DNA of 64,000 nucleotides, taken from positions 1,426,001 through 1,490,000 of the forward strand of contig NZ_CP119423.1 of NCBI RefSeq assembly GCF_029223585.1. Direction: 5' to 3'. Positions 1-64,000 of this stretch are shown here, piece after piece (the first letter of the stretch is position 1; each line of letters opens with the position of its first letter). The position numbers were made by a program, and so were the translations under genes. The notes under the pieces were generated by a model, which was given only the letters and a program-made list of their open reading frames with translations, was not told the origin of the DNA and did no database searches. Source of the DNA: Photobacterium sp. DA100 (lineage in GTDB: Bacteria > Pseudomonadota > Gammaproteobacteria > Enterobacterales > Vibrionaceae).

Positions 1-1
1 A

Positions 2-1330
2 GATGATGTCACATTGAGGGATTTTACCTTGGATGGTCAAGGTAAAGATATTTCTCGTATCATTAATATTCAGCGAAATGTAAAAAGGCCAAAGTTACTA
101 AATTTATTGTTTAAAAATGTTTCATCGTCAACTTTTTTACGTTGCGTGGACTTTAGCGATGATGGTGTGGAAGGTTTTGAATTCAATGGGCTAGGGTGCG
201 TCAATATCACTGCCGCAGGGAATGATATTGTCGGTGACATTGATGGTATGTGTCGGCTGATACAGATGAATAATTACCAAACAACAGCTACTACAAACCC
301 GAGTTCAGGTAAGATAAGAAATACTTCCGGTAGAAAGCTAGGGACTAGAGAAGATGGTGATTTAATTCATTTGCAGTCTGATTCAGATCGAGAGTTTTCT
401 ATTGAAGTTGAAAATACCTTTGGAGCTGAAATAGCAAAGCGATTAATTAAGATTCAGGCTAATGGTATTAAAGTTAAGGGCTCTTATGCCGATGCTCGAG
501 ATAACACTGAGGACATGTGGAGTATCGTTTCCGCATACGGTAAAAACTGCACGGTGTTAGATACGTTTGGGATAGGTCGTGTATTTGGTGCTGTAGATAC
601 TGAAGGCGACAATAACAAAGTTCGTAATTCAGAGTTAATTCAGTATGTGAAAGCTGCTAATTCGTTTGTTGTCCTCGTAGCAAAAGGGGCAAACGTTGTT
701 GTGTCTGCATCTAATGGTGTGGGTGTTGATGATATCGTCAGGGCTCGAACCGATAAAGGTAGTATTTCTCGGTTGAAAGTATCTGATGTGTCAGGTGTCG
801 CAGAGCGAACACTAGTCTCAGCTTCAGTTAATTCAGATAATAATTTTGATATCGACGATTTGGATATTGGTGATGTATATGGCCGTTGCGCGGGAACTAC
901 TCATGCACCAATCGACATTTTTAAAGACCCAGATGCAACAGGGCTGCTTAAAAATGTCTCTCTGGGCGACGTAAACCTAAAAACAGATGGTTACTTTATT
1001 TGTGCAAATATCCGCGATGTTGATGATCTGGATGTGTCAGATATGAAAGCAAGCGGGCACACTTCAACAGCGTTGCAGTTGGCAAGATGTACGGAAGTAG
1101 ATTTGAATAATATCTCAGGGGCGAAAACAACCGTCAAGATGATTGACTGTGTGGATACCATTAGTACCAATATTAAGCGTGGTTCAGAGAAAGGCATTCA
1201 TTATATTGGTGGTGATGACCATATTGCAGATGGTGTGTATGTTCGCAAAGGTGCAAACCCTGTTTACCAGGATGAAGCTAACTTACCGACAAATGTTCAA
1301 GTCGGTTCTGCGATGATTATGAATTCGTAA
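2..1330 (+). CDS. Right-handed beta-helix phage tail fibre/spike-like protein, 5' partial
   Basis: The frame is open to the left edge: codons before the TTG at 14 read D-D-V-T and join smoothly to LRDFTLDGQG, so the TTG is not a real start and the N-terminus lies outside the window. About 440 residues are visible. They consist of short, weakly periodic beta-rich turns with many N, D and G residues, for example the recurring V-x-D-I/L-D-V-S/G pattern in the last third. This is the look of parallel beta-helix proteins such as pectate-lyase-fold tail spikes and adhesins. The stop is 17 bases before a baseplate gene on the same strand, so a role in host-surface binding is likely. The DNA is more AT-rich than the chromosomal genes further right. 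A surface adhesin is the alternative. Confidence 0.6.
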   Translation, partial: DDVTLRDFTLDGQGKDISRIINIQRNVKRPKLLNLLFKNVSSSTFLRCVDFSDDGVEGFEFNGLGCVNITAAGNDIVGDIDGMCRLIQMNNYQTTATTNPSSGKIRNTSGRKLGTREDGDLIHLQSDSDREFSIEVENTFGAEIAKRLIKIQANGIKVKGSYADARDNTEDMWSIVSAYGKNCTVLDTFGIGRVFGAVDTEGDNNKVRNSELIQYVKAANSFVVLVAKGANVVVSASNGVGVDDIVRARTDKGSISRLKVSDVSGVAERTLVSASVNSDNNFDIDDLDIGDVYGRCAGTTHAPIDIFKDPDATGLLKNVSLGDVNLKTDGYFICANIRDVDDLDVSDMKASGHTSTALQLARCTEVDLNNISGAKTTVKMIDCVDTISTNIKRGSEKGIHYIGGDDHIADGVYVRKGANPVYQDEANLPTNVQVGSAMIMNS

Positions 1331-1347
1331 TACAGGGTTTATTTTTT

Positions 1348-1884
1348 ATGCTAACCCTAAACGGAACCCAACTCCCATTAAAGAACCTACGCATTAGCGT
1401 TCGTCAGCAATTGGCCGGACAGGATATGTCCGGCCAGACCTCGGCTACCGACCAAGCGGAAACAGGTAGCAAGGGTAAAATTCTGACAGTGAAAGGCGTG
1501 ATCCCATTTACCAAAAAACAGCTATTAACCAACTTGTTCAGCATGGCGGAAGCACAAGAAAACGATGCTCGCCAAATCTATCGCATTAGCAATAAAACGG
1601 CAGAAGCCTTGAAAATTCGCCAGGTGAAATTTCAAGGAGCCGTTCGTGCTGATGAGCAAGATTCTCATCGACAATGGAGCGTTTCATTTGAACTGGTAGA
1701 ACATCTATCGGTACCAGAACGAGTCGAGCAACGCCAATCGGACAAACCAGCAGCTCAGCAGAAGGTACAGGGTGTAACCACTCCAGTTGAAACAGGGACG
1801 CAAGTTGATGCACCACCAGATACCAATGTTGAGCTGACAGGCTTAATGGGAGTGCTAAAACGACTTGATGACTCCTTGGCATGA
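1348..1884 (+). CDS. Phage baseplate complex-like protein
   Basis: A 178-residue protein starting MLTLNGTQLPLKNLRI. The first 125 residues look like a compact beta-rich domain (LTLNGTQLPLKNLRISV, later ILTVKGVIPF and RQWSVSFELVEH) and the tail is a flexible Q/P/T-rich linker. Together with the hub and spike genes that follow directly, this fits a small baseplate or tail-tube-associated protein of a contractile-tail phage or tailocin. I cannot assign it to a named phage gene. It starts 17 bases after the beta-helix gene and ends 11 bases before the hub gene, so all are probably one transcript. Confidence 0.55.
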   Translation: MLTLNGTQLPLKNLRISVRQQLAGQDMSGQTSATDQAETGSKGKILTVKGVIPFTKKQLLTNLFSMAEAQENDARQIYRISNKTAEALKIRQVKFQGAVRADEQDSHRQWSVSFELVEHLSVPERVEQRQSDKPAAQQKVQGVTTPVETGTQVDAPPDTNVELTGLMGVLKRLDDSLA

Positions 1885-1895
1885 AGTGAAAGATC

Positions 1896-2591
1896 ATGAC
1901 AGCAAATCATAACTTTATTTGTCGGGTTTACCTTGGTAGTCAAAAGGTAAAAGTGAAATCGCACAGGGTATCATTAACAGAAAACACGCCAGGGCGATGT
2001 AAGTTGACCGTAGAAGGTAACCCAGACAGTGACACTATTGTGGCCGTTGACTTGGGTTGGGGCGATTCGATTGATCGGGTTTTCCTTGGTTATGTTGAAC
2101 GGGTGCAGCCGGCTGAAAATGGTTGGTCAGATATTTTTTGTAGGGAACTGGCTGCTGTTCTCTATCACCCTTTTAATGTGATCATGCGTCATCCAACCTT
2201 GATGCAGTTATTGAGTAACTTGACCCAGCAAACGGGACTGCAATTTGTGGTACCGGAGAAGGCTTACAGCAAAACGTCAATCCCTTGCTTCTATAGCGAT
2301 GGCAATGGGTATCGCATCATGGATGAGCTGGCCCAAGCCTTCAGCATTGACGACTTATTCTGGCAACAGCAGGGCAATGGGCAGATATTTGTTGGCAGCT
2401 GGGAAGATTCGTATTGGGCTGATAAGCCAATAACCCTTCCCAATGAACTGATGACCAAACACACCGCGAATAAATCGGTCAGGTTACCGGCACTCCCAAA
2501 ACTCAAGCCGGGTGTGATGGTTAACGGCATCCGCCTGTCATCAGTTGAATTTGAAGGCACGGAGGCCAAACTAACATGGAAAGTACAATAA
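1896..2591 (+). CDS. Phage baseplate hub-like protein (short gpD/gp44 type)
   Basis: A 231-residue protein whose fold cues match tail hub proteins: an N-terminal beta domain (FICRVYLGSQKVKVKSHRVS, LTENTPGRCKLTVEG), a statement of a displaced surface (VFLGYVERVQPAENGW), then the typical hub block with a tyrosine- and tryptophan-rich stretch (YRIMDELAQAFSIDDLFWQQ) and GQIFVGSWEDSYW. Hub proteins form the ring that carries the central spike. It is shorter than the usual 330-400 residues of gpD/gp44 proteins. Its end overlaps the start of the spike gene by 16 bases, a common sign of translational coupling. Confidence in a hub role comes mainly from order and layout. Confidence 0.55.
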   Translation: MTANHNFICRVYLGSQKVKVKSHRVSLTENTPGRCKLTVEGNPDSDTIVAVDLGWGDSIDRVFLGYVERVQPAENGWSDIFCRELAAVLYHPFNVIMRHPTLMQLLSNLTQQTGLQFVVPEKAYSKTSIPCFYSDGNGYRIMDELAQAFSIDDLFWQQQGNGQIFVGSWEDSYWADKPITLPNELMTKHTANKSVRLPALPKLKPGVMVNGIRLSSVEFEGTEAKLTWKVQ

Positions 2592-3268
2592 AGCGGATTA
2601 TCTTCCGTCTATTCCCTGAGCTAACGGGCCGTTGGCACTTGCCTAGATGGGGTAAGGTGGTGGCCCTGCCTGAGTTGCCAGAAGAAGGGCAACAGTCCGA
2701 TAGGTTCTATCCTTACTACGCGGCAGATATCCAGCTGTTGGATGAAAAGGGTGTCGATTATAAAAACAAACCCCCATTACAGGCAGTACCTTTGCCCGTT
2801 CCTGGTGTGGGCGATCATGCAGGAAGGTTGGAGCCGCCTGCTATTGGTAGCATCGTTGAGCTGGGGTTCATCTTCGGCCAACCAGATAAGCCATTCATTC
2901 GCTGCGTTCTCCCGCTTGGCTTTAAGTTACCAGGTATCAAAGAAGGCGAGAGTCGTTACCAACAGCGGCAAGGTGTTTATCACCTGGTAGACCAAGAGGG
3001 CAACTTCGAGCGAAAGACAGATAAAGATGAACAGCTTGAATGCCTTAATCAACGCATCAAGGTGCTGGAGAACCGGTTAGCTGAAATCAATGGCGACCAT
3101 ACTGAAACGGTAAAAGGGAACAAGACGACCACCGCTAAGCACATCACCGAAGATGCCAACACCATCAAGATGAACGGCGGTACTGGTGTTTGTACTGGCG
3201 CAACGATTTGCCCGTTCACTGGAAAGCCACACGTGGATGTATCTAAAACCGTATTTGCAGGGAAGTAA
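2576..3268 (+). CDS. Phage baseplate assembly protein V-like central spike
   Basis: A 230-residue protein that most resembles gpV/gp45-type spikes. Residues 20-125 look like the OB-fold domain (W-G-K-V-V at the start, then PPAIGSIVELGFIFGQPDKPFIRCVLP, typical of spike OB folds). A short predicted coiled coil follows (LECLNQRIKVLENRLAEING). The C-terminal third is a T/K/N-rich beta-helix-like needle (TETVKGNKTTTAKHITEDANTIKM). It ends with C-x-G-A-x-I-C-P-F-T-G-K-P-H-V-D, cysteines and a histidine likely to bind a metal at the apex. The spike punctures the target envelope. It directly follows the hub gene, as expected for a contractile tail. Confidence 0.7.
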   Translation: MESTIKRIIFRLFPELTGRWHLPRWGKVVALPELPEEGQQSDRFYPYYAADIQLLDEKGVDYKNKPPLQAVPLPVPGVGDHAGRLEPPAIGSIVELGFIFGQPDKPFIRCVLPLGFKLPGIKEGESRYQQRQGVYHLVDQEGNFERKTDKDEQLECLNQRIKVLENRLAEINGDHTETVKGNKTTTAKHITEDANTIKMNGGTGVCTGATICPFTGKPHVDVSKTVFAGK

Positions 3269-3269
3269 T

Positions 3270-3467
3270 ATGGCACTCAGTAAAACATCACTCAAGCAAC
3301 GAATCATCACAGAACTACAGGCCAAAGGCTTTGTCACAGAAGGGGAGTTTGCCCAAGCTGGCAGCATGGCCGAAGCCATCGCCAATGCTGTGGTTGATGA
3401 ACTCACACAGAACGCTAAAGTGGATGTTAAGGGTGGGAGTTCTGAGGGGCTACACAATTTAGTCTGA
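3270..3467 (+). CDS. Short phage tail-module protein
   Basis: ATG at 3270 follows the spike stop by one base; a longer reading from 3186 is rejected because it would run inside the spike gene. The 65-residue product (MALSKTSLKQRIITELQAKG, then AEAIANAVVDELTQNAKV) is a helical protein of the type found directly after spike genes in Vibrio prophage tail modules. After the glycine/serine turn GGSSEG it ends abruptly in LHNLV. Such proteins usually continue with a short beta strand, so this end may have been altered where phage DNA joins other DNA. That is inference. Confidence 0.55.
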   Translation: MALSKTSLKQRIITELQAKGFVTEGEFAQAGSMAEAIANAVVDELTQNAKVDVKGGSSEGLHNLV

Positions 3468-3626
3468 AATGTTAAGTGGCTCAAAAATTAAGTTTGCATG
3501 GTTTGTAGTTCGGTAATGTTGGACTATGTTTGCTTTGCATATAGCCTATTTGTTGTTTTCGGTAGAGCGGCTGACTACCAAGTAATACGTTTATGCCACA
3601 TCAAATTGAATGCAAAGGAGGCAATT

Positions 3627-4730
3627 GTGAGAATACGTATTGCGAACTACAACCTAGAAAATATTTTTAATCGCTTTGATTTTTCTGCCTTTGGTAATAG
3701 TCAAGATGCAGATCGCTCCCAGCGTTATCTACCACCAATTGTTAATTATCTAACTGATTTTAGAAGTAATGATCTTACTGAGTTTGAAGATTTCAAACAG
3801 ACATTACGAGCAGCATTCCTTTCTCAGGAAGATGATAAACGCCAACACACCGCACTAGCTATCAAAGAAGCTGACGCCGATTTACTATGTTTGCAAGAAG
3901 TTGACAGTATTGATGCGCTACTTAAATTCCGTGACTTGTATTTAAATAAAACTCAAGGAAATGATTATAAACAAGTTGTTTTGCATGAAGGAAATGATAG
4001 AAGAGGGATTGATGTTGCTGCGATGGCAACAGCCAAATTCCCGATTTATTCAAGGTCACATGCCCATATGACGAGAGCAGACCTGGGTAGTAAAGAACAT
4101 AGAGATGAACTTATAAATAGATTTCCAGTAGCAAAAAAAGAAATGAATAAAAGGGGGCGTATTTTCAATCGAGATTGTCTTGAACTCGAGGTTCGTAAAG
4201 ATGGTAAAGAGTTGACGGTTTTTGTCTGTCATTTTAAGTCTATGGGAGGTGGACGTGATAAGACCATAGGTGAGCGTACTCTTGAAGCTCTAGCCGTTCG
4301 ACATTTGATTGAAAGTAAATTTGATAATCCTGAAAAGGCTAACTGGATTGTAATTGGCGATTTAAATGATTATAGAGAGCAAGTAAAAGTTAGAGCCGAT
4401 GGTTCTGAAGACTTAGTTACTGAAGAAAGTTCTGGTTTAGATCCTTTATTAGATGGCGGGTTTGCAGTAAACCTAGTATCTAGACTCGAGCCGATGCAAC
4501 GATGGACTCACTATTATAGCTGGGGAAAAACAAAATCTCAGCTGGATTATATTCTTGTATCACCTGCAATCGCGAATGCTAACCACGATGCACAACCTGA
4601 GGTTATACGTAATGGTATGCCATTAAGAGTGCCTAATACTGATGATGTGGAGAGGTTTCCACGCATAGGATGGGATAGGCCAAAAGCAAGTGATCATTGC
4701 CCAGTAGTTGTAACAGTGACAATACCGTAA
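3627..4730 (+). CDS. Endonuclease/exonuclease/phosphatase family protein
   Basis: GTG at 3627 is chosen because AAAGGAGG lies just upstream and the family's first beta strand starts there (MRIRIANYNLENIF); the upstream extension is not protein-like. The 367-residue product has the family landmarks in order: N-Y-N-L-E-N near the start, LLCLQEVD with the catalytic glutamate, VCHFKSMGGG, WIVIGDLNDYR (the GDLND motif), LDYILVS and KASDHCPVVV with the catalytic histidine. No signal peptide is visible. The family covers DNases, phosphodiesterases and sphingomyelinase-like enzymes, so the substrate is open. The gene is AT-rich, stands alone after the tail module and has its own terminator, so it looks like acquired cargo. 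Confidence 0.8.
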   Translation: MRIRIANYNLENIFNRFDFSAFGNSQDADRSQRYLPPIVNYLTDFRSNDLTEFEDFKQTLRAAFLSQEDDKRQHTALAIKEADADLLCLQEVDSIDALLKFRDLYLNKTQGNDYKQVVLHEGNDRRGIDVAAMATAKFPIYSRSHAHMTRADLGSKEHRDELINRFPVAKKEMNKRGRIFNRDCLELEVRKDGKELTVFVCHFKSMGGGRDKTIGERTLEALAVRHLIESKFDNPEKANWIVIGDLNDYREQVKVRADGSEDLVTEESSGLDPLLDGGFAVNLVSRLEPMQRWTHYYSWGKTKSQLDYILVSPAIANANHDAQPEVIRNGMPLRVPNTDDVERFPRIGWDRPKASDHCPVVVTVTIP

Positions 4731-4744
4731 AAGCTAGGTCGTCT

Positions 4745-4778
4745 AAAAAGGGTAAGAGTTGTTCTCTTACCCTTTTTT
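4745..4778 (+). terminator. Rho-independent terminator after the EEP-family gene
   Basis: Stem AAAAGGGTAAGAG, loop TTGTT, then CTCTTACCC running into a T-tract, starting 15 bases after the stop codon. Confidence 0.85.
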
Positions 4779-5331
4779 GTTGCCTATTGAAGGCCACGGC
4801 GTAGAAATATTTCCCACGAAATCCGCACTCTTCCTCCCCTCCCGCGCGCTTATCGATCAAATAATTTTTCAGTTTTGCTTTTACGTAGTTCGAAGACCAG
4901 CATTAGGAATGCAATACATGCTCAGACCGCTTGAATAAAGGGGGGAGGGTGAGATTAGGAAACCTTAAAACTGCAGTAGGGAAGACCAGGGAAAACATCA
5001 AAGAATGATCAAAATTTCAGTGGATTTCATTCTAATGATCTCTGTGAATAGGTGGATGCTTTGACTAAGTCACTGTATTAAAAGAAAAGGCGTGGTTTTT
5101 CGTGGTGGGTTGGTTGATCGCGTTATGATCGTTCATTTGAGAGTATGGTTTAAGTGCTTGAAAAACAAGTAACTTGAAAATGAATCCCTCTTTTCAAACT
5201 GAAATACTCAGGAGAAATTTTTATACGGGGTTAGGAGAGGGGGAGTGAATGGTATAAAAATTATCTGCCGCCATTTTGTCGCCATCACTCTGATTTTTCT
5301 AAAGCTAACTGATTCTATCTGGTTGTATTAA
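4779..5331. other. Gene-free stretch between the phage-like segment and pst
   Basis: I see no convincing gene in these about 550 bases on either strand. The DNA is AT-rich on the right side and contains purine-rich patches such as AAAGGGGGGAGGG near 4937. It separates the acquired-looking segment from core genes, so an attachment site or decayed prophage end could lie here, but I find no clear direct repeat. Confidence 0.4.
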
Positions 5332-5361
5332 AACAAAAAAAGGCCCCCTACTTGAGGGGGC
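5332..5361 (-). terminator. Terminator of the pst operon
   Basis: On the minus strand GCCCCCT, loop CAAGT, AGGGGGC is followed by CTTTTTTTGTTTT, a strong intrinsic terminator 70 bases after the pstB stop. Confidence 0.9.
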
Positions 5362-5430
5362 AATATTTACCATCGCTGTTATTATTCGTCAAAAATCTGC
5401 ATCTGATTTGAGGAAGTGATTGAATGGCGA

Positions 5431-6180
5431 TTAACCAAAGTCACCGTTTACGTAGCCGCGGGTACGGTCATCAGCTGGTTGGTTGAACAGCACGTCTGTT
5501 GAGTCGTGTTCGACCAGCTCACCCATCAGGAAGAAGGCCGTGCGGTCAGAGATACGGCGGGCCTGCTGCATCGAGTGGGTAACGATAACGATGGTGAAGT
5601 CTTTCTTCAGGGATTCCATCAAATCTTCAATTTTCTTGGTAGCAATAGGGTCAAGTGCTGATGTTGGTTCGTCCATCAGGATCACTTCTGGCTCCATTGC
5701 GATAGTACGGGCAATACACAGACGCTGCTGCTGACCACCCGACAGGCCGAAGGCGTGTGATTTCAAACGGTCTTTCACTTCATCCCACAGGGCAGCACCA
5801 CGTAGCGAGCGCTCGACCACTTCATCGAGGATCTTCTTGTCTTTAACACCCTGGGCACGAAGGCCGTAGGCAATGTTCTCGTAGATGCTCATTGGGAACG
5901 GGTTCGGTTTCTGGAATACCATACCGACTTTGATGCGAAGCTGAGCTACGTCGATGTTGCCGTAAACATCTTCACCATCCATAGTCAGCTTGCCGTCGAT
6001 TTTTACGCCTTCGATCAGGTCGTTCATACGGTTAAGGCAGCGCAGCAGTGTCGATTTACCGCAGCCCGACGGACCGATTAGTGCGGTAACCTGGCGGTTA
6101 GGAATTGGCAGGTTGATTTTCTTCAGCGCCTGGTTCTCGCCGTAGTAAAGGTCTAGATTTTCAATATTAAATTTGTTCAT
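5431..6180 (-). CDS. pstB: Phosphate ABC transporter ATP-binding protein PstB
   Basis: A 249-residue ABC ATPase that powers high-affinity phosphate import with PstSCA. Start MNKFNIENL is set by GAGGAAGAG upstream; an extension of five residues is less likely. Motifs in order: Walker [11 protein letters not shown]-loop [14 protein letters not shown], signature LSGGQQQR, Walker [14 protein letters not shown] and the switch histidine in VTHSMQQA. The [14 protein letters not shown] stretch and the end [10 protein letters not shown] are typical of PstB. It lies 18 bases after pstA in one operon. No phoU follows here; instead a terminator closes the operon, so phoU, if present, is elsewhere. Confidence 0.97.
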
Positions 6181-6198
6181 GGTTCTCTTCCTCAAAAA

Positions 6199-7065
6199 TT
6201 AGTAAGTCGCAGTATTGAATCGGCTAGCGATGAGCTTCGTTAGCAAGTTAATAACAAGAACAACAATGATCAGAATGGTGGCGGTTGCGTATGCCTGGTT
6301 CCATTCGTGAATTGTGTATAGCTCCTGCGTTAGTTTGTACAGGTGAACGGTTAGCGTACGGCCAGAGTCGAACATGCTCTCTGGGATACGGGCAACCATA
6401 CCTGCTGTCATGAAGACCGGTGCGGATTCACCGATAACACGACCTACACTGAGGATGATGGAGGTAACAATACCCGGCATAGCGCTTGGTAGGATTAGTC
6501 TCCAGATGGTGTAAATTTTAGATGCACCCAGACCATATGAACCTTCACGGTAAGTCTGAGGAACAGCCATTAGTGCTTCTTCCGTTGTGCGGATAATAAC
6601 AGGGAGGATCAGGATACTCAGGGTCAGGGCACCTGACAGGATAGAGTAACCAAAGCCCATTACGACAACGAAGAATGTCATACCGAACAGACCGTAGATA
6701 ATCGACGGAATACCGGCCAGTGATTCAGTACAGAAACGGATCACTTTAACTAGCTTACTACCCACTTTTGCATATTCGGTTAGGTAGATAGCAGTCATGA
6801 TACCCAGTGGCGCGGCAACACCGATTGAAGCGGCAACCATGTATAGGGTTGATACGATCATTGGCCAGATCCCTGACTCTTGACCGATGGTGGTGTAGTT
6901 GCTGGTGATGAACGACCAGTCTACGTATGACAGGCCATTGCTGAGGATGTACCAAACTACCCATACCAGGAAGCCTACCGTGATAGAGGCTGCCGACCAG
7001 ATAAGCGCCAGAGAAATTTTATCTTTCATCTGCTGCTTTTGTGTATTTGTACCTTTAAGAGCCAT
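6199..7065 (-). CDS. pstA: Phosphate ABC transporter permease PstA
   Basis: A 288-residue inner-membrane permease with about six membrane segments, the first at residues 16-40. The EAA-like coupling loop is visible as TYREGSYGLGASKIYTIWRLILPSA, and AGIPSIIYGLFG is the family's conserved motif. It forms the channel with PstC. The gene is 5 bases after pstC and 18 before pstB. Length matches the usual 280-300 residues. Confidence 0.96.
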   Translation of the reverse strand: MALKGTNTQKQQMKDKISLALIWSAASITVGFLVWVVWYILSNGLSYVDWSFITSNYTTIGQESGIWPMIVSTLYMVAASIGVAAPLGIMTAIYLTEYAKVGSKLVKVIRFCTESLAGIPSIIYGLFGMTFFVVVMGFGYSILSGALTLSILILPVIIRTTEEALMAVPQTYREGSYGLGASKIYTIWRLILPSAMPGIVTSIILSVGRVIGESAPVFMTAGMVARIPESMFDSGRTLTVHLYKLTQELYTIHEWNQAYATATILIIVVLVINLLTKLIASRFNTATY

Positions 7066-7070
7066 TGTGA

Positions 7071-7982
7071 TTACCTCGCACGCTCACGGTTCAGATAAAG
7101 AAGCGCACCGTTCAGTACCATGATGAAGACCAGAAGAACGATACCCGTTGCGTAGAGTGCACTTGCGTGCAAGCCAGTTGCGTATGACATTTCAATCGCA
7201 ATGTTTGCCGTCAGGGTACGGGCCGAATCCAGCAGGCCTTGTGGCATTGCAGGGGAGTTACCCATTACCATGATAATCGCCATGGTTTCACCCAGAGCAC
7301 GAGCAACACCCAGGATCACGCCGGTCATGATGCCCGAGCGGGCAGCAGGTACAAGCAGCTTAAAGATAGTGAACATTTGCGATGCACCCAGGGCGTACGA
7401 ACCTTCTTTGTAAGTACGGGGTACAGCGCGGATTGATGTTTCAGATACCGTGATAACGGTTGGCAGAATCATCACCGCAAGTACGATGATACCGGCCAAG
7501 ATGGTGTTACCCGCTGGTACGGCGAAGACATCTTGAATCAGGGGGACGATGATAACCAAGCCGAAGAAACCGTATACAACAGACGGGATACCAGCCAGTA
7601 GTTCAATCATCGGACGGATTGTATTGGCAAGGCGCTTAGGGGCAACCTCGGCAATGAAAATCGCCGTCAGTACGCCGATTGGCACACCCAGAACAACCGC
7701 ACCTGCCGTAGACACTACAGAAGCCACGATCATCGGAGCGATACCGTAAAGCGCTGGTGGAAGCCAGTTGGTGCCGAATACGATAGAACCCACACCGGCT
7801 TGTGCAAAGGCATCGTAGCCTTCGCGGAAAATAAAGTAGCCAATTAAGATCAGCGAGAGAATGCCAAGTGCGGCACTCGATAAAAATAGGTATTTAAAAA
7901 ACAGTTCGCGCCAGTCGACTTTATCTTTAGCTTTCAGCGATGAGCCTTTGGCTGAACTTTCAATGTTATTTGCGATGGTCAT
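7071..7982 (-). CDS. pstC: Phosphate ABC transporter permease PstC
   Basis: A 303-residue permease, partner of PstA. Start MTIANNIESS is preferred because GGAG lies about 8 bases before it; the longer reading adds 24 residues overlapping the pstS-pstC spacer. Signature stretches are AGIPSVVYGFFGLV, the coupling loop TYKEGSYALGASQMFTIFKLLVPAA and ARALGETMAIIMVMGN. A cytoplasmic leader precedes the first membrane segment at about residues 30-55. Cotranscribed with pstS upstream, with a hairpin in between. Confidence 0.96.
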   Translation of the reverse strand: MTIANNIESSAKGSSLKAKDKVDWRELFFKYLFLSSAALGILSLILIGYFIFREGYDAFAQAGVGSIVFGTNWLPPALYGIAPMIVASVVSTAGAVVLGVPIGVLTAIFIAEVAPKRLANTIRPMIELLAGIPSVVYGFFGLVIIVPLIQDVFAVPAGNTILAGIIVLAVMILPTVITVSETSIRAVPRTYKEGSYALGASQMFTIFKLLVPAARSGIMTGVILGVARALGETMAIIMVMGNSPAMPQGLLDSARTLTANIAIEMSYATGLHASALYATGIVLLVFIMVLNGALLYLNRERAR

Positions 7983-8040
7983 ATTTTTACTCCAGATATT
8001 GGCTAAACAAGGTTTATCCGAATACCGAGGAATCAACAAA

Positions 8041-8068
8041 CCGGCCACCACCATCAGATGATGACCGG
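8041..8068 (-). promoter_or_regulatory. Intra-operon hairpin between pstS and pstC
   Basis: On the minus strand a 12-base-pair stem with several G-U pairs and loop UGAU (CCGGUCAUCAUC against GAUGGUGGCCGG-type arm, G-U tolerant) directly follows the pstS stop by 16 bases. It is followed by TTTG rather than a full T-tract. Such a structure would stabilise or partly terminate the pstS message and give more binding protein than permease. Confidence 0.6.
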
Positions 8069-8084
8069 AAAATAAAACGTTTAC

Positions 8085-8903
8085 TTAGTTAACAGCGATG
8101 TAGCCTTTGTCAGCAACAATCTTCTGGCCTTCAGCACTCTTAATCCACTTCAGGAACTCAAGCGCTTCTGCAGATGGGCGGCCTTCTTTGTAAAGCACCA
8201 GGAACGGACGCTGTACACCGTATTCACCGGCTTGGATGGCTTCAACAGATGGCTTGTGGTTGTCGATTGATAGTGGCTTAACAGAACCGTCAACAGAACC
8301 TAGTGAGATGTAACCGATAGCAAATGGGTTGTTGGCTACGATAGTTTTCAGCTGGCCGTTGCCGCTTGCTACTTGCGCACGCTGAGAGATAGCTGATACT
8401 GAAATATCGTTGACTTTCATTTTCAGGTTCATGATGTCTTCGAAAGCACCACGGGTACCAGATGCGGTGTCACGAGTTGCAACAACGATTGGCTTGTCTT
8501 CACCACCTACTTCTTTCCAGTTGGTGATTTCGCCTTTGTAGATTTTGGTCACTTCTTCTTTCGAAAGGTTAGAGACTGGGTTGCTTGTGTGTGCAACGAC
8601 CGCGATACCGTCACGAGCGATAACAACTTCTTTGATGTTGTCTGCTTTCTCAGAATCTTTCAGATCGCGAGAGCTCATACCTAGGTCAGAAGAACCATCG
8701 TGGGCAGCACGAACGCCAGCAGATGAACCTGGGCCCTGAACCTCGATAGTGACATCATGAGATTGTGCGTAGGTCTCACCTAGAACTTCCATGATAGGTG
8801 TAACAGAGTTCGAGCCTACAACAGAAATAGTTTCAGTTGCGATTGCTGGGTTGATAACCATTGAACCTGCTAGGGCTAGTGCACCAATAACCTTTGTTTT
8901 CAT
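8085..8903 (-). CDS. pstS: Phosphate ABC transporter periplasmic binding protein PstS
   Basis: A 272-residue periplasmic phosphate-binding protein and first gene of the operon. Signal peptide about residues 1-22 (MKTKVIGALALAGSMVINPAIA, cleaved before TETISVVGS). Phosphate-binding features: SVVGSNSVTP, GPGSSAGVRAAHDGSSDLGMSSR, and ATRDTASGTRGAFEDIM with the conserved R-x-x-x-S-G-T. The C-terminal IKSAEGQKIVADKGYIAVN is typical. AGGA sits upstream of the ATG. It belongs to the shorter PstS class found in Vibrio, not the 340-residue E. coli type. Confidence 0.95.
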   Translation of the reverse strand: MKTKVIGALALAGSMVINPAIATETISVVGSNSVTPIMEVLGETYAQSHDVTIEVQGPGSSAGVRAAHDGSSDLGMSSRDLKDSEKADNIKEVVIARDGIAVVAHTSNPVSNLSKEEVTKIYKGEITNWKEVGGEDKPIVVATRDTASGTRGAFEDIMNLKMKVNDISVSAISQRAQVASGNGQLKTIVANNPFAIGYISLGSVDGSVKPLSIDNHKPSVEAIQAGEYGVQRPFLVLYKEGRPSAEALEFLKWIKSAEGQKIVADKGYIAVN

Positions 8904-8976
8904 TTTCCTAATCCTTAAAAAGCTGGCCTTATTGCCAATAGGTTTGAATGAACGAGGCCAAGATTAGGGAAGAAGT

Positions 8977-8994
8977 ATGACAGTAATGTTTCAG
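8977..8994 (-). promoter_or_regulatory. Candidate Pho box upstream of pstS
   Basis: On the plus strand ATGACAG TAAT GTTTCAG: the first 7-mer equals the reverse complement of the PhoB half-site CTGTCAT; the second matches at 4 of 7. It lies about 75 bases before pstS, where PhoB sites are expected. Phosphate-starvation control of pst is well established; this particular site is inferred. Confidence 0.45.
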
Positions 8995-9395
8995 TACTTT
9001 GAACACTCTATGACGCTGTTCATAAATGTTTAATACCTGTCCAATTTGATCTCTGTTCCAGTTATTGCTGCAACCTGTATGGAGGAATACAAGTAATTTA
9101 CCTACTAATCAGACAGATAGCATGGCCATGATATGGCGGGGCGTCGAAGGCGACCGCGATGGAGCAGGCTGAAATTGTCGCTGAAATCCACCTGGTTTTA
9201 CCACTGTAAAAAGACCTGTCGAAGTTGCCCTTTTTTTTTCTGATTATCGCTTTTTTGCTTCATCAGCTGCTGCTGTTATGCCCAATTGGACAAAGCTTGC
9301 GCGCTGTAACTGGGGGGGATTGGCCAGATGAAATCAATATTTGATGTTGGCTCTGTTACAATTAGCCCCACAGCGAGTTCAATGAAAGCATCATA
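8995..9395. other. Intergenic region between divergent pstS and LysR genes
   Basis: About 400 bases without a supported gene. It should hold the pstS promoter region on the left and the LysR gene promoter on the right. A run of nine T near 9230 and the purine-poor patch around it are the only notable features. Confidence 0.4.
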
Positions 9396-10313
9396 ATGAT
9401 TAAAAAAGCCCAACAGATGGTGGTGTTCAATGCACTGACTCATCAGCGCAGCTTTACCAAAGCTGCGCAACTGCTCGATATATCCCGCACCCAGGTCAGT
9501 AAGCAGGTCCAGCAACTGGAGCAAAGGCTCGGGGTACAGTTGGTGCAGCGCACGACCCGTTCATTTGCCTTGACCGAAGCGGGTGAGCGCTTTGCGGTGC
9601 ACTGTGCCAATATTGTGGCTGAAATAAACGAAGCGGAAAGCGAGCTTGTTCAGAGCAGTGATAGCATGCAGGGGATTTTGCGGGTTGGCAGCGCCCAATC
9701 ATTCGCCCGCCATCACATTGCGCCATACCTGGCGGCTTTTCATCAGCAATACCCTCAGTTAGATGTTGAGATGAGCTTATTTGATCACAAGGTTGATCTT
9801 ATCGCCGAGCAGCTGGATTTGTGGATCGGGATGACGGATTCGCCCCCGGAAGGGTTCGTGGCACGGCATTTGGCCGATTGTCATTTCGTCCTCGCCGCCA
9901 GCCCTGACTATCTGGCCCGCCGAGGTGTGCCTTATCGACCTGAAGATTTGGCGGGCCATAACTGTATTACCTATTACAGCCGGGAGCGCAAAGATAATAT
10001 TTGGAGCTTCGAGCAAGGCGGCGAGCAGCAAAATATCAAGGTATCGGGAAATTACCGGGTCGATTCGGCGGATGCGATCCTTGATGCGACCTTGTCAGGC
10101 CATGGGGTGGGGTACTTGGCAACCTACCTATTGGATAAGGAGTTTCAGGAAGGGCGGCTGGTCCGTTTACTGCCTGATTGGCAGCTCTCCCAATATATGC
10201 CGCTGTATGCTGTATACCCCCGTTATCAGTACCTGCCAAAGAAGGTGCAGGCCTTCCTGGATTTTGTCAGGGGGAAAATTGGTGAGCCAGTGTACTGGGA
10301 CAAGGTGCTTTAA
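9396..10313 (+). CDS. LysR-family transcriptional regulator
   Basis: A 305-residue LysR protein. The winged helix-turn-helix is at residues 5-62 (FTKAAQLLDISRTQVSKQVQQLEQRLGVQLVQRTTR). The rest is the two-lobed effector domain (GILRVGSAQSFARHHIAPYLAAF; later GHGVGYLATYLL). It belongs to the group whose members usually act on a neighbouring gene or on efflux or redox genes. The next gene downstream is a nucleoside transporter on the same strand after a 250-base gap, and pstS lies divergently; I cannot tell which is its target. Confidence 0.88.
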   Translation: MIKKAQQMVVFNALTHQRSFTKAAQLLDISRTQVSKQVQQLEQRLGVQLVQRTTRSFALTEAGERFAVHCANIVAEINEAESELVQSSDSMQGILRVGSAQSFARHHIAPYLAAFHQQYPQLDVEMSLFDHKVDLIAEQLDLWIGMTDSPPEGFVARHLADCHFVLAASPDYLARRGVPYRPEDLAGHNCITYYSRERKDNIWSFEQGGEQQNIKVSGNYRVDSADAILDATLSGHGVGYLATYLLDKEFQEGRLVRLLPDWQLSQYMPLYAVYPRYQYLPKKVQAFLDFVRGKIGEPVYWDKVL

Positions 10314-10565
10314 TCATCAACCGGCCACCGAATACGGTATCGTTTTCGTCTGAGTCGAGGAGAGAATTGTCAACTATAGTGACAATAGTATCCCGTATAT
10401 GCACTAATCATGACTAAACAGCATGATTTGCCGTTTCTATAAGCAAAATCCAAGGCTGATGTGGCTAAAGTGTAAATATGTGTAACAAGTTGATCCTTGT
10501 CACAGTTTTAATTCTGAATAGAATGCCTCCGCAATCGTTTACTAACAAATTTGTGGAGTTTGGCC

Positions 10566-11783
10566 ATGAGCTATCTGGTCAGTGCACTAGGCGTGATGAC
10601 GCTTTTTGCGGTTGCAGTTCTATTCTCTGAAAATCGTCGTGAAATCAACTGGCGTACCGTGGGTGGTGCCTTTGCCATTCAGCTAGTTTTTGCCGGCTTT
10701 ATCTTATATGTCCCGGTAGGTCGTGAGATCCTCAACTCTGTGTCCTCGGCGGTTTCAGGAATTATCGATTACGGCCGTGTGGGCACTGAATTCCTGTTTG
10801 GCGAACTGGCCCAGTTCAAACTAGGCTTTATTTTCGCGGTAAATGTCCTACCGACGATCGTTTTCTTCTCGGCTCTGATCTCTGTGCTGTACTACCTCGG
10901 CGTAATGGGCTTTATCATTCGCAGCATCGGTGGTTTGCTGCAGCGTATGCTGGGCACTAGCCGTACCGAATCGATGTCGGCGACCGCGAATATCTTTGTC
11001 GGCTCGGTAGAGGCGCCTTTGGTTGTGCGTCCTTACCTAGCCAAGATGAGCCGCTCGGAACTGTTTGCCGTGATGGTAGGCGGCCTGGCCTCTGTGGCTG
11101 GTGGTACTTTGGTTGGCTACGCGGGCCTGGGTGTTGATATCAGCTACTTGATTGCTGCTAGCTTCATGTCTGCACCAGCAGGTTTGATGATGGCAAAAAT
11201 CTTGGTGCCTCAGACAGAAGTGATCAACGATGACGACGCGGCCGATGAAGGCGGTGAAGACGAGCCAGTTAACATTATTGATGCGGCTACGCAGGGTGCG
11301 TTGAGCGGCCTGCAAATTGTGATGGCCGTTGGTGCCAGCTTGTTGGCGATTATCAGCTTGATTGCTTTGATCAATGGTGGTCTGGCTCACGTGGGTGACT
11401 GGACGGGGATCGACAACCTGAGCCTTGAGCTGATTTTTGGTTACCTGTTCGCGCCAGTGGCATGGTTGATTGGCGTGCCTTGGTCTGAGGCCACGGTAGC
11501 TGCTAGCTTGATCGGTAAGAAGATTGCCGTTAACGAGTTTGTTGCGTTTGCCGATCTGATTGCCGTGAAAGATCAGCTCAGCAGCCACTCGCAGGCTATC
11601 GTGACATTTGCCTTGTGCGGTTTTGCCAACCTGACTTCTATTGCCATGTTGATGGGTGGTCTGGGTGGTGTCGTGCCAAGCCGACGTCCTGATATTGCCC
11701 GCCTGGGGTTCAAGGCAATCTTTGCTGCAACCTTGGCAAACCTGATGAGTGCAACAATCGCCGGCGTGTTCTTGTCTTTCTAA
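10566..11783 (+). CDS. nupC: Concentrative nucleoside transporter (CNT/NupC family)
   Basis: A 405-residue polytopic inner-membrane protein closely resembling the V. cholerae CNT of known structure: it imports nucleosides with sodium. Matching landmarks are AVLFSENRREINWRTVGGAF, FFSALISVLYYLGVM, MLGTSRTESMSATANIFVG, EAPLVVRPYLAKM, GVPWSEATVA and FALCGFANLTSIAMLMGGLG. The ATG at 10566 with GGAG upstream is preferred to a TTG 15 bases earlier. Oddity: in the substrate loop, where vcCNT has G-Q-T-E-A-P, this protein reads G-S-V-E-A-P, so the base-contacting glutamine is a serine. That may shift selectivity. The comparison is from memory of the vcCNT sequence. Confidence 0.92.
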   Translation: MSYLVSALGVMTLFAVAVLFSENRREINWRTVGGAFAIQLVFAGFILYVPVGREILNSVSSAVSGIIDYGRVGTEFLFGELAQFKLGFIFAVNVLPTIVFFSALISVLYYLGVMGFIIRSIGGLLQRMLGTSRTESMSATANIFVGSVEAPLVVRPYLAKMSRSELFAVMVGGLASVAGGTLVGYAGLGVDISYLIAASFMSAPAGLMMAKILVPQTEVINDDDAADEGGEDEPVNIIDAATQGALSGLQIVMAVGASLLAIISLIALINGGLAHVGDWTGIDNLSLELIFGYLFAPVAWLIGVPWSEATVAASLIGKKIAVNEFVAFADLIAVKDQLSSHSQAIVTFALCGFANLTSIAMLMGGLGGVVPSRRPDIARLGFKAIFAATLANLMSATIAGVFLSF

Positions 11784-11811
11784 CGACGGGAGAGGCAATC
11801 AGCGCACAAAA

Positions 11812-11843
11812 GAAAACAGAGTGCAAAGCACTCTGTTTTTTTA
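11812..11843 (+). terminator. Terminator after nupC
   Basis: Stem AACAGAGTGC, loop AAA, GCACTCTGTT followed by a T-tract, about 30 bases after the nupC stop. Confidence 0.9.
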
Positions 11844-11964
11844 TTAATAGTATGCTCTCGGGGAACATACAAACTGCAATATAAGACCTAAGGACCATTT
11901 GAGTATAAGTGGGCAATCCGGTAGTGTCTGTCTCACAAGTGATATATGACCCGATATAGGCGAA

Positions 11965-12243
11965 ATGATGAAATCAGACGTCGATAAGCTACTGAATCAA
12001 CATTGCGAACTTATCCATTCTGAAGATAAGAAAGTCGTATCACACCGCCAACGCGAAGACGGTGATTGGATAATGCATTCCCTGATGCTTGAGGGATGTG
12101 ATGTTCCGTTCAAATTCAAGCGCAAGAAAAAGTACCAATCACTGGCGGGAGCAAAGGTCAATCTGACCTACTATCCGGCTTCTGAGGTAGTGGCCGGATT
12201 GAGCTTTGAAGTGATGAAGGTGGTACGCATCAAACGCGCCTGA
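11965..12243 (+). CDS. Conserved small protein of unknown function
   Basis: A 92-residue soluble protein with no signal peptide or membrane segment. It is basic in the middle (FKFKRKKKYQSLAGAKVNL) and ends in a lysine/arginine-rich tail (MKVVRIKRA). Composition and codon use are protein-like, so I accept it as a gene, but I recognise no family. Two ATGs stand together at the start with only a weak purine patch before them. It faces the GH16 gene tail to tail with 17 bases between stops. Confidence 0.65.
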   Translation: MMKSDVDKLLNQHCELIHSEDKKVVSHRQREDGDWIMHSLMLEGCDVPFKFKRKKKYQSLAGAKVNLTYYPASEVVAGLSFEVMKVVRIKRA

Positions 12244-12260
12244 TGGGCATAAAGCCATAA

Positions 12261-13055
12261 CTAGTTTCCCTGCGCGCATGTTGGGGCGGGCACAAAGCGG
12301 AAGTTCTTGTACTCGGCCGTCACGGTAGTGGCGGGGTTCTGGCTGAACTCGCCAGCCCAGTTCGAAATCTGATGGTTGGTTGCCCACACATTGGCCATTA
12401 TCCGGAGCCGGCTGTCTGCCGCTGAAGGGGTGGGATCATCGCCGGTGCTCTGCACGCTATGGACTAGCTTGCCATCGATATACCAGCTGATGGCGTCTTT
12501 GGTCCATTTGATACCGTAGCGGTGAAAATCTTGCGAGGCATCAAAATCCAAGTAGATCAGGTGTTCGTGGCTGCGGGCTTGGCTGTCATGGTTGGTCCAG
12601 AAGTTGACTTGCATGACACTGGTATTGTGACCCAAGAACTCGATATCGATTTCGTTGTGCTTGCCATTGCCATCTTCCGGTTTGTCATAAGGGCCTGCAA
12701 ACAGGAAGAACGAGCTGACCACCCCAGGCTCCGCGATTGGTTTCATTTCCACTTCGTAGCAGCCATAACCATAAAACTCATGGCTTCTTAATTCACCTGA
12801 TTGAAATTCAAACTCATCCGCTCCGTTGGGCGAGTGACTCAATGTAATCGCCATACCGTCTGCCGAATGAGAAATGGCTTCCCCCTCCCAGCGGTTGTCG
12901 AACGGAAAGCCATTGCACCAGCCATCGGATTTCCACCAAAGCGCAGTATGTAGTGCCGTAAGGGGATCTGTAATTGAGTTACCAGCAAGCAAAAACGGCG
13001 ACATTGTTAGCATATTGAATAAGCCTGCTGTATGGAGTAGAGATCGTAACGACAT
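12261..13055 (-). CDS. Secreted GH16 beta-glucanase (lichenase/ExoK-like)
   Basis: A 264-residue glycoside hydrolase family 16 enzyme, which cleaves beta-1,3/1,4-type glucans by a retaining mechanism. An N-terminal hydrophobic segment to about residue 25 looks like a signal peptide. The catalytic motif E-I-D-I-E-F is at residues 135-140, with E135 as likely nucleophile and E139 as acid/base. Other lichenase-type landmarks are SDGWCNGFPFDNRW (44-56), ELRSHEFYGYGCYEVEMKP (88-106) and FHRYGIKWTKDAISWYIDG (177-195). It stands beside the polysaccharide genes; in ExoK-type systems such enzymes trim the nascent polymer. It suggests, but does not prove, a glucan with beta-1,3/1,4 links. Confidence 0.85.
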   Translation of the reverse strand: MSLRSLLHTAGLFNMLTMSPFLLAGNSITDPLTALHTALWWKSDGWCNGFPFDNRWEGEAISHSADGMAITLSHSPNGADEFEFQSGELRSHEFYGYGCYEVEMKPIAEPGVVSSFFLFAGPYDKPEDGNGKHNEIDIEFLGHNTSVMQVNFWTNHDSQARSHEHLIYLDFDASQDFHRYGIKWTKDAISWYIDGKLVHSVQSTGDDPTPSAADSRLRIMANVWATNHQISNWAGEFSQNPATTVTAEYKNFRFVPAPTCAQGN

Positions 13056-13184
13056 AAATACTGATCCATGAGAAATAAAAGTGCCAGAACTAAATGTAGC
13101 AGGATTTTTTTGCTCTATAGCTAGAGGGCTGTATTGGATTTGGGACGAAATTTAAAATTGTGCGACAAGGCTTTATAGCGGGCA

Positions 13185-14630
13185 CTAAAGTGCGGCACTG
13201 CTCGGCTTAATGAGCGGAGTAAAGTGACGCTTTTTATACCATAAGGCACTCAAAATCAGGGAGTTGGTGTTAATGTTATAGGCGCTGTTTGGACCGCCAT
13301 TTAGATAGACGCCGGTGGGGATCGCTCGATGTGGCAGACTGTTAGCGACCACCTGTTCGGCAAGTTCGTACCCGAAATCATCACCATCAAATAGTACACT
13401 CAGGGCAAAGGCCGCTTTATTGCTAAAAATTTGCGGGTTTTCGATCGGTTGACCACCAGGTGCGATACTGACCCACGCCTTGCCATAGATATACATATTG
13501 TTGTAAGAAAACCACGGCGATCGGCTCATGGCATCTTCGGCAAATACCCAATAGCTTGCTTCTTTGGCTGATTTTAATTTGTGTAATTCGAATAGGGCAT
13601 TGAGTTGGTTCCACCATTGGTTCTGACTGCCGATCTCTATGCCCAAGAGCACATAGGGATCAGTGGTGAAATAAGCGAGGTTTCTCTGATCAACCAGAAG
13701 CGGTATTCCCTCGACGGTCACTTGTGCGATGTCTTGCTGCTTGTAGGCTGCACTGACATCAAACCCGAACAGTTTATAGCCGTACGCGGCATATTGCAGA
13801 TAGCCAAGCCGGCCTTCTTGGCGGTAGTGGCTATTTTGGCCTGTTTTGAGCTCGCCGTACAATGTGCCCTGGAAAACCGCTTTTTCTAATTGCCACTTGT
13901 CGACAATATGTTGAATCGCGGGTCTGAGCTCCGGTTTGTGTGTTTGGAGTATTTCAAGCCAAATTAATAACCTACCTATATCTAAAGCGGACCAGCCATT
14001 GCCATTGGAGCGGTGAGTGCTAAACCTGCCCGAGGGCTTAGCCGAACGGGTGCTGTACTCCCGGTTAGGCAAAGATTGTTGGTAGAGTGGGAGTGTCAGC
14101 AGGGCATCTAAGGTTTTTGCTAGTTTGTCATTGGCTTGTTCGGTCGTGATGAGAGCCAGTCCTTCGGCAGAAAGTATGGCTGCAATACCGCTGGCGACAT
14201 CCCACATCGTTGTGTGGTGATAGCCTTGGACTGAATTGAAGAGGCCAGTTTTGTCATTCCAATTTTGTTCGAAATAGTAATAGGCTTTTTTGGCAAGCAG
14301 CTTGTCATTTCGGCTAAGGGTGACAGCAGAAAGAGGGGAAGTGGTTAGCTCCGTACGGGAGGGAGTGATAAGCACGAGAGGTGCGGCTTCATTCTTAGAA
14401 GCTTCTTCTTCGTTTGTCATCACGGGGGCGATAGCCCGACGCTGAAATTGGATATCACTGCCTGTGATGCTCTGCTGGTTGGGGATTATACTGCGCGCGC
14501 CATAAAAACTGGGATCACTCTCTTTTGTTTCAGTATCGAAAACAGCATGTACAGAAAGCGGCATCCATGATGCGGCAAGCAGTGTGGCGGTTTGAAGCGC
14601 TTTTCTTGTCTTCCGGGCTGTTTTCAGCAT
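13185..14630 (-). CDS. DUF3131 periplasmic protein (copy A)
   Basis: A 481-residue exported protein. Start MLKTARKTRK (ATG 14630) is chosen because AAGGA lies about 10 bases upstream; a TTG nine bases earlier touches that AAGGA directly. A signal peptide ends near ...MPLSVHA. After a variable 80-residue linker comes a DUF3131 domain: YYYFEQNWNDKTGLFNSVQG, HTTMWDVAS, LPNREYST, GWSALDIGRLLIW, YRQEGRLGYLQYAAYG and GKAWVSI. The pattern of paired helices with W, D and E at loop positions resembles alpha/alpha-toroid carbohydrate-active proteins; activity is not established. Unlike copies B-D it lies on the minus strand and is soluble. Confidence 0.85.
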   Translation of the reverse strand: MLKTARKTRKALQTATLLAASWMPLSVHAVFDTETKESDPSFYGARSIIPNQQSITGSDIQFQRRAIAPVMTNEEEASKNEAAPLVLITPSRTELTTSPLSAVTLSRNDKLLAKKAYYYFEQNWNDKTGLFNSVQGYHHTTMWDVASGIAAILSAEGLALITTEQANDKLAKTLDALLTLPLYQQSLPNREYSTRSAKPSGRFSTHRSNGNGWSALDIGRLLIWLEILQTHKPELRPAIQHIVDKWQLEKAVFQGTLYGELKTGQNSHYRQEGRLGYLQYAAYGYKLFGFDVSAAYKQQDIAQVTVEGIPLLVDQRNLAYFTTDPYVLLGIEIGSQNQWWNQLNALFELHKLKSAKEASYWVFAEDAMSRSPWFSYNNMYIYGKAWVSIAPGGQPIENPQIFSNKAAFALSVLFDGDDFGYELAEQVVANSLPHRAIPTGVYLNGGPNSAYNINTNSLILSALWYKKRHFTPLIKPSSAAL

Positions 14631-14919
14631 TAGGCACAATTCCTTGTCCTGACTATCTAATAAGTTATATCGGTTTAGCTTAGGCGTTGGGATAGTGCAC
14701 TTTATATACTGAGTGAAAATGTGACGTTAATCGCGTCATAACCCTATGATGCCTCATTAATTATCTGAACCTTTGCCATTGATGTTTATTTACGCGTCCT
14801 ATAATTGATACGGAAGCTGGCGGCAACAGGACGTCGTTAAAGGTCGTGTTCAGGCTGAACTGAGCTAGATGACTTGGCCTGGGCATTGCCATACAGGGAG
14901 CGTGATAAGTGGTGGGGCT

Positions 14920-15189
14920 ATGGCATTTGATATTGTCTTTTGGTTTTTCTTTTATTTGGCGTTTTTCTGTCTATCGACCTACTTGGGTTACCAAAAAGGG
15001 AATTTGATAGCGGGTATTTTACTGGGGTATGTCCTGGGCCCGATTGGCGCCTTGCTGATGTTTATGAGTAAAGATAGAAAGCATATTACCTGCCCGTCAT
15101 GCCATGCTGAAATCAATAGGCGTGCGTATATTTGCCCCAAGTGTCATGTGAAAATCGGAATAAAATCAGAAGCGGTGCGGGAGGAATGA
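14920..15189 (+). CDS. Small membrane protein with zinc ribbon
   Basis: From the ATG at 14920 an 89-residue protein: two hydrophobic segments (IVFWFFFYLAFFCLSTYLGY and LIAGILLGYVLGPIGALLMF) followed by a cytoplasmic tail with C-P-S-C and C-P-K-C pairs that make a zinc ribbon. Starts at 14869 or 14902 in the same frame are possible; none has a clean ribosome-binding site. Similar small proteins of unknown role occur in marine gammaproteobacteria. It sits between two convergent polysaccharide-locus genes but may be unrelated to them. Confidence 0.65.
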   Translation: MAFDIVFWFFFYLAFFCLSTYLGYQKGNLIAGILLGYVLGPIGALLMFMSKDRKHITCPSCHAEINRRAYICPKCHVKIGIKSEAVREE

Positions 15190-15218
15190 GGTGAAACAAA
15201 TCTGCCTGTGTCTCTCAA

Positions 15219-16223
15219 TCAAAAAGAAAAAGAGTAGGCGAGGGTAACAGAGCCATCTTTAAATCGCCCTGTGTCGTCGGCGCGGTCGGATGAATTCCAT
15301 CGGTTTCCAGAGTAGTTGTTGTACTGGATGGTAATTGTGCCAGGCCGCCAGTCGAAATAGCCAAAGCCATAGGTATAGTCTGGGTTCCAGGGCTGCTGTT
15401 GTGAACTGTCAAAGTAATAAAAGGCAGTACCGTTAACATACCAGTTGCCATAGATGGAGTACTTGCAACCCAGGCTGAGGGTTTTATGGCCTGTCATGTA
15501 GGAGGTGGTGTCGAGGTCGAAATACTCATGGGTGTAGTTGAAGTCAATTTGACAGCCAATGGCCCCCTCATCGGTAAAGGTGAACCAGCTTTTTACTGGG
15601 TCGACGACAGGAAACTTCCAGCCCAGCGACCACGTCCCTTGATCGAAGTTGGTAACAGGTTGCTCATTAGTGGCCTTAAAACGGTTACCACCATAATTGG
15701 CATAAACGAGGCTCAAGGTATAGGGACGCCAATCACTGTAACCGAACACATAGGTAAAGTCTGGATTCCAGGGTTGCTGCTGTTCTCTGTCCCAATAGTG
15801 ATAGAGTGTGCCGGAGATAAACCAGTTACCTAATACCGTGTACTTGAGTGAGAGGGTGGTGGTCATATTGGTATTGACTGGTACATTCGTCGCGTTGACT
15901 GGGATATTGGCCGCAGGGGTGTCGATGAGAGGGTAACCAATCCCAAGACTGCCACTCAGACCATGCAGGAAAGACTTATCCTCATTGTTGTCCCACTCTT
16001 CGAAAGGAAAGTAGAAGGAGCTCGACACGCCTTTCCAGATTAAATTCGCTTCTGATGTCTCTTGGTCTTCTTCAACAACGGTGTGTTTTACAGCCTTGGT
16101 TAATGATGGCGAGCTGGGTGCCTGAGCGTGTTTGCGTGTTTCGCTCATATACTCATCGGCCATGCAGGGCATAGCTAAAGGCAGAAGCAAAAGAAACACA
16201 CTGAAACAACGCAAGCCTATCAT
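15219..16223 (-). CDS. Outer-membrane beta-barrel-like protein with internal duplication
   Basis: A 334-residue protein. The ATG at 16223 is preferred to an upstream TTG because it gives a clean signal peptide (MIGLRCFSVFLLLLPLAMPCMA, then DEYM) with GGAA before it. The mature part alternates polar and aromatic residues and ends in phenylalanine (TLAYSFSF), the usual barrel-assembly signal. Two long blocks repeat: GNWFISGTLYHYWDREQQQP-WNPDFTYVFGYSDWRP and GNWYVNGTAFYYFDSSQQQP-WNPDYTYGFGYFDWRP, each ending N-Y-x-G-N-R. I do not recognise a named family. Its place in the polysaccharide island suggests an export pore or a surface polymer-binding barrel. Confidence 0.65.
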   Translation of the reverse strand: MIGLRCFSVFLLLLPLAMPCMADEYMSETRKHAQAPSSPSLTKAVKHTVVEEDQETSEANLIWKGVSSSFYFPFEEWDNNEDKSFLHGLSGSLGIGYPLIDTPAANIPVNATNVPVNTNMTTTLSLKYTVLGNWFISGTLYHYWDREQQQPWNPDFTYVFGYSDWRPYTLSLVYANYGGNRFKATNEQPVTNFDQGTWSLGWKFPVVDPVKSWFTFTDEGAIGCQIDFNYTHEYFDLDTTSYMTGHKTLSLGCKYSIYGNWYVNGTAFYYFDSSQQQPWNPDYTYGFGYFDWRPGTITIQYNNYSGNRWNSSDRADDTGRFKDGSVTLAYSFSF

Positions 16224-16459
16224 TCTTGTATTCCGAGGGAGCAACAACTTCTAGTTGTGGCGCTAATCAAAAGCAAAGTAAACCAGTTGCAAGTGATTTT
16301 TTGAGGTAACAGACAGAAAAGAAACATTTTTTTTGTGTGCCTAGTTAAACTTACTAGAATGTATGTGTAATTTAAATTAATTACATATCGGTTGGTGTTG
16401 GGAAATTGCTATGCAGCAATGTGTTTAAGCATGATCGGCATAGTCTCACTGGTGATTCA

Positions 16460-17719
16460 ATGAAGAAACTCTTGCTGGTTGACGATAACAGAACCATGCT
16501 CCTTTTCATGGAAAAGGTGCTGTCCAAGCGTGGGTTTGACGTCATTACGGCCAGTGATGGTATGCATGCATTGCAAGTTTTGGGCGACAGGCAAGATATC
16601 CAGTTTGTGTTGAGTGATTGGATGATGCCGGAAATGGACGGTATCGAATTGTGCTCAAGGGTGAAAGCGGCGGATTACGGGCGCTATTTGTTCTTCATGT
16701 TGTTATCAGGCAAAGACGACAAGGAGTCTATCGTCAGCGGCATCAATGCTGGGGCTGATGACTTTGTGGTCAAAGATACCCATGTCGATGAGTTGGTGGC
16801 TCGCATTGAGGCGGGGTTTCGGACATTGGCACTGCACAATGAAATCACGGCCAAGAATGATGCATTAGACAATGCGTACGCCACCATGAAAAAGGATTTG
16901 GAATCGGCGGGTGAGTTGCTCAAGCGTTTATTGCCGACTGAAAACACCATGTCTGGCGTAGAGCTGAGTTATGTTTCTATTCCTAGCGCACAAATCGGCG
17001 GGGATATGCTGGGCTACATGAAACTGGACGAGGAGCATGTTGCCATTTATTTATTGGATGTCGCCGGTCACGGAGTGTCATCGGCACTGTTGTCTTTTTC
17101 TGTTCAGCAAAGTATCGCGGTGACCTCTGGAAATAGCGCGATTGTCAAAACGGTATCGGATGAGCCGCCATTCTACCGCATAAGCCAGCCCCATGAGGTT
17201 CTGAAACGCCTTAACGAGCAATACATCACCAACGATCAGAACTTACTCTATTTCACTATGGCTTATGCCGTACTGAATATTAAGACTGGCAAAATGGCTT
17301 TTTCTGTTGCAGGCCACCCGCCGCTGATTTGGTTGCATTCCCAGCGCGAAGAAGCTGAGTTGATTGGCCAGCACAGTTTTGTGGTTGGGGCATTTGATTT
17401 TGTCGAATATGAAACCTCGTATATCCAGCTTGAGCCTGGCGATAAAGTATGGATGTATTCTGACGGGATCACCGAGGCAGAAAAAGACAATGAAATGTTT
17501 TCGGAAGAAGGTTTGCGAAAATTGGTTGTTCAATTGAATGAGCAGCCAACGACGTTACAAACAGAGTTGCTGGTAAACAGTGTAAGAGATTGGCAGCAGG
17601 CTGAACAGTTTGCAGATGATGTCAGTGTGCTTGTTATTGAATGGAAGGGCAATCCAGAAAGGGAGCAGTTATGCGATATGAAACTATCTACCAAGGTCAA
17701 TGCACGGTTCTTCAAATAA
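16460..17719 (+). CDS. Response regulator with SpoIIE-type PP2C phosphatase
   Basis: A 419-residue soluble signalling protein. Residues 1-120 form a receiver domain: acidic pair D8-D9, phospho-acceptor D53 in FVLSDWMMPEMDG, and K105. Residues 130-170 form a helical linker. The rest is a PP2C/SpoIIE serine phosphatase with the metal-binding motifs Q-I-G-G-D-M, LLDVAGHG, VAGHPP, MYSDGITEA and ADDVSVLV. It most likely removes phosphate from the STAS protein encoded next, with which it overlaps by 49 bases. ATG at 16460 is chosen because the receiver domain starts there; an upstream start adds 18 non-conserved residues. Confidence 0.93.
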   Translation: MKKLLLVDDNRTMLLFMEKVLSKRGFDVITASDGMHALQVLGDRQDIQFVLSDWMMPEMDGIELCSRVKAADYGRYLFFMLLSGKDDKESIVSGINAGADDFVVKDTHVDELVARIEAGFRTLALHNEITAKNDALDNAYATMKKDLESAGELLKRLLPTENTMSGVELSYVSIPSAQIGGDMLGYMKLDEEHVAIYLLDVAGHGVSSALLSFSVQQSIAVTSGNSAIVKTVSDEPPFYRISQPHEVLKRLNEQYITNDQNLLYFTMAYAVLNIKTGKMAFSVAGHPPLIWLHSQREEAELIGQHSFVVGAFDFVEYETSYIQLEPGDKVWMYSDGITEAEKDNEMFSEEGLRKLVVQLNEQPTTLQTELLVNSVRDWQQAEQFADDVSVLVIEWKGNPEREQLCDMKLSTKVNARFFK

Positions 17720-18003
17720 AAGAAGAGCGATTTGATGCCAAGCTGGCACCGAGTTTCAGGAAAGAGGTCGAAAAACTATCGCCGAGCATTGGCACTCATT
17801 TAGTGCTTGATTTATCAGCCGTCCGATTTATGGATAGCAGTGGCCTGGGTGCTGTGATGGCAGTGTATAAAATGCTGCGTGGCAAGAAAGTCTGCGTGGT
17901 CAACCCGCAGCGTGCGGTCCAAGAGTTGCTCAAACTTACGCGTATGGACAAGCTTATCACCCGTTACGATTCCATTGAAGATGCCATTGCAACAATAGCT
18001 TAG
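17671..18003 (+). CDS. STAS-domain anti-sigma-factor antagonist
   Basis: A 110-residue single STAS domain. ATG 17671 follows a strong AAGGGAG and lies inside the end of the phosphatase gene, so the two are translationally coupled. The phosphorylatable serine is in FMDSSGLGAVMAVY (motif D-S-S-G-L-G). In partner switching the unphosphorylated STAS protein binds the kinase (149-residue HATPase protein encoded at 19214) or another target, and phosphorylation releases it. No sigma factor is encoded nearby, so the output may be direct control of polymer production, as known for SypA in Vibrio fischeri. Confidence 0.92.
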   Translation: MRYETIYQGQCTVLQIKEERFDAKLAPSFRKEVEKLSPSIGTHLVLDLSAVRFMDSSGLGAVMAVYKMLRGKKVCVVNPQRAVQELLKLTRMDKLITRYDSIEDAIATIA

Positions 18004-18014
18004 AGGAGTATGGC

Positions 18015-19196
18015 ATGAAAGGGATGATCCTCGCCGCAGGGAAGGGAACACGTGTTAGGCCGATTACACAGATAATCCCGAAACCGATGATCCCAATTTT
18101 GGGTAAGCCAGTTATGGAGTCAATGATTCAGCTGTTTGCATCGCACGGTATTGACAAGATTGTAGTTAATACTAGTCACTTGGCTGAGGTTATCGAGAAT
18201 TATTTTGGCGATGGCCATCATTTCAACGTACAGCTTTCATTTTCCTATGAAGGGGAAATTGTCGACGGCCACTTTGTCAGCAAGGCATTGGGCTCGGCGG
18301 GAGGGATGAGAAAGATCCAGGACTTCTCTGGCTTTTTTGACGAGACCTTTGTCGTTGTCTGTGGTGATGCTTGGATAGATTTGGACCTGACCGAAGCGGT
18401 ACGCCGCCATAAACAACATGGTGGTATTGCCACCATTGTCACTCGGGATGTGGCATTGGAAGAAGTCTCGAAATATGGTGTGGTTGTTACCGATAATTAC
18501 GGCAAGGTAACCAGCTTCCAAGAAAAACCGTCAGTGGAAGCGGCACTATCTACTCAGATCAATACCGGTATTTATATTTTTGAGCCAGCGATTTTTGATT
18601 ATATCCCGGCCGCGCAGGAATATGATATTGGCAGTGAGCTATTCCCTAATCTTGTGGAAAGTAAGGTCGACTTTTATGCGACTAGTATGGATTTCCAGTG
18701 GCTGGATGTTGGTAATATTAGTGATATCTGGACGGTAACCAGCGACATCATGAAAGGGAAAGTGCCGGGATATCCTATTCCTGGTACTCAGGTTAAGCCC
18801 GGGATCTGGGTTGGCATCAATACAGTGTTTGATATAAATAGCTGCACTATCACCCCTCCGGTTATTGTCAGTAGTGGTTGTGAAATACAGCCTGGGGCAA
18901 CTATTGAAGGCCCGGCAGTGATCGGTGCTAATAGTAAAGTAGAATCAGGAGCGGTGATAAAACAAAGTTTGGTGAGCGAGTATATCCATATTGCTTCGGC
19001 TGCTTTTGTGGAAGAAAAAACCGTATTTGGTGATTACTTTATCAGTCATGATGGTTATACCCAGTCACTAAAGGAACTCAAAGCGGTGAATATCCTCAAT
19101 GACAGGCGCCAAGTACAGTCAATGATGGGGACGTTAGGCAATATTTCGACTTATATTCCTTCAGAATTTGATGGTGAGGAAGAAATTCTTAACTAA
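18015..19196 (+). CDS. Sugar-phosphate nucleotidyltransferase with left-handed beta-helix
   Basis: A 393-residue enzyme of the NDP-sugar pyrophosphorylase family. The N-terminal domain has MKGMILAAGKGTRVRPITQI with the nucleotide-binding G-x-G-T-R and the K of PKPMIPILGKP. VVVCGDAWIDLDL carries the metal-binding aspartate, and FQEKP and INTGIYIFEP bind the sugar. The last 130 residues contain hexapeptide repeats (VIVSSGCEIQPGATIEGPAV-type). It resembles mannose-1-phosphate guanylyltransferases and glucose-1-phosphate thymidylyl/uridylyltransferases; substrate is not certain. It is placed between the STAS and anti-sigma-kinase-like genes and probably supplies activated sugar to the synthase. 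Confidence 0.85.
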   Translation: MKGMILAAGKGTRVRPITQIIPKPMIPILGKPVMESMIQLFASHGIDKIVVNTSHLAEVIENYFGDGHHFNVQLSFSYEGEIVDGHFVSKALGSAGGMRKIQDFSGFFDETFVVVCGDAWIDLDLTEAVRRHKQHGGIATIVTRDVALEEVSKYGVVVTDNYGKVTSFQEKPSVEAALSTQINTGIYIFEPAIFDYIPAAQEYDIGSELFPNLVESKVDFYATSMDFQWLDVGNISDIWTVTSDIMKGKVPGYPIPGTQVKPGIWVGINTVFDINSCTITPPVIVSSGCEIQPGATIEGPAVIGANSKVESGAVIKQSLVSEYIHIASAAFVEEKTVFGDYFISHDGYTQSLKELKAVNILNDRRQVQSMMGTLGNISTYIPSEFDGEEEILN

Positions 19197-19213
19197 TTAG
19201 GTAAGGGCTACCA

Positions 19214-19663
19214 ATGGATATAGTTACTGAGCGGTTTAGTAAGCAGTACAGTAGTTCCCCAGATGTATCGCGTGAAATTGCTGCAGATATGCAAGAATAC
19301 TTGCAGCATAACCAAATTTCACAGGAGATCATTGATCAAGTTGAGCTGTGCCTGGTGGAAGTGGTGAATAATGCCTATGAACATGCTTATCAGTATTCCA
19401 ACCAGTTACCGATCGAAAGCTCTTGCTTTTTTAACTCCAACAATGAATTGGTCTTTGAAGTGTCAGATTATGGCAAGTCAATGAGCAAGGAGGAATTTAA
19501 TCGTGCAATAAACGGTGAATTTATAGAGCCAGATCCTGATGACCCTGAAACATGGGCAACATCGGGGAGGGGATTTATTATCGTTATGCAGCTTACTGAT
19601 AATCTTGAATATATTAAAAATGGTAACAAGAACACGTTTAAACTGTTAAAACGCGCGGAATAA
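19214..19663 (+). CDS. RsbW-like serine kinase (HATPase, anti-sigma type)
   Basis: A 149-residue protein with a single GHKL ATPase domain. Motifs: N box ELCLVEVVNNAYEHAY, G1 box VFEVSDYGKSM, G2 box TSGRGFIIVMQLTDN. This is the size and layout of RsbW/SpoIIAB-type kinases that phosphorylate STAS antagonists. With the phosphatase and STAS protein it completes a partner-switching trio. AAGGG precedes the ATG. It is the last gene before a 164-base gap and the synthase gene, so the regulatory genes and synthase may have separate promoters. Confidence 0.9.
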   Translation: MDIVTERFSKQYSSSPDVSREIAADMQEYLQHNQISQEIIDQVELCLVEVVNNAYEHAYQYSNQLPIESSCFFNSNNELVFEVSDYGKSMSKEEFNRAINGEFIEPDPDDPETWATSGRGFIIVMQLTDNLEYIKNGNKNTFKLLKRAE

Positions 19664-19827
19664 GCGTTAAATAAAGGAAATATGAGAATAATACGGTATT
19701 ACCGTCATTAACATTATTTTCTAGCGCCTCTTTGCTTTGATAAAATGACTGGTGTGTTAATAGCTAATCATTAAATGGAAACTGGCACCACGCCTAGGTT
19801 GATCACGATTCATCGGAGTGAAAACTC

Positions 19828-21693
19828 ATGGATTTTTATTTCAAGGAGTTCGAACATCGAAAGCCACCGGAGCCGGTGCCTTATAGTATGTCGAGAGAAT
19901 TACTCTATCAGTATCTTGCTACCTGTAATCTCACACTGGGTGTGTGGTATTTGTGGTGGCGTTGGACCTATGCCTTGAACTACGAGGCTATGTGGTTCTC
20001 TTTTCCACTGGTATTTGCCGAGTCCTGTGCCTTCATCGGGTCTGTGCTATTCACATTTAATTTATGGAAGACCCAGGATGAACCGAATAAACCGCCCCCG
20101 CATACCATAAATGAGTGTGTGGACAAAGACAGCCCCGAGGCTACTGAAACTAGGCCGATCAGTATTGATGTGTTCTTTCCGAGTTATGATGAAGAGCCCG
20201 AGTTGGTCAGGCTGAGTATCGAAGATGCGAAGAAGATACGCTATCCCCATGATATCGATATAAAGATATTTATTCTCGACGATGGCAAGCGACCCACAAT
20301 GCAGGCGCTGGCTGAAGAGATGGGCGTTGAGTACATAACCCGGGAAAGTAATATTGGTTTTAAGGCGGGAAACCTGCGCAATGCCCTCGAGCAGACATAC
20401 GGTGACTTTATTGTGATTTGTGATGCCGATACCCGTCCGTTCCCAACCATTCTGGAGCATACCATGGGTTATTTCCGTGACCCGGACGTGGCTTGGGTTC
20501 AGACACCGCAATGGTTCTTTGACTTGCCAGAGGGAGAGCGCCTGCCACATTGGCTGCAGCGTAAGCTGGGTAAATGGGCAGCGCCGTTAGGCCGCGGGTT
20601 TGAGAAGTTCTATGGACCGGTGAAAATTGGCGAAGACCCATTTGTTAACGATCCCCAAATGTTCTATGACGTTATTCAGCGCCGCCGTAATTGGGTGAAT
20701 GCTTCTTTCTGTTGCGGTGCGGGATCGATCCATCGCCGCGAGGCGGTCATGGAAGCGGCACTTCGTAGTTACAGTGAACAAATTAGCAAAGAGCATAAGG
20801 AGATCGAGAAGCAGATCCGTAAGATCACCAAAGAGAAAACGCTTGACCAGGATGTGTCTGATAACCTGCGCCAAGAAATCATTTTCGATACCGAGTTCAC
20901 CCCCTATAAATTCCATGTATCGGAAGATATCTACACCTCTATCGTGTTGCATTCGGATACCGAAAGGAACTGGCGTTCGGTGATGCACCCCGAAGTGGAA
21001 AGTAAGATGCTGTCACCGCAGGATCTCCAGACATGGACAGTGCAGCGATTCAAATATTCCGGTGGCTCGATTGATATCTTTATGAATGACAATCCATTGT
21101 TTAGGAAGGGGATGAGCCTCAAGCAGAAAATGATGTATGGTGCCAGCTTCTGGTCAAACTTGTCGGCCGTTTGGAATATCATTTTCCTTGCCTGTCCTAT
21201 TATATATTTCCTGACCAGTATCGCGCCGGTGAGTGCTTATGACGTGACTTTCTATTTGCACTTTATACCATTTGTGCTCACGGCTGAATTGGCCATGATG
21301 GTTGGTACCTGGGGAGTAGCAGGGTATAAAGGTAAAACCAATTTCCTTTCTTTCTTCCCTGTTAATATGCGGGCGCTTTGGACGGTTCTCCGTGGCCGTA
21401 AAATTAGTTTCCCGGCAACCCCAAAAGAGAGACAGCATGGCACCTTTGGACACTTGGTCATACCGCAGAAGCTGGTCTTTGGTCTGAGCTTATTCAGTAT
21501 GTGCTTCGCATGGCTCTGTTATTTTACCGGCATGTTTGGCAGCTATTCTATTGGCGGTTTGATATTCAACAGTTTTTGGACAATCAACAACATGATGGCG
21601 ATGTGGGGGATGATTGCTGCGGCATATTGGACGCCGCCACCGGCAGGCAAGACGCAGGAACAGGGAGCGGAGGAATTGGAATATGGAATTTAA
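19828..21693 (+). CDS. Cellulose-synthase-like processive glycosyltransferase (GT2)
   Basis: A 621-residue inner-membrane synthase. Two membrane segments (about 30-80) precede a GT-A domain, with further membrane segments near 440-600. Catalytic motifs: D151-D152 in FILDDGK, D-A-D at 199-201, FCCGAGSIHRREA at 294-306, and S-E-D at 365-367. The expected Q-x-x-R-W appears as Q-R-F-K-Y (406-410). About 55 residues rich in E and K (313-362, probable coiled coil) are inserted between the FCCGAG and SED motifs. There is no C-terminal PilZ domain. CGGAG precedes the ATG. It likely polymerises a beta-glucan or related sugar from a nucleotide donor and extrudes it; the exact sugar is unknown. Confidence 0.88.
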   Translation: MDFYFKEFEHRKPPEPVPYSMSRELLYQYLATCNLTLGVWYLWWRWTYALNYEAMWFSFPLVFAESCAFIGSVLFTFNLWKTQDEPNKPPPHTINECVDKDSPEATETRPISIDVFFPSYDEEPELVRLSIEDAKKIRYPHDIDIKIFILDDGKRPTMQALAEEMGVEYITRESNIGFKAGNLRNALEQTYGDFIVICDADTRPFPTILEHTMGYFRDPDVAWVQTPQWFFDLPEGERLPHWLQRKLGKWAAPLGRGFEKFYGPVKIGEDPFVNDPQMFYDVIQRRRNWVNASFCCGAGSIHRREAVMEAALRSYSEQISKEHKEIEKQIRKITKEKTLDQDVSDNLRQEIIFDTEFTPYKFHVSEDIYTSIVLHSDTERNWRSVMHPEVESKMLSPQDLQTWTVQRFKYSGGSIDIFMNDNPLFRKGMSLKQKMMYGASFWSNLSAVWNIIFLACPIIYFLTSIAPVSAYDVTFYLHFIPFVLTAELAMMVGTWGVAGYKGKTNFLSFFPVNMRALWTVLRGRKISFPATPKERQHGTFGHLVIPQKLVFGLSLFSMCFAWLCYFTGMFGSYSIGGLIFNSFWTINNMMAMWGMIAAAYWTPPPAGKTQEQGAEELEYGI

Positions 21694-23005
21694 GCAGGCA
21701 GCCGTTAACGCACGGCATCATATTGTCTTTTTGCTGGGGCTTTTTACTGCACTCGTCATTGCGTTCAATATTGAAACCCGTGACTACGGCCGTATTTTAG
21801 GCAACATGACCTTCGAGGCAACGGAAGAGATCCCGGCTCGCCAGAGCCGCGTGCTAACCGAAGAAGAGTTTGAATGGGCCAATACGGCTTGGGCTTATTT
21901 CGAAAATAACTACCAGGAAAATACCGGGTTGGTGAACTCGGTGGACGGCTATCCGTCAACCACCATGTGGGACACGGCCTCCTATCTTATGGGGCTATTG
22001 GCAGCAGAAAAGTTAAACATTATCAGCCAGAGTACTTTCGAACTGCGGATGGAAAAAGCGCTGCAGACGCTAGCTCGCCTCCCCTTGATTGATGGCAAGT
22101 TGCCGAACAAAGCCTACAACACCCAATCCATTGAAATGGTGGATTACCAGAATAACCCGGTTGAAAATGGAATTGGCTGGTCGGCCATAGATATTGGTCG
22201 CATCTTGGTCCCCCTGAATATTCTGGTGTGGCAGTACCCGCGTTTTAATGCCCAAGTGAACGCAGTATTAAACCACTGGGATGTGGGGGCGATGATCAAG
22301 GATGGCTATCTGTATGGTTCGCGCCCGCTGCAAAATGGTGGGGCTGAAATGGAACTGGTACAGGAAGGACGTATCGGGTACGAAGAATATGCGTCGAAAG
22401 CGATGTCCTTAATGGGGCGGGATGTGTTCAACGCAATGAAATATATCGACTATCTGGAAATGCAGAATATCGATGGCGTAGATATTCCAACTGACTTGCG
22501 AGACCCGGCGAAATTCCACGCCCATAACTATGTGGTCAGCGAGTCTTACATCCTTGATGGCTTGGAGTTTGGTGCGGACAGTGTGTCAAAGATTTTTGCC
22601 CACCGTGTTTACAAAGCGCAGGAAAACCGCTTCGAGCGGACTGGAGTTCTGACCGCGGTCAGTGAGGACAACGTCGACGAAGCGCCTTACTTTGTCTACA
22701 ACACTGTATTTTCCGACGGCAAAGCATGGAATGCGATCACTGACCAAGGTGAGGACGCGTCACACCTCAAGACGCTGTCGACCAAAGCGGCGTTTGGTTG
22801 GTATGCCCTGTATGACACGCCTTATACCAAGCTGTTGATTGAAGATGCGAGAGATTTATTCTCAAAAGAGAAGGGCTGGTATTCAGGCCGCTATGAGGAT
22901 GATGGCCGGGTGAATAAAGCAATAACCGCGAATACCAATGGGATTGTTCTGGAATCACTTGCTTATATCGAAAATGGAGCCTTGCTGAGTGTGGGCGTAA
23001 GGTAA
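21683..23005 (+). CDS. DUF3131 membrane-anchored protein (copy B)
   Basis: A 440-residue protein. ATG 21683 with GGAGGAATT upstream overlaps the synthase end by 11 bases, implying coupled translation. One membrane segment (HHIVFLLGLFTALVIAFNI, about 14-32) anchors it in the inner membrane, with the rest periplasmic. DUF3131 landmarks: WAYFENNYQENTGLVNSVDG, STTMWDTAS, LPNKAYNT, GWSAIDIGRILVP, VQEGRIGYEEYAS, YVVSESYILDGLEFG, SDGKAWNAI and NTNGIVLESL. Tight coupling with the synthase suggests it receives the nascent chain, filling the place BcsB has in cellulose systems. That is inference. Confidence 0.85.
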   Translation: MEFKQAAVNARHHIVFLLGLFTALVIAFNIETRDYGRILGNMTFEATEEIPARQSRVLTEEEFEWANTAWAYFENNYQENTGLVNSVDGYPSTTMWDTASYLMGLLAAEKLNIISQSTFELRMEKALQTLARLPLIDGKLPNKAYNTQSIEMVDYQNNPVENGIGWSAIDIGRILVPLNILVWQYPRFNAQVNAVLNHWDVGAMIKDGYLYGSRPLQNGGAEMELVQEGRIGYEEYASKAMSLMGRDVFNAMKYIDYLEMQNIDGVDIPTDLRDPAKFHAHNYVVSESYILDGLEFGADSVSKIFAHRVYKAQENRFERTGVLTAVSEDNVDEAPYFVYNTVFSDGKAWNAITDQGEDASHLKTLSTKAAFGWYALYDTPYTKLLIEDARDLFSKEKGWYSGRYEDDGRVNKAITANTNGIVLESLAYIENGALLSVGVR

Positions 23006-23031
23006 ACCGCAACTGTGATAGGGAGTATCAA

Positions 23032-24444
23032 ATGCGTTATATCATTGCCTGCCTTATAGGGATTTTGACGACGGGCTGCGGCAACAAATACAGCAGCTTT
23101 TCCGATGATGTGGTGGACAGGAAAAGTCACTGGACTACCCCAAAACCACGTCAGGGCCAGTTGACAGAACAAGAAATGGATATGGCCCGTATTGCCTGGA
23201 AATATTTTGAGAATAACTATCAGGAGTCCACGGGGCTGGTCAATGCGGTGAATAACTATCCTTCTGTGACCTGGTGGGATGCCGCGTCTTATATGGCGGG
23301 TATGGTTAGTGCCTATGAATTAGGGATCATCGAAAAAGAGGAGTTTAATCGCCGCCTTATTCGTATTTTAACCACCTTGAACACGCTTGATTTGTTCATG
23401 AATGAGTTGCCGAACAAAGCCTATAACACCCAAACGGCGGCCAAAGTGGATTATGGCAACCAACCCGGAGAGATTGGTTATTCGGCGCTTGATCTTGGCC
23501 GCTTGTTGATTTGGCTGCATATTATCAAGCACCGCTATCCTGAATATGCGAGCAGTATCGACTCGGCGGTATTGCGTTGGAATTTCTGTAACGTGGTCGA
23601 TGAAAATGGCACTATGTTCGGTGCGTTGCTGGAGAAAGGCAAACCTGTTCAGTACTTACAGGAAGGTCGCTTGGGTTATGAAGAGTATGCCGCAAAAGGG
23701 TTTGAACTATGGGGCTTTGATACCACCCAGGCGGCAATGGCGGAGCCGTACAGCACCATTAACCTCTATGGCTACGATGTACCATACGACACCCGTGATC
23801 CTCGTAAACTGAAAGCACACAGCTACGTGGTAACCGAAAGTTATGTTCTTGATGGTATCGAATTGGGGTGGGACTTGGCGGATGACCGCTCAGCTCATGA
23901 CTATAAATATTCCAATGACTGGATTGCGGAATTTGCCCTGCAGATTTACCGTGTCCAGGAAGAACGCTATAAGCAAACTGGTATTATTACAGCCCGTACC
24001 GAGCACCAGTTAGCAGGGCCTCCTTACTTCGTGTACGACACTATTTATACCGATGGTTTTGCTTGGAATACCATTTCAGAAGCAGGCGAATACCTCCCGC
24101 AGTACGCTGCGGTAGCCATCAAGGGGGCAATGGGGATGTGGGTGTTGTGGGATACCGACTATACCGACTTGTTGTTTGATCACGTTGCGCATTTGTACGA
24201 CCGTGAAAAAGGGTTTTATGAGGGGATATTTGAAAACGGTACCGGCTTGATCAATACCTTTACCTCAAACAATAACGGTATCACCTTAGAAATCTTGCTA
24301 TATAAACAACAGGGTAAGCTGCTTACCTATAAAGACAATGTTGCCCCCAGCTTGTGGGAAAAGGCGCTGGATTCCCCGTTTGGCTATGAAGGGCAGTGCC
24401 TGCCTCGTCGAGGGGCATCCAATAGCAAGCTCAAACAGCCGTAG
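23032..24444 (+). CDS. DUF3131 lipoprotein (copy C)
   Basis: A 470-residue protein with a lipoprotein-type signal (MRYIIACLIGILTTG before C17, then GNKY). The residue after cysteine is glycine, so sorting to the outer membrane is expected. The domain repeats the family pattern: WKYFENNYQESTGLVNAVNN, SVTWWDAAS, LPNKAYNT, IGYSALDLGRLLIW, LQEGRLGYEEYAA, YVVTESYVLDGIELG, TDGFAWNTI and NNNGITLEIL. GGGAG lies before the ATG. It is 26 bases after copy B and 11 before copy D. The lipobox T-T-G-C is slightly off consensus. Confidence 0.83.
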   Translation: MRYIIACLIGILTTGCGNKYSSFSDDVVDRKSHWTTPKPRQGQLTEQEMDMARIAWKYFENNYQESTGLVNAVNNYPSVTWWDAASYMAGMVSAYELGIIEKEEFNRRLIRILTTLNTLDLFMNELPNKAYNTQTAAKVDYGNQPGEIGYSALDLGRLLIWLHIIKHRYPEYASSIDSAVLRWNFCNVVDENGTMFGALLEKGKPVQYLQEGRLGYEEYAAKGFELWGFDTTQAAMAEPYSTINLYGYDVPYDTRDPRKLKAHSYVVTESYVLDGIELGWDLADDRSAHDYKYSNDWIAEFALQIYRVQEERYKQTGIITARTEHQLAGPPYFVYDTIYTDGFAWNTISEAGEYLPQYAAVAIKGAMGMWVLWDTDYTDLLFDHVAHLYDREKGFYEGIFENGTGLINTFTSNNNGITLEILLYKQQGKLLTYKDNVAPSLWEKALDSPFGYEGQCLPRRGASNSKLKQP

Positions 24445-24455
24445 AAAGGAATAGG

Positions 24456-25835
24456 ATGTTGAGAAGTGCGGTGATTGCAGTTGGCATATTCTGCCTGACG
24501 TCTTGTGGTGTGGTCTATCAAGGTGTTCAAAGCGGGATGAATACGGTTAACGAGTCGCAGATGCTGCGTCAGGGACGGTATGGCTCGTTAACCGAGCAGG
24601 AGCTGGAATGGGCGAAAATTGCCTGGACTTACGTAGAGAACAATACCAATCACGCGACCGGATTGGTGAATGCCGTGGACAATTACCCCACGACCAACCT
24701 CTCTAATCTGGCTGATTACCTGATTGCCATGATGGCGGCCCGTGAATTTGAATTTATCACCAGCAAAGCGCATGACGAGCGTTTGACGCTGGTGCTCGCA
24801 TTTCTCAATCAAATGCCACTGGGCTTAACCGGGGTACCCAACAAGGTCTATAGCACCAGCACCGGTATGATGGTTGATTACGCCAACCAGCCTGGTGAAT
24901 TGGGCTGGTCATCGATTGATGTAGGTCGGCTGTTGATCGCCCTGGCGATGGTCAAACAGCGTAACCCTGAATTTTCCGAGTATGTCGACAAAGCCGTTTT
25001 ACGCTGGAACTTCTGCGAGTTAGTTACCCCAGAAGGGGAGCTTTACGGCGCGACAATCAGTAATGAGTATGTCCATCGCTACAAAGAAGGGCGGCTAGGA
25101 GTTGAAGAGTATACAGCCTACGGTTACCTTGATTGGCAAATCGTGCCGGAAAAAGCCATGATGCTAGAGCCATATGAGGTGGTCACAATAAACGGTATTG
25201 ATTTGTTGTTTGATGGCCGTGATCCCCGTGATTACGATGTGCTTCGTCCCGTCTACAGTACGCCCTATTTGCTGCTAGGCCTGGAGTTTAACTGGGATGA
25301 GATTGACGATATTCGTTCGTCTGATGCCAAGCACACTAATGACGTACTGGCTGCGATGGCTGATTCTGTATACCGTATTCAGGAGTCCCGCTGGGATGTC
25401 GAACGTATTTATACTGCACGCGGGGATCATGTCGTGGCAGGTGAACCATATTTTGTCTACGACAGTATCTATGCGCTTGGTACACCTTGGATCACGGTGG
25501 CTGAAGATGGGAGTTCCCATGATGATAAGGCGCTGGTGTCCACCCGGGTAGCCTTCCAAATGTGGGCATTGTGGAAAACAGATTACACCGAACGGTTATT
25601 GACACTAGTACGTGAACTTTACGATCCAGGGCGTGGTTGGTACGAGGGGCGCTACGAGCTGACCAGCGGTTACGAAAAAAGTATTTCATTGCAAACCAAT
25701 GCGGGGGTACTGGAAGCTTTGTTATACAAGGCTAATGGTAAGCTCTACCAGCCGTCAACAGAGCGTGAATACCGTGATGTCCAATTCAACTCACGTTTTT
25801 ACCATCCTCAAAAATGCTTGGTTAAGACTTTCTGA
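24456..25835 (+). CDS. DUF3131 lipoprotein, diverged (copy D)
   Basis: A 459-residue protein with a good lipobox L-T-S-C (signal MLRSAVIAVGIFCLTS). Glycine at +2 again points to the outer membrane. The framework is conserved (WTYVENNTNHATGLVNAVDN, VPNKVYST, GWSSIDVGRLLIA, YKEGRLGVEEYTAYG, TNAGVLEAL). But the T-x-W-D tetrad present in copies A-C is replaced by N-L-S-N (after NYPTT), and the S/T-D-G-x-A-W of B and C reads A-L-G-T-P-W. This looks like a copy that keeps the fold and may have lost a key acidic residue. AAGGAATAGG precedes the ATG. Confidence 0.82.
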   Translation: MLRSAVIAVGIFCLTSCGVVYQGVQSGMNTVNESQMLRQGRYGSLTEQELEWAKIAWTYVENNTNHATGLVNAVDNYPTTNLSNLADYLIAMMAAREFEFITSKAHDERLTLVLAFLNQMPLGLTGVPNKVYSTSTGMMVDYANQPGELGWSSIDVGRLLIALAMVKQRNPEFSEYVDKAVLRWNFCELVTPEGELYGATISNEYVHRYKEGRLGVEEYTAYGYLDWQIVPEKAMMLEPYEVVTINGIDLLFDGRDPRDYDVLRPVYSTPYLLLGLEFNWDEIDDIRSSDAKHTNDVLAAMADSVYRIQESRWDVERIYTARGDHVVAGEPYFVYDSIYALGTPWITVAEDGSSHDDKALVSTRVAFQMWALWKTDYTERLLTLVRELYDPGRGWYEGRYELTSGYEKSISLQTNAGVLEALLYKANGKLYQPSTEREYRDVQFNSRFYHPQKCLVKTF

Positions 25836-25933
25836 TGCATAGGCTGAGCTAATTAGATGCGGCTGTTTGTGTGTTCACATTCTTGATATCTTTCTTGTAA
25901 AGAAGTTTATAAAAAATAATTACCTTGCGAGAT

Positions 25934-26056
25934 ATGAACATGAAAAATAACACACTGAATGTAATTGGTGGCGCAAAAGGTTTGTCATTCTTATCGCTCT
26001 TACTAAGCTTAATTTACACCCTGTTGTTAGGGGAGGGGAGTAGCGGAGAGGGATAA
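25934..26056 (+). CDS. 40-residue membrane microprotein
   Basis: A short frame, MNMKNNTLNVIGGAKGLSFL and on to SLLLSLIYTLLLGEGSSGEG, with one hydrophobic segment of about 17-20 residues and a glycine/serine tail. The stop is three bases before the next ATG, and that gene's AGAGGGA ribosome site lies in the microprotein's last codons, so the two would be translated together. A second ATG is two codons in. Only a weak purine patch precedes the start. I recognise no family; small single-pass proteins such as BcsF accompany cellulose synthases. Reality needs proteomic or comparative support. Confidence 0.5.
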   Translation: MNMKNNTLNVIGGAKGLSFLSLLLSLIYTLLLGEGSSGEG

Positions 26057-26059
26057 TCA

Positions 26060-27313
26060 ATGACAGCATCAGAAATAATTGTTCAACAAGCTTTTGATGA
26101 CGCCAGTGATTTTTTTGATTTAACCGAAAAACAACATCAACAACGGTTATTGAGACTTGCCAATATATTATATTGTTTAACTGATCTTACGACGGATTAT
26201 TATAAGCAGCTGGCATCTTTAGATAATTGCCCTCTCGAGTTTCGTTTGGCTGTGAAATTAGTTGAGTCCAAACGTTATGTGCTCAAATTAAATCGACCTT
26301 TATTAGTCGGTGTTGTATTTGCCATGTGGGGTGAACATCACCGTTTAAATCAGAAATCTCCGTTGAATCCAAATGGTGAAGATTCACTGCGGATTAAAAT
26401 TGATCAGCTCAACTGGATCACCATGGGCTCGATGGTGGACTGGCATTTATATCCGGTCGATGATGGCTGTCCACATGACAGTGCGGGCATTGCCAAAGAA
26501 ATTCTTGCCAACCACCCAGATAAACACAGGGTGTCCGTTTTGCGCCTTGCCGACAAACTGCCCGCTTCAGCGGGCCCGTTGAAGGATCTGGCGTCGACCG
26601 ACGACTCCCGTAAAGGGGGGGCGATCATACTGGGCTGCCAGCAAGCCTTGTCCGATAAGGCTGATTGTGTGGTGTATACCGATGCTGATAGCTCTGTTCA
26701 TTTGGGACAGTTAGGCTTACTGCTGAAACCTTACATGTCAGAGAATGCCAAAGTGGTGCTGGGTAATCGTAAACATCCGGACTCTATTTTGGTAAAGCAA
26801 GAGGAACGCTGGGGGGTAGGGATCAAAACATTGCGCCATATGCAGCGCATGATAGGGCGCGCAATATTCAGCAATAATATCAAAGATACCCAGGCGGCGT
26901 TTAAGTTATACGATCGCGAAGTTATCCGTTATATTTTGGCCAAACCGTCGGTCTATGATTTTTCGTTTGATACCGATTGGATCTTTGCGGCAATGAAGGG
27001 GGAATACCCATTACTGACGGTGCCTTTTGCCTTCATAGATTCTGCCGCAGAGTCGGCGTCTCTCGTCCAGGGACCGACCACAACCTGGTATACCTTATTA
27101 AGTGGTTTGGCAACGGCGGCCAAACTGCGGGAAGTGGATCATAACCACGAGATGGTGAGGATTTTTGAAGACCATATTCACAGTCATGAGGATCTTGATC
27201 ACATCATTGATATCCTGCCGGAACAGCTTGAAGGTATTCCTGATGGAGATATTGGTAACCCGCTTATTTTTGCTCCGCATGAGCTAGAAGAGTGGTTGGT
27301 AAAACGAAAGTAG
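26060..27313 (+). CDS. GT2 glycosyltransferase, ALG5/polyprenyl-phosphate-hexose-like
   Basis: A 417-residue soluble glycosyltransferase with a GT-A core in the middle: LVGVVFAMWGE at the first strand, LYPVDDGCPHDSA (first acidic pair), VVYTDADSS (D-x-D), VVLGNRKHPDS, NIKDTQAAFKLYDREV and FDTDWIFAAMKG. The D-T-Q-x-x-F-K-L and F-D-x-x-W/L pattern is that of ALG5-type dolichyl/polyprenyl-phosphate glucosyltransferases and their relatives. It carries an extra 80-residue helical N-terminus and a D/H-rich tail, and has no membrane segment. It may prime a lipid carrier or make a glycosylated co-substrate for the synthase. It is the last gene of the plus-strand polysaccharide run. Confidence 0.7.
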   Translation: MTASEIIVQQAFDDASDFFDLTEKQHQQRLLRLANILYCLTDLTTDYYKQLASLDNCPLEFRLAVKLVESKRYVLKLNRPLLVGVVFAMWGEHHRLNQKSPLNPNGEDSLRIKIDQLNWITMGSMVDWHLYPVDDGCPHDSAGIAKEILANHPDKHRVSVLRLADKLPASAGPLKDLASTDDSRKGGAIILGCQQALSDKADCVVYTDADSSVHLGQLGLLLKPYMSENAKVVLGNRKHPDSILVKQEERWGVGIKTLRHMQRMIGRAIFSNNIKDTQAAFKLYDREVIRYILAKPSVYDFSFDTDWIFAAMKGEYPLLTVPFAFIDSAAESASLVQGPTTTWYTLLSGLATAAKLREVDHNHEMVRIFEDHIHSHEDLDHIIDILPEQLEGIPDGDIGNPLIFAPHELEEWLVKRK

Positions 27314-27352
27314 AGTCAATCGTAATGGTATTTTTAGCCGGCACGAAATCTA

Positions 27353-27387
27353 AAAGCCCAAACTGAAATAGGCAGTTTGGGCTTTGT
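27353..27387 (+). terminator. Bidirectional terminator between polysaccharide and lactate genes
   Basis: Stem AAAGCCCAAACTG, loop AAATAGG, CAGTTTGGGCTTT followed by GTT; on the minus strand the stem is followed by TTTTAG. It lies between convergent genes and can serve both. Confidence 0.85.
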
Positions 27388-27399
27388 TATTGTGGAAAA

Positions 27400-30234
27400 C
27401 TAGACCGCCGCTTCGTCGACCAGGTATAGAATCGATTGGTAGGGAATACCACTATGGTGAGACAGGCCGATTTCACAGGTTCTGCTGTTGCTAAAGCCTC
27501 GGGTGCAGTTTGCCGGGACTTGCTCTTTTAGTGGCGCAACTGCGGCCTCATTCAATTCTGGGGTGGTGAAACCTTTATCACCCGCCCAACCGCAGCACTG
27601 GATATGCTCGGGTAACACCACCGTCTGTGCACAAGCTTGTGCCAGCGAGAGCATATCGGCCTCCAGCCCCATCCGGCGGGAGCTGCAGGTGACATGCAGC
27701 ATCACGGTTTCCTGAACCGGAGACAGGGTGAGGTGCGGCAATAAATACCGTGATACAAAGCCAACCGGTTCGAGAATCTCCAATGGCTGGGTAAAGTTTT
27801 CTATACTGCGCTTGGCACACGGGCTGGTATCCATCAATACCGGGTAGCTGCCTTCGTTGCTCGCCTGCCAAAGCAAAATTTCCAGCTCTTGGGATTTCTG
27901 CTTGGCTATATCACTCATCCCTTTACTGTCATAAGGCATGCCACAACATTGACTGCTGAGTTTTTCAGGGGTGATCACCTCAAAGCCTGCTTTTTGGAGG
28001 AGTGAAAGCGTCACTTCCGTCAGTGGGCGGTGATCTGTGGCCGAGGTTTGTTGCCCCATTGTGCGGCTAGCGCAAGATGGCATATAGACAACCTTCTTGC
28101 TCGAGGTATCAGCGTTCACAGCACCGGGCTGATGGATCTTATGCGGGTTTGACCGTGGGATCTCCGGTATCCAAATGGGGGTTGCACCTTTGGTCATTTT
28201 CCTCAGGCCATTGGTAATGGTGCCGACCACCTTATCGCCGACCAGTTTGCGGGCTAGCTGATTGCTCTTGAGGCCGGCTTTGATCATGGTTGTGGTGGCA
28301 CCGAAATGATCAGCGGTCCAGCGGGCGATGGGAGTAAAGCGCCGGTATTTATCTATCCGCAGTTTCTTAACCAGATCACCGGTATTAATGCCAACCGGGC
28401 AACGGTCGGCACACAGGCCGGTCGCGGCGCAGGTGTCGATGCCTTGGTACTCAAAAATTTGCTTCAGCTCATCGACGGGTGGGCGTCTGCTGTTACCCGC
28501 CAGGTATTGTCGTTCGCGGTGTTGTAGCTCGCGGTAAAGCACAATCCGCTGGCGCGGCGATAGCGTCAGTGTTCTTGAGGGACACACAGGCTCGCAAAAG
28601 CCACATTCAATGCAGCGATCAATCAATTCATCGGCTGCCGGCATCGGCTTGAGGTGGGAAATATGCGCCCGTGTATCGTCATTGATGATCACTCCCGGGT
28701 TCAACAAACCTTCGGGATCAAACAGGGCTTTGATTTGTTTCATCAGGCGATAGCCATCATGGCCCCACTCGAGCTCCACGTAAGGCGCCATATTGCGGCC
28801 GGTACCATGCTCGGCCTTGAGGGAGCCTTGGTATTTGACCGCGACGAGTTCGGCCACATCATCCATAAAGCTGCCATAGCGGTTCACTTCTGCCTCATCC
28901 TCGAAACCTTGGGTAAAGACAAAGTGCAGGTTGCCTTCCAGGGCATGGCCGAAAATGATCGCTTCGCCGTAGTGGTATTTGTCAAACAGCTGCTGAAGCT
29001 CGCGCACACCCATGGCTAGGTGCTCGACCGGAAAGGCCACATCTTCGATGATCACCGTAGTGCCAGTTTCCCGCACGGCACCGACTGCCGGAAACATGCC
29101 TTTGCGGATCGCCCACAGGCTGGCAACGGTATTTGCATCGGTGGTAAACGGTGTCGAGTGGGTGATAGTGAAGTCTTCCAGCGCCGACATGACCTCGACG
29201 CATTGCTGCCCTAGCTGGTGGCTGCAGCTGGCGCGGGTTTCGATCAGCAGAGCTGCCGATTCGAGATCAAGCGCTTGGATATAGTCCGGCATACCCGGTT
29301 TGTCAGCGACTGAGCGTAGCGCTCTTCCGTCCATCATCTCGACAGCAGAAACATGGGTGTTGGCCAGAACTGACACCGCTTGGCTGGCGGTTTCGATGTC
29401 ACCAAAAACCAGTAGGGCAGAGGCCTTGTGGGGATGCTCGATAACCGTGTTGTAGGTAATGTCGGCAATAAAGCCCAAGGTGCCCTCAGAGCCAATCATC
29501 AGGTGCTCAATGACATCAACTGGGTCGTGGTAGTCGACCAGCGCATTGAGGGCATAACCGGTGGTGTTTTTCAGGCGGTATTTGTGGCGGATTTTTTCTG
29601 ACAATTCAGTATTTTGTTGGGTTTCCTCGACCAGTTGAGCGAGTCCTTCAATCAAATCTGGTCGCTTGTTTTTGAACGCCTCTATGCTAGCTTCGCTGGC
29701 GGTATCGAGCACGGTACCATCGGTGAAGACGATGGTCATGCTATTAACGGTGTTGTATGAGTTCTGTGCTGTGCCGCAGCACATCCCGCTGGCGTTGTTG
29801 GCTGCGATACCACCGATTTTACAGGTATTGATCGACGCAGGATCTGGCCCGATTTTCCGCTGGTAAGGGGCAAGGTAGCGGTTGGCATCAGCGCCGACAA
29901 CGCCAGGCTGGAGGCGGATTTTCTCCCCTTGGTCAAGGATGCAATGGCCGCGCCATTTGTCGCTCAGGGTAATGAGGACTGAGTCTGAGATGGCCTGGCC
30001 GGATAAACTGGTTCCCGCAGCACGGAAAGTGAAGGGGATGCTCAACTGGCAGCAGGACTGAATGGTGAAGATGACTTCATCTAGGTTGTTGAGGCGCAGA
30101 ACCAGTTTGGGTATGAGGCGGTAGAAACTGGCGTCTGTGCCGTAAGCCAACCGCTTGGCTTCTTCGGTGATGATCCGTGCCTCATCAATCTGGGTAGCGA
30201 GTAGGGCTTCTAGCTGTCGGTATTTGTTTTCCAT
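27400..30234 (-). CDS. FAD/iron-sulfur D-lactate dehydrogenase (Dld-II type)
   Basis: A 944-residue fusion that oxidises D-lactate and passes electrons to the quinone pool. Order: FAD-binding PCMH domain (about 40-270, FRAAGTSLSGQAISDSVLI, GPDPASINTCKIGGIAANNA), FAD-oxidase C domain to about 530, two 4Fe-4S motifs (C-I-E-C-G-F-C-E-P-V-C-P near 540 and C-A-A-T-G-L-C-A-D-R-C-P near 600), and two CCG domains (CCGMPYDS near 764, CCGWAGDKG near 881). Size and neighbourhood with a lactate permease match Shewanella Dld-II. E. coli YdiJ is a longer relative. It lies downstream of lctP in one operon. Confidence 0.87.
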   Translation of the reverse strand: MENKYRQLEALLATQIDEARIITEEAKRLAYGTDASFYRLIPKLVLRLNNLDEVIFTIQSCCQLSIPFTFRAAGTSLSGQAISDSVLITLSDKWRGHCILDQGEKIRLQPGVVGADANRYLAPYQRKIGPDPASINTCKIGGIAANNASGMCCGTAQNSYNTVNSMTIVFTDGTVLDTASEASIEAFKNKRPDLIEGLAQLVEETQQNTELSEKIRHKYRLKNTTGYALNALVDYHDPVDVIEHLMIGSEGTLGFIADITYNTVIEHPHKASALLVFGDIETASQAVSVLANTHVSAVEMMDGRALRSVADKPGMPDYIQALDLESAALLIETRASCSHQLGQQCVEVMSALEDFTITHSTPFTTDANTVASLWAIRKGMFPAVGAVRETGTTVIIEDVAFPVEHLAMGVRELQQLFDKYHYGEAIIFGHALEGNLHFVFTQGFEDEAEVNRYGSFMDDVAELVAVKYQGSLKAEHGTGRNMAPYVELEWGHDGYRLMKQIKALFDPEGLLNPGVIINDDTRAHISHLKPMPAADELIDRCIECGFCEPVCPSRTLTLSPRQRIVLYRELQHRERQYLAGNSRRPPVDELKQIFEYQGIDTCAATGLCADRCPVGINTGDLVKKLRIDKYRRFTPIARWTADHFGATTTMIKAGLKSNQLARKLVGDKVVGTITNGLRKMTKGATPIWIPEIPRSNPHKIHQPGAVNADTSSKKVVYMPSCASRTMGQQTSATDHRPLTEVTLSLLQKAGFEVITPEKLSSQCCGMPYDSKGMSDIAKQKSQELEILLWQASNEGSYPVLMDTSPCAKRSIENFTQPLEILEPVGFVSRYLLPHLTLSPVQETVMLHVTCSSRRMGLEADMLSLAQACAQTVVLPEHIQCCGWAGDKGFTTPELNEAAVAPLKEQVPANCTRGFSNSRTCEIGLSHHSGIPYQSILYLVDEAAV

Positions 30235-30387
30235 TTCTCATCCTGCACCAGTCGTATGACTGAATTGTTGAATGCTGTATTCATATTACTGATCTCAATG
30301 ATTATTGTTGGAATGCTTGGCTGGGATTGAGAGTCAGGACTATAAATATTTTCTGTGGTTCCATTAGAACAGTGAATTGCTGCGGGT

Positions 30388-30414
30388 GGTAAAGGCCAGC
30401 AAAGCAGCTGGCCT
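30388..30414 (-). terminator. Hairpin between lctP and the dehydrogenase gene
   Basis: AGGCCAGC, loop of six, GCTGGCCT followed on the minus strand by TTTACC. The T-run is short, so partial termination or message protection is more likely than full termination. Confidence 0.5.
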
Positions 30415-30437
30415 ATTGTATTGATAATGCGCTGGGG

Positions 30438-32126
30438 TTAACCCATCAAGACATCTGTGATATGCAGGCCATAGATGATTGTGAGACCGATAATGCCGCT
30501 CATCACCAGGTAGTAGAGCGTAGGGATAATGGTTTTGCGCAACGTGGCGCCTTCGCGGCCAAGCAGGCCGACCGTGGCAGAGGCGGCAACGACGTTATGG
30601 ATGGCAATCATGTTACCGGCCGCTGCACCTACCGCTTGCAAGGCAACAATCGCGGCACTGGATACTGTCAGCGTCTGGGCGACTTCAAACTGGAACTGGC
30701 TGAACATCATGTTGGACACCGTATTCGAGCCGGCGATGAACGCCCCCAAGGCACCGATGGTTGCACTCAATGCCGGGAAGAAATCCCCCACCAACCCGGA
30801 GACAAAGTTAGCCGTCGTGACCGGCATACTGGCCAAGTCAGCAGCGTTGACGCCCGAGTTGATAAAGATACGTACCATAGGAATAGTGAAGACCAATACG
30901 AAACCCGCACCAATAAGGGTCTTGCTTGATTCCTTGAAGGCCTCGGTCAAAGGGCTAAGCTTACCTGATTGAAGTAGTACAGCCACAATTGCGACAAATA
31001 CTAGGATCCCGCCCGGCAGGTATAGCGGCTGGATAGAGGCGCTGATCCCCGCTTCACCTAGGATGTTCGAAAATGAAAGACTGACACTGACCAGCAGGGC
31101 CTTGAAGTCGGCACTGACACGGCTGGCGACCAATACCACGGCAAGTAGCACATAGGGTGCCCATGCCAGCGCCAGGTTCATTGGCTTGTCAGCCGCTTTG
31201 AGGTCGATTTTCAGTGACCCCAACCACTCTGAAGGCCATTTGTCTTCGCTTTCAAAATCCCATTGTTTTTGAGGCACAAGGAAGCCTTTCTTGGCTGCGG
31301 AAACCACGATGGCTAGACCCAATAAGCCACCAATCAAGGATGGGAACTCAGGACCAAGCAGCATACCTGTCAAAGCATATGGCACCGTGAAGGCGACGCC
31401 GGCGAAAAGGGCAAACGGCAAGATATCCAGGCCCTCGGTCCAGCTTTTGTTCTTGCCGAAAAAGCGGGTCAGCATCATCGCCATCAGAACCGGCATCAAG
31501 GTGCCGATCGTAGCGTGGATCAACGCGACATTGGTGGTGATCTGCTGTAGGTAGATATCCCAGCTCGAACCTTGGCTGAGCAGTGTTTCACCAATGTTGT
31601 GGGTATCCAGTCCTTTGTTGACACCGACAATAATCGGGGTACCGACCGCACCGAAAGAAACCGGCGTGGATTGGATCATCATGCCCATCAAAACGGCAGC
31701 AAGTGCAGGGAAACCGATAGCAACCAAAAGAGGGGCTGCGATTGCTGCTGGGGTACCAAAGCCGGAAGCGCCTTCGATAAATGAGCCAAAACACCAGGCG
31801 ATGATGATGGCCTGTATCCGGCGGTCACCGGAGATATCGGTAAAGCCGTTTCGTATGGTTGTGATGGCTCCAGTATGTTTTAGGGTATTGAGCAGGAATA
31901 TTGCTCCAAACACGATCCAGAGTACCGAAACAGTGATGGTTAGCCCCTGTAGCGAGGAGGCCAAGACGCGGGTTGCTGACATATCCCAGCAGAGCAGGGC
32001 GATGGCAACGGTCAGAAAGAAAGCCACCGGCATGGCTTTCTTTGCGGGCCAGTTCAGTCCGACCAGCAGAATAGCGGCAACCACTATCGGCGAGAAGGCA
32101 ACGAGTGCAAGTAGGGTGTCGTTCAT
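30438..32126 (-). CDS. lctP: L-lactate permease family transporter LctP
   Basis: A 562-residue inner-membrane symporter with about 13 membrane segments, imports lactate (and often glycolate). Start [20 protein letters not shown] is preferred over an upstream ATG because AAGGACT precedes it and the extension is polar. Family landmarks: [35 protein letters not shown], and [23 protein letters not shown]. It is transcribed together with the D-lactate dehydrogenase gene and divergently from a LysR gene. Confidence 0.95.
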
Positions 32127-32260
32127 GATTATCAGTCCTTCGGAGTGCTGTTTTGTAATGCATAACCTATGCATCAATGAACATAAATGTTGTTTTTGTA
32201 GTTGGTTTTGTTAACTGGGTGTGACGATATCGCTTTATTTTTATTTGGTATAGGGAAATA

Positions 32261-33196
32261 ATGAAAAATATTTCTTCCAAAAATGGACTAATAATGGCGA
32301 AGGCAGATGACTTGATCTTGTTTGCTCAGGTAGTGGAACATGGCTCATTTAGCAAGGTGGCAGAGTTGAATTCTCTTACTAACTCGGTAGTTAGCAAAAG
32401 AATTGCCCGCCTGGAGGATGATCTGGGGGTACAACTACTCTATCGTACTACCCGAAAACTCACGGTTAGTGAGGCGGGGAAGGTGTTATACCTGGGTTCT
32501 AAAAATGTGAAGCAGGCCGCGATGGAGGCGGTGGATGCCGTTAGTGGGTTTGGCGAGAAAGTCAGCGGCCACGTCAAGATGTCTGTACCCACGATATCTG
32601 GCGACTTGCTGCTGGCGGATGCGGTGGCGGAGTTTTGTGCCGAGCATCCCGGCTTTACGGTCGATATGTCACTGGATAATCGTTTTGTTGACCTGATTGA
32701 AGATGGTTACGATTTGGTGATCCGAACGGGCTATCTGGAAGACTCGAGTCTTATCGCTAGGCATATTCTCGATTCACAATGGGTGATTTGTGCCGCACCT
32801 CGATACATTGCCCTAAATGGCAGGCCGGAAGTGCCTCAAGATCTGGTCGATCATAACTGTCTGCAGTATGCCTACCAGACCACAGGGGCGTCAGACTGGC
32901 AATTCATTGGCGAGCAGGGTAACTATATCCTGCGGGTTAGCGGGAATTTTTCGACCGATAATGCGGCGGCACTGAGAAAGGCGGCATTGGGCGGTTATGG
33001 AATTGCCTATATGCCGCGCTGTCTGGTTTACCACGATATTATGGAAGGGAAACTGGTCGATCTCTTTCCTGACCAAGTGGGTAAGAGGCTGGGTATTTAC
33101 GCGGTCTATCCCTATACTCGCCAACCATCGCAGAAAATCAGGTTGCTGATTGAGCACATCAGGTCGCGGTATTTGGCTATCAAGCATTACTTTTAA
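32261..33196 (+). CDS. LysR-family regulator, divergent from lctP
   Basis: A 311-residue LysR protein, start with AGGGAAATA directly upstream. Helix-turn-helix at about 15-75 (FSKVAELNSLTNSVVSKRIARLEDDLGVQLLYRTTRKLTVSEAG), effector domain after residue 100 (GHVKMSVPTISGDLLLADAV; GGYGIAYMPRCLV). LysR genes divergent from a transport-catabolism operon usually control it, so it is the probable lactate regulator. The 134-base shared promoter region holds its likely binding site; I see no obvious T-N11-A palindrome to single out. Confidence 0.9.
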   Translation: MKNISSKNGLIMAKADDLILFAQVVEHGSFSKVAELNSLTNSVVSKRIARLEDDLGVQLLYRTTRKLTVSEAGKVLYLGSKNVKQAAMEAVDAVSGFGEKVSGHVKMSVPTISGDLLLADAVAEFCAEHPGFTVDMSLDNRFVDLIEDGYDLVIRTGYLEDSSLIARHILDSQWVICAAPRYIALNGRPEVPQDLVDHNCLQYAYQTTGASDWQFIGEQGNYILRVSGNFSTDNAAALRKAALGGYGIAYMPRCLVYHDIMEGKLVDLFPDQVGKRLGIYAVYPYTRQPSQKIRLLIEHIRSRYLAIKHYF

Positions 33197-33225
33197 CCTC
33201 GGGGCAATCAGCATACCGGTTGAGT

Positions 33226-33582
33226 CTAATCAAATAAGATGCTGGTGTAGTCTGTCATCTGTTGTTCGGAGAATCGGTCAACAAAACAGGCTTTTTGTTC
33301 TGAATCGCAATAGACCTTATTGCTGAATGAATAGCGGGTTGTGTCGAAGTTTTCGCTGCCAACTCGGTTGATCAGTTCAAGCATTTTGTCTTCGGCCTCT
33401 TGGCCCAGGAACTCTTTGGTGAATGCCATCGAAATGCCATAGCTGTCGACGCAAAAACCGGCTTGCCGGTCGCAGATCACACCGTTGTCGGGAGAGAACA
33501 GTGGTTCGTGGATCGTATGGCTTTCACTGAAGGATGCAGGGCTGAAGAGGATCAAGCCGAGGGAAAGCAATAGCGGTTTCAT
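33226..33582 (-). CDS. Small periplasmic protein of unknown function
   Basis: A 118-residue exported protein. ATG 33582 with AAGGTAC upstream gives a signal peptide (MKPLLLSLGLILFSPASFS, cut before ESHT); the longer reading hides it. The mature part has four cysteines in two pairs (CDRQAGFC and CDSEQKAC), which could form disulfides. I recognise no family. It ends 29 bases from the convergent LysR gene. Confidence 0.6.
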   Translation of the reverse strand: MKPLLLSLGLILFSPASFSESHTIHEPLFSPDNGVICDRQAGFCVDSYGISMAFTKEFLGQEAEDKMLELINRVGSENFDTTRYSFSNKVYCDSEQKACFVDRFSEQQMTDYTSILFD

Positions 33583-33741
33583 GGCGGGTACCTTGCGGTA
33601 ATGGGTTTCCACTAGTATTGATCAAAAATGAATTTAATACGAAGTGATACAAGATCTTTGCTTGGGTTGGCAGAAAATTACTTTTTAACACAATAATATA
33701 TAGTTAGGTCTTTTATTTATTCTGACTCAATTAGGTCTGTT

Positions 33742-34128
33742 ATGAACTGGTATCTTCATGTATTGAAAAACTACGCGGTCTTCAAAGGGAGGGCGCGGCG
33801 GCAAGAGTATTGGTATTTCTTCTTGTTCAACATCATTATCAGTATCGCGCTGTCGATGCTTGACTCGGCGCTGGGTAATCCGGGAGCGGGTGAAGGAGCG
33901 GGGATTATCGGAACTATTTACTCACTCGCCGTGCTTGTTCCTAGCATCGCTGTTGGCGTGCGCCGCTTGCATGATATCGGTCGCACAGGTTGGTGGATGC
34001 TGATTGGCTTGATCCCGTTAATTGGCCTACTGGTCTTGCTGTATTTCTTCGTGCAGGACAGCCAGGCGGCGGCTAATGAATACGGTCCGAACCCAAAGGA
34101 TCCGACATCGATTAACCTTACCATGTAA
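33742..34128 (+). CDS. DUF805 membrane protein
   Basis: A 128-residue inner-membrane protein of the DUF805 (YhaH-like) family: FKGRARRQEYWYFFLFNII near the start, then three to four membrane segments and the diagnostic VGVRRLHDIGRTGWWMLIGLIPLIG. Function of the family is unknown. ATG at 33742 follows an AGGTCTG patch. It stands alone with its own promoter region. Confidence 0.88.
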   Translation: MNWYLHVLKNYAVFKGRARRQEYWYFFLFNIIISIALSMLDSALGNPGAGEGAGIIGTIYSLAVLVPSIAVGVRRLHDIGRTGWWMLIGLIPLIGLLVLLYFFVQDSQAAANEYGPNPKDPTSINLTM

Positions 34129-34442
34129 CTTGGGTATAAGCGTGGCAGCCTGTCGGGAGACTGGCTGTCATTGCCTTCACTCCTGTATTATTTTTAAGAA
34201 TTGATACAGTTTTCTACTATCCCAAATACCTCTCATTTTTGCTTAACTCTCTTATTATTAAGGAAGATATAGCAATTCATCTGTTATGCATCCTCCCAAT
34301 CCATCCTGTTGCATCATCTACAATTAAAGCCACTATCCAGTGATTTAGTCTGTGGTGCCCTCTTTTTTTGGACATTCATGGCGAATAGGGATAGTTCGGT
34401 TGGCAAACTGATTAACTAGTACGACAGCATACGTGGAGTAGC
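34129..34442. other. Intergenic region before the aspartate/tyrosine-rich secreted protein
   Basis: About 310 AT-rich bases. I see no gene. The region should hold the promoter of the secreted-protein gene that follows; GGAG at 34435 is its ribosome-binding site. Confidence 0.35.
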
Positions 34443-35405
34443 ATGATGAAAATGAACAAGATCGCGCTCTCGATTTTGGCGGTTTGTGTTGGGTATTCTG
34501 TGGGGAGCTTGGCCTCAGGAAAGTATGACGACTATGACGATGATGATGATAAGTATTCATCGTCCTATGAGAGTGAAGGCAATTCATCTTCAGGTAGTTA
34601 TAGTCACTCCTATTATTCTAACGATGGGGGAAGTTATTCGGGGGGCGGTGGCTATTCCGATGGTGACAGTTCAGATGGCTACGGCGATGATGATGGTACT
34701 AAACAGCGTCTGGCTCTCAATCTTGTGGGCACCGGCGAGATGTACCCGATGACTGTCCCACCGTTAGAAAAATATGGCCCTCCGCTGGATGCGAATTGTT
34801 TCGACGTCGAGTTGAAAAATATTCACGATGGCCAACTCGTAGGTTGGGCTACGGACTGTTTGTCTGAGATACAAGGGGCACCAGAAACAGGCATTCAACT
34901 TATCGGAACCACCTTTTTTTATTTGCCTGATGGTCTGTTGATAACCCGGGGGAATACGACGGTTCAACCGGTGCTACAACCTACAACCACTCCAGGCGGC
35001 CAGTATATTTCTCATATTACCGGCGCATCGAGTGATGAAAATGCCGTCGTTAAAGGCTACGGTGAATATCGCTGGCACAAAGGAACCGTTCGTCTTTCTG
35101 GCATGGTCGATCTAACCAACTATGATGGCACAGAAGGTTCACCAATGTTCTTTGATTGCTTGTTCATCATTGAACTAGAAGAATACCAACCGGAGTTCAA
35201 GTCATGGTATGACTGGTATCGCTACCGGTACTACCAAGAGAGCTTCTACGAGGAGTACCATTCAGACATGTATTACGGTGAAGACGATGATAGTCATTAT
35301 GGCTCGGGTGGCGAACGCTATAAAGGCTATAAAAACAAGGGATACAATCGCGATAAGAGCTATAACCAAGGCCAAGATTACAGCCATAAAGGCAGTGGCT
35401 ATTAA
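34443..35405 (+). CDS. Secreted low-complexity protein with AOC/dirigent-like central domain
   Basis: A 320-residue exported protein. Signal peptide about 1-25 (KIALSILAVCVGYSVGSLAS). Residues 26-85 are almost only D, S, Y and G (KYDDYDDDDDKYSSSYES onward). Residues 90-245 are a beta-rich domain with F-x-Y-L-P-D-G-L, HITGASSDENAVVKGYGEYR and G-T-V-R-L-S-G-M-V-D-L, a pattern reminiscent of allene-oxide-cyclase/dirigent barrels (inference). The last 75 residues are Y-, G-, K- and D-rich (YDWYRYRYYQESFYEEYHSD, YNRDKSYNQGQDYSHKGSGY). The flanks look disordered and may bind calcium or be cross-linked via tyrosine. A surface or matrix role is possible; I know no named homologue. Confidence 0.65.
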   Translation: MMKMNKIALSILAVCVGYSVGSLASGKYDDYDDDDDKYSSSYESEGNSSSGSYSHSYYSNDGGSYSGGGGYSDGDSSDGYGDDDGTKQRLALNLVGTGEMYPMTVPPLEKYGPPLDANCFDVELKNIHDGQLVGWATDCLSEIQGAPETGIQLIGTTFFYLPDGLLITRGNTTVQPVLQPTTTPGGQYISHITGASSDENAVVKGYGEYRWHKGTVRLSGMVDLTNYDGTEGSPMFFDCLFIIELEEYQPEFKSWYDWYRYRYYQESFYEEYHSDMYYGEDDDSHYGSGGERYKGYKNKGYNRDKSYNQGQDYSHKGSGY

Positions 35406-35433
35406 TTGGCTGTAATGCAGCTTAACGCCTGAA

Positions 35434-35468
35434 TAAAAATTGAAGCCTGAAGTGATTCAGGCTTCATC
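35434..35468 (-). terminator. Terminator between convergent genes
   Basis: TGAAGCCTGAA, loop of four, TTCAGGCTTCA. On the minus strand it runs into ATTTTTATT, so it is best placed to end the CoA-disulfide reductase transcript. Confidence 0.75.
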
Positions 35469-35493
35469 ATTAGTGTGGTTATGTGACTGGTAA

Positions 35494-37197
35494 CTACTTG
35501 CGAGCAAAGGTGTATGTTCGGTAGCCACCAATCAGGTTACGGGCTTTGAAACCGTTATTGACCAACTGGCGGTAGGCGACGTTTCCGCGTAACCCGACTT
35601 GGCAGTAAATCACAATTTCTTTGTCTTTTGGCAGCTCGCCCATGCGCTGGCGGAGCTGGTCGACAGGAATGTTGATTGCGCCTTCCAGGTAGCCCACATT
35701 TTTCAGCTCGCCGGGATTACGCACATCAAGCAGCAACTGGTCATCTGTTAGGTTATCAATCTCATCGAAGTGGATTGGCTTCGCATCACCTTTGATAATG
35801 TTGCTTGCCACAAACGCCGCTTGGTTGATCACATCCTTGGCACTGCCGTAAGGTGGGGCATAGGTCAGCTCGAGGTGCTGCAGCTGTTCAACCGTCAAGC
35901 CTGCTCGCTGGGCGACCGCCATGACGTCGATACGCTTATCAACCCCATCTTTGCCAACGGCCTGTGCACCAAGGATTTTGCCTGACTGTGGTTCGAACAG
36001 CATTTTGAACGACACGATTTCAGCACCAGGGTAGTAGCTGGCATGGCTTGCGGTATGGACATAGACTTTTTCGTAGTCGATACCCTCGCGTTTTAGCTGC
36101 TTCTCGTTTTTGCCGGTTGAGGCGACGGCAAGATCGAAGACTTTGCAAATTGCAGTGCCTTGTGTGCCTTGGTAGGACTCGTCGCGGCCAAGCATGTTGT
36201 CGGCGGCCATACGGCCCTGGCGGTTGGCCGGTCCTGCAAGCGGCACCAGCGTTTGGTGGCCGGTGACGAAGTCGGCTTCCTCGACAGCATCGCCCACAGC
36301 GTAAATAGCCGGATCACTGGTCTGCATCTTCTCGTTGGTGTAGATGCCGCCAAGCTCACCAATTTTCAAGCCGGCTTGAGTAGCGAGTGCCGTTTCCGGA
36401 CGTACACCGATTGCCATAATGAGGATATCGGTATTGAAGGTGTCGCCGTTGTTAAGATGAAGGCTCAGCGCTCCGCATAGGTGCTGGTGCTCGGCACTCT
36501 CTCCCGCATCTTCGTTGACGACAGAGTCATTCGGGTGGTATTCGACAGATTCCAGCGCCACACCGAGGCGTAGATCAACGCCCTTGTCCCGGATCTCTTG
36601 GTGGACAAAGCCGGCCATTTCGCGATCAACCGGCGTCATGACCTGATCTGCCATCTCTACCAGGGTGGTTTTTATGCCAAGCTGGTGGAAGGCTTCCATC
36701 ATTTCCAGGCCAATAAAACCACCGCCGACGACTGTGGCATGTTCTGGCTGGTTCATTTCGATCGTTTTGAGGATCTTATCCATATCAGGAATATTACGCA
36801 GCGAGTGCGTCAGCGGATTATCAACGCCAGGGATAGGCGGAATAATTGGCGCTGCCCCCGGGCTCAGCAGCAGGTAATCGTAGGATTCACGGTACTCGCT
36901 GCCGTCGAGCATATTCTTGACGGTAACGCTTTTCTCTTCGCGATCAATAGCGATGACTTCATTCATGATTCTGACATCGACATTGAAACGGGCCAGGAAG
37001 CTTTCTGGAGTCTGTAGCAGCAATTTGCTGCGCTCGGTGATGTCGCCTCCGATATGGTAGGGAAGGCCGCAGTTGGCAAACGAGACAAATTCACCGCGCT
37101 CGAACATGATGATCTCAGCATCTTCGCTCAAGCGGCGTGCGCGTGCGGCAGCGGAGGCTCCGCCTGCCACACCGCCGACAATCAAAATCTTGGTCAT
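35494..37197 (-). CDS. CoA-disulfide reductase with C-terminal rhodanese domain
   Basis: A 567-residue flavoprotein disulfide reductase. Start MTKILIVGG is set by GGAGATAT upstream. FAD site GGVAGGASAAARARRL, redox-active cysteine in SFANCGLPYHIGG (about 43), NAD site VVGGGFIGLEM, second FAD motif IYAVGDAVE. Residues 470-567 are a rhodanese domain (LLLDVRNPGELKNVGYLEGA, active CQVGLRG). Such fusions reduce CoA-disulfide, CoA-persulfide or polysulfide. Its neighbours (DUF2892 protein, ArsR persulfide-type repressor, YeeE transporters) fit sulfane-sulfur handling. Confidence 0.9.
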   Translation of the reverse strand: MTKILIVGGVAGGASAAARARRLSEDAEIIMFERGEFVSFANCGLPYHIGGDITERSKLLLQTPESFLARFNVDVRIMNEVIAIDREEKSVTVKNMLDGSEYRESYDYLLLSPGAAPIIPPIPGVDNPLTHSLRNIPDMDKILKTIEMNQPEHATVVGGGFIGLEMMEAFHQLGIKTTLVEMADQVMTPVDREMAGFVHQEIRDKGVDLRLGVALESVEYHPNDSVVNEDAGESAEHQHLCGALSLHLNNGDTFNTDILIMAIGVRPETALATQAGLKIGELGGIYTNEKMQTSDPAIYAVGDAVEEADFVTGHQTLVPLAGPANRQGRMAADNMLGRDESYQGTQGTAICKVFDLAVASTGKNEKQLKREGIDYEKVYVHTASHASYYPGAEIVSFKMLFEPQSGKILGAQAVGKDGVDKRIDVMAVAQRAGLTVEQLQHLELTYAPPYGSAKDVINQAAFVASNIIKGDAKPIHFDEIDNLTDDQLLLDVRNPGELKNVGYLEGAINIPVDQLRQRMGELPKDKEIVIYCQVGLRGNVAYRQLVNNGFKARNLIGGYRTYTFARK

Positions 37198-37274
37198 TGA
37201 TATCTCCACAAAATGTCTTTCAAGCTAGAAAGAGCGTTAATTAACGAGCTTTTGAGATTATTGCCAGTGACGAA

Positions 37275-37460
37275 TCACTTGAATCCGAACTTTCCAAGTA
37301 TGTTGGCGGCTGGACAAAAGCCGGTAAACGCACTTTGGATCAGGTTGGCGCCGATAAATAGCGTGAACCAGTAAAAGCTGGGGTGAACCCAGATAGTCAG
37401 TGCGACAGAGACGAAAATCATGATGCCGGCAAATACGCGTACTGCATTTTCTAATGTCAT
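37275..37460 (-). CDS. DUF2892 small membrane protein
   Basis: A 61-residue inner-membrane protein: two hydrophobic segments (VFAGIMIFVSVALTIWV and FYWFTLFIGANLIQSAFTGF), then C-P-A-A-N-I-L-G-K-F-G, the DUF2892 signature seen in YgaP-like rhodanese partners. GGGAGAAAAG precedes the ATG. It is the first gene of the minus-strand operon, 77 bases before the reductase. The cysteine near the membrane exit could carry sulfane sulfur (inference). Confidence 0.88.
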   Translation of the reverse strand: MTLENAVRVFAGIMIFVSVALTIWVHPSFYWFTLFIGANLIQSAFTGFCPAANILGKFGFK

Positions 37461-37522
37461 AACTTTTCTCCCGGGCCGGTTGTATCAACCTCAATAACTT
37501 AATCAAACTATAAATGCATACT

Positions 37523-37536
37523 TTAGAATTGTCTAA
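37523..37536. promoter_or_regulatory. Candidate operator 1 (14-bp inverted repeat)
   Basis: TTAGA ATTG TCTAA in the divergent promoter region between the DUF2892 gene and the ArsR gene. A matching site lies 54 bases away. Likely bound by the ArsR protein; inference from position and symmetry. Confidence 0.5.
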
Positions 37537-37576
37537 TGTATTTTTTGCTAAATTAGTGTTGACTTAATCCTTTTGT

Positions 37577-37590
37577 TTAGTAATCTCTAA
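37577..37590. promoter_or_regulatory. Candidate operator 2 (14-bp inverted repeat)
   Basis: TTAGT AATC TCTAA, the same TTAG-N6-CTAA outline as operator 1 and about five helical turns from it, next to TAATAT that could be the -10 element of the ArsR gene. Confidence 0.5.
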
Positions 37591-37625
37591 TATAGAGCCG
37601 GGGCAGTAAAGCATAGGAGGGGGTG

Positions 37626-37949
37626 ATGATTGATGTTCAAAAAATGCATTGTCAGGCCGATGAGGTTGCGAATTGGTTGAAGATGCTGGCACACCCTGAA
37701 CGCTTAATGGTGCTTTGTCAGTTAACGCAAGGTGAGCTGCCGTTGAAGTTGCTACAGCAGAACTCCAGCTTGGGCCAGTCAGCCCTTTCGCAGCATCTTG
37801 CTATCCTGAAGGCCCACCAGCTCGTCAGTTTTCGCAAGCAGTCGCAACAAGTGTTTTATTCATTGGCTGATGAAAAAGTCCAACGGTTAATTGAGGCATT
37901 GCAGAATATTTGCTGTGCCGATGAGAAGAAAACGGAGATGAAAAAATAA
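37626..37949 (+). CDS. ArsR-family repressor, BigR/SqrR-like persulfide sensor
   Basis: A 107-residue winged-helix repressor. ATG 37626 follows AGGAGGGGG; a GTG three bases upstream is less likely. Recognition helix region: LGQSALSQHLAILKAHQLVSFRKQ. Cysteines are at 9, 31, 96 and 97. C31 and C97 are 66 residues apart, the same spacing as the redox pair of SqrR/BigR, which form a tetrasulfide bridge with reactive sulfur and release DNA. It overlaps the next gene by one base (TAATG) and is divergent from the reductase operon, so it probably controls both sides. Confidence 0.87.
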   Translation: MIDVQKMHCQADEVANWLKMLAHPERLMVLCQLTQGELPLKLLQQNSSLGQSALSQHLAILKAHQLVSFRKQSQQVFYSLADEKVQRLIEALQNICCADEKKTEMKK

Positions 37950-38362
37950 TGTTTGTAGTTCCATGGGATGCTTTGCTTGGCGGTGTGTTGCTGGGGTTAT
38001 CCGCATCATTGCTACTTGCGGTTAACGGCCGAGTGGCCGGAATTAGCGGGGTACTGGCCGGGTTGCTCAAACCCATCAAGGGGGAGTTCACCTGGCGTCT
38101 CTTGTTTGTTGTCGGCATGGTGGCCGCGAGCTTGGTAGCCCCTTGGCTGGGTTTTGAACTGCCTCAAACGCTACCGGTAAATGGTGCGGTGTGGTTGAGC
38201 TTGGCAGGGTTGCTGGTCGGGATTGGCACCAAGTTGGCTAACGGGTGCACCAGTGGCCACGGCATTTGCGGAATGGGGCGTTTGTCCAAGCGCTCGATTG
38301 TTGCAACCTGCATTTTTATGGCCTCTGCCATTATTACTGTCTTTATCCGTCTTCATGTTTAA
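37949..38362 (+). CDS. YeeE/YedE family half-transporter (first)
   Basis: A 137-residue membrane protein with about four segments and the diagnostic [10 protein letters not shown] motif (residues about 98-107), whose cysteines are thought to handle thiosulfate or sulfane sulfur, as in TsuA. It corresponds to the N-terminal half of the full-length family. ArsR, this gene and the next form one operon, as in PmpR-PmpA-PmpB-type clusters. Confidence 0.9.
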
Positions 38363-38371
38363 GAGGCAAAA

Positions 38372-38833
38372 ATGATAACTCGTGTTGTAGCTTTAATTTC
38401 TGGATTGTTGTTTGGTCTTGGCATGATGGTGTCCGGGATGGTAGACCCTGTCAGGGTGATAGGCTTTCTTGATTTTGCCGGCCAGTGGGATCCAAGCCTT
38501 GCTTTTGTGATGGGCGGAGCCATCGCGGTGTTTATGCCGGTGTATTTGTTGGTGGTACGCAAGATGGAAAAGCCGGTTTGTGAGACGGATTTTCGCTTGA
38601 GCCAGAAGAAATCGATCGATGCGCCTTTAGTTGGCGGTTCGATTTTGTTTGGTATCGGCTGGGGGATGGCTGGGATCTGTCCGGGACCCGCTGTCACCTC
38701 GTTGTCTGGAGGCAACTTTGGCCTGCTGTTGTTTGTGGCTAGCATGCTGGCAGGAATTTGGCTTGGCTGCCAGATCCAGAGCAAGCTAGAAAGTGATGAC
38801 CAGCTCAAAGTTAGTCATGCGCAGATGAACTAA
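38372..38833 (+). CDS. YeeE/YedE family half-transporter (second)
   Basis: A 153-residue membrane protein, the C-terminal-half partner of the preceding gene. It begins with the family's SGLLFGLGMMVSGMVDPVRVIGFLD stretch (motif G-M-V-x-P-x-x-V) and carries G-I-C-P-G-P-A at about 110, again with a conserved cysteine. It starts nine bases after its partner's stop; the two are expected to act together as a sulfur-compound channel. Confidence 0.9.
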   Translation: MITRVVALISGLLFGLGMMVSGMVDPVRVIGFLDFAGQWDPSLAFVMGGAIAVFMPVYLLVVRKMEKPVCETDFRLSQKKSIDAPLVGGSILFGIGWGMAGICPGPAVTSLSGGNFGLLLFVASMLAGIWLGCQIQSKLESDDQLKVSHAQMN

Positions 38834-38951
38834 TCTGGATAGCGAACCTCAGCACGGCGGCAGGTAAGAGCCTGCCGCCATTATCCAGCACCCTGAATAA
38901 ACTTGCGCATATGTGATTCTGTTGCTTAACAACAGGAAAGGGGGGAGTGTT

Positions 38952-41900
38952 ATGACAGCGAACGTCAGACAGGGCTTGGTAGCAAAATTTCTCAACAGTT
39001 TTTTCCCGCCAGTGCTTATCTTTTTGGCCTTGGCGGTTGGGATGTCTGCTCTGCTCCTGACCCCGAGGGAAGAAGATCCCCAAATCATCGTACCTATGGC
39101 TGATGTGCTGATTCAGGCCCCGGGTTTGTCACCCAGGCAAGTCGAAAATCAGGTTACCCAGCCGCTGGAAAAATTGCTGACCCAGATCGATGGCGTGGAA
39201 GATGTCTACTCGACGTCGATGAAAGGCGCGGCTCAGGTCATCGTACGCTTTTATGTCGGAGAGCAGCGTGAAGATGCCCTGATCAAACTGTACAACAAGA
39301 TCTACTCGAACCTGGATCTGGTACCTGCCTCGGTGACGCAATGGGCTGTCAAGCCGGTTGAAATTGATGACGTGCCGATAGTGGTTGCCGCGCTCTACAG
39401 TACAGATCCTGAACTGACCGGTAATGCGCAGTTGCGGCGCATTGCCGAGCAGGCGGTGAACCAGCTACAGGCGCTGGATAATACCAACAAGGTAGCGGTT
39501 GTCGGGGGCAATCCCCGGTTGATCCAAATTTCCCTCGATACCGTGGCGATGGCAAGTCGCATGACCACGGTGGATGATATCCAACAGGCTTTCTCCCTGA
39601 CTAACCAGCACCGCCAATTGGGCGATATTCACCAGCAAGGGCAGGTTTTCCAGCTGGAAAGCGGCCAGTTTTTCCGTAACGCCCAGGAAGTGGCACATAC
39701 TGTGGTGAATGTGGTCAATGGCCAGCCTGTCTATTTGCAAGATATTGCCACGGTGACCGACGGCCCCGATGAAGCATCCGACCAGACATGGTTCCGTTGG
39801 GGGGCGGCAGCCGGTGCTGGCAACCAACAAGCCCGCGAACCCTATCCCGCGGTGTTTCTCTCGGTTGCAAAACAAAAAGGCAGCAATGCGGTTTGGGTTG
39901 CCAATGATGCTATTGCGTTGCTGGACGAGATGGTACAGAACCAGTTTCCGCCGCATGTCAAGATGACAGTGATCCGTAACTATGGCGAAACCGCCAACGA
40001 GAAAGTGGGCAATCTGGTTTCCAGCCTCGGTCTGTCGATCCTGACGGTGGTGGTTTTTGTCGGGGTCTTTCTAAACTGGCGTGCGGCGCTGGTGGTTGGG
40101 CTCGCTATTCCAATCAGCTACGGTGCGGCGTTGGGGATGGACTTCGCCTTTGGCTATACGATTAACAGGGTAACACTGTTTGCCTTGATCTTGGCGCTGG
40201 GCCTGATCGTCGATGATCCCATCGCCAGTATCGATAACATAGAGCGCTTTCTAAAGCGCAAGGGCATGTCCACTTCGACGGCTATCGTCATGGCAATGGC
40301 AGAAATCCGCAGCGCGCTGCTGATGTCGACCGTAGCGATTGTGATTGTCTTTACGCCGATGTTTTTCATCACCGGGATGATGGGGCCCTATATGGCACCG
40401 TTGGCATTTAACGTGCCGGTCAGTGTGGTATTCAGTACGGTTGTGGCTTTCCTCATTACTCCCTGGCTTGCCAAGAAACTCCTCAAGCGGGATGGGGGAG
40501 CCGGGCATTACCGGGTCGAGCAGTCGCTGTTGTATAAAATCTACAATAAGATGCTGACGCCGCTGCTGGCACGCAAGCGCAATAGTGTGATTTTTCTGTC
40601 AGTAGTCGCACTGGCTTTTGTTGCCGCGGCAATGCTGCCAGCCTTGCGGATTGTACCGCTGAAACTGCTGCCTTATGACAACAAAAATGAGTTCCAGCTG
40701 GTGCTGAACATGCCTGAGACCAGTAGTGTCGAGCAGACGTCAAATGCGTTGAATAGCTTTGCCGATTACCTGCAGCGTGTGCCCGAGGTGGTCTCGGTCT
40801 CCGGCTTTGCCGGCATTGCTTCGCCCATGGATTTCAACGGGATGGTCAGGCATTACTTTATGCGCTCGATGCCGTATCAGGGAGAGCTTCGGGTCGTTCT
40901 GGCGCAAAAGGATCAACGTCAGCAACAGTCACACGAGATGGTTACTCGGCTTCGGGCTGATCTCACTCGCATAGCGGAAGGGGTGGGCGCAGATATTCAG
41001 CTGGTGGAAACGCCGCCGGGGCCACCTGTTATTGCCACTATAGTGGCCGAAGTCTACGGCCAGCCGCAGACCCCTTACCACCAGTTGCAACAGGCGGCCG
41101 ATAAGGTGGCGCAACGTTTGCGACGGGAGCCCTTCGTGGCGGAAACCGATACCTCCCAAGAGGGGGGATGGCACAGCTGGCGGTTTGTGGTGGACAGTGA
41201 AAAAGCGGCGTTGTCAGGGATATCGGTTCAGGATATTAACCACACCCTGGCGGCAGCAAACCAAGGTCTGGTCGTTAGTTACTTGTACGATGAGCATGAA
41301 CTTAATCCTTTGCCAATAACCATTCGTTTGCCAAGTCAGCAGCGAGATGATCTGGCGGCGCTGGAGAATTTGTATGTCCGCGGCATGCCAGGGATCGCTA
41401 AGCGGGTTGAGCAAGGGCGGGTTGTTGATGCCGGCCAGCCATTGGTGCCGTTGTCTGAGCTGGGACGCTTTGAATTAATCGATGCGCCGCAACCGATCAT
41501 GCGCAAGAACTTGCGCCAAGTGGTGTACGTCTTTGCCGAGGCGACGGGGCGCGTTCCTGCGGAGGTGATTGCCGATGTCGCTGCTGATCTACAGGCCAGC
41601 CAGTGGGATGGTGCGAGGCAAACTGGTCAGGTCAGGCCGCTAAGTGGGCGTACTTACCTAAACAACGGCGGAGGGGATCCCTGGTGGCTGCCGCCGGGCA
41701 TCAATGTTGTCTGGAGCGGTGAAGGAGAGTGGAAGATCACCCTGGATGTATTTCGCGATCTCGGGATTGCTTACGGTGCAGCCTTGCTCGGGGTGTTTGT
41801 GGTGATGGTACTGCAAACCGGCTTGCCTGCGGTCTCCGGTATCATTATGTTGGCGATCCCGCTGACGGTGATTGGGATCATGCCCGGCTTCTGGCTACTT

Positions 41901-42386
41901 AATGTGGTTGGAACAACAGAAATCAACGGGATACCCAATCCGTCGCTGTTCACCGCCACGGCCATGATCGGCATGATTGCCCTGGCCGGGATTGTGGTAC
42001 GCAATTCATTGGTGCTGATCCAGTTTATACATCAGTCGCTGCGTGACGGCGAGTCGCTGAAACCCGCATTGGTCAAAGCGGGCGCTGTGAGAATGCGGCC
42101 TATCTTGCTTACGGCCGGTACCACGTTGCTGGGTAACGTGGTGATCACCCTGGATCCCATCTTCAATGGCCTTGCCTGGGCTATTATATTCGGCATCACG
42201 GCTTCGACACTCTTTACGCTGCTGGTGATCCCGGTGGTTTACCATCTGGCTTATGCCAACAAACCCGGATATGGCCTGCCTGCTGAGCCAGGCAGTATGC
42301 CCTCAGACACATCCTCGGAGCCGTCGACTGGTTGTCCGTCCCAGTCATCAGCCGCTTCAGTCAACCACAGGAAGTCGCAGTCATGA
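38952..42386 (+). CDS. RND efflux pump inner-membrane subunit
   Basis: A 1144-residue transporter of the resistance-nodulation-division superfamily. ATG 38952 follows GGGGGAG. Twelve membrane segments in two halves with large periplasmic loops are evident. TM4 reads LGLIVDDPIASIDNIER, keeping the proton-relay aspartate pair (about 421-422); in the TM10 region the usual lysine is arginine (AGIVVRNSLVLIQF, about 1015). The loop T-R-E-E-D-P-Q-I and the C-terminal disordered S/P-rich tail (about 35 residues) are unusual. Substrate is unknown. It follows the sulfur operon after 118 bases and overlaps the adaptor gene by four bases; no outer-membrane factor gene follows, so it probably uses a shared TolC. 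Confidence 0.88.
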   Translation: MTANVRQGLVAKFLNSFFPPVLIFLALAVGMSALLLTPREEDPQIIVPMADVLIQAPGLSPRQVENQVTQPLEKLLTQIDGVEDVYSTSMKGAAQVIVRFYVGEQREDALIKLYNKIYSNLDLVPASVTQWAVKPVEIDDVPIVVAALYSTDPELTGNAQLRRIAEQAVNQLQALDNTNKVAVVGGNPRLIQISLDTVAMASRMTTVDDIQQAFSLTNQHRQLGDIHQQGQVFQLESGQFFRNAQEVAHTVVNVVNGQPVYLQDIATVTDGPDEASDQTWFRWGAAAGAGNQQAREPYPAVFLSVAKQKGSNAVWVANDAIALLDEMVQNQFPPHVKMTVIRNYGETANEKVGNLVSSLGLSILTVVVFVGVFLNWRAALVVGLAIPISYGAALGMDFAFGYTINRVTLFALILALGLIVDDPIASIDNIERFLKRKGMSTSTAIVMAMAEIRSALLMSTVAIVIVFTPMFFITGMMGPYMAPLAFNVPVSVVFSTVVAFLITPWLAKKLLKRDGGAGHYRVEQSLLYKIYNKMLTPLLARKRNSVIFLSVVALAFVAAAMLPALRIVPLKLLPYDNKNEFQLVLNMPETSSVEQTSNALNSFADYLQRVPEVVSVSGFAGIASPMDFNGMVRHYFMRSMPYQGELRVVLAQKDQRQQQSHEMVTRLRADLTRIAEGVGADIQLVETPPGPPVIATIVAEVYGQPQTPYHQLQQAADKVAQRLRREPFVAETDTSQEGGWHSWRFVVDSEKAALSGISVQDINHTLAAANQGLVVSYLYDEHELNPLPITIRLPSQQRDDLAALENLYVRGMPGIAKRVEQGRVVDAGQPLVPLSELGRFELIDAPQPIMRKNLRQVVYVFAEATGRVPAEVIADVAADLQASQWDGARQTGQVRPLSGRTYLNNGGGDPWWLPPGINVVWSGEGEWKITLDVFRDLGIAYGAALLGVFVVMVLQTGLPAVSGIIMLAIPLTVIGIMPGFWLLNVVGTTEINGIPNPSLFTATAMIGMIALAGIVVRNSLVLIQFIHQSLRDGESLKPALVKAGAVRMRPILLTAGTTLLGNVVITLDPIFNGLAWAIIFGITASTLFTLLVIPVVYHLAYANKPGYGLPAEPGSMPSDTSSEPSTGCPSQSSAASVNHRKSQS

Positions 42387-43477
42387 GTATGAAAAGAATA
42401 GCCGTAACAATTGCCGCGTTTGCAGGCCTTGGTATCCTCTTCTTTACCATTTCTGGCGGATTTGTCGCGAAGCTGGATACCGAAAATCTGGCGCCACCCG
42501 GCGAGGCGCTGGCCGGGCAGGCTGTTGTCCGGGTGCAAGCCGAAACCTTGCCGGTTTGGCAACAGTATACCGGCAGTATTGTGGCTGATCAGCAGGCGAC
42601 GTTGTCTGCCCGCTTGACGGCACAGGTTGCCGATGTACTGGTGGATGTCGGCGACAACGTCAAGGCCGGGGATATTTTGATCCGCCTTGATAACCTCGAC
42701 TTGGATGCCAGAGTACGGCAATCGGAACAGGCGCTGGCCAGTGCCCAGGCGCAACTGAATATTGCCCGCAAGGACTATGAGCGAACCCTGTCGCTGTTCA
42801 AGCGTAAACTGATCGCACAGTCCCAGCTGGACGAAGCCCTGAGTAACCGGCAGACAGCAGAAGCTAGGTTTAAGCAGTCCCAAGCCTCGGTAGAAGAAGC
42901 GCAAACGACCTATGGCTATAGCATTATTGCCGCTCCTTTTGATGGGGTGATCACTCAGAAACTGGTGCATCGGGGGGATATAGCATCCCCCGGGATCCCG
43001 ATGCTCAGTCTGTACAACCCGGCGACACTGATGATGGAAAGTTATATTGCAGCTAGCCAGCGTTATTTGTTGGAGCTGGGCCAGCGCTGGCCGGTGATTC
43101 TGCCTGAGCAAGGATGGGAGCTGGAAGGGACAATCAAAGAAATCACCCCTGCTTCAGATGCCGGTTCGCGCAGTGTGGTTGTTAAGCTGGCTTTTGCACC
43201 TGAGCTACTGGCTCAATCCGGTTCCAAACCGCTGTATCCAGGCATGTTTGCCCGGGTCGGTATTGTGACTGGCGAGGAGCAGGTACTGATGGTGCCGTCG
43301 ACGAGCACGTACCGTATCGGCCAGCTGGAATATATAAAAATCGTTGATGGCGACCGGTTAGTGCCGCGCTTGATCCAAACCCGCCCCTATCTCGATGACA
43401 AGCTCATTATCAGGAAAGGGGTTACTGAGATGACGGATATTGTCGCGCAGCCGGATCCTGCGCACAATGGCGGATAG
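42383..43477 (+). CDS. RND efflux periplasmic adaptor subunit
   Basis: A 364-residue membrane-fusion protein. ATG 42383 overlaps the pump stop (ATGA) and has AGGAAG upstream. N-terminal membrane anchor (IAVTIAAFAGLGILFFTI), lipoyl-like halves (ATLSARLTAQVADVLVDVGDNVKAGDILIRLDNLDL; YSIIAAPFDGVITQKLVHRGDIASPG), coiled-coil hairpin (about 110-180), beta-barrel and proximal domains after. It links the RND pump to an outer-membrane channel. In these pumps the adaptor gene usually comes first; here it is second. Confidence 0.9.
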   Translation: MSMKRIAVTIAAFAGLGILFFTISGGFVAKLDTENLAPPGEALAGQAVVRVQAETLPVWQQYTGSIVADQQATLSARLTAQVADVLVDVGDNVKAGDILIRLDNLDLDARVRQSEQALASAQAQLNIARKDYERTLSLFKRKLIAQSQLDEALSNRQTAEARFKQSQASVEEAQTTYGYSIIAAPFDGVITQKLVHRGDIASPGIPMLSLYNPATLMMESYIAASQRYLLELGQRWPVILPEQGWELEGTIKEITPASDAGSRSVVVKLAFAPELLAQSGSKPLYPGMFARVGIVTGEEQVLMVPSTSTYRIGQLEYIKIVDGDRLVPRLIQTRPYLDDKLIIRKGVTEMTDIVAQPDPAHNGG

Positions 43478-43497
43478 GCCTAACACAGAGGCAGGCA

Positions 43498-44259
43498 CTA
43501 CCTCTGTTCAAACCATTGTAATTTCTCACTCAGCGAGGTGACACTGCCAATGACAATCAATGCCGGGCTCTTAGCACCGCTGGCCAGTGCTGGCAATTGT
43601 GCCAGCGTCCCTCTCAGTACCCGTTGATCATACCGGGTGCCGTTTTCGATAATGGCGCAAGGCGTCGAAGCCGCAAGGCCATGGGTGATGAGTTTGTCGC
43701 AAATATGGCCACTTTGTTTGAGGCCCATATAGAAGACCAGGGTATTGTTCGAGTGGGCGAGGGATTGCCACTCGATTTCACGGCCATCTTTTTGCACATG
43801 GCCCGTGATGAACTGGACACTTTGGGCATGATCACGGTGGGTGAGGGGGATTCCCGCATAGGCCGTTGCGCCCGCCGCCGCCGTAATGCCCGGCACCACT
43901 TCGTATTTAATGCCGAACTTGGCCAGCTCCTCGAGCTCTTCACCGCCACGGCCGAAGATGAATGAGTCACCGCCTTTCAAGCGGACAACCCGCTTACCTT
44001 CCAGTGCCTTTTGTACCAGTATCTGGTTGATTTGCTCTTGTGGGACACAGTGGAAGTCGAGCTTCTTGCCGACGTAAATCATCTCGGCTGAACGATCCGC
44101 CAGTGCCAAGATATCATCTGAAACCAAACGGTCATACACCACAACGTCGGCCGCCTGGATAACCTTCAGGCCTTTGACGGTCAGTAAGTCCGGATCCCCC
44201 GGGCCTGCACCGACTAGGGATACAAAGCCGCTGTTTGATAGTGTGTTGTTGGTGGTCAT
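43498..44259 (-). CDS. cobA: Uroporphyrinogen-III C-methyltransferase
   Basis: A 253-residue SUMT enzyme that methylates uroporphyrinogen III at C2 and C7 to precorrin-2, first step to siroheme. Start MTTNNTLSN follows AAGGGAA. Motifs: [14 protein letters not shown] (SAM/substrate loop), [49 protein letters not shown]. It is a free-standing version of the CysG C-terminal domain; the dehydrogenase/ferrochelatase half must be elsewhere. Its place after nirC in the nirBDC operon fits supply of siroheme to NirB. Confidence 0.95.
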
Positions 44260-44379
44260 GGCGATTCCCTTCAAGAAACTTGGATATAAAAAGTAACACT
44301 CGTTGCGGTGATTCTTATCCTAAGGAGTTATTACTTTTTATAGCCAAAACAATACAATAGGTACATAAGTTGGCATGTT

Positions 44380-44404
44380 GGCCCCGCACGCGCGGTGCGG
44401 GGCC
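44380..44404 (-). promoter_or_regulatory. GC-rich hairpin between nirC and cobA
   Basis: GGCCCCGCAC, loop of five, GTGCGGGGCC, a perfect ten-pair stem 10 bases after the nirC stop, without a following T-tract. Probably a message-stabilising or partial-termination element inside the operon. A second hairpin (AAAGGCTCT with AGAGCCTTT, 45309-45344) lies in the nirD-nirC gap. Confidence 0.6.
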
Positions 44405-44414
44405 TGCATGGTCG

Positions 44415-45269
44415 TTATTTAGAGCTGAGCACCGGCTCTGCATTGAACACGGTGTTATTTTCTGCGCTAACTGCTGGCGCTGTTTTGGCGTGAGTCAGGT
44501 ATAGCGGCACACAGGTAAACAGCAAACCACCCACTAGGTTACCAAGAATGGTTGGTACTAGGTTGAAACTCAGCCAGGTCGAGATGCCGAAATCTGCCCC
44601 CAGCATCATGCCCAACGGGAACAGGAACATATTCACGACCGCGTGCTCAAACACTAGCGCAAAAAAGATAAAGATTGGCAGCCACATAGCGGCGATTTTG
44701 CCGGCAACACTGCGAGCTGTCATGTTGCCGATCACGCCTAGGCAGACCATCAGGTTACACAGGATACCGCGCACAAAGCAGGTGATCCAACCGTTGGCAC
44801 CGAGCTCCTCGAAGCCGACGGTACGTGCTGTGGCTACCTTGATAAACGTTTGGCCGACAGCGCCTGGCTCTACACTGAAGTTCATGGTGAAGGACAGGGC
44901 GATTAGGAAAGCAACGATCAGCGAGCCGATCAGGTTGCCCAGGCCCACTAGACCCCAGCAGCGAAGAACACTGCTCCAGGTAATGCCCGGGCGGTTTTCG
45001 AATTTAGCCAGTGGCGCAAGGCCAAATACGCCGGTTACCAGATCGTATCCCATCAGGCTCAAGATACAGAAGCCGACTGGGAAAACGAGGGCCCCAACAA
45101 TGCCAATACCTGTCTGTGTAATGGTGGTGATCGCCACAACAACTGCCAGCGAGAGAATAATCCCGGCCATCGTGCCACGCAAAATCAGATCACGTGTCGA
45201 TGTGCGGATTTTTGCCTCGCCCGTATCAATCATTGTCTGAACGAATTCCATCGGTTTTGAATAGGACAT
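44415..45269 (-). CDS. nirC: Nitrite transporter NirC (FNT family)
   Basis: A 284-residue channel of the formate-nitrite transporter family, with six membrane segments. ATG 45269 gives the better spacing to GGAG; an adjacent ATG three bases earlier is possible, and a longer reading is not needed. Landmarks: AGIILSLAVVVAITT, LGNLIGSLIVAFL, GILCNLMVCLGV, FEHAVVNMFLFPLGMMLG and the last NLVGGLLFTCVPLYL. It moves nitrite (or exports excess nitrite) to match NirBD activity. Third gene of the nirBDC-cobA operon. Confidence 0.93.
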   Translation of the reverse strand: MSYSKPMEFVQTMIDTGEAKIRTSTRDLILRGTMAGIILSLAVVVAITTITQTGIGIVGALVFPVGFCILSLMGYDLVTGVFGLAPLAKFENRPGITWSSVLRCWGLVGLGNLIGSLIVAFLIALSFTMNFSVEPGAVGQTFIKVATARTVGFEELGANGWITCFVRGILCNLMVCLGVIGNMTARSVAGKIAAMWLPIFIFFALVFEHAVVNMFLFPLGMMLGADFGISTWLSFNLVPTILGNLVGGLLFTCVPLYLTHAKTAPAVSAENNTVFNAEPVLSSK

Positions 45270-45380
45270 CATGTCACTCCAAAAAGTTAAAATAAAAATT
45301 GAATAGTCAAAGGCTCTCACTCTCGAGATGGGCAAAGAGCCTTTTCGCTATTAAATCTTTGGCGATTAACCGGCTTGGGC

Positions 45381-45704
45381 TTATGCCGCGATTTCGACTT
45401 TGCCGTTGGTCACACGGGCAGTAAAGGCTTTGATGCTAAAGCGCTCATCTTCCATGCATCCCCCAGTCGACAAGTTGAAGCGTTGCTTTTTCAGCGGGCT
45501 CGCCACCCAAAGCGCATCCTGGTGCTCGCAGATCAGGCCACGGGATAGCACGTTCGAACGGGCAAACGGATCCATGTTGCTGATAGCGAAGACCTCTTCA
45601 GCTTCGCCCGGACGAAAGATGGCAACCTGCTGGCCGTTGAACAGCGCACATACGCCAGTACCCGGAGTGATATCTTGGATATCGCAAATTTGTTCAAAGA
45701 CCAT
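45381..45704 (-). CDS. nirD: Nitrite reductase (NADH) small subunit NirD
   Basis: A 107-residue Rieske-like small subunit. It keeps the Rieske fold pattern (QVAIFRPGEAEEVFAISNMDPFARSNVLSRG, ASPLKKQRFNLSTGGCMED) but lacks the C-x-H/C-x-x-H cluster ligands, as usual for NirD. It starts two bases after the nirB stop. It is required with NirB for NADH-dependent reduction of nitrite to ammonium in the cytoplasm. Confidence 0.95.
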   Translation of the reverse strand: MVFEQICDIQDITPGTGVCALFNGQQVAIFRPGEAEEVFAISNMDPFARSNVLSRGLICEHQDALWVASPLKKQRFNLSTGGCMEDERFSIKAFTARVTNGKVEIAA

Positions 45705-45706
45705 GA

Positions 45707-48265
45707 TTAGTTCTCCAATTCAACGTGCAGGATATCGCCTACAGCAGCAGGGTGTTTTTCGGTGTATGTTGCGGGGCGGTGCTGGTCACGCTCGGCAACA
45801 AAGACTACGTTGTCATCACGCAGGTCAGAGTTGATGAAGTGGGCAAAGCGCGCCAGCTGAGACTCGTCGTTGATGGTCGCGGCCCATTCACACTCGTATT
45901 CATCGACCAACTTGGCCACGTCAGCTTCTAGTTGCGTGTTGATACCGAGTTTGTCTTCGACAATCACTTGGCGTAAGTAGTCCACACCACCTTCCATGTT
46001 TTCCATCCATACCGAGGTACGTTGCAGCGGCGCTGCGGTACGGATATAGAACATCATGAAGCGGTCGATGTACTTGATCAGGGTTTCCTGATCCAGGTCG
46101 CTGGCCAGCAGGTCGGCGTGACGAGGCTTCATACCACCGTTACCACAGACATACATGTTCCAGCCTGCATCGGTCGCGATAATACCAAGGTCTTTGCCTT
46201 GTGCTTCGGCGCACTCTCGGGTACAGCCGGACACACCGAACTTCATCTTGTGCGGGGTACGGATCCCCTTGTAGCGGTTCTCGATAAATGAACCCAGGCC
46301 GACAGAGTCTTGGACACCGTAGCGGCACCAGGTCGAACCCACACAAGTTTTTGCCATACGCAGTGCTTTGGCATAGGCCTGGCCGGTCTCGAAGCCAGCA
46401 CTGATCAGCTTGCGCCAGATCTGCGGCAGGTCGTCTTTCTGGGCGCCGAACAGGCCGATACGCTGCGCACCGGTTACCTTGGTATACAACTTGTATTCTT
46501 CAGCCACGGCGGCCAGCGCGGCCAGCGCTTGAGGCGTTACCTCACCACCGGCCATACGCGGGATCACCGAGTAAGTCCCGTCTTTTTGGATGTTGCCCAG
46601 AAAGTTATCGTTGGTGTCGTGCAGCTTGACCAGCTGCGGTTTGAGGATGTGCTCGCCCCAGCAAGAGGCCAGGATCGAGCCTACCAGCGGTTTACACACT
46701 TCACAGCCGTAGCCTTTGCCGTATTTATCCAACAGCTCATCGAAGGTTTTGATTTCTTCGATGCGGATCAGGTGGAACAGTTCCTGGCGTGAGTAAGCGA
46801 AGTGTTCACAGACATCGTTCTTCACTTCGATGCCGGACTTCGCCAGTTCGGCGTTAAGCACCGAGGTGACCAGCGGGATACAGCCACCACAGCCTGTCCC
46901 CGCGCCGGTTACGGCTTTGATGTCAGCCAAAGTATGGTTGCCATCCGAAACCGCCTGGGCGATTTTTGCTTTGGTCACGTCGAAGCATGAACAGATCACC
47001 GCACTATCTGGCAGCGCATCCGCGCCCAGGGATGGTTTTTCTGCACCAGCATGGGCCGGTAGGATCAAGGTGTCAGGGTGCTCCGGCAGCTCCATTTCAT
47101 TGAGCATCAGCTGCAGCAGATCACCGTAGTCGGTGGTGTCGCCAACCAGCACGGCGCCCAGTAGCTTCTTGTTGTCTTCAGAAACGATAATACGCTTGTA
47201 GACTTCCTGCTCCTCGTTCTGGTAGACGAAGCTCTTGCAACCCGGGGTACGGCCATTGGCATCGCCGATTGAGCCGACTTTTACACCAAGCAATTTCAGC
47301 TTGGCGCTCATATCGGCTCCTTCGAACTGATTGGCCTCGCCAATGAGGTGAGAAACGGCAACCTGTGCCATCTTGTAGCCTGGGGCAACCAAGCCGTAGA
47401 ACATGTCATTCCAGGAGGCACACTCACCAATGGCGTAGATATTGGCATCTGATGTTTGGCAATGATTGTTGATTGCCACCCCGCCACGTTGTGCCAGATC
47501 GAGATCCATTTGGCGCGCCAGCTTGTCCTGCGGACGGATACCGGCAGAGAAAACAATAAAGTCCGTCTCTAGCTCGGTGCCGTCGGCGAAGCGCATGACA
47601 TTGCGGGAATCTGTACCTTCTGGGGCAATTTCCAGCGTATTTTTACTGGTGTGGACATTGACACCCATACGCTCGATTTTCTGGCGCAGCTGGTTACCGC
47701 CAGCCATATCCAACTGCTCGGCCATCAGCTTCGGAGCAAATTCGACGACGTGGGTTTCTACGCCCAATGCCTTCAGTGCGCCCGCTGCTTCAAGGCCAAG
47801 CAGGCCGCCACCGATCACAACGCCGACTTTGCTTTTCTTGGCACATGCTTCGATAGCCTTTAGATCTTCGATTGTTCGGTAGACAAAGCAATCTTTGCTT
47901 TCGTTACCCTTGATAGGTGGTACAAACGGGAAAGAGCCAGTTGCGAGGATCAGTTTGTCGTATTGAATTTCACGGCCTGTGCTGGAGTAGATGATGCGGT
48001 TTTCGCGATTGACGTTAATCGCGCGTTCGCCGAGGAGGACATTGATGGCGTGTTTCTGGTAGAAGCCTTCTTTGACGAGCGAAAGTTCTTCGGCGGTATG
48101 GTGGGAGAAGTACGACGATAGGTGGACCCTATCATAGGCGACCCGAGGTTCTTCACAGAATACCGTTACCTCGTAATTATCCATATTGGCTTTATCGACC
48201 AACTCCTCGATAAAGCGATGGCCCACCATTCCGTTGCCGATGATGGCCAGTCTCACTTTGCTCAT
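45707..48265 (-). CDS. nirB: Nitrite reductase (NADH) large subunit NirB
   Basis: An 852-residue cytoplasmic enzyme. Order: FAD domain (LAIIGNGMVGHRFIEEL), NAD site (GVVIGGGLLGLEAAGAL), second FAD motif (IYAIGECASWND), BFD-like 2Fe-2S domain (VICSCFDVTKAKIAQAVSDG with GTGCGGCIP), then the ferredoxin-like and siroheme/4Fe-4S domain (STWCRYGVQDSVGLG, FGVSGCTRECAEAQGKDLG, YVCGNGG). Length matches the family (about 850). First gene of the operon with nirD, nirC and cobA. Confidence 0.96.
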   Translation of the reverse strand: MSKVRLAIIGNGMVGHRFIEELVDKANMDNYEVTVFCEEPRVAYDRVHLSSYFSHHTAEELSLVKEGFYQKHAINVLLGERAINVNRENRIIYSSTGREIQYDKLILATGSFPFVPPIKGNESKDCFVYRTIEDLKAIEACAKKSKVGVVIGGGLLGLEAAGALKALGVETHVVEFAPKLMAEQLDMAGGNQLRQKIERMGVNVHTSKNTLEIAPEGTDSRNVMRFADGTELETDFIVFSAGIRPQDKLARQMDLDLAQRGGVAINNHCQTSDANIYAIGECASWNDMFYGLVAPGYKMAQVAVSHLIGEANQFEGADMSAKLKLLGVKVGSIGDANGRTPGCKSFVYQNEEQEVYKRIIVSEDNKKLLGAVLVGDTTDYGDLLQLMLNEMELPEHPDTLILPAHAGAEKPSLGADALPDSAVICSCFDVTKAKIAQAVSDGNHTLADIKAVTGAGTGCGGCIPLVTSVLNAELAKSGIEVKNDVCEHFAYSRQELFHLIRIEEIKTFDELLDKYGKGYGCEVCKPLVGSILASCWGEHILKPQLVKLHDTNDNFLGNIQKDGTYSVIPRMAGGEVTPQALAALAAVAEEYKLYTKVTGAQRIGLFGAQKDDLPQIWRKLISAGFETGQAYAKALRMAKTCVGSTWCRYGVQDSVGLGSFIENRYKGIRTPHKMKFGVSGCTRECAEAQGKDLGIIATDAGWNMYVCGNGGMKPRHADLLASDLDQETLIKYIDRFMMFYIRTAAPLQRTSVWMENMEGGVDYLRQVIVEDKLGINTQLEADVAKLVDEYECEWAATINDESQLARFAHFINSDLRDDNVVFVAERDQHRPATYTEKHPAAVGDILHVELEN

Positions 48266-48705
48266 AAGATCCTCTACTACAAAGTCATAAATTCTGAACG
48301 GGATCTTAATGAGACAAGATGTGAATAAATATGACGTAAATCAATTACAGTTTTGAATAACCCTAAAGTGGTATGTCTTTTAAAATCAATAATTTATATT
48401 AAGTGTTATTGTACGACAAGAATAAATATGAAGAATTAAAACAATAAATATGAATGAGATGGCATTGGCTAAGGAGGGGAGACCTCAGCCATAAAGAAGT
48501 TTAGCCAGCGGGATGAAATTGTGACTTTCTACCTTGGTAGCGGTAGCGGGTTGTTATCGCAGTGGCTCAGGATAAAAACATATAAAAAACATAAATAATT
48601 TATTAAATCAATTGTTTAGCTAGGTGTGGTTGTCGGGTATTGCAGGCGTTTCATTTAGGATAGTTCAGCGTCTGAAAGCAGTTTAATAACCTCATGGAAC
48701 CGATA
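48266..48705. other. Divergent intergenic region nirB / lipase gene
   Basis: About 440 AT-rich bases with no supported gene. It holds promoters for nirB (left) and the lipase gene (right). One FNR-like site is listed separately; I see no clear NarL/NarP pair. Confidence 0.4.
48331..48344 (-). promoter_or_regulatory. Candidate FNR-type site upstream of nirB
   Basis: On the minus strand TTGAT TTAC GTCAT: the first half matches TTGAT exactly, the second three of five positions. It lies 66 bases before the nirB ATG. FNR activation of nirB is known in enterobacteria; here it is inferred. Confidence 0.4.
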
Positions 48706-50919
48706 ATGACAAAAAACACACGCATACTATGCTTGGCTTTAGCTATTGCAACTACGCTTACCGCCTGTGATGACGGCGAAAACACACCGGATAACCGCCA
48801 ATATGTGGCCTATGGTTTGGATAAGGTCATTTATCCCAATGATCTGTTGCTCGCTGATGGTGATGGCACAATTGCACTCAACCAGGAGGCAGAGGGCGAG
48901 CCGGTTGATTACAGGGACTACAACAATGTATATGGCGCGCTGGATGGGTGGTCTACCGGTTACCCGATGGTTATTCCGTTGACCGGGCCTGAAAATGAGA
49001 TAGATCCGGTTTCTTTGGCAGACAATCTCATCATGTTGAATGCAGACAGCGGTGAGCTATTGGACGTGAATGTCGACTTTCGGGTTGAGCTAACCGAGGG
49101 GGGAGATATTCGTGTTCTGCCTATGAAGATCTTGCCAGAGTCAACCCGTTTCGTGCTGGCATTAACCGATGGGGTGACGGATACGGCGGGAAGGGTTGCC
49201 TTTAAAGCCTCCCTGACTTATCAAAAGCTTCTTAGCGGTGAGGATACCGGGCATGCATTAAGCCAAGCGGCGAGCAGCCAGATCCAGTCGACCCACTCCT
49301 TGCTGGCCGACGCTGTCGAAGGCCGAAATATCATCTACAGCACCCAGTTTACTACTCAGAGCATTTATCCGGTAATGGAAGCCGTCAAGGCGAATATCCC
49401 AGAACAGCCGCTTCGCAATCTGACATTGGTTGGTTCCAATGGCGGTATATCAACGTTTGAGGCCGTGATTACCGTGCCTTACTACCTTGAGATACCTAAC
49501 TCTGCCAACTGCAAAGTAGCTGCGCTTTACCCTGAAGGCAGCGAGCAAGCCAGAGCTATCAACGCTGATCCGATCCATTATTGTGCTCCCTTATATAGCT
49601 GGTGGAAGGATGGCAACGGGTCTTTTGTCCATGGTGCCAACCCTACGCCGTTGGCGCAAAGCGAACAGCAAGTCCCGGTACTGATCTACGCGCCGGACAG
49701 CTGGGATCCGCGGCTGCCAAGTAATGATCACGTGCTGCCCGCGAGTATTTTTGTCCACGGAATTACAGGCTGGAAAGAGTCTGCGCAAACCATGGCAAAA
49801 AGTATTATCGACACAAACCGGCTGGTCATTGCCATTGATCAGCCTTTGCATGGCGAGCGCGGGATAGATTTAGACGGTGATGGGAAGATGGATATTACCG
49901 CGACCAGTACCGAGGACCACGAGGATAAGTCGGTTTACCTTAACTTGCTCAGTCCTTTGACTTTGCGTGACAACCAACGCCAGGCGGTGGTTGATCAGCT
50001 CGCGCTGCGCAAAGCTCTCAACTCGACGCCGTTTGTCGATAACCGTGACATTAGCCTCATTGGCCATTCATTGGGGGGCATTGTATCAACCATGGTGAGT
50101 GAACTATCCCAATCTGACGATGAACTGACTTTTTCCACGGTTAACCTGGTGGTGCCGGGTATGCACCTTACTGATTTGGTGATGAACTCGGATTTGCTGG
50201 GCGATGAAGTGGCAGAACAAATCAAGAACTCGAGCGATATCCAGTTGATGGTGGCGAAAATACTGGGGGTTTATGACTCGAGTGAGCAGACGAAAGTTGA
50301 AGGCCTCAATGCGCTGGCGAAATATAAGTTCGAAAGCGAAGAGAACAAGATGAAAGCAGAGCAGCTGGAGCAGACGTTCTACGAGCAGGCGGTTGCCGAT
50401 ATGTTCCCTGCCGTCCAAGCGGCCGTGGATGCCGGCGACCCGGCCAACTTTACTACTCGCCAAGCCAATAACCCGCAACAGCCGATCCTGCTGCTCGAAG
50501 CTGCCGGTACATGCGATCCCTACACGGGGGACTGCCAACTTGGCGCTGATTATTTACCCGATACCGTTGTGCCGAACAAGGCGACAGGATTGCCCTTAGC
50601 GGGTACCGATCCTTTGATTGAGCATCTATCGCTGCGTACCATAACGGAGCGAGTAGAAGGCGAGGGGATTGTGAAAGGCGCGATAAGGGTCATGTACGGT
50701 GGCCATGGCACTTATTTGTTTCCCTACGAGGGTCCGGCAATCGAAAGCGAGGGAAAGCTGGTACCGGCACCCATCGGTAGTGATGAGTTCTCCACTCAGG
50801 AAGTGGTCCGGGTCACTCAGTCGATGAAGGCGCAACAGACAACCATCTCTCAGTTTATTGCTAGTCAGGGCACAGTGGTTGATTTTAATCCCGATCATTA
50901 TCACAGCGGGAACAACTGA
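48706..50919 (+). CDS. VolA-like surface lipase/lysophospholipase lipoprotein
   Basis: A 737-residue lipoprotein. ATG 48706 with GGAA upstream gives a standard signal (MTKNTRILCLALAIATTLTA before C22, lipobox L-T-A-C); a start 12 bases earlier is possible. The alpha/beta-hydrolase core carries the nucleophile elbow SLIGHSLGGIVS (serine near 453) and the region PASIFVHGITGWKESAQTMA before it. Length, lipobox and layout fit the Vibrio outer-membrane lysophospholipase VolA, which hydrolyses lysophosphatidylcholine so that fatty acids can be imported by FadL. No fadL gene is present here; in V. cholerae volA lies next to one. Assignment by layout, not by alignment. Confidence 0.8.
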   Translation: MTKNTRILCLALAIATTLTACDDGENTPDNRQYVAYGLDKVIYPNDLLLADGDGTIALNQEAEGEPVDYRDYNNVYGALDGWSTGYPMVIPLTGPENEIDPVSLADNLIMLNADSGELLDVNVDFRVELTEGGDIRVLPMKILPESTRFVLALTDGVTDTAGRVAFKASLTYQKLLSGEDTGHALSQAASSQIQSTHSLLADAVEGRNIIYSTQFTTQSIYPVMEAVKANIPEQPLRNLTLVGSNGGISTFEAVITVPYYLEIPNSANCKVAALYPEGSEQARAINADPIHYCAPLYSWWKDGNGSFVHGANPTPLAQSEQQVPVLIYAPDSWDPRLPSNDHVLPASIFVHGITGWKESAQTMAKSIIDTNRLVIAIDQPLHGERGIDLDGDGKMDITATSTEDHEDKSVYLNLLSPLTLRDNQRQAVVDQLALRKALNSTPFVDNRDISLIGHSLGGIVSTMVSELSQSDDELTFSTVNLVVPGMHLTDLVMNSDLLGDEVAEQIKNSSDIQLMVAKILGVYDSSEQTKVEGLNALAKYKFESEENKMKAEQLEQTFYEQAVADMFPAVQAAVDAGDPANFTTRQANNPQQPILLLEAAGTCDPYTGDCQLGADYLPDTVVPNKATGLPLAGTDPLIEHLSLRTITERVEGEGIVKGAIRVMYGGHGTYLFPYEGPAIESEGKLVPAPIGSDEFSTQEVVRVTQSMKAQQTTISQFIASQGTVVDFNPDHYHSGNN

Positions 50920-51028
50920 CATCAAACTGATTAATTTCTCGGCGTACACTGGCATGTTGTGATATTGGTACTTGAATCTCGGTTCGTATTTGGTAAAAAC
51001 AAAGGATGAAGAGGTTCCGGAGACAGGG

Positions 51029-51286
51029 ATGACAACAGAAAAATCGGTGGCCGAGAAATTACTGAGCCAAGAAATCATGGAGCAGGTGGGTAAGCAAGGT
51101 GCCATTAACGCTCTCGAAGCGGTGTACAGTAAAGCGCGTTATGCCCGTTTTACCCGTGTCAAATGGAATGGTAACTTTTACGACGGCTTGCTATTTGACG
51201 ATGGCAGCACCATCAGTGTTTATCCCGCTTCGTTCAACAAGCTCACGCTAATTGCCGCCAAATCGGGCGATGCGGTCCCTGCATAA
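51029..51286 (+). CDS. Small conserved cytoplasmic protein of unknown function
   Basis: An 85-residue protein; ATG 51029 follows GGAGACAGGG. A helical first half (KSVAEKLLSQEIMEQVGKQG) and a beta-rich second half (RVKWNGNFYDGLLFDDGSTI). No signal or membrane segment. I recognise no named family. It has its own terminator. Confidence 0.65.
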   Translation: MTTEKSVAEKLLSQEIMEQVGKQGAINALEAVYSKARYARFTRVKWNGNFYDGLLFDDGSTISVYPASFNKLTLIAAKSGDAVPA

Positions 51287-51306
51287 GCTGTCTGATACGA
51301 ATATAG

Positions 51307-51338
51307 CCCTTTGAACCTGTGTTCAAAGGGTTTTTATT
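51307..51338 (+). terminator. Terminator after the 85-residue protein gene
   Basis: CCCTTTGAAC, loop CTGT, GTTCAAAGGG followed by TTTTTATTT. Confidence 0.9.
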
Positions 51339-51748
51339 TGCTTGAGATCTGCCGTGTCAATATTGCAATATAAGATTCCACTTGCGAGTGTTGAAGTGCT
51401 CCTAACGACCATATAAGTTGCTAACTGACCAAACAAAACAAGGGCAATCAATGGATGTTTGCCTAGCTTATAGGGATTTATCGTTGTTGGAGTACGATTA
51501 ATGAACAATATACCTGCGGGGAAGATCCGTCTATCCTCGACCCCATTGCGCACTGGCGCCAGCCATTCCCATTTCGCTAAGCCTTCCGAAAACATTCAGT
51601 TTTACGGCTATTTTGCCTCATTCCGATTTAGTCACTAATTTCTTTTGCTGCCATTATCGTCTGCAGCACATTGATAAATAGATTATTTCCCCCTTTTTTT
51701 GCTTTCTGCCTGACATGAGGCGGCGGCTCATTATTACGAGACAAAATT
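51339..51748. other. Intergenic region before the aromatic amino-acid permease gene
   Basis: About 410 bases. A 90-codon frame on the minus strand has no protein-like features and is not accepted. The motif GACCAAACAAAA at 51432-51443 recurs downstream of the permease gene (53042 and 53074). Confidence 0.35.
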
Positions 51749-52924
51749 GTGAACCTAAAACTGCTTGGTAGCTCTCTTATTATTGCGGGTACGGCACTTG
51801 GTGCCGGTATGTTGGCTATCCCTATGGTACTGGCCCAGTTCGGCTTGGTCTGGGGTACGTTGTTAATGTTGTTGATCTGGTCGGGTACAACCTATGCTGC
51901 TCTGCTGCTGCTGGAAGCCAGTATCAAAGCGGGAGGAGGGCTTGGTATGAACACCATTGCCCGTAAAACGCTAGGTAAAGGTGGCCAATTGGTCACCAAC
52001 GGCTTGTTGTATGCGCTGCTTGTTTGCCTATTAATGGCATACATTATTGGCGCCGGGGATTTGGTTCAGAAACTTCTCTCCAGCATTGGCCTCGAACTCA
52101 GCCTGATGCAGAGCCAGATTGCCTTCACCCTCGTGGCCGGTGTGGTGGTCGCAGCAGGTACCGCTGTGATTGATAAGCTTAACCGTGGCCTTTTTGCCGT
52201 TATGGTTATTATGCTGGTGATGACGCTGCTTTCGTTGGTGCCTACCATCACTGTCGAAAACCTCATGGTTGCAACCAGCGACAACAAGATTGATCTGATC
52301 AAAACCAGTTCCGTATTGTTCACCAGCTTTGGCTTTATGGTTGTGATCCCGTCTTTGGTAACGTACAACAAAGAAGCGTCCCACCAGCAGTTACGCAACA
52401 TGGTGGTGATTGGCTCTCTTGTGCCGCTATTTAGCTACCTACTATGGCTCTATGCCGCAATGGGCAACCTAAGTGCTGAGCAGATGGTCGATTTCAAAAA
52501 TGTTTCTGAGCTAATTGCTGCACTGGGCTCGAACCACAGCATGATTAACCTGGTGCTGTCGGTGTTCACCGGCCTTGCTCTGCTGACCTCGTTCCTCGGT
52601 GTGGCGATGGCATTGTTTGACCAAAATGTCGATACATTCCGCCAGAATCGTGCCGTTACCTATGTACTGACTTTCATCCTTCCGCTGGCCGGTGCGCTGT
52701 TTGCCGCGGATCAGTTCCTATCGGTATTAGGCTACGCCGGTATTATCTTGGTGTTCCTTGCGGTATTCATTCCAATGGCAATGACTATAAAGCTACGCAA
52801 AGAGGATGACAGTGCCTTCGAGGTCGATGCTTCGGGCGTGTTGTATCAGGCATCTGGTGGTCAGCTGGCGATGGGCTTGAGCTTCCTGTTTGGATGCTTC
52901 TTGCTGGCTGCGGAGTTGATTTGA
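51749..52924 (+). CDS. Aromatic amino-acid transporter (TyrP/Mtr family)
   Basis: A 391-residue inner-membrane permease with 11 membrane segments; starts at GTG with GAG upstream. Family signatures: LGSSLIIAGTALGAGMLAIPMVLA, SFGFMVVIPSLVTYN, FTGLALLTSFLGVAMALFDQ. TyrP imports tyrosine and Mtr tryptophan by proton symport. Overall resemblance is to TyrP, but the substrate cannot be read from the sequence. Single-gene transcript with a strong terminator. Confidence 0.88.
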   Translation: MNLKLLGSSLIIAGTALGAGMLAIPMVLAQFGLVWGTLLMLLIWSGTTYAALLLLEASIKAGGGLGMNTIARKTLGKGGQLVTNGLLYALLVCLLMAYIIGAGDLVQKLLSSIGLELSLMQSQIAFTLVAGVVVAAGTAVIDKLNRGLFAVMVIMLVMTLLSLVPTITVENLMVATSDNKIDLIKTSSVLFTSFGFMVVIPSLVTYNKEASHQQLRNMVVIGSLVPLFSYLLWLYAAMGNLSAEQMVDFKNVSELIAALGSNHSMINLVLSVFTGLALLTSFLGVAMALFDQNVDTFRQNRAVTYVLTFILPLAGALFAADQFLSVLGYAGIILVFLAVFIPMAMTIKLRKEDDSAFEVDASGVLYQASGGQLAMGLSFLFGCFLLAAELI

Positions 52925-52961
52925 TAGCAATATAAAGCGGTTGTGAACAACCAATAGGAAT

Positions 52962-52993
52962 AAGGGCGTTTACTGGGTAAACGCCCTTTTTGT
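52962..52993 (+). terminator. Terminator after the aromatic amino-acid permease gene
   Basis: AAGGGCGTTTAC, loop TGG, GTAAACGCCCTT followed by a T-tract, 37 bases after the stop. Confidence 0.92.
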
Positions 52994-53352
52994 TTTCACC
53001 TGAATGATGCAAAAGGCAAACAGGCTGGATAGGCAGGATGCGACCAAACAAAACTGCCAGTTGAAGTTTTAGCGACCAAACAAAAACTTCTAACTGCTCT
53101 ATGGAGTACTATTGGGAATAGGATAAAGCAGTGTTTTCCAATGGCATTGATAATACAAACTTTCGTGGTTGGCAGCTATATCTGGCCTAAATCCTGCTGG
53201 TGGCCAAAAGTGCTATGGTTGTAAACTTTAATGTACACCCGAAAAAATGATAGAGACGGTTGGGCAATGCCCAAAGCCAACCAACTGAGTCAACCGCTCG
53301 AGGCGACTTGGGTATACAATGGTTGGGGGTAATGTGATGGTATGGGGGAATT
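52994..53352. other. Intergenic region with two copies of GACCAAACAAAA
   Basis: About 360 bases with no supported gene. The 12-mer GACCAAACAAAA occurs at 53042-53053 and 53074-53085, 32 bases apart, and once upstream of the permease gene. A small hairpin TTGGGC-AAT-GCCCAA lies at 53260-53274. Confidence 0.4.
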
Positions 53353-54150
53353 ATGCCAGGTAGAATTGAGACGCTGTGGGATAGGGCCAGCCGTGTGGCT
53401 GAGTGTGCGTTAGCAGGCGGTAGCTTGATGCCGATTGTTACCGATGCCCAGGTGATAGAGGAACAGGGGATATCCTATTTTGCCCACGTGGTAACAGCCA
53501 ACGCGACCAAGAAGTTTCGGGCAACCTCGACCCAAGGCAATCCTTTTCTGCCTTATGACCAATCACTCTATGTTGCTGAAGCAGGGCAAGGTCATGTCTG
53601 CCTATTGAATAAATTTCCCGTACTGTCTCCGCACCTGTTGATCTGCTCGAAGGCGTTTGTGCCTCAGCAATCTTGCCTGACGCTTGCTGATTTCCGAGCT
53701 TGGTTACTGGGGTTTGATCATCCCGATGTGTTTGGTTTCTACAACAGCGGCCCTCAAGCCGGCGCAAGTCAATCTCATCGTCATATGCAGTTGGTAAAAT
53801 CACCTATCCCGCTCGAGCCCGTTATTACACAAGGAAGGCTGCCCTTTGACCATGCTTTGGTCTCTCTGCAAGCTATGGATGCCGAAGTGCTGTACGACCA
53901 CTATCTGGCAATGATGGGGCAGTTGTCGTTGCTGCCAATGACAGCTGGCGGCGAATGCACGCCATACAACCTCTTGCTGACCGAGCGCTGGATGCTATTG
54001 TTTCCCCGCAGCAAGAATAATATCGAGGGTATCTTTGCTAATGGTATCAACTATTCTGGACGCTTCTTGGTCAAGCAGGCCGAGCAGTTGGAGTGGTTGA
54101 AACAGTATGGTTTGATGAACTACCTTGCCAGCTGCAGCCAGCACCGTTAA
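53353..54150 (+). CDS. Ap4A phosphorylase / ATP adenylyltransferase-like protein
   Basis: A 265-residue cytoplasmic HIT-superfamily protein. Landmarks: N-P-F-L-P-Y-D, LLNKFPVLSPHLLICSK, and the catalytic G-P-Q-A-G-A-S-Q-S-H-R-H-M-Q with the H-x-H-x-Q triad (about 142-146 for the H-R-H-M-Q). Yeast Apa1/Apa2-type enzymes cleave Ap4A to ADP and ATP with phosphate. The C-terminal domain (NNIEGIFANGINYSGRFLVK) is typical of the family. Convergent with the EF-G gene through a shared terminator. Confidence 0.85.
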   Translation: MPGRIETLWDRASRVAECALAGGSLMPIVTDAQVIEEQGISYFAHVVTANATKKFRATSTQGNPFLPYDQSLYVAEAGQGHVCLLNKFPVLSPHLLICSKAFVPQQSCLTLADFRAWLLGFDHPDVFGFYNSGPQAGASQSHRHMQLVKSPIPLEPVITQGRLPFDHALVSLQAMDAEVLYDHYLAMMGQLSLLPMTAGGECTPYNLLLTERWMLLFPRSKNNIEGIFANGINYSGRFLVKQAEQLEWLKQYGLMNYLASCSQHR

Positions 54151-54185
54151 CCGCCGCTATCCGCGAACGCTTTAGACAAAGGCAT

Positions 54186-54222
54186 AAAAAAACCCCAACG
54201 GCAGTGCCGTCGGGGTTTTTAG
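54186..54222 (+). terminator. Bidirectional terminator between Ap4A-phosphorylase-like and EF-G genes
   Basis: AAAAACCCC-A-ACGGC, loop AGT, GCCGT-C-GGGGTTTTT; A and T tracts on both sides let it end transcripts from either direction. Confidence 0.9.
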
Positions 54223-54244
54223 AGACTTTACGCCTGAAGTTTAA

Positions 54245-56332
54245 TTACTTCTTAGCGTCTTTCTCTTTCTGCTCAGCGATTACTGTTTCAGCAACGTTTG
54301 CAGGACATGGAGCGTAGTGTGCGAACTCCATAGAGAACTGGCCACGGCCAGAAGTCATAGTACGTAGGTGGCCGATGTAACCGAACATTTCTGATAGAGG
54401 TACATCACCCTTGATACGTACGCCAGTAGTACCAGCTTGCTGATCTTTGATCATACCGCGACGACGGTTAAGGTCACCGATTACGTCACCAACGTGGTCT
54501 TCTGGAGTGAACACGTCAACGTGCATGATTGGCTCAAGAAGCTGAGGACCTGCTTTAGGCATAGACTGACGGAATGCGCCTTTCGCTGCGATTTCAAATG
54601 CGATTGCAGATGAGTCAACTGCGTGGAAGCCACCGTCGAATAGTTCAACTTCAACGTCAAGAACTGGGAAGCCTGCTAGAGGACCAGTTTCCATCATACC
54701 TTGGAAGCCTTTCTCAACTGCAGGCCAGAATTCCTTAGGAACGTTACCGCCAACAACAGTTGAAGAGAACTTGAAGCCAGAACCAACTTCACCTGGCTTG
54801 ATGCGGTAGTCGATCTTACCGAACTGACCAGAACCACCAGACTGCTTCTTGTGCGTGTAGCTGTCTTCGATAGCTTGAGTGATAGTTTCGCGGTAAGCAA
54901 CCTGTGGCTGACCAACGATTAGGTCTACACCGTAAGTACGCTTAAGGATATCTACCTTGATGTCTAGGTGAAGTTCACCCATACCTTTCAGGATAGTTTC
55001 GCCAGTTTCTTCGTCAGTCTCAACCTGGAATGATGGATCTTCTGCAACCATCTTACCGATAGCGATACCCATCTTCTCAGAACCGCCTTTGTCTTTAGGC
55101 GTTACTGCGATAGAGATTACTGGAGTTGGGAAGATCATTGGCTCAAGAGTACACTCGTGCTTAACATCACATAGAGTGTGACCAGTTTGAACGTTCTTCA
55201 TACCAACAACAGCGATGATGTCACCAGCTTGTGCTTCAGTAAGCTCGTTACGCTCATCTGCCTGCATCTCAACCATACGGCCGATACGCTCAGTTTTACC
55301 TGTTGCAGAGTTAAGGATTGTGTCACCTTTCTTCATCTTACCAGAGTAGATACGGATGAAGGTTAGGGCACCGAAACGGTCGTCCATGATCTTGAACGCA
55401 AGAGCACGTAGAGGTTCGTTTGCATCAACAGTTGCAACTTCGCCAGTAGGCTCACCAGTTTCTTTGTCAGTTAGCGGCTGAGGATCTACTTCTGTTGGAG
55501 AAGGTAGGTAGTCAACAACTGCGTCTAGTACTAGCTGCATACCTTTGTTCTTGAACGCAGAACCACAGAAAGTAGGGAAGAACGCTAGGTCACGAGTACC
55601 TTTACGGATACAACGCTTAAGCTCTTCGATAGAAGGCTCTTCACCTTCCATGTAAGCTTCCATTAGGTCATCGTCTTGCTCAACAGCAGTTTCGACTAGC
55701 TCTTCACGGTAAGCTTCAACGTCGTCTACCATGTCAGCAGGGATTTCTTTGATTTCGTAGTTTTCTGGAAGACCAGTTTCATCCCAAACGTATGCTTGAC
55801 GGTTTAGAACGTCAACAACACCAACGAAGTCGTCTTCGCGGCCGATTGGAAGAGTCATAACTAGTGGGTTAGCACCTAGAACGTTCTTAACCTGGTCAAC
55901 AACGTTGAAGAAATCTGCACCCATACGGTCTAGTTTGTTTACGAAGATCAGACGAGCAACTTCTGATTCGTTAGCGTAACGCCAGTTAGTTTCTGACTGA
56001 GGCTCAACACCACCAGAACCACAGAATACACCGATACCACCGTCAAGTACTTTAAGAGAACGGTATACTTCAACTGTGAAGTCAACGTGTCCCGGAGTAT
56101 CGATAACGTTTAGGCGGTGGTCGTTCCAGAAACAGCTAACTGCTGCAGACTGGATTGTAATACCACGCTCAGCTTCCTGCTCCATGAAGTCAGTAGTTGA
56201 TTCGCCGTCGTGTACTTCACCAGTTTTGTGGATCTGGCCAGTAAGCTTAAGGATACGCTCAGTAGTAGTGGTTTTACCCGCATCAACGTGCGCGAAAATA
56301 CCAATGTTTCTGTATTTAGATAAATCTGCCAT
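54245..56332 (-). CDS. fusA2: Elongation factor G, second-copy type (EF-G2)
   Basis: A 695-residue translational GTPase that moves ribosomes along mRNA and helps recycle them. G1 [11 protein letters not shown], switch region [10 protein letters not shown]3 DTPGHVDF, G4 NKLD. Domains II-V follow at normal length. It is not in an rpsL-rpsG-fusA-tuf setting, so it is the second EF-G gene seen in Vibrionaceae and many other proteobacteria. It differs clearly from the E. coli EF-G N-terminus ([35 protein letters not shown] instead of VQPQSETVWRQANKY). Codon choice is strongly biased (CGT, CTA, GTA, ACT), suggesting high expression under some condition. Confidence 0.9.
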
Positions 56333-56729
56333 TGTTTTTCTCTATAAACAATTAGTGTCACTATTCGGTGGGGGAGTATATCACTGATTCCAGCAAACAT
56401 TACATAGCTCATTTAAGATAAAATGAACATTTGCTTGTTTTTGCTCCGTCTTTTCAGGTTTTCTGGCGCAAACGCTCAATAAACCCACAAGAGTTGGCTC
56501 TTATAACACAATCTGTTTCTACAAACACTGTCAAATTGCGCTTTGAACAGTGATCTAAGAGGCCGTCATCATGGTTTTTCACCTAGTCATTGTCCACAGG
56601 TGATGAACGTTGTTGCTGCCAAGATGGCAGCGCTCAGGCCGCCAAATCCGCTTAATTCTAGTCTCAATCGCTAAAAGCTACCAGTGGCCTAGGGGAAATA
56701 CCCGCGGAATCGGGCACCGAACCACTGGC
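56333..56729. other. Intergenic region upstream of EF-G2
   Basis: About 400 bases with the EF-G2 promoter. An imperfect inverted repeat CCAGTGG...CCACTGG (56678-56727) right after the cytochrome gene may end its minus-strand message, followed by TAGCTTTTAG. I see no gene. Confidence 0.4.
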
Positions 56730-57062
56730 CTAGGGTTGCTCGCCGAAGTAGGTGGCAATGTCTGCGAGATCTTGCTCGTTGAGAACGGACAGTTGCTGTT
56801 TCATCATGTCGCCATAACTCCCTGAACGCTCGCCGTTTTGGTAGGCTTGCATCGCCCGGTACAGGTACAAGGGCGACTGGTTGTTGATGTGCGGGTAGCC
56901 CTCTTTTTGCGCAACTCCATTTTGTCCATGGCAGAACTGGCAGGTAAACGATTTGACCTTACCGGCATCGCTGTCACCTTGGGGCATGGTGTTTGACCAT
57001 GCCGCAGAAATAGTAAGTGGGTTCAATATATAAAGGAGGGAAAATAGGAGAGTTCGTTTCAT
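56730..57062 (-). CDS. Periplasmic cytochrome c (c553/c5-like class I)
   Basis: A 110-residue monoheme cytochrome. ATG 57062 gives a signal peptide (MKRTLLFSLLYILNPLTISA); the longer reading buries it. Heme site C-Q-F-C-H-G at about residues 40-45 and a methionine axial ligand in YGDMMKQQLSVLNEQDLADIATYF. Class I cytochromes of this size carry electrons to a terminal oxidase or an anaerobic reductase. It is divergent from the H-NOX gene across 183 bases. Confidence 0.85.
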   Translation of the reverse strand: MKRTLLFSLLYILNPLTISAAWSNTMPQGDSDAGKVKSFTCQFCHGQNGVAQKEGYPHINNQSPLYLYRAMQAYQNGERSGSYGDMMKQQLSVLNEQDLADIATYFGEQP

Positions 57063-57245
57063 AATTCGTATTCTTTTGTTTTGTATGACCACAAAATAAT
57101 GCTATTGGCACTTGTAAGCAATCAACAGGTTACACCTGCTTACTAAAAACTAGCGATCGAGCCGAGAATGAAATGGGTGGGATAATTTTGACCATCAGAG
57201 ATTCATTTTCCATACTCAAATCAAGGGCAAAGGGAGAAAGGCTTT

Positions 57246-57788
57246 ATGAAAGGGATTATTTTTACTGAGTTTCTAGATATTGTCGAAAGCCGTTTTGGTC
57301 TCGATGTTTGCCAGCAGATGCTTGATGATGCCGGCGTTGATGGAGCATACACTGCGGTTGGCAGTTATGATCACCGTGTTTTGGTAAAGATGATCGTTTG
57401 CCTGAGCAAGATCACTGGTGTCTCCCCGGAAGTGTTGCAAGAAGCCTATGGTGAGGCATTGTTTACCCGCCTGTTGAGCTCCTTTCCCCTGGACAATGGC
57501 GAAAAGCCCAACAGCACTTTTAGCTTCATTGAGCGTGTTGAGCGCCATATCCATACCGAAGTGAAGAAGCTCTACGCCAATGCGAACCCACCCCAGTTTG
57601 ACTTTATCTCACAAACTTCCGCCCTGATGATCCTTGATTACATATCGGCACGCTGCTTGTCACATGTTTGCCTGGGTTTGATCCGTGGTTGTGTTAAGCA
57701 TTTCAACGAAGATATGGCAATCAGTATGGAGCCTGTCAACCAAGATCAGAGCCATGTACGATTTACGCTGAAATTAAATGCGGGGTAA
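57246..57788 (+). CDS. hnoX: H-NOX nitric oxide sensor
   Basis: A 180-residue heme-binding HNOB protein that senses NO. GGGAGAAAGG precedes the ATG. H103 in HIHTEV is the expected proximal heme ligand (seven residues before Y110, as H105 to Y112 in soluble guanylate cyclase). Y132, S134 and R136 form the heme-propionate motif Y-x-S-x-R. It starts three bases before the hybrid kinase gene, the usual arrangement: NO-bound H-NOX inhibits the kinase. Confidence 0.95.
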   Translation: MKGIIFTEFLDIVESRFGLDVCQQMLDDAGVDGAYTAVGSYDHRVLVKMIVCLSKITGVSPEVLQEAYGEALFTRLLSSFPLDNGEKPNSTFSFIERVERHIHTEVKKLYANANPPQFDFISQTSALMILDYISARCLSHVCLGLIRGCVKHFNEDMAISMEPVNQDQSHVRFTLKLNAG

Positions 57789-57790
57789 CA

Positions 57791-59539
57791 ATGGGCCTTG
57801 AACGCATGGATCTGGAACGCCAAGTTGCTCTGATGCAGAAGAAAATTGACCGGGAGCGCGACGCCAGGAAAATGGCTGAAATGCTGTTGGAGTCGAAAAG
57901 CCTTGAACTCTATCAGGCCAAGCAGCTGATTGAGCAGAATCTCGCGCAGGTGCGGGATAAGCTTGCCAGTGGGTCGGAGTTTTTATCCTACCAGCATAAG
58001 ATGGATAACTTGTTGCTGAGTATTGGCCACACGCTGCTGAAATACCCACCATCGACTCTGATCATAAAAGATTTGCTTGATGCGCTGATCAACAGTCGAG
58101 TAGTGAGTGCTTGCGCAGTAAATTTCAGTTGCGACTCGACACCGGCGCTGAATATTGCCTATTTTTCCGGTATTGATAATACGATTGTCCCGCCGGATAC
58201 ATTGGTGTCTAGAGAGGAGTGCTGGGACGAGTCACAGCAGTTATATTGGCTCTCACTCGGCAACTCGGCAGTAAAGGGGTATTTTGTCACCCGCATCGGT
58301 AAGACGAGGGAGTGGCACACGACAGTTCGTAAGCATATGAACTTGATAGGTGAAATGCTGCGCGCGTCCATTGATCGACAGCTAAAGCTCGAGGAGGCGA
58401 TTCGAGCGCGGAAATCAGCCGAGGAGTCGGAGAAGTCGACTCGTGATTTTCTGGCAATGATAAACCATGAACTACGAACGCCTCTCAATGGCTTGTTGGG
58501 AACGGCTGAGCTGCTATCTGATACCGAGCTTGATAATCATCAGAATAGCTTGCTTAAGACTTTAAATCATTCCGGTGAATTGCTGCGGGCAATCATTAAT
58601 AATCTGCTCGATTACAGTAAGATCAACGCTGGGATGATGGAGTTGGCCATCAAACCCTTCGATTGCCAGTTGATGGCCAACGTGCTTAATGACATCTTCC
58701 TCCAACCCGCCAAGGAAAAACGGCTAAATTTTTCGATTCACTTCGTGCCAAATACACCGCAATGGTTGATGGGCGATGAAGATCGGATAAAGCAAATCTT
58801 CGTCAATCTTATAGGTAATGCCATTAAGTTTACGGAGAAAGGCTTTGTATCCGTGACCATAGGGTGGCATGACGAAGCGCTGCAGTTTGTAGTCTCTGAT
58901 TCTGGCTGCGGTATTGCTAAAGAACAAATAGCCAGCCTATTTCAGCCATTTAAACAAGCGGATAATTCAAGTAAGCGTCAACACGAGGGGACGGGGCTGG
59001 GCTTGGCGATTTGCGGCAAGTTGGCTGAGCAGATGAAAGGCCGGATAGAAATAGAGAGTACAGCGGGGCAAGGGAGTATTTTTACGGTCACGCTTCCCCT
59101 GGACGTTAATCCGTCAGCGGTTATCAAGAACGACGTTTTGCGAAACAAAGCCCTTCCCATTAGTGATTTGACTATTTTGGTGGTGGAGGATCTGAAAACC
59201 AATCAGATGATCATCAAGCTGATGCTGGCTAAGTTTGGCATCACCCCTGTTATTGTCAGCAATGGCCAAAAGGCGCTGGGTATTTTGAAGTCGCAAGACT
59301 TCGATATCGTTTTTATGGATTGCCGGATGCCAATTCTTGACGGTTTTGCCACGACAAAATGGCTACGCGGTGAAGGCTACAGCAAGCCGATCATCGCTTT
59401 GACCGCGGGGACAACTAAAGCGGAGCGGGAAGATTGTTTTAGTGCCGGGATGGACGATATTCTTTCCAAGCCTTATCAGAGCGTGGAATTGCGGGAAATG
59501 ATTGAAAAATGGGGAGCCGGAGCAGGCTCCCTGGGATAA
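57791..59539 (+). CDS. hnoK: H-NOX-associated hybrid histidine kinase
   Basis: A 582-residue soluble hybrid kinase. N-terminal coiled coil (about 1-65), then a sensory region of unknown fold, HisKA with the phospho-histidine in FLAMINHELRTPLNG (about 225-240), HATPase with N box NLIGNAIKFTEKG, G1 SDSGCGIAKEQ and G2 GTGLGLAICGKL, and a C-terminal receiver whose acceptor is in DIVFMDCRMPILDG (about 515). No Hpt domain or membrane segment is seen, so phosphate passes to a separate Hpt protein. In Vibrio, H-NOX-linked hybrid kinases of this type feed LuxU of quorum sensing. Which partner is used here is not shown. Confidence 0.93.
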   Translation: MGLERMDLERQVALMQKKIDRERDARKMAEMLLESKSLELYQAKQLIEQNLAQVRDKLASGSEFLSYQHKMDNLLLSIGHTLLKYPPSTLIIKDLLDALINSRVVSACAVNFSCDSTPALNIAYFSGIDNTIVPPDTLVSREECWDESQQLYWLSLGNSAVKGYFVTRIGKTREWHTTVRKHMNLIGEMLRASIDRQLKLEEAIRARKSAEESEKSTRDFLAMINHELRTPLNGLLGTAELLSDTELDNHQNSLLKTLNHSGELLRAIINNLLDYSKINAGMMELAIKPFDCQLMANVLNDIFLQPAKEKRLNFSIHFVPNTPQWLMGDEDRIKQIFVNLIGNAIKFTEKGFVSVTIGWHDEALQFVVSDSGCGIAKEQIASLFQPFKQADNSSKRQHEGTGLGLAICGKLAEQMKGRIEIESTAGQGSIFTVTLPLDVNPSAVIKNDVLRNKALPISDLTILVVEDLKTNQMIIKLMLAKFGITPVIVSNGQKALGILKSQDFDIVFMDCRMPILDGFATTKWLRGEGYSKPIIALTAGTTKAEREDCFSAGMDDILSKPYQSVELREMIEKWGAGAGSLG

Positions 59540-59560
59540 TGCTATGCGCCGAGGCTGGCG

Positions 59561-60016
59561 TTAGTGGTTAGAAAAACCTTCACCCTTGGCCATGCGGTCA
59601 TACAGGATCACATTGACCGCCGCCGCGAGGTTCATACAGCCATTAGTTGGTACATAGATGGTTTCGCGACAGAAATTGGTAATGTCTTTTTTCAATGTAC
59701 CGTCTTCAGGGCCGAAGATATAAAAAGCCCGCTTCGGGTGCTTGTATTCCGGCAGCGGCTTGGCACCCTCGACTAAATCCACGGCAACCGGTACGCAGTC
59801 GTGCGGGATGATATCTTTGAGGTCCTGGACGCCAATCAGCGGAATATCGCGAATGGTATTTTTGGTGTCAGTACAAAATTTCTTAGCAAGGTCATAACGC
59901 GTGCCGGTGTAGAACACACTATTAACGCCATAGCAGCCAGCGGCCCGCATGACAGAACCAACGTTTTCAGGGGTTTTGGGGTTGAATAGCCCAACACAGG
60001 CGTAACCTTTGCTCAT
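59561..60016 (-). CDS. TrmH-family (SPOUT) RNA methyltransferase
   Basis: A 151-residue SPOUT enzyme. Features: ACVGLFNPKTPENVGSVMRAAGCYG (motif 1), FYIFGPEDGTLKKD (motif 2), VYVPTNGCMNLAAAVNVILYD-type motif 3 around N-L-A-A-A-V-N. Such short proteins 2'-O-methylate tRNA or rRNA; TrmL is a relative but has a longer C-terminus. It is on the opposite strand to the kinase and may be read with the SEC-C gene upstream. Between the two lies a perfect inverted repeat (60047-60070). Confidence 0.87.
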   Translation of the reverse strand: MSKGYACVGLFNPKTPENVGSVMRAAGCYGVNSVFYTGTRYDLAKKFCTDTKNTIRDIPLIGVQDLKDIIPHDCVPVAVDLVEGAKPLPEYKHPKRAFYIFGPEDGTLKKDITNFCRETIYVPTNGCMNLAAAVNVILYDRMAKGEGFSNH

Positions 60017-60046
60017 AATTTGTATCTTTCCGGAAATTTACAACAG

Positions 60047-60070
60047 CGCGAGATTATACGAAATCTCGCG
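60047..60070. repeat. Perfect nine-base inverted repeat
   Basis: CGCGAGATT-ATACGA-AATCTCGCG in the gap between the SEC-C and methyltransferase genes. It may be a binding site or a weak hairpin; no T-tract follows on the minus strand. Confidence 0.5.
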
Positions 60071-60137
60071 AAAAATGGCAGGGATACCCAGCAATTCTTG
60101 CACCGCCGAGCACCTTGTCGTTATCTGGCGGTCTGCC

Positions 60138-60470
60138 TTAGCCGCAGCATTTTTTGTATTTCTTACCGCTTCCGCATGAGCACGGGTCATTACGGTTGGG
60201 TGTTTTATCAAACACGGTGGTTTTCGGCTTGTTGATCAGCGTTTCCAGCTCGACTAGATTTTCCTCAGTCTCGTTGTTGACCGTAATGGTGGCAACAAGT
60301 TGGTGCTGTTCCAGCAGGGCTTCCACTTCGGCTTTTTTCTCATCGCTGTTCACAACAAGTTGCAGCGGGTTGATTTCAGTTCCCAGCTTTTTGGCCTGCT
60401 TGGTATTGAAGCCGTAGCTCTCGTGCTTCGGTTTTTTCTCAATGCGGCCTTTATAGAAGAACTTAGACAT
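60138..60470 (-). CDS. SWIM/SEC-C metal-binding protein, PBPRA1643 family
   Basis: A 110-residue protein. The C-terminal 25 residues carry the SEC-C zinc motif: [17 protein letters not shown]. The N-terminal part starts [20 protein letters not shown] and contains a short beta-rich segment. Members of this family are named from Photobacterium; function unknown. A C-terminal SEC-C is typically involved in protein or ribosome contacts (as in SecA). Confidence 0.9.
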
Positions 60471-60716
60471 ATGGTGTTCCTAACGTGCGAAATGGTGATG
60501 AGATTAAGGTCGGTAAACCTGAAAACCGGCGATATTAACGGCTTCAATAGCTTGTCGCAAGTGATCACAGCTTTTCACATTGCCTATTGAGTGGTTGTTC
60601 ATTTCTCATTAGTGTCCTATCGTAAACATATACAATAAAATAAACTTATCTAATTCAAAGAGTAAGATGGCGTCAGCGGGCGCTGTTTGAAGACAGGTTT
60701 TTGCATGGAGGCCCAG

Positions 60717-62531
60717 ATGTACAGATGCGTCTCATCGCTGTTGGTTGCGATGGCTATAGCTGGTTCGGTATCGGCGAATGAGGTGATTGAAAGCCGCTCT
60801 CTGGTGGGGTTTGGCAGTGCCAAGTATCCTGCTGACTTTTCCCATTTTGATTATGTCAATCCCGAGGCCCCGAAAGGCGGGCAGGTAACGTATGCCCAGG
60901 TGGGCACCTTTGATAGTTTTAACCGTTATGCGTCCCGAGGGGTCTCGGCGGCAGGCAGCGAAGCGATATACGATACCTTGTTTGTGTCATCGGAAGATGA
61001 AATAGACAGCTATTATCCGCTCATCGCTGAAAAGGTTCGCTATCCCGAAGATTATGCGTGGATGGAAGTGGACATCAACCCCAACGCCAAGTTCCATGAT
61101 GGCCAGCCGATTACGGCTGCTGATGTTGCCTTTACCTTTGAGAAATTCATGAAAGAAGGGGTGGCGCAGTACCGGGTCTATTTCAAGGATGTGAAGTCGG
61201 TGACGGCCAAGTCGGAGCACACCGCCCGGATAGAAATGGTAAAGCCCAACCGCGAGGTGTTGTTGGCCTTGGTACAGGGAATGAATGTGTTGCCGGAACA
61301 TTTTTGGCGTGACAAGAACCTCAGCGAGCCGCTCAATACCCCGCCAATTGGCAGTAGCGCCTATCAGATCTCGGATTATAAGCCCGGCCAAAGCGTGACC
61401 TACTCGCTGGTAAAGGATTACTGGGCCAAAGATTTGCCGGTAAATGTAGGCAGGCATAATTTTGGCACCATCAAGTATGACTACTACCGGGATGAAACAG
61501 TGACCCTCGAGGCGTTCAAAGCCGGTGAGTACGATATTCGCGAAGAGAACGTGGCCAAGTTCTGGGCCACCATGTACCAGGGGGCGAATTTCGATAAAGG
61601 CTACATTGTAAAAGAAGAGATCCCGCATCAGATCCCGCAGTCGATGCAGGCATTTGTGTTCAATACCGAGCGCAGTTATTTCAGCGATGCCAAAGTGCGT
61701 GAAGCCCTTTCTTACGCCATGGACTTCGAGTGGATGAACAAAAGCCTGTTCTATAACCAGTACACCCGGACCCGTAGCTATTTCCAAAACACCGACTACG
61801 AGGCCAAGGGATTGCCATCGGAAGCCGAAGTTGCCGTTTTGGCCCCCGTAAAAGACAAGGTGCCTGCTAGGGTATTTACTGAAGAGTACCAACCTCCGAA
61901 GTCTGATGGTTCCGGTCGGATCCGGGTTCAGCTTCGCAAAGCCCTGGCCTTGATGAAAGAAGCGGGCTGGGAAGTACAGAACAAGGTCATGACCAATGTC
62001 GAGACCGGCGAAGCCTTTAGCTTTGAACTGCTGATGTATAGCCCGACCACCGAGCGTCTGGCGATCCCGCTGCAGCGAAACCTCAAGTTACTCGGCATAG
62101 ATATGCGCTTGCGCACCGTGGACACCACACAGTACATCAAGCGTCTGAGAGACCGGGACTTTGATATGGTGTCTGCTGGCTATGGAGCCAATCCGTATCC
62201 GAGTCCGAACCTGATGATTGCCTGGAACAGTAATTTTATTGACAGCACCTACAACACGGCAGGGGTAAAAGACCCTGCCATTGATTACCTGACCGAGCAA
62301 ATCGCCGAAAACCAGGAAAATCCGGACAAGTTGCTCAGCCTTGGCCGGGCGCTTGACCGGGTGTTGCAGTGGAATTTCTATGTGATCCCGCAATGGCATA
62401 TCAGCATGTTCCGGGTAGCGAGTTGGGACAAGTTTTCCCGTCCGCCGCTGCGGCCAAAATATACCCTGGGCCAGGATACCTGGTGGATTGATAGTGAAAA
62501 GGCAGCCAAGTTGCCTGAGAAGCGGCGGTAA
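60717..62531 (+). CDS. yejA: Peptide ABC transporter substrate-binding protein YejA
   Basis: A 604-residue periplasmic binding protein of the peptide/SBP_bac_5 family. ATG 60717 follows GGAGG and gives a clean signal peptide ([20 protein letters not shown], before NEV). Landmarks: [52 protein letters not shown], and the C-terminal block starting [21 protein letters not shown]. YejABEF imports peptides, including microcin C-type compounds. The first gene of the operon; next gene is two bases after it. Confidence 0.93.
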
Positions 62532-62533
62532 CC

Positions 62534-63619
62534 ATGTCAGCATATATTATTCGGCGTTTGTTGTTGGTGATCCCCACCTTGTGGGCCATCATCACCATCA
62601 ACTTCTTTGTCATTCAGATTGCCCCAGGCGGCCCGGTGGAGCAGGCGGTGGCCCAGCTTGAAGGCCATAGCTCGGGGATCATGGAGCGTTTTACCGGCGG
62701 CGGGCAGGAGGTCGGCTCGCTGGAGCCGTCCGAGAATGGTTCGGGTTACCGGGGATCGCGCGGACTGGATCCCGAAGTGGTCGAGGCGATCAAAAAACAG
62801 TTTGGTTTCGACAAGCCGCTGCTTGAGCGGTATGTCGATATGCTCAAGGATTACGCGACCTTTAACTTCGGCGAGAGCCTGTTCAAAGGCGGCAATGTCA
62901 TTGATTTGATTATCGACCGCTTGCCGGTATCCATTTCGCTCGGGTTGTGGAGTACCCTGATCATTTACCTGGTGTCTATTCCGCTAGGGATAGCCAAGGC
63001 CATCAAGCATGGCTCGCGGTTTGATGTCTGGAGTAGCGCGGTGGTCATCGTGGGGTATGCGATCCCGGGGTTCCTGTTCGCGATTTTGCTGATTATCTTT
63101 TTTGCCAGCGGCAACTATTTCAGTTGGTTTCCGCTGCGCGGCTTAGTGTCATCGAACTTTGATCAGTTGAACTGGTACCAGCAAATTATCGATTATTTTT
63201 GGCATTTGACATTGCCGATTCTGGCCATGGTGATCGGCGGGTTTGCCACCTTGACCATGCTGACCAAAAACTCCTTTCTCGATGAAATCAACAAGCAGTA
63301 CGTGGTCACCGCCCGCGCCAAGGGGCTGGATGAGCGCAGTATCCTCTACCGCCATGTTTTCCGAAATGCCATGCTGATCATCATCGCAGGGTTTCCGGCG
63401 GCGTTTATCAGTATTTTCTTCACCGGCGCGATGCTGATTGAGGTTATGTTCTCGTTGGAAGGGATAGGACTGCTTGGGTTCGAGTCGACCATACAGCGGG
63501 ATTACCCGGTGGTATTTAGCTCTTTGTATATCATGACGCTACTAGGGCTTTTGCTGAACATTATTTCGGATATCACCTACACACTGGTTGATCCACGGAT
63601 AGATTTTGAGGCACGTTAG
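62534..63619 (+). CDS. yejB: Peptide ABC transporter permease YejB
   Basis: A 361-residue inner-membrane permease (DppB/OppB-like) with six membrane segments. Landmarks: [35 protein letters not shown], the coupling loop [28 protein letters not shown], and [23 protein letters not shown] longer linker at 35-80 ([21 protein letters not shown]) is typical of YejB. It overlaps yejE by one base (TAGTG). Confidence 0.95.
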
Positions 63620-64000
63620 TGAAACTGAACCCATTAACCAAGGAACGCTGGGCAAGATTTCGGGCACATAAGCGAGGCTATTGGTCGCTTTGGATCTTCT
63701 CGTTGCTGTTTTTCAGCAGCCTGTTTGCTGAAATTATTGCCAATGATAAACCGCTGGTGATCCAGTTTCAGTCGCAGTGGTATTTCCCTATTGTGACCCC
63801 TTACTCGGAGACGGAGTTCGGCGGCGAATTCGACGCCGAGGCCGACTACACCGATCCGTATGTCGCCGAGCTGATCGAGGCCGACGGCTTTATGATCTGG
63901 CCGCTCATCCGTTTCAGTTACGACACCATCAACTACAACTTGTCGGGGCCGGCTCCATCTCCGCCGGATAGCATCAACTGGCTTGGCACCGATGATAAGG
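63619..64000 (+). CDS. yejE: Peptide ABC transporter permease YejE, 3' partial
   Basis: Starts at GTG 63619, inside the yejB stop region, and runs to the window edge. The visible 127 residues include MKLNPLTKERWARFRAHKRG, a membrane segment (YWSLWIFSLLFFSSLFAEII), a periplasmic stretch with W-Y-F-P-I-V-T-P-Y-S-E-T-E-F-G-G, and DSINWLGTDDK at the edge. This is the N-terminus of YejE. yejF, the ATPase, is expected outside. Confidence 0.93.
   Translation, partial: MKLNPLTKERWARFRAHKRGYWSLWIFSLLFFSSLFAEIIANDKPLVIQFQSQWYFPIVTPYSETEFGGEFDAEADYTDPYVAELIEADGFMIWPLIRFSYDTINYNLSGPAPSPPDSINWLGTDDK

What the first reader, a model, noticed from the sequence alone, without database searches (positions are those of the whole stretch)
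12261..27313. Unusual cellulose-synthase-like exopolysaccharide island with four DUF3131 proteins
A GT2 synthase, four DUF3131 paralogues, a lichenase-type GH16, a duplicated outer-membrane barrel, a nucleotidyltransferase, an ALG5-like transferase and a partner switch lie in one 15-kb block. BcsB, BcsC, BcsZ and PilZ are absent. Cues seen: motifs as described for each gene. Family knowledge: GT2 synthases polymerise; GH16 lichenases cut beta-1,3/1,4 glucan. Inference: an envelope-spanning secretion machine for a glucan, in which DUF3131 proteins take the place of BcsB/BcsC. I know no named system with this set.
Basis: partly seen in the sequence, partly recalled or inferred. Interest (0 to 1): 0.88.

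Follow-up and report, generated by a model that had tools for sequence, protein, structure and literature searches.

The report
Unusual bacterial glucan-making gene cluster
A widespread, apparently unstudied bacterial gene cluster pairs an unusual cellulose-synthase-like enzyme with periplasmic proteins that resemble the ring-closing part of cyclic-glucan synthase, and probably makes and trims a beta-glucan under control of a protein-phosphorylation switch.

Summary
The set is conserved: in 247 sampled Vibrionaceae genomes the synthase occurs in 38 and DUF3131 in 39, 38 shared; of 80 synthase loci 76 carry DUF3131 and 74 STAS.

Best reading: a synthase-dependent beta-glucan machine whose anchored and secreted DUF3131 barrels bind, cut or re-join the nascent chain, switched by phospho-signalling instead of PilZ/c-di-GMP. 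Linkage, destination and DUF3131 catalysis are untested. Three held papers contain the term DUF3131; the passages I saw assign no function. New variant of a known kind.

The parts
12261..13055 (-). GH16 beta-glucanase, lichenase type (EIDIE motif)
   Evidence: PF00722 E 1e-34; best PDB 1gbg (1,3-1,4)-beta-glucanase E 1.9e-37; relative in 19 of 20 system-holding Vibrionaceae genomes examined
13185..14639 (-). DUF3131-A; candidate general-acid position is Gln (Gln in 16 of 17 A sequences)
   Evidence: PF11329 E 5.8e-94. Start codon uncertain
14869..15189 (+). small protein, weak zinc-ribbon match and hydrophobic segments; variable companion
   Evidence: PF12773 E 7e-4, below its cut-off; hydropathy; start uncertain
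15219..16247 (-). outer-membrane beta-barrel, 12 predicted strands, internal duplication; homologue also in Enterobacterales
   Evidence: AF2 pLDDT 76.8; PLA1 in 14 of 34 relatives, best E 1.2e-5; duplication, and Salmonella-plasmid homologue E 1.9e-93
16406..17719 (+). response regulator + SpoIIE-type PP2C phosphatase (partner switch)
   Evidence: PF00072, PF07228; GGD, DVAGHG, DGITE, DDVS motifs
17641..18003 (+). STAS protein (anti-sigma-factor-antagonist type) with DSSG site; an in-frame ATG at 17671 may be the true start (my reading)
   Evidence: PF01740 E 1.2e-16
18015..19196 (+). sugar-1-phosphate nucleotidyltransferase, probably UDP-glucose pyrophosphorylase
   Evidence: PF00483; 8x7s E 8.5e-127 over residues 1-371
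19214..19663 (+). HATPase (RsbW/SpoIIAB-like) of the partner switch
   Evidence: PF13581 E 4.6e-19; EVVNNAYEH
19828..21693 (+). GT2 synthase: DDG, DAD, SED, KAG, QTPQ and FxxTPK kept; QRFKY in place of QxxRW; no PilZ listed
21683..23005 (+). DUF3131-B, N-terminal helix 2-38 (anchor), start overlaps the synthase stop
   Evidence: PF11329 E 1.7e-147; model m46757c593471
23032..24444 (+). DUF3131-C, lipoprotein-like N-terminus; keeps all candidate acids
   Evidence: PF11329 E 7.6e-126
24456..25835 (+). DUF3131-D, lipoprotein-like N-terminus; E328 position is Asp
   Evidence: PF11329 E 3.8e-97
   Evidence: PF00535 E 3.6e-8; no PDB sequence match at 1e-3; relative in 40 of 80 loci

Best explanation
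A synthase-dependent beta-glucan system. UDP-glucose made by the nucleotidyltransferase is polymerised and pushed through the inner membrane by a PilZ-less BcsA-type GT2. In the periplasm the chain meets DUF3131 barrels: one anchored in the inner membrane next to the synthase (B), two lipoproteins (C, D) and one soluble (A), which bind, trim or transglycosylate it, as the related cyclisation domain does in cyclic glucan synthase. GH16 (and, in relatives, GH9 and GH2) enzymes cut the product, which leaves through or is held at the 12-strand outer-membrane barrel. A PP2C-STAS-HATPase partner switch turns the machine, or its expression, on and off instead of c-di-GMP/PilZ. Shown: gene content, conservation, predicted folds, motifs. 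Inferred: glucan product, linkage, DUF3131 catalysis and location, route through the outer membrane, what the switch acts on.
Against: No biochemistry was found. The C-terminal half of DUF3131 gave no profile match alone (E 0.36); the match to a GH144 set was not significant (E 0.01, probability 4%). General acid and nucleophile are placed by motif, not by coordinates. The candidate general acid is Gln in 16 of 17 DUF3131-A and not Glu in 29 of 81 DUF3131-B (one of them a gap). Four of 80 loci have synthase and STAS but no DUF3131. The closest barrels act on beta-1,2-glucan, whereas GH16/GH9 suggest beta-1,3/1,4. NT, second GT, GH16, GH9 and GH2 are not universal. phmmer counts of RR are loose, since any receiver domain can match.
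Confidence: 0.6

Rival explanations
1. One reading: a secreted exopolysaccharide machine in which DUF3131 proteins are non-catalytic export/scaffold parts in place of BcsB and BcsC.
For: DUF3131-B has an anchor helix and usually overlaps the synthase gene; C and D look like lipoproteins (47 of 72 and 36 of 55); Gln at the candidate general-acid position in DUF3131-A and many B; the outer-membrane barrel is found in 58 of 80 loci.
Against: DUF3131 has a glycosidase/transglycosylase-type barrel fold; DUF3131-C keeps E235 in 70 of 72.
Confidence: 0.2
2. A periplasmic (osmoregulated-type, possibly cyclic) glucan system: a split, periplasmic counterpart of cyclic glucan synthase, not an exopolysaccharide system.
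For: Homology to the Cgs cyclisation domain; OpgC-type acyltransferase in 6 of 80 loci and on the Salmonella and one of two Pantoea plasmids viewed; OpgG not found in this genome and in 5 of 247 Vibrionaceae; four DUF3131 proteins form a module in a Shewanella piezotolerans salt-shock network (PMC8371737, passages seen).
Against: Two sampled genomes hold both OpgG and the system (G168; G523), so it is not a simple substitute; an outer-membrane barrel and secreted endo-glucanases fit an extracellular product; in Cgs the cyclisation domain is part of one polypeptide of about 2,800 residues, cytosolic as I recall.
Confidence: 0.3
3. A divergent but ordinary cellulose (beta-1,4-glucan) system.
For: Best NCBIfam match is CelA; the 6 PDB sequence matches are BcsA-type; GH9 in 16 of 80 loci; several relatives are annotated as cellulose synthase.
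Against: QR[FY]KY instead of QxxRW in 81 of 81; CelA score 197 against a cut-off of 699; no BcsB found; a relative of a lichenase-type GH16, which as I recall does not cut cellulose, in 19 of 20 Vibrionaceae genomes examined.
Confidence: 0.12
4. A mixed-linkage beta-1,3/1,4-glucan like the Bgs polymer of Sinorhizobium, made by a different synthase branch.
For: GH16 of lichenase type in or near the cluster; GH9 in relatives; Sphingobium version carries its own GH16.
Against: No linkage data; BgsA keeps QxxRW (PMC6821405, passages); no GH16 relative at E 1e-20 in 4 of 4 Shewanella and 3 of 4 Ferrimonas genomes examined; beta-1,2-type barrels unexplained.
Confidence: 0.25

Closest known systems
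[quoted passage not shown]
   Different: Here separate secreted or anchored proteins, mostly two to four copies, beside a BcsA-type GT2; no phosphorylase domain in the window's cluster; catalytic residues not proven
SGL clan beta-1,2-glucanases (GH144, GH162, GH192-194)
   Same: Same barrel; acidic residue at the D170 position by motif (PMC12102758, passages)
   Different: Sequence similarity below significance for the GH144 set; those are described as stand-alone hydrolases, not synthase partners
Bacterial cellulose synthesis (bcs)
   Same: BcsA-type GT2, synthase gene followed by a gene for an anchored periplasmic protein, endo-glucanase in the neighbourhood
   Different: No PilZ on the synthase, no BcsB, QR[FY]KY, DUF3131 barrels, partner switch
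Mixed-linkage glucan system (bgs)
   Same: PilZ-less BcsA-type GT2, probable beta-glucan
   Different: BgsA has QxxRW (PMC6821405, passages) and binds c-di-GMP by its C-terminal tail (PMC5567048, passages)
Osmoregulated periplasmic glucans (OpgGHC)
   Same: OpgC homologue in some clusters
   Different: No OpgG found in this genome; synthase of BcsA type

Membership tests
Canonical bcs cellulose system | GT2 with D, D, D, QxxRW signature | tested here: not met
   QRFKY in 75 and QRYKY in 6 of 81
Canonical bcs cellulose system | PilZ domain on the synthase | tested here: not met
   Pfam scan of the synthase lists GT2-type domains only
Canonical bcs cellulose system | BcsB | tested here: not met
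   PF03170 0 matches in the whole genome; of 14 control genomes it rings in 2, E. coli included
Canonical bcs cellulose system | BcsC and BcsZ (GH8) | tested here: inconclusive
   None listed for 40 window ORFs; rest of the genome not searched
SGL clan / GH189 (for DUF3131) | (alpha/alpha)6 barrel of this type | tested here: met
   (predicted model of DUF3131-B only)
SGL clan / GH189 (for DUF3131) | Sequence homology to GH189 | tested here: met
   E 5.7e-6, E 1.6e-8; about the N-terminal 60-90 columns only
SGL clan / GH189 (for DUF3131) | General-acid Glu (E1356 in TiCGS) | tested here: inconclusive
   By motif E235: Glu in B, C, D of the window, Gln in A; no coordinate superposition at residue level was available
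SGL clan / GH189 (for DUF3131) | Nucleophile Glu (E1442 in TiCGS) and transglycosylase activity | tested here: inconclusive
   Conserved E328 (Asp in 15 of 55 D paralogues) is a motif guess; activity not testable here
Cyclic glucan synthase (Cgs) | One protein with GT, cyclisation and phosphorylase domains | tested here: not met
   Separate genes; no phosphorylase domain listed for the window's cluster proteins
OPG system (OpgGH) | OpgG | tested here: not met
   PF04349 0 matches in the genome; of 14 controls it rings in E. coli only
Mixed-linkage glucan (BgsA) | QxxRW synthase | tested here: not met
Mixed-linkage glucan (BgsA) | Product with 1,3 and 1,4 linkages | not testable with these tools
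   needs polymer chemistry
SpoIIE/STAS/HATPase partner switch | PP2C motifs, STAS phospho-site, HATPase N-box | tested here: met
   what these motifs mean is recalled

The most novel reading that the evidence does not exclude
DUF3131 proteins are periplasmic anomer-retaining transglycosylases, a new glycoside hydrolase family related to GH189, that close into rings or re-join the glucan as it emerges from a GT2 with a new QR[FY]KY acceptor motif: a split, extracytoplasmic counterpart of cyclic glucan synthase, controlled by a phospho partner switch, with some paralogues turned into glycan-binding pseudo-enzymes.
Probability: 0.28. Interest if true: 0.82.

Novelty: new variant of a known kind. 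Interest (0 to 1): 0.6.

Why it matters
It gives a fold, a family and a testable role to DUF3131, and outlines a polysaccharide system found in Vibrionaceae, Shewanella, Ferrimonas, Paracoccaceae, Methylococcales and Enterobacterales, partly on plasmids (Pantoea, Salmonella); a Klebsiella accessory block listed in PMC12974863 (passages) has the same gene types. The synthase branch offers a natural test of what the QxxRW motif does in beta-glucan synthases, and of how such enzymes are controlled without PilZ.

Tried and rejected
GH9-GH16 replacement: within the fetched flanks GH9 (16 of 80 loci) and GH16 (10 of 80) never shared a locus, and the tree put the GH16-bearing window among GH9-bearing Photobacterium, which suggested swapping. 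A whole-genome check refuted it: 19 of 20 Vibrionaceae genomes examined, GH9 bearers included, hold a GH16 relative. Judged by coordinates it lies just past the flank in L006 (about 0.4 kb) and L011, and some 8-15 kb past it in L005, L008, L010, L012 and L033. Dropped.

OpgG substitution: too few OpgG genomes in Vibrionaceae (5 of 247, one shared) to show avoidance; at class level 41 of 274 have OpgG, and the one other genome with the system is among them. No support.

DUF3131 against a GH144 profile (E 0.01), its C-terminal half against Cgs (E 0.36), and against the genome's own two weak glycoamylase-type ORFs (E 0.39, 0.057) gave nothing significant. Of the 14 other Pfam families listed at E up to 10 for the 50 members, none bears a glycosidase name.

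E. coli: no megablast match of the Salmonella-plasmid synthase-DUF3131 stretch; diverged copies would be missed. Ordinary cellulose operon disfavoured on the motif, BcsB and PilZ.

Literature: DUF3131 occurs in 3 held papers, PF11329 in none. In the listings of the other searches I saw no title or abstract start that describes the system. The library lacks most subscription papers.
Full report
1. What is there. The window lies in a 6.01-Mb, two-contig genome; its synthase is nearest to that of Photobacterium rosenbergii (95% identity). I did not establish the species. Four DUF3131 matches, all in this cluster, were found in the genome. BcsB and OpgG were not found. DUF3131-B carries an N-terminal helix; C and D have lipoprotein-like starts (LTTGC and LTSC, my reading; a lipobox-like pattern in 47 of 72 C, 36 of 55 D, 3 of 78 B and 2 of 17 A sequences); A has a signal-peptide-like start (my reading).

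2. Conservation. A scan of representative genomes with the synthase gave 80 loci (95 confirmed, the best 80 kept, so distant members are under-represented). Neighbours were called by phmmer from the window's proteins, so distant homologues may be missed and response-regulator counts are loose. Of 80 loci: DUF3131 76, STAS 74, RR 70, OM barrel 58, HATPase 49 (13 alphaproteobacterial loci hold a further group that I read as HATPases), nucleotidyltransferase 47, second GT 40, a 333-aa protein without Pfam match 38, GH2 28, GH9 16, GH16 10, OpgC 6 (names). Of the six loci without STAS four are cut by contig ends or short flanks (L013, L049, L072, L082) and two are Edwardsiella (L078, L080). Four loci (L076, L081, L083, L084) have synthase and STAS but no DUF3131 and fall on one side of a branch. 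In 247 sampled Vibrionaceae genomes DUF3131 occurs in 39 and the synthase in 38, all 38 among the 39; the odd one has a partial DUF3131. In 274 genomes spread over the class, 9 match PF11329; only 2 are full-length, and the synthase is in those same 2, one being the window's own genome. The other seven matches are partial and N-terminal, five of them in ORFs of 1,771-2,925 aa, which I take to be Cgs-like (not verified). PF11329 rang in 0 of 14 control genomes.

3. Plasmids. 17 plasmid records encode a relative at E 1e-60: Pantoea 8, Paracoccus 2, Salmonella 2, and one each of Vibrio, Rhodobacteraceae, Pseudooceanicola, Chimaeribacter and Sphingobium. I viewed four. The conjugative Salmonella plasmid and the Pantoea piersonii plasmid show HATPase, STAS, SpoIIE, a 'hypothetical' protein, OpgC, synthase, three DUF3131, a response regulator and a GH2-sized gene (annotated GH2 in Salmonella, sugar-binding in Pantoea piersonii); the Salmonella 'hypothetical' is an OM-barrel homologue (E 1.9e-93). 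Pantoea stewartii is similar, with an insertion element beside the switch and neither OpgC nor STAS listed in an incomplete gene table. Sphingobium has synthase, switch, PilZ protein, BcsS and GH16 but no DUF3131 listed within 10 kb.

4. The synthase. It keeps DDG, DAD, SED, KAG, QTPQ and FxxTPK (80 or 81 of 81 for the first five, the exceptions being gaps). A study of BcsA, CrdS and BgsA found KAG, QxPH/Q and FxVTxK fully conserved, together with QxxRW (PMC6821405, passages). QxxRW itself is QRFKY (75) or QRYKY (6) in all 81 sequences here. In BcsA the Trp of this motif stacks on the acceptor glucose (same passages), so a Tyr there may alter acceptor handling; that is inference. No PilZ domain is listed.

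6. The rest. The OM protein is predicted as a 12-strand barrel (my count) and ends in Phe; fold matches are near-ties. The nucleotidyltransferase is closest to a UTP-glucose-1-phosphate uridylyltransferase, which points to UDP-glucose as donor. RR-PP2C, STAS and HATPase carry the expected motifs. Their near-constant presence with a PilZ-less synthase suggests that they replace c-di-GMP control, directly or through transcription; that is inference.

7. Polymer. A relative of the lichenase-type GH16 is in 19 of 20 Vibrionaceae genomes examined, 0 of 4 Shewanella and 1 of 4 Ferrimonas (28 genomes chosen by me from the 80 loci; vibrios without the system were not examined, so linkage to the system is not proven). 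GH9 and GH2 add to a beta-glucan picture; OpgC in some clusters and the Cgs kinship hint at a periplasmic or substituted oligosaccharide. These clues do not agree on linkage, and I leave it open.

8. Literature. Three held papers contain DUF3131: a Klebsiella population study listing cellulose synthase, three DUF3131, OpgC and regulators in one accessory block (PMC12974863, passages); a Shewanella network study with four proteins in a DUF3131 module under salt shock (PMC8371737, passages); a Brucella transcriptome listing BMEI1837 as DUF3131 protein (PMC6382750, passage), which I recall to be cyclic glucan synthase. The passages seen give no function.

Noticed in passing
window 14-3268: Possible phage-tail genes at the left edge: 1348-1881 matches the HP1 ORF34 baseplate family; the three neighbouring ORFs scanned have no Pfam match.
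   Followed up: no
L110, L076, L081, L083, L084: Alphaproteobacterial versions with the synthase and partner-switch genes but no DUF3131 found nearby; the Sphingobium one adds BcsS, GH16 and a PilZ protein.
   Followed up: partly
L085, L086 (own genome, C2:1661131 and C1:1870224): Two ORFs of about 450-480 aa match the Glycoamylase family weakly, below its cut-off, and carry an ANESR motif; perhaps beta-1,2-glucanases of the GH192 kind.
   Followed up: partly
L038 and L039 (Shewanella abyssi contig NZ_JAKIKR010000010.1): Two copies of the cluster with identical synthase sequences lie on one contig in opposite orientation, the synthase genes about 24 kb apart.
   Followed up: no
L018:15990-16991 and relatives in 37 other loci: A 333-aa protein without Pfam match often sits between DUF3131-D and the second GT; in the window only about 220 bases separate those two genes.
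   Followed up: partly
L107, L108: A globin gene follows the DUF3131 genes on a Pantoea stewartii and a Salmonella plasmid.
   Followed up: no
G057:C2:1248978-1250839: The synthase gene of one Vibrionaceae genome matches in two overlapping pieces, as if broken.
   Followed up: no
L073, L074, L077: A gene of the glycogen-phosphorylase family lies beside OpgC in Yersinia and Budvicia clusters.
   Followed up: no
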